Of a stretch of DNA of 64,000 nt, positions 1 through 64,000 are shown piece after piece. Position numbers and translations under genes: made by a program. Under the pieces are notes generated by a model. It had not been told where the DNA came from. It ran no database searches and saw only the letters and a list, made by a program, of their open reading frames with translations. Position 1 is the first letter of the stretch. Every line of letters begins with the position of its first letter. The stretch is from Polytrichum commune (taxonomy: Eukaryota > Streptophyta > Polytrichopsida > Polytrichales > Polytrichaceae): positions 26,100,001 through 26,164,000 of the forward strand of contig OX485809.1 in NCBI GenBank assembly GCA_950295325.1, read 5' to 3'.

Positions 1-2744
1 ATTCCAATTGACACAACTGTGGCTCAGAGATAATAAAATCACGTTGCACCTTTTCTCTCGTAATCACTTTTGGTGAATCCACATATACAAAGAGATGGAC
101 AACGAATATTTTAGAAGTCCCTAAACACTTAGGAGCAGAGTGCATGCACCTAATTAAAACCACTGATACTTTAAAACCATGCTAACACAGTTCAAACTTT
201 TACAATGAAACTCTAGACTGGTGGATTCAAGGCTGGAGATGACATCATTGTTGAAGACTACATACCGGGTCTGCATTTGGTGAACACTTTGAGCCAGTGA
301 ACGGGGAGAACCGACTGCTAGTTGCAGATGAACCGGTTGAGTCTGAGAAATAACCGATTGAAATTCACAACTTCAAGATAATTACCGATCATTTTAGAAG
401 AATCTATGGAATACCTCTAGTTAATAAAGAAAAACCGAAAGATCACAGCATGTAACCGGCTGGACTTAGAAAACAGTAGGATTTTGACCGATTATGCCCA
501 AAAATCTCCCCAGACACTGCTCCCAAAAGTTCATGCAAGGAATTATGAATTGTCCGGAGCTCATGGAATGATGGGATGCAGAAAGGAGACTCCATAGATA
601 TTGGCGGTTGATGAAGTGAGCCAGAGAGGCCATTCTGACAAGCAGATTGCTTGGTGGTGCTGCTGCTGGATGAGAATGATGAGGAACTTTCATACAGGGC
701 TTGTCAGTGTTCAATATTGAAGTCTTCAACACCTGTCAAATGCCATTCTGGCCATCAAAAAAGTTTTTTTCTTTTGGGGCACTTCACATAAATGTGCCCT
801 GCAAAGTTTCCACCTGTCACGGTGAAGGAATCTCCAGAAATTTATGTCACAAAATATAATAGCTGCAATTTGCAAATAAAAACAAATTTGGACGTTAATC
901 TTGGCATTCTCGCAGACACTTCCAAGTTCCAATAAGTCCTGCAATTTCGACTCTACAACTTCAGCTCGGCGCTGACTGCAACTTCAGCTTGGCAAGCACA
1001 GCTATATGTGAACGTAGATTTTCCAAACAAAATTGGGTGAAGAGTGATCGCAAAAGTCGATTGAAACTTGAAACTTGAATGCATTGATGCGAGTGTCATT
1101 ATGTGGTCTTCCGATGGAAAATATGGATTGGGCTAGAATTTTTGGCATTTGGAAATCAACCAAAAACCGGAGGGCTATGCCTTTGGAGTTGGATGATGAT
1201 TAAGTGCATTATGTTTAGTGTGAATGGTTGACAATTTTTTATTGGACGTTCAAATTCAAATCCAAAATGTCATGTGATGTTTTCAAAAACAAAAATGAAT
1301 ATCAATTGACATCTACATTTTATTTTAAAATGTCACCTCAATGTCTCATGCCTAGTAGGACGTGTCGTTTCAAATTCTAACGTGTCAATTGACATGTGGT
1401 TTTTTTCTTCGCAAGCCACACTACATGTCAAATTATAAATTGTGCGTGTCAATTGACGTGCATTTTATTTTTGCAAGTTTTTGTATGTCAAATGTCAAAA
1501 CTTGTAAAACTTTTTGAAAAATACACATTGGATGTGTTCCATTCTATATTTAGCATCTGACATGGGCCTCCACTATCTTACCTTCATGGGAAGAAACTTA
1601 GAAAATAAGAAGAAATTGATGCCAATATGGATAATAAGAAAATTATGAACAATGATTCATGTGATAGTGCCGGGAGTACAACTTTGCCCCAATTGGGAAT
1701 AATGAATGAATATTCTTACTTTGTTCAAGGGGCCAACATAAAATAATTGACATATTGCAAGGCGGTTGTGTGTAAATATTGCATTTCACGTCCCTCATGG
1801 AAATTCTTAAATGCAATCCAAACTTCCAAACCCTAGTTCACACAGGTTCATGGTGGTTAATGTAGCTATGATGTACCCTCCCAATGTGCTCGATGTAGGG
1901 GAAGGGTAAGCGAGTTTGCTTTTGCATTTAAACCTGGGGTTATAAGGTTAATGCTACATTTATTACATGATCCTTCAACTTTTAAATTAGATATGGGAAT
2001 GAACTCTCAAGCTATCTTGATTTGTAGCATTTCAGAAGAAATTGTATTCCCAAGTGCACGTCGAACTACATGGTCCTTAATCATCCACTTGCCACATATT
2101 TAGTTGCCAAGCAACACTTTAAGAAACTTGCTAACATCGCAGTGGGCATCATCTTAATGTGACTGTCCAAAACCCATGATTTTTATATATGCAAGTTACT
2201 TGAACATATTTGTGTGGGAAATTTACTTGAGAGGTGTTTAATTATCATGAAGAATTTTATTGAAGGCATGCATTGACATGACATCAAAAAGCAAGGGGCA
2301 ACCATGCCATGTAGGATTCCATACAAGAGCCAGTCTTTTGAGACAGAACACTAGAAGGTGTGACCGGACACAACAATAGTTGAAATACCCTATCGTAGGT
2401 CCCTATGCAACATGCCAAGACCATAATGACATTCTTATTTTGTTGCCTACTCTAAATTCATCACTAGGTTGTTTGAAAGATCTTGATACCTCGTCACTGT
2501 ATTGAAATTAGTTCAAACAATAAACTTTTATGGTGCTTGCATCACGCAAACTTGTGGGTGGGTTTAATGGGATCGAAGGACAATATCTTCAGAAGATCAA
2601 GGAATGTTCACGGATATTCATGTCCCACCATTCATATATTAATAAGTTAAAAAAAATGCCTTATGCAATGAAAATTTGATCAATCATATTGTTCTACATT
2701 TGTAAACCGATTATCCTGTCATTCTGCAAAATTTTGAAGGAAAG
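1..2744. other. Intergenic, no gene recognised
   Basis: AT-rich sequence without a convincing open frame. The only open frames are short, overlap on opposite strands and show no recognisable motif. I see no RNA gene and no clear terminal repeats. Confidence 0.6.
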
Positions 2745-2767
2745 AAAAAAAAAAAAAAAAAAAAAAA

Positions 2768-2802
<35 letters not shown>

Positions 2803-2803
2803 A
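2745..2803. repeat. Poly-A run followed by (CTAA)n microsatellite
   Basis: An A run of about 26 bases passes directly into eight CTAA units and then more A-rich sequence. It could be the decayed tail of a retroelement, but I recognise no element body next to it. Confidence 0.9.
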
Positions 2804-4622
2804 GAAAAAAAAGAAAAAAAATGTATCAAGAATTTTTATGAAAAAGATTAAAGAAACTTTGATTGGTCAAGTCGACCTAGTCAGACAAAGTGACTAGCGA
2901 AGTCAAAATAGATTTCTAAGGAGACAAGTCAATCGCATTACTCCAAATGAGCTTGATTCGTCAACCTTCCACTCTCTTAGTTAACCAATTACCTAGTAAA
3001 TTTAGCATAATCAACCAATCGGCTCAATAAAAAATTAAAAAACAAATTGGTCCCAATGCCATCCACCCACACACATCACCTAGTATGATGGTTGCCCAAT
3101 CATGTCATGCCCAATGTCCAAACCTTCGGAATATCAAACAAAAAAATTCAAATTCAAATCATGAAATTTGTGTTTGGAATCAAATATAGCCATTTTTTAT
3201 AGACATCATTACAATAACATATCATTACAATATTGTACAAGTGAGTATTTGTAACAACATATAGAGCTCTATGAAAAATACCAATTTTTGAAACATTTTG
3301 GTATTAGTTTATAGCCCTTCACCAAGAGTCTTATGATTTTCACAAACCTAACCAATTTTGCAATTAGTTTATAGCATGTTTGCATCCCCTAGGGTTCTTA
3401 GGGTGAGTTTCCATGTAGGCTACTCGCCCAGTAGATTCTAGATAATGGTTGTTTGGAGGTGTCCGCATGTAGGTAAGCACAAGCCACCAACCAACCACAC
3501 TATGATGGCCTACTAGAATGTGGAGGGTAGTGGACACAAGCCACTAGATTTTCATGCACAAACTGAAGCACTTTTTAACTTACAAGTGCCGGTCGCCGAA
3601 GGATTGAACACTGGTGTTAGGAGGAGGAGGTTTGTACGTAGGTGGACCCAGATTTGAGAAGATGAGAATAGATAGTTAACGCATACAAATCCTACCCCAC
3701 TAGATTCCATCCACATTTGGACGGGTTTGTCCTTTGTCCTAGAATTTAGTGGACGAGTGGCCTACATGGAAACTCACCCTTAAACTAATATGGGCAATGT
3801 ACATATAAGTATCATCCACATGCAAGTTCTCATCCTTTGTTGGCTCTGTCTATAGGACAGAGTCTATGCATCAACTTCTATGTTTCAAGAGCAAATTTCC
3901 TAACCACTTTGTGTTCACACTTGGACATTACTTGTTCATGTTTTTTTGGTCCAATTTATTTAACGTGGATAGTGAAAGCTTGCAACCTTGGACAACTAAC
4001 CAGCTAATTCAACTAATAATTAACTAGTTGCCTTTCATAACTGTAGTTGTTCACGATGTGACCTGCCAAAAAATGTAGTCAACTATAGTTGTTCTAAAAT
4101 CCAATTAATTGTAGTTTATATATATATATATAGTTAACTTTAGTTGTTCCCTAAAATGTATTGAAGAAAATCTAATTGACTATAGTTGGTTATAAGTATA
4201 ATAAATAGTCATGAACTGGCATGAGCAAAGTGTACAACTATAATTATAGTTTTTCATAAGAAAGGACAGAGCCTCACGGTTCTACCGTTTTCTTGTTGTC
4301 CATATGCCAAACATCCATTCACTACTCTTATGTCCATGTTGTCCCTCCCTTATTAGGGATCACTTTCATATAGTACGTGAGGGATCAAGCACGTTGTCAC
4401 TACCTCCATGGCCCATCAAAAGCTTCAACCCTCATGAATTTGAAGGACATCCCTACTTCAGACTTTATGGGAACTTTTCCAACCTTTAACTTTTTTTTGT
4501 GACAGCTATGGTTTTGTAAGATTCGAGGGCGGCCATTGTAAAATGATGTGGCCTTGGGTGGCCATGTCACATCAATAACATTGTGATAAGGTCATGTCAT
4601 ATCCAAAATCAATGTGATGCAC
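2804..4622. other. Intergenic, no gene recognised
   Basis: AT-rich, including a short (TA)n tract near 4119-4132 and several scattered copies of an AACTATAGTTGTTC-like word between 4020 and 4240. No supported coding sequence. Confidence 0.55.
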
Positions 4623-4778
4623 CATAACATTATTCAGATCCATAACGATGTTTTGTGGGACTGATAGTGGTTCACATAATATTCCCCATATTCAGACTGA
4701 ATGTGGAAATATCTAGGAATATTTCGTGGAATATTGTCGGTCCCACATAATGTTGTTATGGATCTGAATAATGTTATG
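4623..4778. repeat. 156-bp near-perfect hairpin / small MITE-like inverted repeat
   Basis: The left arm from 4623 starts CATAACATTATTCAG and the right arm ends at 4778 with its reverse complement. The arms are about 43 bases each with only a few mismatches, and the loop carries two more short palindromic words. This fits a MITE or a foldback. A transcribed hairpin (small-RNA precursor) is possible. No target duplication is evident. Confidence 0.7.
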
Positions 4779-5475
4779 ACTTTGACATTATTGCAGTATC
4801 TAATTTTTTTCATTACATCGACGATTAGGCTTGACGATAGTTATTTTCTTTCTTTTACTACAATGCAATTTTTTTTTTAAATGCAATACTATCAGTGGTC
4901 CAAATTTAGTAGCAAATTGGATTTAACAATCCGATCTTTCTTTTCCAGTTAGTTGTATCGAATGTTGACCCATTTTTGTCCAAAATAAAAGAGTCCACTA
5001 CTATCAATGGTCCAAATGCAACAATCAAGAAAATCTGAAGGCCTTGGTTCTTTTAGATTTTGGGATCTTTGTTGCATGTGATTTAATAAAAAAATTGTTG
5101 ACCCATTTTCTATCATTGGTCCAAATGTGAGGCCAAACCGCCCACCCTTAAGCGTCCTAGTCCGGGTGAGGGTATGGTGATCACATTCTTATTCATCCTA
5201 GTTTACCCTTCCTCCGTCATTCATCCCCATGACATTACACATACATTGGATCACACCAATTTATTCCATATTATGAGTACAAGCGTTGATCAATGCTTTT
5301 ATCCATTGGTACTATCTTCACCTCCTCTATCAACTTCCCACACAATCGCACCCCCGATTACACGGAGAGCTAACTACCTAGTTAACCCATCCATTTTAAC
5401 TTAGGGTACTAGACCTAACTAACCCCTCCTTCTAACTGCCCTTAATCCAGCTGCCCCTTAGTAAGCTGGTCGCAG
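4779..5475. other. Intergenic, no gene recognised
   Basis: AT-rich. The open frame at 5174-5404 has low-complexity composition and no motif, so I do not call it a gene. Confidence 0.5.
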
Positions 5476-5998
5476 CTAACCTTACCAGGCTGGCCTTAGT
5501 CCCCTTAGTAGTCTGTCGCAGCTAACCTTACTAGGCTGGCCTCAGTCCCCTTAGTAGTTTGTCGCAGCTAACCTTACTAGGCTGGCCTCAGTCCCCTTAG
5601 TAATTTGTCGCAGCTCCTTAGTAGTCTGTCGCAGCTAACCTTACTAGGTTGGCCTCAGTCCCCTTAGTAATTTGTCGCAGCTCCTTAGTAATCCCTGTTG
5701 TCGCATCTAACCTTACTAGGCTGGCCTCAGTCCCCTTAGTAATTTGTCGTAGCCCTTAGTAATCTCTGCTGTCGCAACTCCTTAGTAATCTGTCGCAGCT
5801 AACCTTACTAGGCTGGCCTCAGTCCCCTTAGTAATCTGTCGTAGCCTTTAGTAATCTTTATTGTCGCAGCTAACCTTACTAGGTTGGCCTCAGTCCCCTT
5901 AGTAATCTGTCGTAGCCCTTAGTAATCTCTGTTGTCGCAGCTAACCTTACTAGGCTGGCCTCAGTCCCCTAAGTAATTTGTCGCAGCTCCTTAGTCAG
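5476..5998 (+). repeat. 46-bp tandem array (minisatellite)
   Basis: Units begin CTAACCTTACTAGGCTGGCC at 5476, 5522 and 5568, exactly 46 bases apart. Later units are longer because pieces of the same unit (CTCCTTAGTAATCTGTCGCAG-like) are inserted or re-duplicated. The array ends near 5998. Neighbouring units differ by point changes, which suggests repeated local duplication rather than one recent expansion. Confidence 0.9.
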
Positions 5999-6077
5999 CT
6001 AATTTTCTAAGCTCCCCCTAATCAACTCTATTCTCTAAGTTCCCTCTAATCAACTCTATTCTCTACCACACTACACA

Positions 6078-6096
6078 ACACACACACACCCACACA

Positions 6097-6145
<49 letters not shown>
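6078..6145. repeat. (CA)n then (AG)n microsatellite
   Basis: A short CA tract with one interruption runs directly into about 23 AG units (6100-6145). Confidence 0.95.
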
Positions 6146-6148
<3 letters not shown>

Positions 6149-7105
6149 TGAGAGAGGGCATCCCACAACCACGACCTCCTTAACCTTTTCCTACTTAGTA
6201 GGACCTTATCCTATCCACTAACTCCTCACCCCCTAAACCAACAAGAACATGTTCTAATTCAAACATTTAAACCCAAGGCCCTTCCCCTTGCGTCATCAAA
6301 CACTACTCCTCTAATCAAAACACTCCCTAATGCCACTAATCCTCTACTTAACCACACAAAATGGCTTAAGGCCTAAACATAAATCCACACCAAGCCTCAC
6401 TCTTTTTATACTTTTAATTGTTTCAATAACACTCCAAATGCAATTCTAAGTAGATCCTAAACATAAAACAAATATGAGCAACCATTTTGGGCTCATACCA
6501 AATCTAGGAGTGAACTTGTAGATCTAACATCCCATTTTTTAATAAGAAATATTGGTTAACAATTATTTTGGTTTTCTTTAGTGGTAGATTGTTCTCAACA
6601 CTCTAGATCTTTCACTATATGACTAGGATTTGTTAGATGCCTTGGGAGGAAGTAAATTGGTTTGTTACTACACTTTACAAAATTTAACACTGGTGGCTTC
6701 GTGTAACCTTTGTAAATAACAGGGAGGATTGCTATGGAGAAGCAATGACAACTATGTGATTAGAGAGGTTAGTTTTGAGTGAAAGGGAGTATTGATAATC
6801 ATGATTTAGCCGCCTTGTAATCTAAGATGCACCTAACCAAGAGTACACACATGAATATGGTCATAATAAATCCTATTGTCCCACATGATCGCGTTTAGAA
6901 CGTTAGTTAATGTACTTGATTGTTAAAATTATTGAGAACACATCCAGAAATATATCTAAAAAAACCACTCAATAGCGTTTCGATTTGCAAGTAATGTAGA
7001 CTTCCAATGGATATTTACTCAGAGTGCGTACAACTCCAACTTCTTATTACCACATGTCATATTTCAAAGATAATTGTTTTGAAAGAAATTGGACTATGTG
7101 GTTAA
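6146..7105. other. Intergenic, no gene recognised
   Basis: No supported coding frame, RNA gene or terminal repeat structure seen. Confidence 0.5.
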
Positions 7106-7113
7106 GAAGAAAG

Positions 7114-7468
7114 CTCGGGGGGGGGGGGGGGGGGGCAGTGTGTTAAAAAGTTAAGGATATAGGTGCGAACAACCACTATTTTATAGGGGGGTATTACTTT
7201 CAATTCTCTTCTTTTTTTCACATGCTATCATTATGTAAAATTCTACTTTGGGTTCATAGAAAAATGGCTTGCATTACTTATAATTCCAAATTACCTATTA
7301 TTCCATACCCTATAGTACTTTAAAGATGTCTAGTGCCATTTTTGATACCCTATATTATTCTTAAGTCCATTTATAATTTTTAGCCCCCATGTTTTTAAAA
7401 TACCCTATCATTTGTTCGCACGTATGTTGCTACTCCAACCAATGACTACCCCCCCCCCCCCCCCCGAG
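7114..7468 (+). mobile_element. Poly-G-ended MITE, copy A
   Basis: A 355-bp non-autonomous element that begins CTC plus a run of 19 G and ends with a run of C plus GAG. It is bounded by a perfect 8-bp target duplication, GAAGAAAG, at 7106-7113 and 7469-7476. Inside the ends is a second inverted word, GTGCGAACAA and TTGTTCGCAC. It has no coding capacity. An inverted second copy lies at 30040-30381 with its own, different 8-bp duplication, so this is a mobile family. Eight-base duplications are typical of hAT-like (also P and Merlin-like) DNA transposons. The superfamily is my inference. Confidence 0.88.
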
Positions 7469-7476
7469 GAAGAAAG

Positions 7477-7869
7477 GAATGCACCCAAGAATGCCATGTT
7501 AAAGCCCCCCCAAAAAATGCCTTTGACCAATCAAATTCAGACATATAATAAATAGCAAAATGTTTGTGTGAAATATTAGTTGTGAACAACTCAAAAGTTG
7601 ATCACCTCCACCAATTCTTCCCACAAAATGTGTATATCTCAATAGGACTTAGGCTAGTCACCTTAAGTTTGGAGTATGCAAACTGCCCCATTTTAAGGAC
7701 TAGTACACATATGCAAAGAATGAATCCTACAAAATCATAGAGTGTCCAAAAGTTAAACTAAACAATAGATGTGAGCACAAAGGCCATTTTTACATGAACA
7801 TAAAAAAAAACCGCTTCTACCAAAATAACCCTCGTTGATGTTCATGCACAAATGGGCATACACTAGTGG
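7477..7869. other. Intergenic, no gene recognised
   Basis: Short gap between two mobile elements. Nothing recognisable. Confidence 0.5.
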
Positions 7870-8216
7870 TACAGTAAACTCTCTCTAAACTAATATCCTT
7901 GGGACCGGCCGGAAGATATTAGTTTATGGAGGATATTAGTTCACACAAATTATATGGGGGGTAACAAATTATATGGGCATGTGCCCACAAAATAATAATA
8001 ATAATAATAATAACAACTTCGGTCTCCGAAGGAGACCGACGTGAATTAAGTGTCTGTTCGATCTACCTTCAATCCCAAGCCCACAGGACAGAGGCATGAA
8101 GGAGAAGATCTACTCCCCCCTTTCGAGAGTAGACACTGTAGTCACAAGAAACCATTAATGTAAACTACGCCTAATATAATACCCCTTGCCCCTTACCCTA
8201 ACTTTTAAGTTCTGAG

Positions 8217-9890
8217 TTATGGGGGGTCTGGATTTTGGGGGAGTGGTTGGTGGTTTTCAATTCTCCTTTTATGGAGGAGAATAGACATAGCATATTGTAT
8301 TGCAATGGTGATAATATTTTTGAAAGTATTTTTGATGGTGGCCTTAGGTATTTTGAAGTTGGTCTCTAGTGCTTTCATAGATGGGATGTGGGCAGTCGCT
8401 CTGGCACCAGCAGTGATGACAATAAGTGGTTCGATTTTCCATCCTTTGGAAGCAATGCTAGCAATTAGTGGGCTGTATTTGTTATTTTTTGCTTCAATTG
8501 CTTTTGGGGAGAATCTGTCATTGCAGTATGTGAATTCAATGAATTGTATGGTAAGGTTAGGGTCGACATCGCTGGGAGGGGCATTTTGATAGGGGAGTCC
8601 TTTAACACAGAGGATATCAGGTCTAAATCTTGCGTTGCAGTGACATCTTTGTGTACTACATGTGCAGGGGAGTAGCCAATTGGGGACTGTGTTTTCTTGG
8701 GGGTTGTTATTGAAGGTGCCAACATTCATGAGAGTAAAGCATCGGGATTTTTCTGATGAGATTAGGAGCTTCCTAATTTCTTCGACTGTTTTGTTATGTC
8801 TTTTAACTCTAAGTGAGTGTATATGTTGGTGTTTACATGTAAGTAATACATGTATCCATGTATCTGGTTCATTTGAGTTGCATATGGGGCACGTGATAGT
8901 GGGAAATCTTTGGTGGCCAAAAAACATTTGTTTTCTCGCATTACCCATGTAGGTTCCTGTGCGGAATTTGATGAGGCATGATTTTTGTTTGTCGGTGATA
9001 GCGGGATTTGTCCAGAATTCGTTCGACAACTCGTTGTCTATATGTATGTTTTCTGTCCATTTACAAGTGTTGGGGGTTTGTGTGGCCATGATTGCTAGGT
9101 TCGTTTCCCTATCATATTTTTTAATTTGTTTTTCTAAGAATCTAACTGGGCCTTTGTCCGGAACGTCTTCCATCGAGGCCCATACGTCTTTTTGGTAATA
9201 GTAAGGGGTGGCGTGGGCATGTTCGTATGGGTGGGCGGCAATTCTGTGCTCTAATTCTAATCCTTCTTTTGCTAGTTTGTCTGCTTTTTCATTGCCGTCA
9301 ATGTTGACGTGTGCTCTAACTTTGTATAGTGTAATTGGTTGTGTCCTTTTTTGAAGAATTTTTACCATGGAGGCTAGTGTGGTTTGGTCTAGGTGACTAT
9401 TATGAAGTGTGGGGTGTTTAATTTGAGTGTTAAGTAGGTATAATACATTTAGACTGTCTGTGAATATGAATGCGGGTTCGTTGGGATATTGTGTGTTGAT
9501 GATGCTTAGTGTTTCGTGTATAGCAATCATTTCTGCTCGTAATATGTTTTGATGTCCATGTAATCTATTGGCGATGTTTAGCCCTTTGGGGCTATAGATA
9601 CCGTATCCAGCTATTTCTCTTCTCCATTCCCCAGGGGCTATTTCTGTGGGTTTCATAAAGGAGCCATCAGTGTAGTAGCTGAATTGGGGGTGGAATTTTA
9701 GTGGTAAGTTCGTTTGGTAGTTTGGGAGTTGTGGGGTGAGGGTGTTATTGTTTGGGGGTATCTTTAGGTAGTTTGATTTAGACCATTTTTTACTAGAGTT
9801 CACTATGATGTTTGAAGGGGTGGGTGGTGCAATTTGGATGTGGCTTTGTAATATTTGGAGATTGTCTGCTATGTCCTTTAGTAATTTCAT
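8217..9890 (-). pseudogene. LINE RNase H, zinc knuckle and restriction-like-endonuclease-like C terminus
   Basis: 557 codons without interruption. RNase H spans about 70-210 with YTDGS (D75), RAE (E120), FTDS (D145) and NEKADKLAKEG (D204). A CCHC-type knuckle follows (C334, C337, H347, C352), then a second Cys cluster CTCSTQRCHC (409-418). Residues 421-510 show RPD (D425), IEFTY (E452), KxxKY (K468/K471) and KGW, the layout of the PD-(D/E)XK restriction-like endonuclease of R2, NeSL and Dualen elements. All three copies in the window keep the KGW-to-ITxGxRG part, which argues that it was under selection. It joins the upstream blocks through a frameshift near 10070. Confidence 0.85.
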
Positions 9891-10054
9891 TTGTTCATAG
9901 GTGCCTATGTTATTGTTTTGGTGGTGGATACAAAATATTTGTAGGGTAGACGGTTCTTTACTTGTAATATTGAGTTCGGGGGGTATTGTGGGTTCTTTAT
10001 ATGCAAACGTATCGGCTGCAAACTGGGCAATGATATGTGTGTCCAGGAATGGAC

Positions 10055-10762
10055 CTATGTGTGGGTTTGGGTTTTTGTACTAGTCAGTATCCGGAGATAT
10101 AAGTATAGTGATTGTATATGGATCATTTGGGCCACCATGCGAGCCCAGTGAATGGCTTGTTGTAAGTCTATTGCGTTGTGGGGGTGAGCGTATCCTATTC
10201 CTTGCCATTTGTGGTCAAATGCTTTCCCTAAGGATCCAAATATTATGTCACGCGAGAATGGCGAGTAGAATTGGGTGAGTTGCGTGGGGCATGTCACTGG
10301 GGATGAGAAGTATGACTGGTTGATATTGAATGTGGTTATTAGGAGATCTAATATTGGGATTGGTATTGTGTATTGTGCACGTTTGAGTGGGTCATTTTTC
10401 GGGATTCGGTATTTGTATCTTTGATATAACCAAACCATTTCGGTTTCGAAAGATTGGGTGGGCGGTTCTAGACCATGTGTGGTATTTTTTGCCAATTGGT
10501 ATTGTTTCCATAACCACATTAGTCTGGTTTTCGGGATGGTGATGAGGTGCCTACCATTATCTTCGTATATGTGAGCGATGTCAAATTGTATTTGGATAGT
10601 ATCGGAGTTGGTTTCAATGTCATTTTCTGGGTTACATTTATTAATAGAGATATGTGCTAGTGGAATTATTGTGGTAGGTATGACATATCTCGTGTCTCTT
10701 TGTTGTTCGGTGGAGAAGTAGACATTAATAATGTTTGAGAAGTGTTTGTGTTGTCTTTCCAT
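10055..10762 (-). pseudogene. LINE segment of unknown function between chromodomain-like region and RNase H
   Basis: 235 codons in the main LINE frame. The last third has a conserved-looking stretch: TQFYSPFSRD, IFGSLGKAFDHKW, GIGYAHP, then AIHWARMVAQ. The spacing recalls the N6-adenine methyltransferase-like (Dam/PF05869-type) domains of some retroelements, but the NPPY motif is absent (AHPH stands there), so I leave the function open. The frame is lost near 10070 at a short A run, and the same protein appears to continue in the RNase H frame. Confidence 0.45.
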
Positions 10763-11368
10763 GTAGTAGTGGGTAAGTAAGATGGTGTTGTGGTTGCATG
10801 TGTTGGCATCGCAATAGGGGTATAGGTCCCTTGGAGTTTGTCATTTGTTGTATGTGTGGTTATTTGTTGTAGTCCATTGACATAGGTATGACGTGACTGT
10901 TCTTTTTATTCCATTATGGTCGGTAGATTGTTTTTGTTTGTGATCAAGTATTTTGTATATGGGATATTGTCGGGGGTCCTTAAGTATGTTGTTGGGGGGA
11001 GGGGGTAGAGGGGGGATGGGAGGGTTTGGGGGGTGTATGGGGGGAGTCGGTAGGTGAGGTAGAATGTTGTGGTGTCTTAGTATATATTTGTCTTTGAGGG
11101 ATCTGGGTGGATGGTGTCGTTGGCATGGTAGGGGGCATTCGAGATTACAGAGAGGTTGGCAAAATAGTTGATTAGCAATGTTAAGTGCACTTTGGATGAG
11201 TTTGGAAGGGGTGGAGTGGTAGATTTTGAATTCATCTAGGTTCATTAGTGTGGTGCCATTAGGCATGGTAATTTGATCTAGTGTTGTTATATTATGTATG
11301 AGCAATTTATGTAATAGTTTAAGTGAGGTGTTGGGATTTAGACCCTGTAGCATTTGTGCTTCTTGCAT
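10750..11368 (-). pseudogene. LINE connection segment with chromodomain-like end
   Basis: Residues 16-47 resemble the LINE post-thumb motif (LLHKLLIHNITTLDQI then NGTTLMNLDEF). A Cys-rich patch (70-82) and a proline-rich linker (103-126) follow. From residue 135 the sequence reads YPIYKILDHK, then after a loop SYLCQW, then KxQTPRDL with a stop at 10841 where chromodomains have Trp, and then LLTHYY. This is the chromodomain pattern of beta strands and aromatic cage, closest in wording to gypsy chromovirus chromodomains. I infer a captured chromodomain disabled by one nonsense change. A chance match cannot be excluded by eye. Confidence 0.55.
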
Positions 11369-11541
11369 CCACGCGTTTTCGAGTGGGGATGGGTGTAGGA
11401 GGAAGTTGTTTATTGTACTTTTAAGGTGGACTCCGGCTTCATGCTTGAGCAGAATAATGTTCTAGTGATAGGTGATCTAACACAGTGGTGGTATTTAATA
11501 CGGGTAATTTCTTTAGAACCTCCGTATTTGACAAGTATAAA

Positions 11542-11808
11542 TTACATTAGGCCGGTATAAATTTTGCCAATTCGGCCTTTATCGTTAAGGGCGTTTTGTA
11601 GTGAAAATGCTTCAATTCCAAATAGGTTGTGGGGGAGTTGTGTAGTAATATTAGATGTGCATTTGGGTATTCCGCATATTGTTTTATGGAGTGCGATGAT
11701 CTTTTTGTCAAGTTTTTTTATGGCTGGTATGGAGTATGGTACTGCATAAAAGCTATATGCTATTCCAACGCGTATGACTGTATCAGCCATGTTGATTTTT
11801 TGTTTCAT
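11542..11808 (-). pseudogene. LINE reverse-transcriptase thumb remnant
   Basis: 88 codons in a frame one base off the RT block, with the usual post-RT features (TVIRVGIAYSFY, helical, then a basic KLDKKI stretch). It shows that at least one small indel separates it from the RT block upstream and another from the block downstream. Alone it would not be functional. Confidence 0.65.
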
Positions 11809-12103
11809 AGTAGCTGGGCATGCTACGAGGGCTTGACATTGTTTGATTACTTTAGCTGTAGTGGTATTTATTTGTGTTTTCCACTTGAGTGATGGTGCAA
11901 GATTTATTCCTAGGTATGTGTAGGGTTCGTGTTGGTTTAGGACTGGTATAGGTTGGTTTCTATAGTTTATGTTGGTGGATTGGATTAGGGCCTTGAAGGT
12001 TTTTGGGGTTAAGTTTAGATTTGTTTGGGCATCCAGTTACTGCGCATTTTGGTATTCCTAGGTCCATTCCTGCCCATTCGCAGAATTTGTCTAGTTTATT
12101 TAA

Positions 12104-13195
12104 TTATGTTTGTAGTGTCTCTAGTTTGTTGGCGATTGCTGCAAGGTCGTCTGCATATGCTGCTGATGAGATTTTAATTCTGGACGTACCGAAAATATAT
12201 CCATTGTTTCCTTGTTGTAGCCATCTAAGTAGGGGTTCTAGAAATATGATGAATAAGTATGGGCTAAGGGTATCGCCTTGTATTGTACCTCTTTGAATGT
12301 GGATTGGTAGGGTTTTTCCGAAGTGTTCGCCAGTGAATATGGTTGAAGATTGTGAGTATATATTTCCTATGAGGTTTATTGAGTCATTGGGGTAACCCAA
12401 GTCTTTCATTATGGCTAAGAGTCTGGCGTGGTCAATGGAGCCAAAGGCGTTTTTGAAGTCAATGTAAAGAATGTATATATCTTGGTTTGTGAGTCTTGCG
12501 TCTTCAAATGCTGCAATTAGTATTTGGATTTGTCTGGAGGTGCTTCTTTCTGCTCTAAACCCTTCTTGGCTATCATGTAGTATTTGGTATTTTTCTCCGT
12601 ATGCTGATAGGATAGAGGTTAGTGTACTTGTGTAAAATTTATATATGGTGTTAGCTAGTGCAATAGGTCTGTGATTTGTTAGTTGTGATGGGTTACCTTT
12701 TTTATATAATAAAACTGTTAGGCTAGTTTTCCATGATGCGGGAATTTGTTTTTGTTTATAGTAATACTTAAATAATAGGAAAAACAATTTGTGAAAGCGC
12801 GGAGGCATATTTTTTAGAATTGAGTTGGGAATTTTGTCTGGGCCTGGGGTTTTGTTATTACTTAGGTTTTTAAAACAGAAGTCGTAGGTTTCTTGATCAA
12901 AGTATGTGTGTAAGGGGATTTGGGGTTCTTCTCGTTTGTCAATTGTGTATCCTTCTAAGTCGTGCCATGGGTATTGTCTGACTCCACATGTATAGTGTAG
13001 TGGATGTGTATTTTGATGGTGGCATGTGGGGATTGTTGGGCGGTTACTGATGGATTGTTGTGCGTAAATCTCTGATGCAATGTCTTCAGGGTTGGTTAAT
13101 ATGTTGTTTTGTCTATCAATGATGGAGTCAAGAGGTGAGGTTTCAGTGTTTTTGAAGACTTTTCGGTTTATTTTCTTGGGGTTTTTTTCATACAT
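12104..13195 (-). pseudogene. LINE reverse transcriptase block
   Basis: 363 codons in the same frame as the endonuclease. It has the LINE reverse-transcriptase signatures: TPGPDKIPN (residues 116-124), YIDFKNAFGSID with catalytic D246, RGTIQGDTLSP (302-312) and AAYADD (345-350), the catalytic Asp pair. The frame is cut by a stop at 12104 just after the YADD block. Thumb-like sequence continues beyond it on the same strand, so the stop is probably a lesion. The copy at 53275-55218 carries the homologous block. Confidence 0.95.
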
Positions 13196-13303
13196 TTGGC
13201 GGTATTTCGATACGGCTTTTAGAATGCAGTTTCTAGTATATTTTGTGGTGATTTTTCTGGCTTCTTTATTTGGAGTTTTTGCGATGGCCGCTATTGTATT
13301 AAT

Positions 13304-14674
13304 TCATTCATTCGGGGATGCTGCTGTAGCAGGTGGGTGCGGAATGCTGACGTGTTGGTGGTTTCGAATATCGTTTAGAATGGGGTGCACTTGCCAGTAT
13401 GGGTCATGTTGTACTATGTAAATGGCTTTCCTGATGAGGTGATATGTGTTGAGGTGTCTTTTCCATTCTCTAGCTAGTTTGCGTGGTAGAAAACCACCTT
13501 GTTGTGATGTTATGGTTGTAAGGTTGGGTAGTGGGTCTGCTTTGCAGGTTTTTTCAATTGTTTCTGAGATTTTGTTTATAATGTAGTCCAATGATGTGCA
13601 TACAACTTGCCATTGATCAGATGTTAAGTGTTGGTGGTTTTCTAGTAGTGTGGTAAGTACTTTAAGTTGGATGGAGTTTTCTTCAAAGAATGTTATGTTA
13701 AATTTTTCTAGGTTTTCAGGTGGTATCATGTTCAGTATTCTAGTTGGTGAGGTGTTTGTAGGGGGTGGGGGTCTGGCTATAAGTGTGTTGTGGGGGATGT
13801 GTAATGTGACTGGATAGTGATCTGAATTTAGATTCATGTTTGTGTTTGTAGTAGAGGTAAATTTGCTGTTGTCTGGGGAGTGAATGTAGAAACCATCTAT
13901 TAGGCTTGTTGATGTGTAGTTGTATCCACCTTGTCTGGAGATACTAGTGTTGGTTTGAATATATTCTAAGTTGAGAGATGTGGTGAAGTTTTTCCATTGG
14001 AAGTCTTCTTCTTGTAGGGGGGTGTTAGTGTTGTTATTTTGTCTGCCCCTGAGTGCAATATCTTTGTTAAAGTCACCGCATAGTGTGTATATGTGATTAA
14101 GGAGTATAGTGATTTGGTTAGTGATTTTGTCCTTAAGGTGTGGGATAAGACATATGTCTTCTAAGTGCGTGGGCATATACATGTGTATGATTAGCCAAGG
14201 TATTAGTGGGTGGTTGTTTATTTTTATTATTTGTAGATATGGGGAGATGTTTGCTGGTGTGGGGATTTTGGTGACATTCCCCGGGAATGCATATTTATGA
14301 TGGATAAGTGTAAGTAGGCCGCCTCTTCCGGGGGTATAAGGCATCATTTGTTGGATGCACCTTGTGAGTGCGTGTGTGTTGTTGAAAATGAGTTTGAATT
14401 CCGGGAATAGGTTTTGGATATATTTCGTAGATTTGTTTGCAGTAAGTTTGGTTTCTTGGATATGTATGATTGCTGTGTTGTTTAGAGAGTTGTTTATTAA
14501 GCTTTGTAAGTTGGGTAATGATGTGTTGAGTGATGACGCATTCCAAGTTATTATGATTGTTTCATGTTCGGTGTTGGTGTTTATTCTTGTGATTGGTGTG
14601 GGAGCGGTTGGGAGTGGGGGTGAGGGTGAGTATTCGCTGATGTTTTCTAAACATCTAAGTGTTTCGGTTATCAA
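13304..14674 (-). pseudogene. LINE APE-type endonuclease block
   Basis: 456 codons in the same frame as the 2A block. It shows the landmarks of the exonuclease-endonuclease-phosphatase fold used by LINEs to nick target DNA: TWNASSLN (residues 43-50), IQETK with the metal-binding Glu (E74), the CGDFNKD block, an IDGFY block and the terminal SDHYPV block with its catalytic Asp-His pair. A linker follows that leads to the reverse transcriptase. The frame ends in a stop at 13304 and continues into the RT block after about 110 bases, so a nonsense change rather than a real end is likely. Confidence 0.9.
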
Positions 14675-14899
14675 CTGGTTTGGGAGGAAAGGGAATTCTT
14701 TCTTGAGGGTGGTTGATGTGGGTGTGATGAATTCGTATATTTTTGTGTGTATTGAGTTTTGAGGGAGTATTATATGTTGATTGTTTTCTATGAATGTTGT
14801 GTAGGGGTGCGGTGTCAGTATGTGTCGCTTGGGGGGATTGGTGAGGTTAGCTAGTCTAATGATTAACGTGTTGGTCCATATGTTATTAAAGTGGTAGTT

Positions 14900-15607
14900 T
14901 TAGGGTTGGGCTAGCATATTATTGCATATGTCTATTGCGGGGTGGATGGTAATAATTAGGGCGTATAGCATATGGGTTGGTGGCGACTGGTTTTGTGTTT
15001 GGGTATAATGGTGTAGATGTGGGTATGGGGTGATTGCTTGGAGGTGTAGTGGGTGTGTGTGTTTTAGGATAGGGGCGAATGTATTTGCTAGGTGTTGGTA
15101 TTCAGGTTGTAGTTTTATAGTATTTGGAATAAAATACGTGTTGGCTTTTTTTTTTTGTGTAATAGGGTGTGTTCGTAGAATATCAGGCATTGGTCCCGGG
15201 TTAAGTTCGATGTCCCCACATTTTAGTAGATCTAGTATGTCAATGAAGTAATATCCGTAGAATTGAAGTGTTTTTGGTTTTCTCATATTTATTTTAAGAT
15301 ATTTCAAACATGTGAATTTGGTTGTGGTAAAGAGGTTACGCATAGCGGGTGTGGTTTTTTCTACTAGTTTGGGTGAGAAGTGTGACGTTGCATTGTTTGT
15401 AGGTAGTGGGTTTGTTACTGAGTTAGGTTTCCAATTTTTTATGAAGTGGTATGTGTTATTTATGTGGCGAGGCCAGTAGGCTGAGGCCATTTTGTTATTT
15501 GGGTAGGGATTGTATTTTGAATATGGGTGTTTATGTTTTTGGTAGGGTTTGTATTTAGGGTGGAGGTGGTATTTGGAGTGGGGGTAAGGTGTGGGGTTTA
15601 GGTACAA
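14900..15607 (-). pseudogene. LINE N-terminal segment with 2A-type ribosome-skipping motif
   Basis: 235 codons. The first 60 residues are basic and tyrosine/proline-rich. Residues 132-139 are D-I-E-L-N-P-G-P, preceded by LLKCG, which matches the 2A consensus LLxxGD(V/I)ExNPGP at every fixed position. 2A motifs make the ribosome skip the last Gly-Pro bond, so two proteins come from one frame. They are known in picornaviruses and in some APE-type LINEs (trypanosome L1Tc, sea urchin and lancelet elements). Here the motif lies between the leader and the endonuclease, as in those LINEs. The frame stops at 14900 and the same frame reopens into the endonuclease block. Confidence 0.85.
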
Positions 15608-15848
15608 GTTGTATGTAGGGTGAGGCTTGTGAGATTTTGAGTTAGATTGGGTTTCTTGTTTTGGTTGGTACTTATACGCTTGTTGGTATTTGTGTTTTGG
15701 GTATATTTTGGTTTTTGGATGAAGTTTATGTTTTAGGTGGACTCTATGATTTGGATGAAGCTTATCCCTTGGATGAAGATTTTGCTTTAGGTGGGGGCTA
15801 TATCTTGGATGAGAATAGTATTGTGGGTGGGACCGGGGTATTTTTGTT

Positions 15849-16331
15849 TTAGGTAGGAATCTTGTTGTGGGGGGGGGGGGGTGTTATATTTCCTAATTGA
15901 TTGGGTAAAGGGCGTGTTTTGTTTGTTTTTAGGTTTTTCATGCTTATGGTTTTAATTATGGTAATCGGGTTGGGCGGGGTGTGTGTGATGTTACTAGGTT
16001 GTTTAGGTGCGAGGGAAGGTTTAGGTTTTGGTTGTGTATTGTGTTTAGGGTGTAAACTATGCTTTGGATGTGATTTGAGTTTAGGGTGGAATCTATTTCT
16101 TGATGAGTACTTGTATTGTGAGAGAGGCCGTTGTATTTTTTGTTTTGGATGGGCGGTAAAATTTGGATGCGTAGTGTGTTGTGTTCGGGGGTTGTATTTT
16201 GTGTAGTTGTTAGTGTAATTTGGTACATTTATAAGTTTTATATTTGATGTACTTGAGATCGTAGGGAAGTATCTATATAGGTTAGTTGTTTTTGGTTGTG
16301 TCTTACTTGGTTTTTGATCATGTGCCCACAT
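15849..16331 (-). pseudogene. LINE 5-prime open frame, basic H/K/P-rich
   Basis: 160 codons, but the first ATG lies inside the target duplication, so that start cannot be the native one. The sequence is low complexity and strongly basic, with repeated HPK-like words around residues 80-115 and a run of prolines near the C terminus. It has no zinc knuckle or RNA-recognition motif, so it may be an ORF1-like nucleic-acid-binding region or merely an open stretch of the 5-prime untranslated region. It is in a different frame from the 2A block downstream. Confidence 0.4.
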
Positions 16332-16463
16332 ATTAGTTTAGAGAGAATATTAGTTTACACAGTATTAGTTTAGAGAGAGTTTACAGTATGTGGTTAGGTG
16401 CAGAATGAAGAATGACACGTGTCTAAAGTTGTTGGACTCAAACATGACACATGTTTAAAGAGA

Positions 16464-17136
16464 CTCAGGGGGGGAGGGGGGGGGGGGGGAGCGGTGCGGG
16501 AGGTGGGGGGTCACTGGCGAAAATCATAAAAACAACGTGCGATAAAAAAATAAGGTCTAATATATTCATTGTAGATAAATTTTGCAAAAAAAATGTAGAT
16601 ATAATATAGGGGTTTTTTAAATAGTGAAACATGTTTACATGTAAAATATCATCACATATAATGGCCTCTTTTATCTAGTTAGTACATGTAAAATAGCGTG
16701 GAAACAATTACAAGAGGTAGCGGGTCTAGGGTAGGGTCTGTGCTAGTGGATGAAAAGAGGTAAATTCTGTTAAAAAGGCTTGGATGAATGACTTTGCAGG
16801 TTGGTTGGCTTGAACGTTAGTAAACCAAGATATCCAATGTGGAGTTAATGTTCTCTACCTACGTGCTGGGAGGGAAAATTTCAGCGCATTGTTTGGGTTG
16901 CAATCTTCTTTCCAATTTTCTTTGGCAATATAATTAAAATAATTTATTTTTAAACAATTCCTCAAAAAAATTATAATTATGGATAGGGTGTATTAAAATA
17001 CAAGCATATACCTATATTTTGAAGAAAAAACCATACCTTGTAATCTTTTTGCAAGGTAAATAGCCCCCGGATAAATAGGTCTTGAGTGCATGTGTATACA
17101 TTAATATAAGAGGGAGTGAAACCCCCCCCCCCCGAG
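16464..17136. mobile_element. Poly-G-ended element, longer relative of the 350-bp MITE
   Basis: It begins CTCAGGGGGGG and ends CCCCCCCCGAG, flanked by TAAAGAGA (16456-16463) and TGAAGAGA (17137-17144), a 7-of-8 match. It is 673 bp with AT-rich filling and no coding frame. The ends and duplication length match the family at 7114 and 30040, but the interior differs, so it is a second member of the same superfamily. Confidence 0.65.
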
Positions 17137-17504
17137 TGAAGAGATTAGATTAGGGCTCAAAATATGCAGAACATAGCGAGAATCATAAAGTCAACATGAT
17201 AGCATGGACTAAATGTAACCCTAAAGCTTATTTGTCATTCCTTGTAAAAGTTTTGGACATTATAGACTTACAAAATGTTACAATTACTATCTTTTACAAA
17301 AATGATTTTTCATCCAATTTTTAACCATCCATGAAAATAATGCATTGTATAAATGTTAGGATGCATAATTTACCAGACTTTGTTTTAACTTTTGGCATTT
17401 GGACAAACTAAAAGTAAGCATAAGAAGTATCATTAGAAAAGGTATCACAACGACATGAAATACCTTATGACACTAAATACAACATTTAGTGTAGTGTAAC
17501 TTAA

Positions 17505-18003
17505 CTTAAGTGGATTCACATTAGGAACCAAGACCAAAGTCAAGCAATCTTATTGCTCAAGAGCAGGTTTTTTGTTTTACTCAAAGGGTTCACATGTGGG
17601 TCCAGATGTAAGGAATGAAAAAAATGTAGAGCTAATGTAACAGAACTTTTTAACCTAATCTCGACATTGGCATCCCCAAATAATTATTCCTCTTAGGGTG
17701 GGTAATTCTATTAGAGTCTTGGATTCATAAAACTTGGTGTCCAAAATGGACCTCTCATTTGGACTCAAGATTGGACCAAGCTTGAAAATTGGTTTCTCAA
17801 TTTTAGGCAAAGTATTTTCTTGAGTGAATACTGAAGAGATTTGGTTGGAAAGTGATGTTGCAATAGTAACACTCCATCTTTTTAGACCTTGGACCCAACC
17901 CTCATGTAAACTCCTTCAGTCCAATATTTTTCTCTCAACCAATAGGATCGCTTGATTTTGGGATTTATTCGGTCTTGTGCCCAAGTGTAAACCCTTCCTT
18001 AGT
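17505..18003. mobile_element. Inverted-repeat DNA element nested in the large palindrome
   Basis: The left end (GGATTCACATTAGGAACC onward, with TCAAGCAATCTTATTG) is matched by the reverse complement of the right end (GGGTTTACACTTGGGCAC, then TCAAGCGATCCTATTGG). The terminal repeats are about 60 bp with several mismatches. A related but diverged stretch occurs at 57121-57440. No coding frame, so probably non-autonomous. Confidence 0.5.
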
Positions 18004-18180
18004 TTAAGAAACCACTCGTTGGGTCCAATTTAAAGTTAGTAAATTTTTTTGAATCATTTTCAATTAAACATGTGCAAAGATCAAGAGTTGCCCACTTTAC
18101 CGTGCTTGCACCCTCATGTTGTGGTATATGTTGTTATTGTTGAAAAAATGTTGTAGTAACTACAATATAGGACCAATCCC

Positions 18181-18224
18181 AAACCCATAACCCATAACCC
18201 CAACCCCAAACTCTAAACCCTCTA
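18181..18224. repeat. Degenerate telomere-like CCCTAAA/CCCATAA tract
   Basis: Several AACCCATAA and AACCCCAA words followed by CTCTAAACCCTCTA. It is a decayed relative of the plant telomere unit. Confidence 0.6.
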
Positions 18225-18440
18225 CTGAATGTTGTTTGTGGAGTTGACTGATTCAGTGCCCACAAAGGGCATGTGACCAACTACAATTTCATAACAATTT
18301 ATGAAGCACCCTAAACAACAAAAGAAACCAATTTCATTTCATTATTCAATGAATGTTATGACGTTGGAAGGTGGTGAAATGAATCATAATGCGGCACTTA
18401 AACTTGTGTTCATTGTCATATGGTATTTTATAGCACTCTG

Positions 18441-18467
18441 GTTTAGGGTTTAGGGTTTAGGTTTTAG
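18441..18467. repeat. Interstitial telomere-like (TTTAGGG)n
   Basis: Two perfect GTTTAGG units plus a variant, in the opposite orientation to the CCCTAAA-like tract 220 bp to the left. Confidence 0.75.
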
Positions 18468-18672
18468 GAATGACACATCTTATGAATAAGGTTACGATTA
18501 CTAATATCTTGACTAACTATTAGTTTATCCAAATGCCAATTATTAAAACAAAGTTTGATGTATTCTATATCCTAACATTTATGTCATGGAATATTGTCAT
18601 GGATGGTTGAAATTGGGATGAAAATTACTTGGTAAGTGACCATACTTGCAACATTGTAAATCTCTAGTGCCA

Positions 18673-19464
18673 ATTTGAGGCGTATGCAAGGTTACACAAA
18701 TGAAGAATAACTTTGCCATTAATGTAACCTCATAATACTTGGCATTCAACTGTGCTTACTAATTTCTTGGCATGAGTATGTTGATAGTGTTATGAGGTGT
18801 ATGCTTATGTCACACAATGGTCTACCAATTGACTTAAGTGTACACAAATGACACTTGGCAATAGTGTGCTCAAGAAAATCTTCCTCTTGCTTACTAGAAC
18901 CTAAACACATGACTTGCCATTAGTATGATTAATAAAAACTTCTCCAAGCATACCAAAACACAAAACTATCATCTCAAGTTCCCAATGTGCTATGCTAAAT
19001 ATCATAATGTAAATAATTTTCCATGCAAAAAAGTTATTTATGTTGATGAATAGTATCATATTGACAATTAGCAAACATGATGCTTTGAAACCTCTAGGCA
19101 TCTAGTAGGCATGCACAAATAGCGTATGTTACACCAAATACCATAAAACGATGCAGTTAAGTTTGAGAAATAATTGGTTCTCGTTCAAAACTTTGGAAAA
19201 TTTACTAATCGTTCTAAGAGGTATCTATCTAATACATCGAGAGATCACAATGCCTAACCAGTTGGACTTGGAAACTTGTAGTTATTTTTTCAATGGCATA
19301 TCACATTCTTGTAGTGTCACAATAACGAAGAATATTGTATTAGGGCTGTATTAATTGCAACTGTGGACCAAAATTACTTGAGAAAATCAATTATCTGCCT
19401 CAATTAAACAAGAAGACACACACACAAAACCTCACACGTCAATAAGTGAAGTAGACTCTATCTC
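18673..19464. other. Intergenic, no gene recognised
   Basis: AT-rich with several ACTAAATATC-like words shared with the neighbouring repeats. The short open frames at 18901-19101 and 19151-19354 have no motif. Confidence 0.5.
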
Positions 19465-20533
19465 AGTAACTTGGAACCTATTCCAATACGAAAAGATGAT
19501 TGTTCACGAAAGATTTTTCGAGTCAAGAATGAACCAACTTATCCCCTTTGTTGATACATTTTTATACATATAAACTTCATAAAAAAACTGGACTCTAGAG
19601 TGTATATTTATTCTTAATATAGCTTTGCAAGTTTTGGACTACAAATTTATTGCATATATTTATCATAGTTTCTTGAAGTTTAATTCTTGAATTTTCTTTT
19701 TACAGGAAATAACTAAGTTTCTCCTATCAGTATAAGACTTTCACTACACTAAATATGAATGCATACACTAAATTTCAATAACCGTATGAAAGTAAGTAAC
19801 ATTAAATGTAAACTCAAACACTAAATATCAACCATAGTAATATGTGGAAGTTACATGTTTGAATTTAGTGTTAGTAAGAATATGAAAAAGAAACTATCAA
19901 TGATAAGAGAGGAATTCCAACATATCATGTAGCATATCGTCTAGCTTGTCAAGGAATTAATTAGTTTTGAGCAAGGTAACAACATTGAATATCATATTTA
20001 GTGTACTTTTAGGTTTTTGAGAAAAAAAGAACTTGACTAAATTATCTCTTCTGACTTTGCTCATTCAATGAACAACTTCTCTACAACATATTGTTTGCCC
20101 AGATTTCTCAAACTATTGACCTCTCTTTCAGATTATGGTTCAATGAAATAGGTTATGGTTGCAATGTTGACAAGGAATATATTATGAACTCTCTTTCATT
20201 GCAACTCTCCTTGACATTTCCAACACAAGTTCTCCTTCAACTCCAGAAGTATGTCGTAGTAGCAGTTTGTTGGAGCCAGGATTTTGACCCAGGGGGGGTT
20301 TACCTCAGAATATGGAAATATCCAATGTATATTTTATTTTTGAATTTCAATAGGTGGCCATATTTGATTATTTATTGAAAGATTTGGACTCATCGAGCTG
20401 ACATCCCCATAAAAAAATTGATAATGTCGTTAATATCCAAAGCTTTGGCAATGGTGTTTTCGATATAGATGATCATCATATTGACCATCCAATCATCGCC
20501 AATAGACGTTGCCAATAGTAAGCAGATGCCCAA

Positions 20534-20716
20534 CTATCCTTCAATGCACTCGTAGAAAACATTGTGGAAAAGAACCGCTGTCAATTTCCCATTGCGGTTC
20601 TTTTGACCATCATGCTTTGCAGTCACTAAACGACTGTATATTTTTTTGGTTTTGCTAGCTGAAATTTTAGGAATTTGGGGGCTTGTAATATACCGTTGGA
20701 AAGGTCTTGAAAACAC
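20534..20716 (-). pseudogene. Unrecognised coding-like segment, copy 1
   Basis: The minus strand reads a peptide (NRNGKLTAVLFHNVF, then CIEG, stop, then LGICLLLA and IGDDWMV) that recurs with few amino-acid changes in two further tandem copies at 22716-23213. I do not recognise the protein. Here it has one in-frame stop after CIEG. The repeated preservation of the frame could be plain sequence identity from recent duplication. Confidence 0.35.
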
Positions 20717-20732
20717 CTTTCCAACGGTGTAT
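20690..20732. repeat. Perfect short hairpin
   Basis: ACCGTTGGAAAGGT and its exact reverse complement ACCTTTCCAACGGT are separated by 9 bases. The same hairpin, with small changes, recurs at 23254-23299, each time just upstream of the coding-like segment on the minus strand. It could be a terminator-like or recombination structure, or simply the palindromic end of the repeat. Confidence 0.75.
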
Positions 20733-20762
20733 TATACGTCCCAAATATTTCAATGTTTTTCC

Positions 20763-22715
20763 AATAAACCTATTCCAATACGAAAAGATGATTGTTCACA
20801 AAAGATTTTGAGTCAAGAGTGAACTAACTTTTCCCCTTTGTTGATACATTTCTACATATATAAACTTCATAAAAACATCGGACTCTCTTTCCTATCTTAG
20901 AGTGTATATCTATTCTTAATATAGCTTTGCAAGTTTTGGACTACAAATATCTTGCATATATTTATCACCATTTCTTGAAGTTTGATTCTCAAATTTTTTT
21001 GTGCAGGAAATAACTAAGTTTCTCCCGTCAGTACAAGACTTTCACTACGCTAAATTTGATGTTTAGTGTTTGATACACTAAATACGAATACATACACTAA
21101 ATGTCAATAACCCTATAAAAGTAAGTAACATTAAATGTAAACTCAAACACTAAATATCAACCACGGTAATATGTAGAATTTACATCTTGGTAAGGATATG
21201 AGAAAAAGAAAAATAAAACCAATGATAGAAGGAGAATTCCTGCATATCTTCTTGCATACAATCTAGCACTAATTGTCAAGGAAGCAATTAGTGTTGAGCA
21301 AGGTAGGGTGGTAACAACATTGAATATAATCAAACACTAAATATCATATTTAGTGTACTTTTAAGTTTTTGAGAAAAAGAAACTTCACTAAATTATCAAT
21401 TCATACCCTGCTTAGGGTCAAGTTCCATGTGCCGGTGTGAGTTCATTTTTTAAGTGGGTGAGACAGAGGTGACATCATCCAAAAATGGGTGATGTCACTC
21501 ATTTAATGGAGGGGTACTTCTATGTGGGGAGCCGGTTTATTCCGATTTCCTACTTCTCACCAAATTTGGTGAGTAATAAGATGTCACATTTTATGAAGGT
21601 GACCGGTAATGAAGGTCATCATCATTTAACTTTTGATATTTGACTTGCACAATTATTTTTGTACATTTATTGAATGAATTCCAAATTATGTGTTCTTGGT
21701 GTCCATAGGTGGTACGGATGTCATCTATGGAAATATATAAATATTTACATATTTTACTTTCAATTGAAATCATGATTGTACGTTGTTTATAAGTGATTTT
21801 TAATACATTTGCATAGACTTTGATTATTTGTATCAAACCTAACATCTACTTTATATTGCATTATATATAAGTATTTTTTACTGTTAAGATCCAAAATTTT
21901 GAAAACATCATGAAATACACGTTCTCATTAGTTCACTTTAATTCACAATGAGAACTTTGACAATAGAACATACAATCATCTTCTATCTCTTATTTCCTTC
22001 GTGATTGATGTGTACCTTGCCCTTCTCAAAGGAATACCATTGTACCGCAAGGAGTCCTAGGTGTACCCCTCAAAAGAAAGGACTTGAAGAACAAAGTGGC
22101 CTTTAGTACCCAAGGCCCAAAGGTGTACCCAAGGTGACCAGCCGATCCGGTCACCGGAGCTCTCAAACCGGCACATGTCTTTCTCTTGACCGTTAAGACC
22201 GCCGGTCCTTTGGCACCAGTCTTTGCACAGCGTACAATGTGGGACACCCATCCATGGGGGATACCAGTCCTTGGGTGAGGGGGGATGGGCATATGGAACC
22301 ACCCTTTTCCAACCTGCCCACCCATTTATTTGTCAAAAATTGGACTGGGACCGGTACATGGAACCTCGCCCTCATTCAATGAGCAACATCTCTACAAAAG
22401 TTGTTTGTCCAGATTTCTCAAACTAATGAACTCTCTTTTAGATTATGGTTCAATGAAATAGGTTATGGCTGCAATGTTGACAAGATTATGAACTCTATTT
22501 CATTGCAACTCTCATTGACATTTCCAACACAAGTTCTCCATCAACTCCAAAAGTATGTCGTAGCAGCAGTTTGTTGCCACCAAGGGTGGTGCTAGGATTT
22601 TGACCCACGGGGGCCTGACCTCAGAATATGGAAATATCCGATGTATATTTTATTTTCAAATTTCAATACATGGTCGAATTTGATTATTTATTGAGAGATT
22701 TGGACTCATCGAGCT
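20763..22715. repeat. Large tandem duplication, unit B, with inserted element
   Basis: Second copy of the 19465-20762 unit, split by a 959-bp inverted-repeat element at 21414-22372. Homology to unit A resumes at CATTCAATGAGC. It ends where the 249-bp tandem repeats start. Confidence 0.75.
21414..22372. mobile_element. 959-bp inverted-repeat DNA element, non-autonomous
   Basis: The left end AGGGTCAAGTTCCATGTG and the right end, read on the other strand, AGGGCGAGGTTCCATGTA followed by CCGGT on both sides, give about 25-bp terminal repeats. Comparing units A and B shows that this block is the extra sequence. The interior holds a CACCAAATTTGGTG palindrome and a GC-richer right half with overlapping short frames but no transposase motif. 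I cannot define the target duplication. Confidence 0.65.
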
Positions 22716-23080
22716 GACATCCCCATAAAAAAATTGATAATGTCGTTAATATCCAAAGCTTTGGCAATGGTCTTTTCGATATAGATGGTCATCATATCAA
22801 CCATCCAATCATCGCCAATAGACATTGCCAATAATAAGCAGATGCCCGACTTTCCTTCAATGCACTCGTTGAAAACATTATGGAAAAGAACCGCTGTTGA
22901 TTTCCCACTACGGTTCTTTTGATCAGCATGCTCTGCAGTCGCTAAACGACTGCAGATTTTTTCTGACATCCCCATAAAAAAATTGATAATGTCGTTAATA
23001 TCCAAAGCTTTGGCAATGGTCTTTTCGATATAGATGGTCATCAGATCAACCATCCAATCATCGCCAATAGACATTGCCAA
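22706..23080 (-). pseudogene. Unrecognised coding-like segment, tandem copies 2 and 3
   Basis: 124 codons on the minus strand in which MSIGDDWMVD, MTIYIEKTIAKALDIND and INFFMGMS occur twice because of the 249-bp tandem repeat, with TAVLFHNVFNECIEGKSGIC between. Helical, no signal peptide and no family motif that I recognise. The open frame may be a by-product of the repeat. A transposase or domesticated fragment is possible but unsupported. Confidence 0.35.
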
Positions 23081-23213
23081 TAATAAGCAGATGCCCGACT
23101 TTCCTTCAATGCACTCGTTGAAAACATTATAGAAAAGAACCGCTGTTGATTTCCCACTACGGTTCTTTTGATCAGCCTGCTCTGCAGTCGCTAAACGACT
23201 GCAGATTTTTTTG
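22716..23213. repeat. 249-bp tandem repeat, two copies
   Basis: GACATCCCCATAAAAAAATT starts at 22716 and again at 22965. The two 249-bp units are almost identical, and a third diverged copy sits at the end of unit A (20399 onward). Since 249 is a multiple of three, the minus-strand frame stays open through both copies. Confidence 0.9.
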
Positions 23214-23253
23214 GTTCTACCAACTGAAATTTTAGAAATTTAGGGGTTTGTAA

Positions 23254-23299
23254 TATACCGTTGGAAAAGGTCTTGAAAACACCTTTCCAATAGTGTATT
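23254..23299. repeat. Short hairpin, second copy
   Basis: Imperfect copy of the 20690-20732 hairpin. One added A in the left arm and one mismatch pair in the right arm weaken it. Confidence 0.6.
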
Positions 23300-23739
23300 A
23301 CATGTCCCAAAATTTTTAATATTGAAGTCACAAAACAAAAAATGAAAATTTGTAATCATTTTAGCATAGTTTTCTACTACTGGCATGCTCCTTCAAGCAT
23401 CGACCACCAATCTCTCTCTCGCTCACCAGATGCCCTCTCACACTTGGAATCTCAGAACTAGATCACACTACAAGAGAAACAAGGGTTTTTAGTACAGTGT
23501 TTTAGCATGCATGTGCTAATTGGACCAACACTTCATGAAAAAAAGGAAATCGACATGTTTCTAGTATAAGTGTTGGAAAATAGTCATTGTGGACACATTG
23601 ACGCCCCGATGTTGTTTATAGGACGACTCACATCGTCTTATAAACAATCAGACAATTTGCCCAATAGATTGTATGAATTATGGTCCGTCATTTTTAAGGC
23701 GTATGTGGAAAATCATGTACACAGTAAATAGTAGACAAT
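23300..23739. other. Intergenic, no gene recognised
   Basis: No coding frame. The sequence turns gradually into the AT-rich satellite to the right. Confidence 0.5.
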
Positions 23740-24735
23740 TTCCAGTATATAATAAATAAAAGTCCGTTAATAGTAAAATAATATACTATAAATAGTAAAT
23801 AAGATTATCACACCATTAATCAAACTAATATAATAATACATATCAGACCATAAATAGTAAATAATATACTATATACAATAGATAATAATAAAATACTATA
23901 AATAATAAACAGAAAACTATTAATAGTATTAATATACTATGAATATTGAAAATTAAATATCATAATATAAATAATAAACAATATATTATATACAATAGAT
24001 AATAATAACATACTGGAGGTAATCAATAATAATAAATAATAAACATCAGACCATTAATAGTAATAATATACTATAAATATTAAATATCATAAATATCATA
24101 AATAGTAAATAGTATACTCTATACAATAGATAATAATAACAAAATGAAAATAATAAATAATAAAGATAATAATAATAAACTATAAACATCAGACCATTAA
24201 TAGTAATAATATACTATAAATATTAAATATCATAAATATCATAAATATCATAAATAGTATACTCTATACAATAGATAATAATAACAAAATGAAAATAATA
24301 AATAATAAAGATAAAGATAATAAACTATAAACATCAGACCATTAATAGTAATTATATACTTTAAATATTAAATATTAAATAGCATACCATAAATAGCAAA
24401 TATTATACTATATACAATAGATAATAATAACATACTGAAAATAATAATAATAATAAATAAATAAAATACTATAAATAAAATACTACAAACTATAAACAAT
24501 GAATATTAGGCAGTACATAGTAAATATGATAATATAAACAGTAAATACGAGGTAGTAAATATCAAATACAAGACACTTAATAATAAATAATAGGCAGTAT
24601 ACAACAAATACTGGATAATAAATTATAAGCAGTAAATAATAGACAGTAAATAATATATATCGTATATAGTTGATATTATATTGTATACAGTAAATAAAAA
24701 ATAAATAGTAACTTGGGGCCTTAATATACAAATGT
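23740..24735. repeat. AT-rich satellite-like array, about 144-bp period
   Basis: Built of TAA/TAG/TAT trinucleotide variants. A longer period is visible: CATCAGACCATTAATAGTAA occurs at 24044, 24187 and 24332, spaced 143 and 145 bases, with AATAGATAATAATAACA between. The left part is a more diverged version. The hydrophobic open frame on the minus strand (24483-24731) is a product of the composition. Confidence 0.85.
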
Positions 24736-24757
24736 TTTAAATACTTCTACTATATCA

Positions 24758-24960
24758 TGCGCGGAGTGGTGGCTTAGTGGCTGAGGCCTCTATGTGGCAG
24801 CCAAGAGGTTCAAGGATCAAATCCCATGGCCCCCGCCCTTGGCTTAGCCTAGTATGTAAGTGTCTAGGCACTTAGAAATATAGGTGCTTATAAATGGCAA
24901 GGCTCGGGAGGTGAGGATTGGACTTACCAATGATGGAATATCTCTTTTAAATGGCATTCA
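24758..24960 (+). mobile_element. tRNA-derived SINE-like element
   Basis: The head resembles a tRNA: TGGCTTAGTGG (24770-24780) fits an RNA polymerase III A box, and GGTTCAAGGATCAAATCCC (24807-24825) fits a B box with a few extra bases. The flanks do not fold into a proper acceptor stem, so this is not a working tRNA. About 130 bases of non-tRNA body follow. The 3-prime end and any target duplication are not clear. Confidence 0.55.
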
Positions 24961-27406
24961 TTTGTTATAAAATAAGACCACTCATTATTCAACATATCAA
25001 CCAATGATAGCCCTACACATGCATGCACGCTTTAACGTTAAGTAATAATTTAGTGTGGAGCCCGTAAAACTTTTAGTATATTTAGACATCATAAGCAATG
25101 GTCCTAAACATATTGGCTATGTCCAAATAAACGATCCATGGGGTGTAGGGCATGGTCCCCCAAGACATGTCGTAGACAACACACTTTCTAGTAATATATG
25201 CTATTAGGTCACGTCTTTGTTTACTTCAATAAATGTCTTGTTACATGTCTAGATTGTACACAATCTCTAGTAGTGTCAGCACTTACACACTCAGCCTATC
25301 CTTCTGATACCATGTAGGATTTTTTTGAACTAAGCTCATCAAGAAGCATTCTGTATTTCCAAAACATGATATTGGTATCAATATTACTGTATATATATAT
25401 ATACATTTTTATGAAGATACATGTACTTATTCTATATGGGTACATGTATTCTCTGGTTAAAGAGAAGAAGTAGCATAATGGCTAGAGGAGAAGAACTTGC
25501 GGTAACTTCATATTTACAATTTGCCTACTTTGTTGGCTGATTTCTTGCTCATAATGAAGTGACCCCTATGCTACTCTATTCTCCTCGAACAACCTATGAT
25601 GTCATCTCAGGTGATGAAATTGCTTCAACATTCAAAATAGTGTTTGATGATTAGAAGGTGTTCCAACTTCCAACGCATACATCCAGAAAGGGATGATTTT
25701 CCTTCAGTTGAAATGAAGATGTATGTTTGCAGGGAACCCTAATTCAAATAGATTTTCTAAAGAGTTCATAGCAATTAATATTCTTGATTGTTGTGACGAA
25801 TCTTCAAGCATGTTAGGTTACATGTTTGAACAATGTGCAATACATTCAAACCTTGACGTTGAATTAAAGTATACAAAATGTCTCCTTTAAAATAATTGAC
25901 ATTTACATACAAGGGAGTATCTACATTGATTATGCACACATACGTACACACACATACATGTACATACATATAGAGTGGTTTAGAATTTTAGGCAAAAAAT
26001 TATATGTAATCAAACACATAAGAGATGACTCAAATGATTTTTTTATTTTATTTTTTTGCAAAAGGTTTTTATATTATATGTCTCGCTCTCCCACACACAC
26101 ATATACATATATGTGTACATAGAATTATTTTTGCAGAGTGAGGTCACACATATGCACAACACTAATAGGTCGATGAGTGGAGGCCTTAAGCTTGCTCCAG
26201 AAACTCAACTATGATCAAATTACACATGACAACCACCAATGTAAACCATGCCAAGATGATCCAAATCCCATCAGGAACAATTTTTGAGTTTAAGGTATTC
26301 ATTGTGGGTTCTACTAGAACCTCCAAAATGCTACAACTCTTTACAATTCTTTGTTGTTATTATCATATTTCCAAAATAATTCCATTTAATGTTTATATCA
26401 CGCCATTTTTAATATAGCATTGAATGCACCAATTTCAAATTTCAAAGGATGATGAGAAATCGGTGACTCTTTTGTGTACTTTTCAATCATGTTATGCCAC
26501 AGTCTCATAACTACATCGTTTCATGATTCCCCACCATGCCAATGTTCTCCCCAAGAAAGACAAAGAAAATAAGCAGTGACAATATTCTCAACATTGATAC
26601 AAAACCAGTTTGTTATCCAACAACAACTTGAGCCGTCAACACATACGTGTAGTTGCCAGAGTAATGCTTTCCATTTGGTAGGTGAATCTAGACATAGTCG
26701 GCGCAACAAGAGGACACGTGCACTCACTCCCCTCAACACAGAAACCAATAAATGTGGCCACTATCTCAAGTTTATGTTTTGTTTGTGAAAAACTAAACTA
26801 AGTCCTGCCTGTGACGGTAAAAAGAAGAAAGAAAGAAATGTAGCACCACTTAACCTAGCTCATCTGAAGCTTCCTACGTGCTCGTTCTGAAGTTGTGATC
26901 ATCAGCAACCACCAAATGTTACAAAGAGAATATCAAGTCGAATTTTCATCACATAACGTCACCTGGCCATGATTATGAAATCCCAGTAAAGTTCTTATGT
27001 TAGCATATCATCAATCATTTACACAATGGAGTACATGGGGTGGTGAGGTCGTTGCTCGCTCTCCCACCATAGCTCCAGAAAGCACGGACGTCTGCTGTTG
27101 AAACCACTTCGGGAAGCAAGGCCTGCTCTACTAAAAGGTAAGTAGAGGTGGAAGAAATTCCAGCTATGGAAGGTCCACAGTTTACTTACCAGATTCGATG
27201 TCAACGACGTCAACCAAAAACTAAGTTATGCTGCAGCAATTGATCTTCAACTTGAGACTGGCACTGTACATCTTTGTCATAAGTTAGCGATGCCCGATGA
27301 AGAGCCAGACTGGAACATGAGCGTCTGATTACAGATGGCTGACAAGTAAACCTCCACCTGGTGCTGCCGTCAATTAAGTTAGGTCGCATTCCTTGCCTTC
27401 ATCAGG
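24961..27406. other. Intergenic, no gene recognised
   Basis: Short (TA)n and (CA)n-like tracts near 25390, 25940 and 26095. No open frame with a recognisable motif and no clear terminal repeats. Confidence 0.5.
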
Positions 27407-27940
27407 CTCATGCCCCCTCCGCACCTGACTTTACCAAATAACCAAAGTCTCTCCTAAAAACCGGGTAAAGCTCCTTTGGTTAATTACAGCAGGCATCCGG
27501 CTATCCCAATGCACTTACAAGAACTTGCTCCGGAGATTGTCAAGTAGGTTTTAGTTAAGTAGCTTTCACACATGTTCATTGTTTTATCTACCAAGCAATG
27601 ACATGTTGGGTAGTTTTTGTCCCATCCTCAAATGCCTCACTACGCACCGATCTTACCATGGGTTTTTGTTAATGGAGCTCCTCGTGCCCTCATAGCTAAG
27701 ACTAAAAAGCAACCAATCACAAGGGCGGGAGGTGACACATTTAAAAGATCCTACATTCTTGCCTCATGTTTAGGTACTGATGGGAGGGTCGGTGCTTGAG
27801 GCTTAAACCCTCCACTTTTAAGCCATGCCACGTCATTTGTCAACTAGGGTCGGCACTAGATAATGTCGATGGTGTGAAGGCCGGGTTTTTAGAACCAACT
27901 TTTAGGCTTAGCTAAAGTCAGGTGGGGAGGGGGCATAAGC
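27407..27940. mobile_element. 534-bp inverted-repeat element
   Basis: The ends are GCTCATGCCCCCTCC and, on the opposite strand, GCTTATGCCCCCTCC, continuing as CACCTGACTTTA with one mismatch, so about 28-bp terminal repeats. No transposase motif inside. It directly abuts the pogo-like element at 27950. Confidence 0.65.
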
Positions 27941-27949
27941 TTACAAGTA

Positions 27950-28581
27950 CAATAACCTCCCGCTTAAGTACGCACTTTGAACCGGAGCCTTTGGTGCGCA
28001 CTTTACTCATATTGTTTTCTAGACCCTCTGATTCGATGAATTGCAACGGGAAACAGATGAAACTTGAGGTGGCTCCGCTTGATCGAAGCCCAACGATGTG
28101 AAATCGTTACAAAGTTGAGCAAGTTGAACGTGCCGAGCAAGCATGCATTCAGGCGGGAGTATGAAGTCAGTGAAGGCGCCATCTGGAAAATCTAGGATAA
28201 TCGGGAGAACATACTGCCACGAATCATTTGCTGCGAGAGCCTATCGAGACATTTGCTAAATCTGAAAGTGCTACTGACTTCAAAGGCTTTGAAGTTCTAC
28301 ACACCACTATTCTCAACATCAACAACCAATTGCTTTGCTCCGATGTTCAAATGAAAGCTAGACATATGTATGATGAATTACGACGATCGTTAGAGATGTT
28401 TCAACGAAACATTAACAAACTAACATTGAATGTCAAGCATAGAAAGTCATGCATTCGCGGAAAATGACTTTGCATGACATGTTCAAACAATAAAGTACGA
28501 ACTCTGATCTTTGTCCAAAAAATTGCGCACTTAACCGGGATGCGTACGTAAACGGGTGTGTGCTTAAGCGGGAGATTACTG
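27950..28581 (+). mobile_element. Pogo/Tigger-like non-autonomous element, copy 1
   Basis: Ends CAATAACCTCCCGC and GCGGGAGATTACTG, flanked by TA on both sides, with GCTTAAGTACGCAC just inside. It is the inverted counterpart of the element at 43011-43631 and similar in length. The interior keeps a decayed CENP-B/pogo-type N-terminal helix-turn-helix reading on the plus strand (LTEAQQ-like to VGEGAIW-like, about 28045-28195), broken by a stop. Confidence 0.8.
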
Positions 28582-28660
28582 TATCAGTCTTTGACAGAAT
28601 CGTCAAAGTTTGTTGAGAGCACATTTATGAATCGGTTGTGGATTGCGCAAGGTAAGTTCA

Positions 28661-29043
28661 CTACACTAAACATGACATTTAGTGCGGTATTTTATGTAAC
28701 TTTTCAGATGACACTTCTTATGAATAAAGTGAACATGTCCTGTCATGAATGATGGATGAGTTCATCCATTGGCCAAATCCCTACCTTCTCTTGTCACCAA
28801 CTTGTGATGAAATATTGTCATGGATGATTGAAATATGGATGAATAATCACTTGGTAAGTGACAGTTTTTGCAACACTGTAAATCTATAATCCCCCAAAAA
28901 ATTTACAAAGGAATGACAAATGGTGTTGGGTTAACATTTAGTGTTGATGACACTTATAACGCGGTTTACAATCACTATTGAGAAAAATCATTACTGAGCA
29001 AGACAATTGAAATTGTCGACACTAAATATCATATTTAGTGTAG
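28661..29043. mobile_element. Palindrome-ended MITE (CTACACTAAA...TTTAGTGTAG)
   Basis: The left end CTACACTAAACATGACATTT is matched by the reverse complement of the right end (CTACACTAAATATGATATTT). The interior shares GTCATGGATGATTGAA and CTTGGTAAGTGAC words with the palindrome arm at 18590-18650. No coding frame. Related ends occur in the intronic MITEs at 50400 and 62396. Confidence 0.6.
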
Positions 29044-29154
29044 CAAGGACCCCGCTAGGACAAGCCTCAAGTAACTTGGTAGATGTGCCTAAACCAAATA
29101 TAACAATAATTTGGACACCTATATTTAAGTGGTATGTGGTTAGGTGTGGATCTA

Positions 29155-29222
29155 AGAAGAAGAAGAAGAAGAAGAACTCCGGTCACCGGGGGAGGCCGGA
29201 GTGAATAGAGTGTCTATTCGTA
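29155..29222 (-). mobile_element. LINE/SINE 3-prime tail fragment
   Basis: On the minus strand this reads GACACTCTATTCACTCCGG, a hairpin and then (CTT)n, closely parallel to the tail of the full LINE (GACACTTAATTCACG, hairpin, then (ATT)n). Only about 65 bases match. It is either a very short 5-prime-truncated LINE or a SINE that borrows the LINE tail. Confidence 0.55.
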
Positions 29223-30031
29223 AAACATCCCGGGGGTGGACTCTTCATACCACCTACAAACTAACATGAGTGTGAGAAGGGGTATCATTTGAGGCATTAG
29301 CATACATAGTATACATAAGGGAGAGATATTATTTTTCTCTAGTTTGCACACCTAAAAAGGCTATTATATATTCTAAGATAAAGGTATATGTATAGCAAGG
29401 GGCCTAAAGTTGAGAAAAATTTGACAATAAATGTGTTAGTTTCATCCAATTCACGTGTTTATCCATTGTTGTCATATGGTCATAATCCTTAATGACTGCC
29501 ATGTTTGTTCTTGTTAGGGTTTGCATTTGGGTTTTAGGTTTTTATAAACTAAAGGCTTTTGGAGCGTTCATGGGCTTCTTTGAATTATGCTCTCCGGATT
29601 TTGGCTAAGTTATTGTGCTCTTGTCTTTGTTTATTTGATGCAATCAATGAGTTACAAGCTATGGATGAAAATGGATTTTACATTGGAGAGTGAAAGTTGG
29701 AGTTTATGTATTATGATGGCTTAATCAATTTCAAGATGTATATTTTGTATATCACAGATTTATCACATTAGATTGAAAAGCTTAGTATAAATACACAAAT
29801 CCATTTTGTAACTTGTTGTTAGTAAATATACATTTATTTTTTCTCTATAAACTTCTCGTACATAGAGGTTGAACTTCATAGCAACCCACCCACATCATTC
29901 CGGTTTCCCAACAAAAAGTCCACCCGTGGGGACCTAAGAGACGGCACCAAAAAAAACAAGTGTTAAGAAGAGATTGCACTACATGCTCAAAATGTGCTAA
30001 CAATCTAGGCTCAACAACCAACATGATTGGG
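29223..30031. other. Intergenic, no gene recognised
   Basis: AT-rich, with no motif-bearing frame. Confidence 0.5.
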
Positions 30032-30039
30032 GGACCTAC

Positions 30040-30381
30040 CTCGGGGGGGGGGGTAGTCATTGGTTGGAGTAGCAATATACGTGCGAACAAATGATAGGGT
30101 ATTTTAAAAACATGGGAGCAAAAATTATAATTGGGCTTAAGAGTAATATAGGGTATCAAAAATGGCACTGGACATCTTTAAAGTACTATAGGGTATGGAA
30201 TAATAGGTAATTTGAAATTATAAGTAATGCAAGCCATTTTTCTATTAACCCAAAGTAGAAATTTACATAATGATAGCATGTGATAAAAAGAAGAGAATTG
30301 AAAGTAATACCCCCCTATAAAATAGTGGTTGTTTGCACCTATATCCTTAACTTTTTAACACACTCCCCCCCCCCCCCCGAG
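30040..30381 (-). mobile_element. Poly-G-ended MITE, copy B
   Basis: 342-bp inverted copy of the element at 7114-7468, highly similar throughout, with the same CTC-G-run and C-run-GAG ends and the same GTGCGAACAA subterminal inverted word. Its own perfect 8-bp duplication GGACCTAC lies at 30032-30039 and 30382-30389. Confidence 0.9.
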
Positions 30382-30389
30382 GGACCTAC

Positions 30390-31545
30390 ATGACCATGTT
30401 AATGGATTTTCGCACTCCTTCCTTGCTCCATTAACTAGTTCGCCGCTAGTCACGTCCAAGCCTTGCATAAACACCTCCCAAGGTAGTTCCTCATCCCTAG
30501 ACATCTCCTTTGACGTACAATCCCCTAAAACTTCCGTTTAATGCTTGAAAACATGCCCTGGACACTACCTACCAGCTCACGTTTTTGGCCTGATCGGCCA
30601 ACTTCCGGAGGTCGTTTCCACAATATAAGCTTGGATCTGCCATCTCTAACCTCCTACCAACCTACAGTAGAGTTTTCGGGCCATTCTGACCACTTTCATA
30701 TTTCCGACCAGCCCACGTTTTTTGTCAGATCCGCCAATTTCTGAAGGTGGTTTTCGCAAACCGAGTCCGAATCTGACCTCTCTAACCTTCTACCAACCTA
30801 TGGTACCATTTTCAGGTCATTCTAAGTACTTGCTTTGGACGTCCTCCCATGAGCGTCATGTCCGTGCATACCCACCCTTTCTACTTTCTAATGCATTCCT
30901 TGGTACTACATCACAAGTTGTCCGATGCACATTTTCAATAACACATTCAACTCCTTCGTCTTGTCAACACTAGGACTATGTTAGCTTCCAAGAAGATCAG
31001 TGATAGGAGAACACCAACAATGAATCTACTCTTCAAATCCCTCTTTCAACACTATACTACTTGTTTTTCCAGGACCGTGGTTTTGTCCGGACTTCAATAC
31101 ACTTCCAGATTGCCACCCGTCCAGATCTAAAACTCACAAGCATACATATCTTCTCTAAGAGTCTAAGCCATCTCCGCACATGTGTACTAAGAGAGCCAAA
31201 AGGCTCTAAGACAATCCTTATATACTTCAAAACAACTACCATTAGGTGGATCAACTTGGTAGGTTGCCACCCTGTCAAAACACTGCAACTAGTTGTCTTG
31301 ACACGTTCATGCCCTTTGTCCAGTTCATGACCACCTGGCACACTGAGGTCATAAAAAACAATCAACTAGTAAAAGACTCCCAATGCCATTTTAATAACTT
31401 TGGACCTACAAGTCATTTTCTGATCACCTAAGTTACTAACACCAAATACTTACTACTACTGAATAGACAGTTCAATAATAAAACACTAAAAACCAACTAG
31501 TGGACGTTCTAACAATTTATTGCATCAAGGGTAGATTTGACGTCA
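30390..31545. other. Intergenic with a two-copy 136-bp tandem repeat
   Basis: 30572-30707 and 30708-30843 are diverged tandem copies (CCAGCTCACGTTTTTGGCC and CCAGCCCACGTTTTTTGTC at the starts, CCTACCAACCTA inside both). No recognised gene. Open frames on both strands here overlap and lack motifs. Confidence 0.6.
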
Positions 31546-32495
31546 ACTACCGTAGTTTAGTAGCAGATCCGGCACAAAATAATTCTAAAAATAGATGCCT
31601 AAAATTTTGGAATATTATTGGCATTTTTGCCGAATATAAAATTAATTATTTTTCAAAATTGCCTAAAAGTAAGAAATTTTTACTTCTCACTAGAGTTTTA
31701 CTTACAGTGGAAGCATATGTGAATTTTGAAGGAGAGAAGGTGCTCCTTTTGTAATCAAGCTCACATACATTAGTCCACAAAGAATATGGGTTAAGAAGTA
31801 GCAAGACTCTAGGCGAGGCTTTTCAAATGTGTTGTACACAAATTTTTGGAGTCCAATTGAGCATAGAAGATGAAGTTTTATAGAATTTTGTCCAACTAAC
31901 AAAAGTTGAGAAATCAATCCTTCTTCCACCTCCAACAAGTTTTGTGTCAAAATAAGCCTTTATGCAAAAGATATGGACAAAACATTGCAGCCGTGTAAAG
32001 ATCAAAAAATTAAAATGTGTTCATAACAGTTTTTTGGAGCTCATTTGTGCATAGAAGATCAACTTTTTGGGAATTTTGTTGGTCTAAGAAAAGTTTAGAA
32101 ATCAAGTAATATTTCACCTCCAACAAAGTTTATGTCATTTGAAGACTCTATGCAAAAGTTATGCGTGTTATAAAAATGACGTCTAACTAGGTGCTTCACG
32201 TCAAAGTTTACATATCCCATATGCATTGTTGAACACAACTCCACTCTACTTGCATAAAGCACAGAGCATTCTCAACTCTTAACTCACATCTTACTTGTCA
32301 TTCAATGCAAGAGAGATGTACAAGATATAAGTTGAAATACAAAATTAAAAATGAATGTAAGCCGAATTTTTAAAAATTAAGAGAGAAAATTGCCGAAAAT
32401 ATGAATATACTATTTTTAGGTTCCGAACCTACTTTTTGAACTTTAATTAAATATTAGGCAGCAAGTTGCCTAACCTGCTAGTAAACTACGGTAGT
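31546..32495. mobile_element. 950-bp inverted-repeat element with palindromic ends
   Basis: Both ends read ACTACCGTAGTTTA, G or C, TAGCAG on their own inward strand. The end itself is partly self-complementary (CTAC...GTAG). The interior is AT-rich with no transposase. No clear target duplication. Confidence 0.65.
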
Positions 32496-32603
32496 AAACT
32501 GGCATTTTTTGCCCTTTTGACAACTAGTCAATTTTTGACAGCTTAAAATACAGTGCTAAATTCTACCTTAACAGACCGCTTAATTGACCACAAAAAAACC
32601 TTC

Positions 32604-33420
32604 ACTTCGATGATAAAATGATATGATATTCAAACAAACTCCAAAAATCACAAGGCAAATGGCTACTGGGGAAAAGTTGGATGTGCTAATCATCGTGCAC
32701 CAATTGCGTGTTTCATATCGTACAAGAAGTGGGTGCAAAGAGGATTCAACACATCCATCTAATAAGGCACGTCTATCTTGCGAGGCACGACAGGTACGTG
32801 GTGCTACACCCTAGGGATTCTGGGCAGGGTTTAAGGATAACCAACACAATTGAGAGACCTATATGACCACTTCATCGAACACAACAAAACCAAAAAATAA
32901 AAAATAAAAAATAAAAAATAAAAATAAAAATCACTTCGATGATGGATAAGGTATTCAAATGAGCTCCAAAAATCACAAGGCAAAAGGCAGACGTGCTAAT
33001 CATCTTGCACCAATTGTGTGTTTCATATCATACAGGAAGTGGGTGCGGAGACAGGATTTCGAAGCATCCATCTAACAAAGCACGACAGGTCCGTGGTGCT
33101 ACGCCCTAGGGTTTCTGGGCAAGGTTTAGGGATAACCAACATGATTGGGAGACCTATATGACCACTTCATTGACCACAAAAAACCTTCAGTTCGATGATG
33201 GATAAGATATTCAAATGAGGTGCAAAAATCACAAGGCAGAAGTCAGAAGTGCTAATCATCTTGCACCAATTGCATGTTTCATATCGTACACGAAGTGGGT
33301 GCAGAGAGAGGATTTCGAAGCGTCCATCTAATACGACATGCATGTCCGTCTATGTTGCGAGGCATGACAGGTACGTTTGTGGCGGTGCAGCCTAGGGAGG
33401 CATTCTGGGCAGGGTGTGGG
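32604..33420. repeat. Three diverged tandem copies of a 255-330-bp unit
   Basis: CGATGATGGATAAG-like starts occur near 32604, 32937 and 33194. Each is followed by CCAAAAATCACAAGGCA, TGCACCAATTG, GAAGTGGGTGC and (in copies 1 and 2) CCTAGGG. Copy 1 is longer because of an (AAAAAT)n tract at about 32893-32931. No coding frame spans the units. Confidence 0.75.
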
Positions 33421-34903
33421 GAGCGTTGGCAGGCAGCTGTTGCTTCCACTTGATCTGGATCTAGATGAGGCATGTGAAGGCCGGGGACTGCCATCATGCA
33501 CGTGAAGTGGTGACATATAATAATAATAATAACAGGGCCTCTACCTATCATATCCATGGGAAGAAGAGGCGGGCGGGGAATTTGATGACTGATTGCCCAT
33601 TAAGGTCGGGGTCCGGCCGGTCTGAATGAATGAATGATGTGTAGAATGCAATAACTAACTAAGTTTCGCTAGCTAACTCGACTCGACTTGACTCGACGGG
33701 ATCGCATCGAGTGGAGGCACAACCGGTGAGGCTCCTGAGGAGAAGGAGTACTACTACTCTTCTGATGCTCTGAATCGGTCGCACCCCCATCGCTTTTTAA
33801 GTAAAGCCGACCTGAGTCGGGGCTTTCGATCGAAGCTTTTGAGGGGGAGTGATTGACGCTGCCTCCCACCAGCTGACATTGACTGGTGGGTCGGATCATG
33901 GAGAGCTTTGCTGCTTCTGTGGTCATCTAGTACACCCAGTTCGTGGGAGTAACTTGCACAGATGTTGGATCATCAAAAAGCCTGCAAAAATGCACTTGGG
34001 TGTGACCTACTCCAGCCCCATCAAGGTCGTTTTAGCCAACCTCAGGCCTCGCGATGATCAATGTCCCAACTTTTTCCATCCGATGCGTTGGGTTTTTGGT
34101 TTTAATGGAAAAAGATAACCCGATTTCTGCGAATAAAACCATGGTTTTATCTCGGCACTTGGCACTCGGCACCATCATTGGCGAACATTGAGCCCTTTGC
34201 CCTTCTAATCTCAACTCATCTGCAATAAAACTAAATAAAACCGGATTTTGTTGGACCTCAGATGGTCGGGGGTTTCTTTTTAACTTACAAAAAATCCAAT
34301 TGTGGAAAACCGCATGGTGCCAGCCTTGAGATGTCTTGCCCTTCCAACTAGGCCCTACCAATCTTGCCTGAGGATGAAGGTGATGAAGGTGATCGACTAT
34401 AGTATAACACAAAAATGGCTTTCTTTAAGGGATTCCACTCTTGAATTAGCATTAGAGATTTCAAATTAGTCTAGTGGGATCCGATGGGGATGATAGATAA
34501 ATAGGTGGATAAATAAATAGATAGATGGATAGATAGATAGATATAAACATCTTAGGATGAGCACCATTATCCGGCATTTATTTCTAAGCAAAAATCCAAT
34601 GAAACAATGACACCCACGGGACCTCAATACAAAATGATGTACACTAACTTACCCTATATGTTGGTTGGTTAACCTATATATAGCATCATAATTGTATAAG
34701 CAATGGAAAAAATAACCTAGAAAATGGAAGCACGTTACGTTAATAGCTATAAAAATAAAAATCTTCACCATAACATGAAAAAAGTAGGCAATTATTTTCA
34801 CAACGTACGCTAGCTTCTCAATTTTGTTTTATAGGGGGTTGTCGTTGTACAAACCCCTTGAACCAAGGTGTCATGAGCCTTAATCCGTCTATAGGGATCC
34901 ACA
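33421..34903. other. Intergenic, no gene recognised; includes (GATA)n tract
   Basis: A moderately GC-rich stretch (33400-34400) has short overlapping frames on both strands but no family motif. A GATA/GATG microsatellite lies at about 34490-34545. Confidence 0.5.
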
Positions 34904-35910
34904 ATGCTTACTAACTATAATTGGATTGACAATTTTGAGTGCGCTTTTGAGGATGTTAAATATGCCTTAACACATGCGCCAGTACTGACCTTACCCAAGT
35001 TAGGGGAGTCATTTGAGGTCGTAAGTGATACTTCTTTACTCAGAGCAGGAGCAGTATTACTTCAGGGAGGTAAACCTATTGCTTTTGAGAGTAAGAAATT
35101 TTCTCCAGCTGAGAGAAATTACACTACTGGTGAGCAAGAACTAGCAGCAGTTGTGCACGCCATGCGAACCTGGCGGTATTACCTAGAGGGAGCAGATTGT
35201 ATTATTGTTACAGATCATAATCCTCTAGTGTATTTAAAAATATAACAGACGTTATCAAGGCATCAAGCTCGATGATTAGAGTTCTTGGAGCAAAATTTTG
35301 TCTACCATTGGGTATACCGATCAGGATGGATTAATATGGCCGATCCCCTGAGTCAAAATCCACTAGACACAGGTGGCAAAAAAACCTTGATACCACCTAA
35401 GGCTGCTCCAAGTAACTCGATCTTCCAAATGGTGGCTACAGACGCTATGCGAAGTGATCCCGGACAACGAGACAACAATGTGAAGGGGTACCCGGAGTTT
35501 TGTTTATGATAACCACATATGATGGTATGATAAGGCGGTTGTGGTTTCAAATGTGTCCTTCTAAGGATCGAATATCAGGTCATTTTTGCTCCGTAAATAC
35601 CATGACGCGATGTATAGCAGTCATGTAGGAATAACTAAGATATATAAGAAAGTGCGAGTAAACTTTTGGTGGCCTGAGATGCAAGGGTCCATCAGAAGCT
35701 ATATAAAATCTTGTGAGATTTTCCAAAGGAATAAGATCCCTACTCTTAAGCCAGCAGGCCTGTTACAACCATTGGAGATTTCTAATCGTAATTGGGAAGT
35801 GGTAAGCATAGATTTTATTTTTGGCTTGACTCCATCTGCTAATGGTTATGATGCCATCTTTGTGTGTGTGGATAAGTTGTCCAAGATGGGCATTGCAACA
35901 ACAAACCGCC
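34904..35910 (+). pseudogene. Ty3/gypsy pol fragment (RNase H to integrase)
   Basis: Three open pieces on the plus strand. 34904-35245 carries the gypsy RNase H: VVSDTSLLRAGAVL, FESKKFSPAERNY, QELAAVVHAMRTWRYYL and VTDHNPL. 35285-35509 continues with NMADPLSQNP. 35586-35905 carries the integrase zinc region (HDAMYSSHVG, then C-E-I-F-QRNK, where the usual second Cys is replaced by Phe), NFWWPEM and the start of the catalytic core (VSIDFIFGLTPSANGYDAI), ending at VDKLSKM. Stops separate the pieces, both ends are missing and no LTR was seen. The wording fits chromovirus-type gypsy elements, but the chromodomain end is absent. Confidence 0.9.
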
Positions 35911-38099
35911 TGACTCAACAATCCCAAAATGGCTACTCATATGCACTTACGCGCACACACCATGCCCATGCCAAACACCAAACCAAACCAAACACCAATA
36001 ATTCCCTCCCCCACATATACAGTTTAATTCAAAGGATTCACATGCTGGCACAATAGATTTCCCAATTGTGAGCCCTAAACCTCCACCCTTGTGCGTTGCA
36101 ATCCAGGCGAAGGCCTATGGCTTACATGGACTTAAGTAACTCATTCCTCCATGTGAACTCGGCCCTTCAAGGCTTCAACAATATGAATGTCACACACACA
36201 CAATTTTATTCCAAAGGATACAAGAGTGCAAGCACTTAGAAATGCTCTTTTCACTTGTACTTATTGCCAGGAACCATTACTTAATGAGTTCCCCACACCA
36301 CTCTCAAATATTCAAACCTATCCTAATGAACCATTCTAACTAACTCATTGGCCATGCAACTATCACCCATCACACTTGCCACGTTGTTATTTCCATTTCG
36401 CTAATCACTCCACACCCCATTACCAAGGTCCTACTTAGCATTAAGACACACCTATCCCTAATCCATCGGCCATGAGCTAACTCATCTCCAATGGCATATG
36501 TATCTCCCCCTGTCCATTGCTCGAGCTCGAGCCTCTTTGGCTCAGTCTCTGTGGGTGTAGCAGCTCATCAACCCACAGAATGAGCTAGTTCGGTTGGCCT
36601 CCCAGGAACAACAACTCTCAGTTGCAGCCCCTGCGAGTTGCCTTCTCCTTTAGCCCACCATCAGACTACAACTCCCATCACCAACATGGACCAACCTCCT
36701 CGGCCCACGATGTTGAGCAATTCCAGCGACCTGTTCCATTACCATTGATCCCAGTCGACAGCTACTGTCCCCCAGAATTGTGCATCCACCACAAATCGGT
36801 GTTGTTGTATTCATATCTTAGGCCCTACTGCTTCACTCAAAATCAATAAGCATTGATCCTCCACCGCATCAGGAACGGACCACTCCTCCAGAGCGCTCCT
36901 GGATCTTCCCTCCTCCGGCATCTCCGCATTCGAGCTTGAATTGGATCAGAATCGAAACCACTGGCCGCCGTTGTAATAGTCTTCTCCCGGCCCCACTCTC
37001 AAGGGAGGTAGGACGCAGAGTTTGCGCATCCCTCCTGCCCGCCTAATACCCAAGATTCGGCAAATTCTAGCAAGTGCATCGAATTGACAGGCCAAGGATT
37101 GCGGTGTGAATCCCAGTTCCCTTGCCATGTTATACCTGCAAGGTGCCGACAGCAAGGAATGCGATGCTCCCCTCTACCCTTGATTGAATCACATGCTACC
37201 CAAGAGAATCAAGGAGCGCAACCAAACTGGCCTTTGGATTCGGTGTCGGAAATTCCCACCTCGGCAGTTAGGCTACATTCCACCAGGCAATGAGCAAGAC
37301 AGCCAGCTTGGAATAATCAGTGGCCTCGCCGAGTGCAGGCCGCCGCTAAGCTGGGAGTCGAAACCGACGCTGTCTGCTGCAGCCGCTTGCCAACCAGCCA
37401 TCGGAATCCAACCTGACTTACAAAAACCGGAGAGATAGCTTGCTTGATCCACAGCCACACAGACCATCTTCCTCTCTTTACCCCTCAACCACGGGCAGAA
37501 TACTCCCATGTTCGCATTACTTTTGTGGCATAGATGTTGCCTTAGTCGCCACACATTTTAGTGTTCGGGGCACTTAGCCATCCCTGCCTCACAACCCTGC
37601 CGCCAGCCAAGCTACCTGCACCTGTCTGCCTTCTACCATGTTTGCCCCCGGAGAGCTCTGCCTCTCACCTTCCTGATCTCTTCTTCGGTGTTGCCGTTCA
37701 TTTTTCTGCCCATGTGTTACTTTTCGAATCCCGAACTCCACACACCACCTGCCTCCCGAGTGAGGGAGAATTCCAGGGTTCTCGGGCCTCTCCTCTCCCC
37801 CGAATTCAAAAAGGCTATCCACATCGGAACCCCCCCCCCCCCCCCAAAAAAAATGAACAGGAGCCTTGGTGTTCAAATACCCTTGGCCTTAGCCTTTCTT
37901 AACCCTTAGACAACACCCTTCTAATTCCTTTTGGCTTTTCCCCCTCTAATAATTCCAAGCTTTTGCTACCTTAACGCTACTCCCTCTAACTTTGTGATTT
38001 TAATCCTTTTTATCTTTTCAACTAACTCAAAACAAATACAAATTCTAAGGTTTGATATTCCTAAGGTTAAATTAAAATGTGGGCACATAATTGGGCTCA
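35911..38099. other. Intergenic, no gene recognised
   Basis: GC-richer between 36500 and 37900, with several mutually overlapping frames on both strands (for example 36622-36849 plus, 36946-37155 minus, 37273-37554 minus). None has a recognisable motif or splice-supported extension. A C run followed by A run lies at about 37830-37853. I cannot exclude a decayed gene. Confidence 0.45.
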
Positions 38100-38530
38100 C
38101 ATAGACCAAACCCTCAAACATAAACATACCAAATACAACCCACTAATTAACACCCTACAAAGCAAAGATGGAAAGTAAACCCCTTGATCACCATCACGGT
38201 TGGGGTGAGAGGAGCCATACACGCACACTCAAAAAGGAAACTCACCAAACTCAACATCCCAATATCTAAAATTATAACATATGAAAAACATACACTAGAA
38301 TACCATCAAATACCTCACATATTTAGTCTTGAACAAAAGAAAACTAGACAACAACAATCACCCGTCCTCCACCCGCCCCATAACATTCAATAATTATTTT
38401 GATAGCAGAGCCCACCTCCTATTCAAGAGGCATAACACCTTATATTGCTTTATGGATAACCATGATCAACGCAAGGCTAACGGGCTCATAATCACGCCGG
38501 TTCCTGGATACAAGCATTGCTTTTATTTTT
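38100..38530 (+). mobile_element. LINE 3-prime fragment, copy 3
   Basis: The plus strand encodes, with stops and shifts, the C-terminal LINE block (KYNPLI, then TPLITIT, GVRGAIHAHS, KLNIP and a KRKLD-like end), homologous to residues 470-550 of the RNase H/RLE frame of the full LINE and closer to copy 2. It continues into a 3-prime untranslated region shared with copy 2 (GAGCCCACCTCCTA, AACGGGCTCA, CGCCGGT). Strongly 5-prime truncated. Confidence 0.8.
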
Positions 38531-40349
38531 CTTTATGATAATTTGGTATATTTATATGGACCTCTACTTTCGAATATTATATAAACTCATACACAAATCA
38601 GGCGTCTATGACATCACAACTCCACACTCATACATACACATGTGTATTTCTTTATTTGTTTTGCAAATTATTTATTTATTTATTTTACTAAACCCCAGAC
38701 ATAATTCAAACTCACTATCATAGTGAACAAATACTCTAAACCATGACATTCGCAAACATTTTGTTCTTGGGCAAACATTTTGCTTTTGTTACTTAATGCA
38801 CATATCGCTCCAAGCTCTACATGGTCAACATCATTGAGTGCAGTGGATGGGGGCATTCACGGTTGGGGTACCAAGAATGGTTGTCTAACGGTTAAGGGAC
38901 TAAATTAGATAATTTTACATAGTTAATGTGCTTAGATTTGTATTGTGGAGCATATTTTGGATCATGCCTACATTTAATAATCCATATTGAGTACACCGAC
39001 AAAGTTAATTTACAAGGAATAGGGTTATCTAAAATATCATTAAGATTTCTTAAGGGACATTCATGGGTGTTGTCAAAATTATTGACCTTAGGATCAAGGA
39101 ATGAAAATGACAACAAAAATTAATTGAAAGGACCCCAATTTTTCCCCTCACAATTATTGTTCAGTTGTGTACCAATAGAGCTAAAAATGTATTGCATACC
39201 AACTGTATAGCTTTACATATGACATCAAACATGGCCAACAGTACACAATAACATGGCTATATGAAAAAGGTACATTTAGTATTAGAATTGGACATAAAAA
39301 AATAAAATAAAAAATGTATGGACACATGACACTTACACCAAGGTACTAGGATGGAAAACATGAAATAATTCACCTCCGATGTACACTTCAATAATGAAAT
39401 TGCTATTGATGTGGCCCAAACAAGTCATATGACCTCTGTACAAGTCCTATGACCTATCTACTCTTTCATAAAGGATTTATCTATTATTGGTGATTATTTA
39501 ATATCAAAGAATTTCTTTCTTGATAAGTCTTATGACCTATCTACTTATCTATTTAAAATTTATTGATCAAATAATAGTAAATCGTAATAAACGCTGAGAT
39601 CCAATGCGACATAGTCCTTAATTCCTTTGTCCCAAAAGTAGTACTCCAATCGTGAATGGACCTAGATGTGAAGGTCATGAGATTACAAGGGAAAACTTGA
39701 TCAGCTAGGTATAGGTCATGAGATTGCATGAAAAACTTGTTTAAATACAAGGTGCAGAAATTTATAGGTGCAAAGTAGACTCTTCTATCCTAAGTCAATG
39801 TGATATCAAAGCGTGGCTTGTATATTACGAAATACAACATTGTCTGACCATAGTTATGGGATATGGTTAAGGGGACCTTTCTTTTGACGGGATGATTTTC
39901 GTCTTTAGCCTTTCCATATGACGGGCATTTTTTCTCATTTTCTCTTTTCTCTCAACGGGCAAGATTAATTTCAGACCTTATATGCCTTTCTTTGTGCTTG
40001 TGACGGGTGAAAAAAAGGAGCCTTAGGCCCTTGTGTGTGGACGTAACACCTATGAGTCACTGACGCGTGTTTAATGAAAAGTAAGGTGGATGAATGTCGT
40101 TTCTTCTCTATCAGACAAAGAGCAGGCCAGGTAGCATCCATTCATCCTCATTTCAGCTCAAAACTCTGCTTGCATCGTGTCGCTGCTTGGCCTCTTGCGC
40201 TACGAGATTACATCAGGATTTTTACACAAAGCAGAAGTTGGTGGAGTAACATCATTAACCAATCGTTCGGAATTTTCTTGTGTCTCGAAAATTACGTTTC
40301 TCCTGCCATGGCGACCAAGGAACTGGATTCACAGCAATTAGGGTTTAGG
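38531..40349. other. Intergenic, no gene recognised; short dispersed repeat at its end
   Basis: No motif-bearing frame. 39957-40030 (GGGCAAGATTAATTTCA, then TGCCTTT and AAGGAGCCTT) recurs at 57041-57107, so a short dispersed repeat ends here. The region just left of the Pelota leader may hold its promoter, but I see no clear TATA box. Confidence 0.5.
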
Positions 40350-40890
40350 TGATGTTTCCACCTTAGGAATAATATCACTCATCGCGCTCCAGAACGTGAT
40401 CGATGGTGTAAGGGGGTTGGGAATTGAGCTCAGGAAGGGGTGAGAGAGTTTGAGCAGGTGTCTGGGACGAGTTTAGAGGAATTGTGAGAATTTTAGAGGC
40501 TGTGGCAGAGGAAACCCTAATTCGGAGGTTTGGTTGAAGGGGGTTTTTCACCTCATCGTTTTGAGCGGGGAGTCGAGAATCGAGCTTAGCAAGTGGTGAG
40601 AGAGTTTGAGCAGGTGTCTGGGACGAGTTTTGAGACTCTGGGAGAATTGGAGAGGCTGTTGCAGGGGAACCTAATTCGGGGGTTTGTAAGAAGGGGGATT
40701 TTCCACCTCAGGAAGAATATCACGCATCGCTCTCTGGAACGGGATTGATGGTATAGGGGGGTCGAGAATCGATCTCAGAAAGTTGGTGAGAGAGTTTGAG
40801 CAGGTGACCGGGACGAGTTTCGAGGATTTGGGAGAATTTGAGAGGTCGTTGCAGGAGGAACCTTATTTCGGGGGTTTGTAAGAAGGGGGG
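40350..40890 (+). repeat. Triplicated Pelota 5-prime leader
   Basis: Three diverged tandem units (about 40360-40548, 40549-40703 and 40704-40890). Each has TGAGAGAGTTTGAGCAGGTG, then a GACGAGTTT word, a GAGGCTG/GAGGTCG word, an AACCCTAATTCGG-like word and GTTTG plus a G-rich run. The third ends ten bases before the Pelota ATG. The first contains a perfect telo-box AAACCCTAA (40512-40520), an element common upstream of plant translation genes; it decays in the other two. Confidence 0.8.
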
Positions 40891-40899
40891 TTTGGCATC

Positions 40900-42036
40900 A
40901 TGAAGCTGGTGCGTTCGGACATCACCAGGGATGGAACGGGGAGTGTGAAGCTAGTGCCCGAGGAGGCAGAGGATATGTGGCATGTGTACAATTTGGTGGC
41001 AAAGGGAGATCGGGTGTCAGGAGTGACGGTAAGGAAAGTGATGCGGGAGACTGCATCAGGGAATGGCGAAGCGGAGCGGGTGCGGCTCAAGCTGGAAGTG
41101 GAGGTGGAGAGTGTGGAGTACGACAAAGTGGCGGCTGTGCTTAGAGTACGTGGTAAAAATATGTTGGAGAGTGAATACGTGAAGCTTGGGGCTTATCATA
41201 CCATGGAGCTCGATCAGCAACGTCCCTTCGTGTTGGCGAAGGAGTTTTGGGATGCAATGGCAATTGATTACTTAAAGCAAGCATGCGACCCTGCTGCGAG
41301 TGCAGACGTTGTGGCTGTGATGATGCAAGAGGGTTTGGCTAACATCTGTCTTGTGGGTGCGAGCATTACCACTATGAAAGCTCGAATTGAGAACTCGATT
41401 CCTCGAAAGCACGGAGCTGCAATTGCAGGCTATGATAAAGCTGTAAACAAATTCTTTGAGAATGTGCTTCAGGGAGTGTTACGCCATGTGGACTTCTCTG
41501 TGGTGCGATGCATGGTGATTGCAAGTCCTGGGTTTACCAAAGACCAGTTCTTTGACTATATGATGTTGGAAGCTACAAGACGGGATTTGCGTCCGATCAT
41601 CGAGAATAAGGGAAAGATAGTTCTTGCTCATGCTTCTTCCGGTTATAAGCATTCATTGAAGGAGGTGTTGAGTGCGCCGGCTGTTATGGCACTTATCAAG
41701 GATACCAAGGCTGTGAAAGAGGTGAAGGCACTTGATGATTTTTTCACCATGCTCACGAATGATTCTTCAAGGGCCTTCTATGGTCCTGGTCATGTGGCTG
41801 CAGCACACGAACGGCTTGCTGTACAGACCCTACTCATCACAGATGAGCTTTTCAGGAGCGCAGACGTGACAACGCGGCGAAAATATGTGGATCTGGTGGA
41901 ATCTGTCAAGGCAGGAGGTGGTGATGTGTTTGTTTTCTCCTCCATGCATGTGTCCGGTGAGCAACTCAATCAATTGACAGGGATTGCCGCAATGTTGCGG
42001 TTTCCTCTGCCAGATTTGGAAGACATGGAGCTGTGA
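40900..42036 (+). CDS. PEL1: Pelota / Dom34 ribosome rescue factor
   Basis: 378 aa, full length for the family (yeast Dom34 and animal Pelota are about 385), in one exon. Pelota binds stalled ribosomes with the GTPase Hbs1 and splits them in no-go and nonstop mRNA decay, in the cytosol. The N-terminal eRF1-like domain spans about 1-130 ([18 protein letters not shown] start, DMWHVYNLV). The central domain is about 135-260 ([16 protein letters not shown], then [14 protein letters not shown] with the family PGF at 210-212), and there is no GGQ, as expected for Pelota as opposed to eRF1. The C-terminal domain is about 265-370 ([22 protein letters not shown]). Methionine 1 is fixed by the family start. 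The lack of introns is unusual next to the intron-rich neighbours. A convergent TRM4B-like gene lies downstream. The symbol follows plant usage; the paralogue number is not implied. Confidence 0.96.
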
Positions 42037-43008
42037 AACCTTGTACTACTTCAAGCTTTCTTCCAACTTCAGGTGCTTCAGATTTCAATGAAGCTTTCTT
42101 GTTTGGCACATATAACTAGGGGAATGGTGATTAGGGTTAATTGGGTGTCCCCTAATATGGAATCTCTGACCCCAAGATCGAAAGAGTAGGAAATGAATCT
42201 GGATGCTAGGATACTGTACTATACAAGGAGTTGAAGCATGCAAGCATGAGAGGTAGAATCATTGTAACGATATTAGTGTAGTAAGCAGGGTACTCATTTC
42301 ATAATGTACTCAAAGAGGAGCTCCATTTGCAACAGTTTATTTAATTTTTGTAGTGAGATGCACTTGCATTGTCAGCACCTTGTTCCAGTCCCTTCCTGGA
42401 CTGGACTGGACTGGATGTCGGGAGAGCTCATGAAGCTGAATGTAGGAGGGGAGAGATATGAAGTTTATTGATCATACCACTGTATGCGGTATTTATTGTG
42501 TAAATCGTAGAGGACAAAGTGTGTTGGTCAATATATAAGAAGTATATGTGGACTATTGTCTGTTCTCATCCAGAAGTATATGTGAACTATTGTCTGCAAT
42601 TACAGAGATATTCAATTTTTACAGGATATGATAAGCTTCATTTGTCTTTGCTTAAATCAAGTGATGTGGGAGTGCCATTCTTTTTTTCTTGTTTTCAAAA
42701 AAGGTTGGAAGCAGAAGTAGACTCACATGGCATGGTGGTTCGCTGGTCGTAGCTGTAGACCATGTTCATCAAAGTAATTGATGCACAATTTTATAGCCAT
42801 GAATGTATGTGCGTCCCTTTTAATCTCCCCTCTGAGCTGCAAACCCAGCTTTCAATGTGATCTAACCATTGGCATGGGAAAAAGTAAGGTAAGCAGGCCT
42901 AATGTGGCTAGATATCAAATCCAAACCTCTAGATTTAAATAGTCTCTAGTTAGGTGTGGATAGAAGAATGGGTAAGCAATAGACATATTTAAAAGAGAAT
43001 GCACTGCA
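42037..43008. other. Pelota 3-prime flank, no further gene recognised
   Basis: Probable 3-prime untranslated region and intergenic DNA. A 34-bp direct repeat (AGAAGTATATGTG with ACTATTGTCTG) occurs at about 42538-42596. The open frame over it (42519-42752) has no motif. Confidence 0.5.
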
Positions 43009-43010
43009 TA

Positions 43011-43631
43011 CAGTAATCTCCCGCTTAAGTACGCACCTGTTTAAGTACGCAAATTCTTTGACAAAAATTAGGGATCACACCATTGTTTGAACATGTCATG
43101 CAGGCTCATTGCTGCAAATGCATGAAATTTTTATGCTGGATATTAAATGCCAATTTGATAACGTTTCACTGAAAATGTCTCAAACAATTGTTGCAGTTCA
43201 TCATACATTTGTCCAGCTTCCGTTTGAACATCGGAGCAAAGCAATTGGTTGTTAATGTCAAGGACAATGTTGTGTAGAGCTTCAAAGCCTTTGAAGTTGG
43301 TAGCACTTTCAGATTCAATAAATGTCTTGATGAGTTAAATTCATTGCAGTATGTTCTTCCGATTGTCCCAAACTTTCCAAATGGCGCCTTCACCGACTTC
43401 ATACTCCCGCCCCAGTGCTTGCTTGCTTGGCGCGTTTAGCTTGCTCAACTTTGTAATGATTTCACATTGTTGGGCTTCGGTCAAGCAGGTTTCTTCAAGT
43501 TTCATCCATTTCCCATTGCAAATTATTGAATCATAAGGTCTAGAAAGCAATATGAGTAAAGTACGCACCTACCAACTAAGTGCGCACCAACAGCTCTGGT
43601 TCAAAGTGTATACTTAAGCGGGAGATTACTG
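43011..43631 (-). mobile_element. Pogo/Tigger-like non-autonomous element, copy 2
   Basis: CAGTAATCTCCCGCTTAAG at the left and its reverse complement at the right, flanked by TA (43009-43010 and 43632-43633). It is 621 bp, inverted relative to copy 1 at 27950-28581. TA target and CAGT ends fit the pogo branch of Tc1/mariner. Confidence 0.88.
43341..43568 (-). pseudogene. Pogo transposase N-terminal fragment (CENP-B-like helix-turn-helix)
   Basis: 75 codons. MKLEETCLTEAQQCEIITKL, then NAPSKQALGREYEVGEGAIWKVW, fits the first DNA-binding helix-turn-helix of pogo transposases and CENP-B, which recognises the element ends. No DDE domain remains, so the element depends on a transposase elsewhere. 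The homologous stretch in copy 1 is further decayed. Confidence 0.65.
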
Positions 43632-43633
43632 TA

Positions 43634-44056
43634 CTCAACCCTTGTGTCTTGACTCCAATGATGCAGGTTTGAAAGCTCACTTGTGTAGGCATATTGACAT
43701 ATTGACAATGTGCTATTTTAATGGAATTTGTCAGTTGCTTGTGAAACCCTTACATCCTGTAAGGTCACATGGTTTACAATGATTGTTTCTTGCATGTAGA
43801 GTGCACGCTATAATATTCTTATGGGCGATTGAGTTCACTCATTGCAGATGGTAAGATAAGTTGAGTTTACTAATCAAGTCCCCAATGAGCAGTTGAATTG
43901 ACATACCCGTTTCTGACACCCATAGTTTTCTAGAGTCACTTGACCAAAATGACCCAAGAAAAAAAGTCAATGAAAAGTCATTGTACCAATCATCAAGGAA
44001 AAAAAGTATCCTGTGACACTTCTTTAATTGAGGCTGACCTAAGCTTGTGGCTGACC
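43634..44056. other. Intergenic gap between element and TRM4B 3-prime end
   Basis: No gene seen. It likely includes the 3-prime untranslated region of the methyltransferase gene on the minus strand. Confidence 0.5.
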
Positions 44057-51907
<7,851 letters not shown>

Positions 51908-53274
51908 ATTTCCAACACTCTGCAATAAATTCACACTCCTTCCGTCCGTCCGTCCGCCCGCCCTTCCTCAGCCACTTCAACCTCCCCGTCTACGCCTGCA
52001 TTATATGTGTCGCTAGTTGTAACAGCCCCCAAAGTAGACGTGATGAATTCCTGCTGTTTCCCCCGCGTCCTCTGCAACTTCGGTCGGCGAGGAGCTTCGT
52101 CCGTCGGAGAGACAGGGTTTGGAATCTAGGGTTTGGGGTCACAAGGGAAATGGAAAGAAAGGACCATTAGAGGATTTCGTCCTTTTGTGCTTTTTAATTT
52201 AGGCAACTAAGAGCCGGTTTACACCATAGACCATGAAGTCGGACCATGGAAGATGGTTTTCATCCATGGTCCCATTTCTTAAAAAAATCAATTTACAAAG
52301 CTTTTGGGTCCCTCACTAGGTGTATACCGAATGTGGACCAAGAGGAATAACCATGCACCAAAAAGTAAATGTGTTGATTTTTTCAATATATGTCTAAATA
52401 GGGAAATTTTGAAGAGAAAAAAAAAATCAAGTTTGATCATTCTTTTGTCTTATCTTATTTTCATTTCTTTTACCTTCTCTTATCTTTTTGTTTTTGTTTG
52501 CCTTCACCTTGAATTTGAACAAGCATGGTCGTAATGGAGGAGAGGAGGAGAAGATTTATTTTGCTCTTAGGATCATACATGTTTTTATACATGCTTGTAA
52601 AGTATGTTGTGAACATTCAAGCATTGAAATCTCATTAGCCTTCATTGTTAGTCATGTACTCTTTGAGAATGGAGTCAAATTTATTCGTGCATGATAATAA
52701 ACAATGATTGAAACCCTTAATTGTAGCCACCAATCGAATCTATAGTTTGATCCAAGGCTTAACACCTACACAAAGGGCCAAAAAAACATAATGAAAACTC
52801 CAAAAACAAGCAAAGAAAAAGCTTGGAATTTGTGAATGTAAAGAAAAATCAACATAAAAAAAATTAAGATAGTATTGTATTTGAAAACAATGTGAGTAGA
52901 TAGAAACATAAAACATAAGATAGACTATTAGTTAGGACAAGAGGAGGAGGAGGAAAATATTTGGACAGAAGAGTTGAAAGTTCAAATCCTCTCATGCGTG
53001 GAAAAAAACTTAATATAGTAATTTAAACTCAAAGTCCCCACATGAAAGGCCACTCGAATTTTGAAAGGGGAGGCATACGGCTAAGGCGAAGGTGAAGGCC
53101 TTCTACAACTCATATACAACCTCATTTATCACATTCATTTTTGTAAAAACAAAAATTGACTCATGTTTTTTGAAAAAATTGTCTTGTTTGTTTGTTTGTT
53201 ATTTTCACAAATTCCTCATCCATCTTGCCTCGAATAGCAATTAGGTGATGCACTTCAAATTCTTTCTACTTGGT
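51908..53274. other. TRM4B promoter/leader region, then gene-free DNA
   Basis: 51908-52190 is GC-rich and ends with a TAGGGTTT word, consistent with the 5-prime untranslated region and core promoter. 52200-53274 is AT-rich with no recognised gene. Confidence 0.5.
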
Positions 53275-55218
53275 TGTCAATATGTTGGCTTAATGTGTTT
53301 CCTTGTATAGTTCCTCTTTGTATAGGTATTATTTGTGTTTTGTCAAAGTGTTCTCCAATAAATGTGGTAGTGGATTATGAGTAGATATTGCCTACTAGGG
53401 CTACGGCATCTTGTGGATAGCCAAGGTCTTTCATAATGATAAGGAGTCTGGCATGATCAATAGAGCCGAAGGCATTTTTTAAGTCAATGTATAATATATA
53501 GATATTATGGTTGGTGAGTCTCGCGTCTTCTAATATTGCTATAAGAGTTTGTAGTTGTCTAGCGGTGCACCTTTCAGCTCGAAAGCTCTTTTGGCTGTCA
53601 TGTAGGATTTGGTATTTTTCCCTGTATGTGGAAAATATATTTGTAACTGTACTGGTGAAAATTTTGTATATTGTGTTGGCTAGCGCAATTGGTCTCTAAT
53701 TGGTGAGGTGGTGGGGATTTCCCTTTTTGTATAAAAATATTGTGAGGCTAGTTTTCTAAGATTCTGGTATTTGTTTTTATTTGTAGCAATGAGTGAAGAA
53801 TAGTAAAAGAAGTGTGTGAAATCGAGGTGGCATATTTTTTAATATGGCGTTAGGGATTTTATCGAGACCAGGTATTTTCCCGTTGGCTAGGTTTTTAAGA
53901 CATATATCATATGTTTCTTGATCAAGATATGTGTGTAGGGGGGTTAGTGGTTTGCCTCTCTTATCTATAGTAAATCCGTTTAAATCGTACCATAGATATT
54001 GTCGAACTCCACATGTGCAGTGTTGTATATGACCTGGTTGGTAGTAACACGTTGGGATGGTTGGTCTGTTGCTAATTGATTGTTGGGCAATTATTTCTTG
54101 TGCAATGTCATTAGGGCTTGTAAGGATGTTGTTGAATCTATCTACGAGACAGTCTGGTAGGGGGTGTCATTGTTTTTGAAAACTTTCTTGTTTATTTTCT
54201 TGGGGCTTTTATCATAGAGTTGTTAGTATTTGGATATGGCTTTTTTTATTTATTTGGTGGTGTAGTCTGTTGTGATTTTGCGGGCTTTATTTTTAGCTTC
54301 TTTTGTCATCCGAGCTAAACATGCTAACCATGAGTCGTACGGGAAGGGGGGGGGTCTGGTGGCGGGGGTATAGTAGTATGAATGTGGTTATTTATTTCCT
54401 GGGTGATGATGGGGTGATTGCGCCAATTTGGGTTATTTTTTGTGATATATATTATCTTTCGAATGAGGTGGTAGGTAGATAGGTGTAGTTTCCATTTCTT
54501 TTGGGGTTTTTTTGGGGAGGTAGCCTCCTTGCTTGGCAATTCGGTTTGGTAGTGTGGGAATGGATGGAGCACTACATGTTTCTAGGATGACGGTGGTGAG
54601 GGTGTTTAATGAATTGCAGGCTAACTGCCATTGTTCATCCGTTAAATGATTGTTATTTTTTAATAGATGCATAAACTCATCTATTTGATTGGAGTTGCTT
54701 TCAAATAATTTAATGTGAAAGTCTTCGATCTTCTTCTTCGGTATGGGTTGAGTATTATGGGTGGTGCCTTAGGGGCTATAAGTGGTATTTTAGCAATTAG
54801 TGTGTTTGAGGGGATGTGTACGTAGTTGTATGGGTAGATGATCAGAGTTTAGGTGAGTGTTTTGGTTTGTAGTTGAGGTGTATTGGTTATTGTTGGGGGT
54901 TTTGATGAAGAAGCCGTCTATTAGGATATTTTGTGTATAGTTGTGTCCTCCTTGTCTTGAGAAAGTTGTATTTGTCGGGACGTATGATAATTCGAGGCTG
55001 GTTGTAAAGGATCTCCAAAGATAGTCCTCCGTTTGTGGTGGCGTTGTTTGTAGGTCGTTTTGTCTTCTTATTAAGGCAACATCCTTGTTGAAGTCTCCAC
55101 ATAAGATATATGTGTGATTAGGGTGATTAGTCATTTGGTTAGTTATGATAGTTTGGATGTTGGGGATGAGAGGTAAGTCTTTCTCATGTGAGGGCATATA
55201 TAGGTTAATTAGCTAGCA
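53275..55218 (-). pseudogene. LINE copy 2 endonuclease and reverse transcriptase remnant (inverted block)
   Basis: Reading leftward: LINLYMPSHEKD, ILCGDFNKDVAL, FFIKTPNN, LNSDHLPIQL (endonuclease), then a linker, then reverse-transcriptase words (PGLDKIPNAI, DLGYP, a GTIQG-like block) ending before the YADD motif. Several stops and frame changes. It is clearly homologous to the block at 12290-14200 of the full LINE. Confidence 0.85.
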
Positions 55219-56833
55219 AAAGCACTAAATACACACATAAACACCTATCCCATCACCCCCACAACAACACACTACAAGATCAAATTCTCTAAAACGTGGT
55301 TAAATGCCCCCAAAACAACTCCACCCCCCGAGAACCACAATACAACAACGCTCCCCGCAAAATACCACCACATCCACCCACTCAAATACCACCCACGCCA
55401 ATGCATATACACAGATGGATCATTTATCCCACCAACCAAAAACTCATACGGACAAATAACAGGCAACACCGCAGGATCCAGAATATACAGCCCCAATAAC
55501 AACATTCAAATATCAGAAAGACTACCAGGCTACCAAAACATCCTTAGAGCATAGCTCAACGCAATACTCATCGCCATCAAAACCATCAGCATTACCCATG
55601 TAAATACCCACATATTTACAGACAACCTTAATAATATATTCCTAATAAACAACCACATTCGACACCCCACCTCACAACATCACCACCCAGACAAACTACT
55701 CATAGCAGCCATAGTACACCATATATACTGGACCCCACACGTAATTCATATACACAAAGTACGCGCACACTCGGGCATTATGGGTAATGAAATCACAGAC
55801 ACATTGGCCAACAAAGGGACTCTTAAAGAAAAACTAAATAACACACCACACATACATATAGCCCACACCACACCATACTGGCTAGCTAGCTACCCAACCG
55901 CCACACACGACGGGGCCATCCGGAACCTCCGCACAACTATAACAAAAGAACACGACACCCGTGAAAAAGCGATAGCCAAAAGCAAATTCTCATATGTGAA
56001 CAAATGGTTGTCAAATGACCAAATAAACCACAAACTCTTCAATCATTTTTGGAAAAATGAACAAATAACTGACGCACAAATATCCCAAACCTTAAAGTTT
56101 AGATATGCCCAATACATGGGTAATCACATAAAACACATATTTTGGCCAAACACACACCAAAACCCCAACTGCACACTATGTCATAAAAACGACAGAGACA
56201 CATGGCCACACCTCCTCTCATTGTGTGAACACCCCTACCTAAAAGGCCTACGAATATCTAGACATGACAAAGCAGTGCACCTTATTGCACAAACACTCCA
56301 AGCTAACAAAAATACCCAATTCTTCACACTAACCAACGTTGGTAAAACCAACAATAAACCCCCTGACCAAACCATCCCAGACTAGTTACTCAAATGTACA
56401 TGCCTATATACCCCCTGCCAATGTCACGCCAAACTTAAACCATACATCCTATGCATAATCGGAATCCCAAACCAAACACAAACACCTACGGCACCGACCC
56501 CCACAACCATAGTCCAACTCATAGAATTCACCTACTGCCACGACAAATTCCCATAACAAGCCCTCATACAAAAAGCATACCAAATATGACCCACTAATCA
56601 ACGCCATACAAAACAATGTGTGGAAAATCAACCCCCTCGTAACCATCACAACAGGTTTAAGAGGAGCCATACACGAACACTCCATTGAAAAGTTGAACAA
56701 CTTAAAAATCCCAAAAGTTAATATCAAAAACCTCATGAAAAGTTTACACCATAACGCCATCAAATATCTCACCTACCTAATTCTAAACAAAAGAAAACTA
56801 GACAACAAACAATCACCCGTCCCCCCACCATAA
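55219..56833 (+). pseudogene. LINE copy 2 RNase H, zinc knuckle and RLE-like remnant
   Basis: YTDGSFIPP and NILRA of RNase H lie in 55400-55560 with a stop. 55780-56385 is open for 201 codons from MGNEITDTLANKG through the knuckle CTLCHKNDRDTWPHLLSLC. After a stop the RLE-like block follows: LIEFTYCHDKF, then WKINPLVTITTGLRGAIHEHS and LKIPKVNIKN. Conservation of IEFTYC(N/H)D and of the ITxGxRG words against copy 1 supports a real domain. Confidence 0.85.
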
Positions 56834-56965
56834 TAAAATTTAGACAAATTTTAGATAATCCCAGAGCCCACCTCCTAACGGAGGCATTAAAGCTTATGTT
56901 GCATCACGGAATACCGTGATCAACACTAGACCAACGGGCTCACTTTCATGCCGGTATGAAGATAT

Positions 56966-56985
56966 ATACGGGCGTTCTCTCTCTC

Positions 56986-57034
<49 letters not shown>
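56966..57034. repeat. (TC)n then (TA)n microsatellite
   Basis: Directly follows LINE copy 2 and may have grown from its tail, as LINE copy 1 also ends in a simple repeat. Confidence 0.9.
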
Positions 57035-57036
<2 letters not shown>

Positions 57037-58274
57037 TTGATGGGCAAGATTAATTTCAAATTTGATATGCCTTTATTTTTGCTTGTGACATGTGCAAAAA
57101 GGAGCCTTGACTCAGACACCTAGTGATGGATTTACATTAAGGTCCAAGACTAAAGAAACTCCAAAATTGAGCAATCCTATTGGTCAAGAGCACATATTAA
57201 CTTTGGATCGGAGTTTGCACTAAAGTTTGGGTCCAAGGTATGAGAATGTGAAGTGGCATTAATGTGGCATCAATTTCTTGTCAAATATCAACAATTTGCA
57301 TTTAGGGAAATGCTCTTACAACGTTTAATTTGAGAAACCAGTCTTTAAGGTTGGGTTCAATATTGGGTCTAAGAGCAATGTCACACAAACAACACTCCTT
57401 TTCTAGGTGAATTCAATTGATCAAAGGTCTTTTTGGGGGGTAAAACATGGCATTTTCATGTGCACCCCTTTCTTCAAATGCATGTGAAAATCAAGAGAGT
57501 AGTTCATGCATATTTCAACCCTAAAAGTAGTTCATCTCTCATGGTTCAAGATCCTACATATAAATTTTACTTTAACTCAAAAACTTGTCTATGAAACACA
57601 ACAACCTACACTGAGTGAAATGCACACAAAACAACCCTTTCATAGGCTTGGGAAGTTAGGGGTTGAAGAATGTTTTGGACCCCAAAGCGGGGGTTTAAAT
57701 TAGGGTCTTGCATGCACATGGCTCCCACTCTCATGGAGGGGTGCACTCCCTATGCATTGTTTATGGTATTTAGTGTCACACACACTATTTGCAAAGGGTT
57801 GCACTAAATTTTCTTTAGGCCTAAAAATGACATGTCTACTAATTATTAACATGGTATTATTCGTTGATATAAGTATCTTTTAAAGCATTTCTTAGTGGTG
57901 CAACATTCAATGTAGCACAATCTAAAACTTGAGAAAATAGTTGAATTTTTTAGTAGGCATGAGAGAATATTATTAAGTTACATATATCAAACATCATGTG
58001 GTTACACTAATGGTCAAATTGTTAAACATTAGGTGTAACTAAAACATAGGCTTCAATATAGTCTTGAGAGTATTCATGCCAAGTTATTACCGCTTGGTTA
58101 CACCAAAAGAAAAAGACTTGAAACCACGGCTCGAAGTTTTGACATACAATGTGCCCATCCCTAACAAAGAAAAATTTCTACCAAGGCTTTACAACTCATG
58201 AAAAGGATGTAATAAGCTTTACAGCTCTTTAATTTACCTCTACCGGGGCCTCTACCGGTGTCTTGAAGGGTTAA
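57035..58274. other. Intergenic with dispersed repeats, no gene recognised
   Basis: 57041-57107 matches 39957-40030. 57121-57440 resembles the element at 17505-18003 and its right flank (ACATTAAGGTCCAAGAC, AATCCTATTGGTCAAGAG, GAGAAACCAG). ACTAAAT-type words recur near 57767. No coding frame. Confidence 0.55.
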
Positions 58275-58340
58275 CGGAATTGGGCGCCTTACCTTAGCAG
58301 ATATAGCGGAATTAGGCGCTTGAGACGGAATTGGGCGCTT
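58275..58340 (+). promoter_or_regulatory. Three direct copies of CGGAATTGGGCGC upstream of PRP18
   Basis: CGGAATTGGGCGCCTT (58275), CGGAATTAGGCGCTT (58307) and CGGAATTGGGCGCTT (58326) lie 245-310 bp before the start codon. The TTGGGCGC core resembles plant E2F sites, though it is not a perfect consensus. A telo-box, TTAGGGTTT, follows at 58362-58370. The pairing of a repeated motif with a telo-box fits a housekeeping or proliferation-linked promoter; that role is inferred. Confidence 0.5.
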
Positions 58341-58585
58341 CTGTCTTAGCTGAGCCTCAAGTTAGGGTTTCGCGAACAACAACCACAGTGCGCGGTGTGC
58401 CTCGGTGCGATTTGATTTGATTTGATTTCTATCGCTGCTTATGCCTGTTGTGGTCGGTACTCTTTGATTTAGTGTTTGGTGGTAACTTCTCATGTGGTGG
58501 ATTGCGACGATGGTTTAGATTGAAGAGAAGGTTGTTGTAAGTAGGGCACGATTCGGTGATTTGTGGGCAGATATAGCTCTACGAG

Positions 58586-61018
58586 ATGGATGCGTTGAAG
58601 AAGGAGTTGGAGCGGAAGAGGAAAGTAGTAAACGAGGAGTTCGGCGGGAGGAAGTTTGTGAGGAGGGGAGAGATTGAACAGCGAAATTTAGAACGGAAAA
58701 GGGAAGAAGAGAGGCTTGAGGCGTTGGAAAAGGCGAAGAAGAAGAAAGACGTGTTATCCTCTGCCGGGGTTGAGGTGTCGTTGTCGTCGTCGTCCTCCGC
58801 GGCAGTAGCAGCAGATACGACTCTTTCGGTACCGACTGCGGCTTCGAAGGTTTCGTCCAAGGTGTCGAAGGAGAGCTTGAACGAGGAGGAAAAGATAGAT
58901 GAATTGGAGCTGCCTAGGGTGGAGGTCATCAGGAGGTTAAGGTACCTGAAGCACCCTATAACGCTGTTCGGAGAAGATGATGAGGCCCGGATGGCTCGGT
59001 TGAAGGCTCTCTTGAAGGCCGGGGTGACCGACCCGGACAGTGAGCTGATGGAAGGCCAGCGAAATGACTTTCTTGTTGACATGGCCGAGTTGAGGAAGAG
59101 GGAAAAACACGGGCGGTTCGAGCCTAGGAAGGACAAGAATAAGGATAATGAAGGTGCAGAGGATGGTGACAAGGACGGAGGTGGGGGCGGTGATCAGACC
59201 GGTCACGGGGACGGGGGTTTCTCTTCCGGTATCGACAATGATAAAGATATGAAGGTATGCATCACGGTTAACTTACATCCATCGGTACTACATACTGTTA
59301 AATTTGCTCTCTAGGAAGAGAAACTTTTTTGCCTTTGCTATAGAGAAGAGATAACTCCGATGTTGCCACCAATGTGAGTATGTTGTTGTTTCATCTTCGA
59401 GTTGGTCGTATTCGATGTGTAATTCCGAAATGGGCATCACGAGGATCAGGCATCACGAGAATAGAGGGCCTTGAAAACTACTGCTTTCTTTTAAAGGTAA
59501 ACACCTTGAACGGTTGTGGACAAGCTGGCCCTGCTGCACCTATCTCCCTATCTCTCTAATCTCCTCCAAGGGCTTGGGCAAATCAAGTGCAAATTAAGTG
59601 GTAGGTACTAGGCAGGCCACCCATTCGAGCACTATTCCGGCCGTATGCGGCTCAACCTCGGAGTTCCCATGGGATCTGGGTCAAGGCTTTGGGTTTAAGC
59701 TACCCTTTTGTCACTGCAAATTATGATTAATTGGTAGAATATGTTGTGGCCAGAATCTGACACTGAACGTTGTTGCTGAAAAGTTCTAAGGGCAGTCTTC
59801 CCGCAGTGTTAAAAGGCATGTGGAGCTGCTATTATTGTTGGTACCAAAAAACCTATCTAAATGTGCTTTTTTACTCCTTCAGGTAGGTAATATGAGCATT
59901 TGAACAAGAGGAATTCAAGAATCTAGGGTTTCTGACCCTGTTTCAGTCATTGTATCCTCTTAGACTTGTGATCAGCTAGAGTGCAAAGTAAAACTGACAA
60001 CGGTTGATCAAGTTATGAATCAAACATGAACAAAGCTGATGTGCTGAAATGTCTCCTTGTGCAGAGGTTGAAGGCCAATTTTGAAGACCTGAGCGACGAA
60101 GACAAAATTCTTGTGTTTTTCAAGCGGCTGCTTCAGGAATGGGAGCACGAGCTAGAGAACCGACCAGATTCAGAGCGTAGAACTGGACGAGGCAAATCCA
60201 GTGTGGCCACCTTCAAGCAGTGTGCTCGCTATCTTAAACCCCTATTCAAAATGTGCCGCAAGAAAGTAAGTGACTTTTTGCCCATTAATGATTTTCTGAG
60301 CCTCTTTCTTCTAGTTAATTGACCTTCTGTGTTTTGTCTTGTGTAGAACACATACGTATGTGATTTACCTAGAACGTTTCTTATTGAAGTGGAGAAGTGC
60401 ATTTTATATCAAAGACATTGATATGCATAGGTTTGCATAAGAACTGGCAGCTCTATTGCAGATCAGCTAAATCAGTCACCCTCATGAGGGATGAGCAATA
60501 TGGGTAGTAAGTCTGCTCTCTATAAATTTATATGGTCTTGTGTGTTGGTGTACAGTAGTAGTAATAGTACCAAAAAATGGTTATCTTTGTATTTGCAGAT
60601 GCTTCCAGATGATATTCGCACTGCCCTTATGATTGTAGTAAAGTGCTGTATGGAGCGAGATTATTTGACAGCCATGGATCAATATATTAAACTTGCGATT
60701 GGGAATGCACCTTGGCCCATTGGAGTTACTATGGTTGGTATTCATGAGCGATCAGCTCGAGAGAAGATTTACACCAACAGTGTTGCACATATTATGAATG
60801 ATGAGACAACAAGAAAGTATCTACAATCAATCAAGAGGCTGATGACTCTTTGCCAACGTCGGTACCCGGCTATGCCTTCAAAGGCTGTGGAATTCAATAG
60901 TCTTGCAAATGGCAGTGATTTGCAGTCCTTGCTGATGGAGGAGAAGCTCAAGACCGGGAGTCTTGCAGCAGAGGAAAGACTACGACTCATGGCTGCTAGG
61001 AGTGAAGATAGTTTGTAG
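58586..61018 (+). CDS. PRP18: Pre-mRNA splicing factor 18 (PRP18)
   Basis: Three exons, 58586-59254, 60065-60265 and 60599-61018, all phase 0, give 429 aa (Arabidopsis and animal PRP18 are 340-420). PRP18 acts with SLU7 in the second step of nuclear splicing, stabilising 3-prime splice-site docking on the U5 snRNP. Residues 1-55 form a charged coiled coil. The SFM/PRP4-like motif lies at 109-142 (LPRVEVIRRLRYLKHPITLF, then GEDDEARMARLK). An acidic, glycine-rich linker covers 185-222. The helical Prp18 domain is about 224-385 with the invariant loop AIGNAPWPIGVTMVGIH (323-339) and the NDETTRKYLQSIKRL helix. The introns are 810 and 333 bp with GTATGC and GTAAGT donors. The antisense open frame over exon 1 is a shadow. 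The next gene, TAD2, converges from the right. Confidence 0.96.
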
Positions 61019-61749
61019 TCATTTTCATTTCAATTTTCTCAAACATAGCATCAAATCACAAAGCAAATGCTTTAAAGTTGAGTGGGTCTAAATAGAAACA
61101 GGTCCTGAATGTACACTATCTAGCTGAATGTATATAATGTGGGATGCAATTGAAGTCATCTGCAGTTGGGTTGGACAATTGGCCAGTAGAAGTGAATGGA
61201 TACCCATCTGTTGTGGTTAGATGTTGATTCAGATTTATTGCAATCTATCATTGAGAAAGTCAAAAGTTGTAGGTTGTCTTTTTGAAGGGTTATCTTGTAG
61301 GCTAAACTCAAGCGGAAGCCTCCTAGAGGACACACAAAAAGAATTAGGTAGTTGCACAGAGTTACTGCGATTTGAAGTGCAGTACAGTAAATTTGAACAT
61401 TAACATGAAATAATACAGCAAGACAAGTAAGCTATGTATGCAACAATGTGCAAATCCCAGTGCTCTAAGCATCCATTCGTACTCAGTATTATATTCATTT
61501 CATTCATTCCCCATGTACAATAAGAAAAAGACTACACAAAGTAAAGTGCTACAACAAAAGTTGCAAGTGAATGACAACTTTATAAAAAAATAAGTTAAGT
61601 CAGTGAGAATCCTTGTTTCAATTTTATTTGTTTGAAACATCCAATAATGTTGTTCAGGACATTGAATGGAGTTCCTGAATTTGTGTCTTCAATATCAGAA
61701 AATTGTTGCCGGAACAGCCAGCATCCCCACCAAATCTAACATCTTGTCA
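61019..61749. other. Convergent intergenic region, PRP18 and TAD2 3-prime ends
   Basis: About 730 bp that must hold both 3-prime untranslated regions. No further gene or hairpin is evident. Confidence 0.6.
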
Positions 61750-63924
<2,175 letters not shown>

Positions 63925-64000
63925 CTGCACAAAGGGGCATTATATATCAGTATCAACTTTACATGTCCTACCCAAATGTATTCGAAGTAAAGGAGTATTC

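Follow-up and report, generated by a model that had tools for sequence, protein, structure and literature searches.

Whether one LINE can carry two endonucleases of different types together with a domain resembling a cap methyltransferase is the question raised by a repeat in the genome of Polytrichum commune. The 64,000-nt stretch analyzed here (the window) contains a minus-strand element running from 16318 to 7990, flanked by a 12-bp direct repeat and ending in (TTA)n. The original prediction, made from this stretch, saw in it a single LINE with leader, 2A, APE, reverse transcriptase (RT), chromodomain-like, unknown, RNase H, CCHC, and RLE-like parts. The features are collected in Table 1.

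Table 1. Features of the LINE and of a second copy in the window.
Feature	Position	Strand	Details
TSD, 5′ copy	16319..16330	.	12 bp; CATGTGCCCAC, found in the window only at 7978 and 16319
Region ahead of ORF2 ATG	15491..16318	-	C/A-rich; degenerate 18-bp tandem repeats
ORF2 N-terminal peptide	15191..15490	-	~100 aa; ends with 2A motif GDIELNPGP (15191-15217)
APE endonuclease	13808..14548	-	TWNA, QET, GDFN, SLID, SDHYPV motifs
Reverse transcriptase	12104..12906	-	RVT_1 1.9e-23; YADD 12143-12157
Putative chromodomain-like domain	10817..10978	-
PCIF1/CAPAM-like methyltransferase-fold domain	9810..10651	-	crosses frameshift near 10130
RNase H	9258..9680	-	RNase_H 1.9e-13
CCHC zinc-finger motif	8835..8891	-	CPIC...H...C; invariant in alignment A5
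RLE, R2 type	8220..8834	-	RHN 8790-8807; RPD 8613-8630; E within FIEFTYC 8523-8543
Conserved structured RNA 3′ end	8012..8146	-	6 helices
(TTA)n tail	7990..8013	-
TSD, 3′ copy	7978..7989	.	12 bp; matches 5′ copy
Second copy, related subfamily	53279..56824	.	5′ part inverted; tblastn

The window copy is damaged. Its alignment to the genomic copy L014 spans all 2,441 residues of the latter (84-86% identity) but contains six stops and three frameshifts. Since just 828 bp precede its ATG and ORF1 is absent, the copy is probably 5′-truncated. The region ahead of the ATG formed part of the predicted leader and is at most putatively coding; likeness to other copies mostly ends near 15520-15552. The LINE lies inside another repeat, probably a small DNA transposon, whose inverted ends (ACAGTAAACTCTCTCTAAACTAATAT) were recognized by eye (window 7850-7930 and 16331-16380).

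Intact versions of the same design are present elsewhere in the genome. A search of the 407.8-Mb assembly, which has rbcL on one contig (C8), with PCIF1_WW yielded 697 first-look candidates, at least 150 of them over the cut-off, and 20 copies (L009-L028) were chosen from 150 for their long open frames, an uneven sample of the family in which every member was found via the CAPAM domain. Five of these (L009, L010, L013, L014, and L015) encode the 2A motif, APE, RT, CAPAM-like domain, RNase H, and RLE in a single stop-free frame; ORF2 is 2,655 aa long as scored in L009 and 2,441 aa in each of the other four. The same motif order recurs across the 20 copies by strict patterns, save for stray matches to the short HPxN pattern and with some patterns unmatched. 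Every domain is under purifying selection in the comparison of L014 with L013, with dN/dS of 0.086 for APE, 0.042 for RT, 0.025 for the chromodomain (56 codons), 0.129 for the CAPAM-like domain, 0.05 for RNase H, and 0.10 for CCHC plus RLE; against L009, the 56 chromodomain codons give 0.5-0.76. Recent pairs differ by a dS of 0.010 (L014/L015) and 0.005 (L013/L010), which bears out the predicted recent activity. The near-identical intact copies, along with a closely similar domain set in related algal elements, make this look like a working design rather than a scrambled copy.

The domains differ in how readily they are recognized. The 2A motif is present in 40 of the 126 long relatives listed (L009 among them) and in 0 of 2520 shuffles. 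With single sequences as queries, Pfam failed to detect the APE and gave no more than a faint signal for the chromodomain; a profile from four relatives matches the APE at 1.7e-18 (best shuffle, 2.4e-4), and PF03372 was found in relatives. The chromodomain assignment is weak by sequence: of three genomic copies, two scored 14.5 and 16.0 bits with Pfam Chromo and the third gave no match; a piece of P0098 reached 17.4 bits, and pieces of P0059 and P0066 gave none, so that every score lay below the cut-off of 25.1. The RLE columns PD, E, D, and RH are invariant in alignment A5, and the sequence match to the R2 RLE takes in the zinc finger/RH stretch together with the helices past E, with PD/E itself outside the match. 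A cysteine protease gave no Pfam match in the window ORFs or in two scanned ORF1 pieces; the N-termini of some relatives contain Ulp1 or Josephin domains, one of them also with a weak OTU match.

The Dualen/RandI elements of green algae are reportedly those of Kojima and Fujiwara in 2005, and the Dualen abstract of that year is said to mention a cysteine protease. According to the parts of the sources cited here, APE and RLE in one LINE define Dualen/RandI, for which RNase H has also been reported (PMC4640811, PMC3636483), and Dualen is cited as connecting the LINEs of RLE type with those of APE type (PMC4640811). By its APE, RLE, and RNase H, the plant element can be filed as a Dualen/RandI-type LINE, an assignment by the two defining endonucleases. 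The likeness extends to a non-poly(A) tail of (ATT)n type, the tails of green-alga RandI being (ATT)n or (CTATTT)n in the portion of PMC3747384 cited, and to the relatives, since among the full-length proteins listed here, almost every one with an organism name belongs to the green alga Haematococcus lacustris. The differences are the plant host, the CAPAM-like domain and the chromodomain/PHD slot, which go unmentioned in the parts of the Dualen descriptions compared, and a plant family without a detected cysteine protease, whereas relatives have Josephin or Ulp1. R2 elements are not known to possess an APE and are known for a fixed target site; here, in contrast, the APE is present, so that the RLE is not the sole endonuclease, and the target site duplications (TSDs) are unlike each other.

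TSDs of 10-13 bp adjoin the tail in 8 of 17 copies (16 plus the window copy), six of the eight being 12 bp long, and a clear TSD is absent in the other nine copies examined. Their sequences differ from copy to copy, and in four the first bases are possibly tail sequence. A search that assumed a (TTA)n tail recovered the TSD of the window copy alone; allowing (TCTA)n tails, which most other copies have in place of the (TTA)n of the window copy, and more upstream DNA revealed the others. Next to the tail, the RNA 3′ end is conserved in structure. In its last 130 nt, 12 of 38 pairs show double-sided changes (mean in shuffles, 4.1), and none of 500 shuffles attained the covariation score; both results are based on 11 hand-chosen sequences, 10 of them distinct. 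This fold looks like the recognition structure of the RT. Separately, the 3′ UTRs of L014, L013, L009, and L020 contain a patch (GGAATCGAACCCGGACC...) that looks like a tRNA in reverse reading and is shared between families. The patch was not seen in the 3′ UTR of the window copy, and an ARAGORN scan of nine loci for it detected no tRNA.

We consider it likely that the element is a mutated and shortened copy of a Dualen/RandI-type LINE with recent activity in a photosynthetic, rbcL-bearing host, and that this LINE worked as follows. The 2A site would release the ~100-aa N-terminal peptide, and the chromodomain-like fold would aid the choice of chromatin. The APE would nick the first strand, and the RT, binding the conserved 3′ RNA structure, would prime on that nick. 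The R2-like RLE would then make the second nick ~12 bp away, with the RNA cleared by RNase H. The CAPAM-like module may hold the polyprotein to the messenger RNA that encodes it or help to finish the 5′ end, which is a guess.

It is possible, if somewhat doubtful, that only one endonuclease does the cutting, with the APE making all nicks and the RLE-like domain just binding DNA or RNA, or the reverse. The ExK lysine beside the catalytic E is absent from the plant-family RLE (FIEFT), which has IEFT at the place of EVK/EIK in P0101 and P0102, and because of this missing lysine the plant-family RLE may be unable to cut. Groups other than Dualen are also described with one endonuclease type in the part of PMC3636483 cited. 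However, the catalytic RLE columns are invariant in A5, the CCHC plus RLE segment is constrained (dN/dS 0.10), and two coordinated cuts would be in keeping with TSDs of so narrow a length range. The existence of recent intact copies in a plant genome makes two questions testable: do both endonucleases cut, and what determines the 12-bp length of the duplication?

The block originally called unknown is present and proved identifiable. Its Rossmann fold is matched to CAPAM (PCIF1), mainly to the methyltransferase part (human residues 417-668), and in many such elements it sits between RT and RNase H. The likeness is confined to this fold, and the catalytic NPPF is absent. At its place the window copy reads YAHPHN (10175-10192), the plant family has mostly HPHN or HPHT, and 64 Haematococcus copies have NVPA; NPPF or any [NDS]PP[YFWH] occurs in 0 of 137 readable relatives, 10 more rows being unreadable there. 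With this catalytic motif lost, the domain is most likely a non-catalytic module binding RNA or the capped 5′ end, although the binding role is a guess. That many elements retain, under selection, a fold devoid of its catalytic motif points to a function in recognizing RNA. Against a binding role stands the observation, in the part of PMC10544176 cited, that PCIF1 binds the cap via its helical domain, whereas the fold match here falls mainly on the methyltransferase part.

An active N6-adenosine methyltransferase, working on the capped RNA of the element, its cDNA, or host RNA, is an unlikely alternative to this non-catalytic module. It would account for the CAPAM-type Rossmann fold and the purifying selection on the domain, and the motif position still reads NPEY in seven relatives and NPIY in an eighth. 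It has to contend with the replacement of the NPPF-type motif in all readable relatives and with the inactivity of NPPF mutants of PCIF1 (PMC10544176, in the part cited). In the cited portion of PMC9479742, Drosophila, whose PCIF1 motif is changed, lacks m6Am, but so do bees, which have NPPY.

The original prediction regarded the whole combination as undescribed. APE with RLE (and RNase H) was already known from Dualen/RandI, at least in the source passages compared, whereas the open-licence literature searched yielded no LINE with a described CAPAM-like domain, nor any precedent for its suggested role in RNA recognition. A 2016 review of adenine methylation reportedly may mention methyltransferases in retroelements. 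A speculative extension, which we hold tentatively, is that Dualen/RandI elements as a group use a former cap methyltransferase as a reader of the cap or 5′ end, combined with a reader of chromatin that can be exchanged, either a chromodomain or a PHD. If true, one polyprotein would sense both the 5′ end of its own RNA and its chromatin target, and would apply a different endonuclease to each DNA strand.

Database relatives share this architecture. The RNase H-to-RLE block as the sole query, from which the CAPAM-like domain is absent, retrieved 97 proteins. The domain is nevertheless present in 20 of the 21 relatives whose sequence continues for 280 residues or more upstream of RNase H, the lone exception being a Haliotis LINE that is also without RLE. 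In a larger search for long relatives, 7,996 candidates sharing most words were scored and the best 120 of 138 matches listed; among these, 77 of 79 far-reaching proteins contain the CAPAM-like domain, as do eight of nine in another search. A CAPAM-like profile built without Haematococcus matches P0102 at 1e-17. Of the 126 long proteins listed (including L009), this profile hits 105, while 95 have the RLE and 93 have both (shuffled, 0 of 228). Wherever the order of the two was compared, the CAPAM-like domain precedes the RLE (107 of 107). No relatives were found in viral and prokaryotic contigs. P0056, named as an RNase H of an archaeal MAG (Nitrosocosmicus), is 53% identical to part of the LINE; since it looks like a piece of a eukaryotic LINE, the MAG is probably contaminated.

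An RT tree of 45 chosen rows, with no named Dualen sequence among them, places the plant family with RLE-bearing algal (Haematococcus) and metagenomic elements; four RLE-less LINE-like proteins fall apart from them with an SH-aLRT of 96, but on long branches. This grouping bears on a different origin. L1Tc and Ingi LINEs carry 2A, APE, RT, RNase H, and a zinc finger, and the plant element differs in also possessing an RLE and the CAPAM-like domain. That an APE LINE of this kind, with its CCHC motif, independently gained a C-terminal RLE seems very improbable, given the tree (with its four long-branched RLE-less proteins) and a CAPAM-like domain and order common to RLE-bearing relatives. Least credible of all, to the point of being negligible, are nested insertions or mis-assembly as the source of the extra domains, which the broken window copy and its surrounding repeats might suggest but which the five intact single-frame copies and the same order in distant relatives from other organisms rule out, in agreement with the single LINE first predicted.

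The 5′ parts fit less neatly. The predicted length of 8.3 kb did not hold for the family, as longer copies with ORF1 extend over ~12.6 kb between TSDs. In L014, L015, L018, and L022, duplications enclose ~12.5-12.7 kb, and the copies have ~10.7 kb of this in common. Inside the 12-bp duplications (loci L032/L014, L033/L015, L035/L018, and L036/L022), the first 1.75-1.97 kb are hardly alike, with just short stretches of 70-83% similarity, whereas the remainder is 97-99% identical; these four copies thus show that the 12.6 kb between TSDs is not a uniform element. Transcripts may have begun in different flanks, or 5′ parts may have been exchanged or transduced. The proposed model does not cover these variable 5′ parts, and the main explanation is therefore held less firmly. 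Of 16 copies examined, 10 have an ORF1 ahead of ORF2; it measures 747 aa in L014 (L032) and at least 1,259 aa in L010 (L037). The two ORF1 types have 30.5% in common over 403 aa, and two scanned ORF1 pieces gave no Pfam match above the cut-off.

The second copy in the window has its APE/RT part on the minus strand (53279-55212) and its RNase H to RLE part on the plus strand (55219-56824), the pattern expected of twin priming. Host gene pieces at 40882-42033, 44526-45461, 47210-47584, 60488-61015, and 62824-63183 resemble Pelota/eRF1, NSUN2, Prp18, and tRNA-deaminase. A retroelement fragment at 34895-36053, with RT_RNaseH and integrase zinc-binding domains, is probably of Ty3 type, and two tandem 249-bp units, 98% alike, lie within an open reading frame at 22714-23211.
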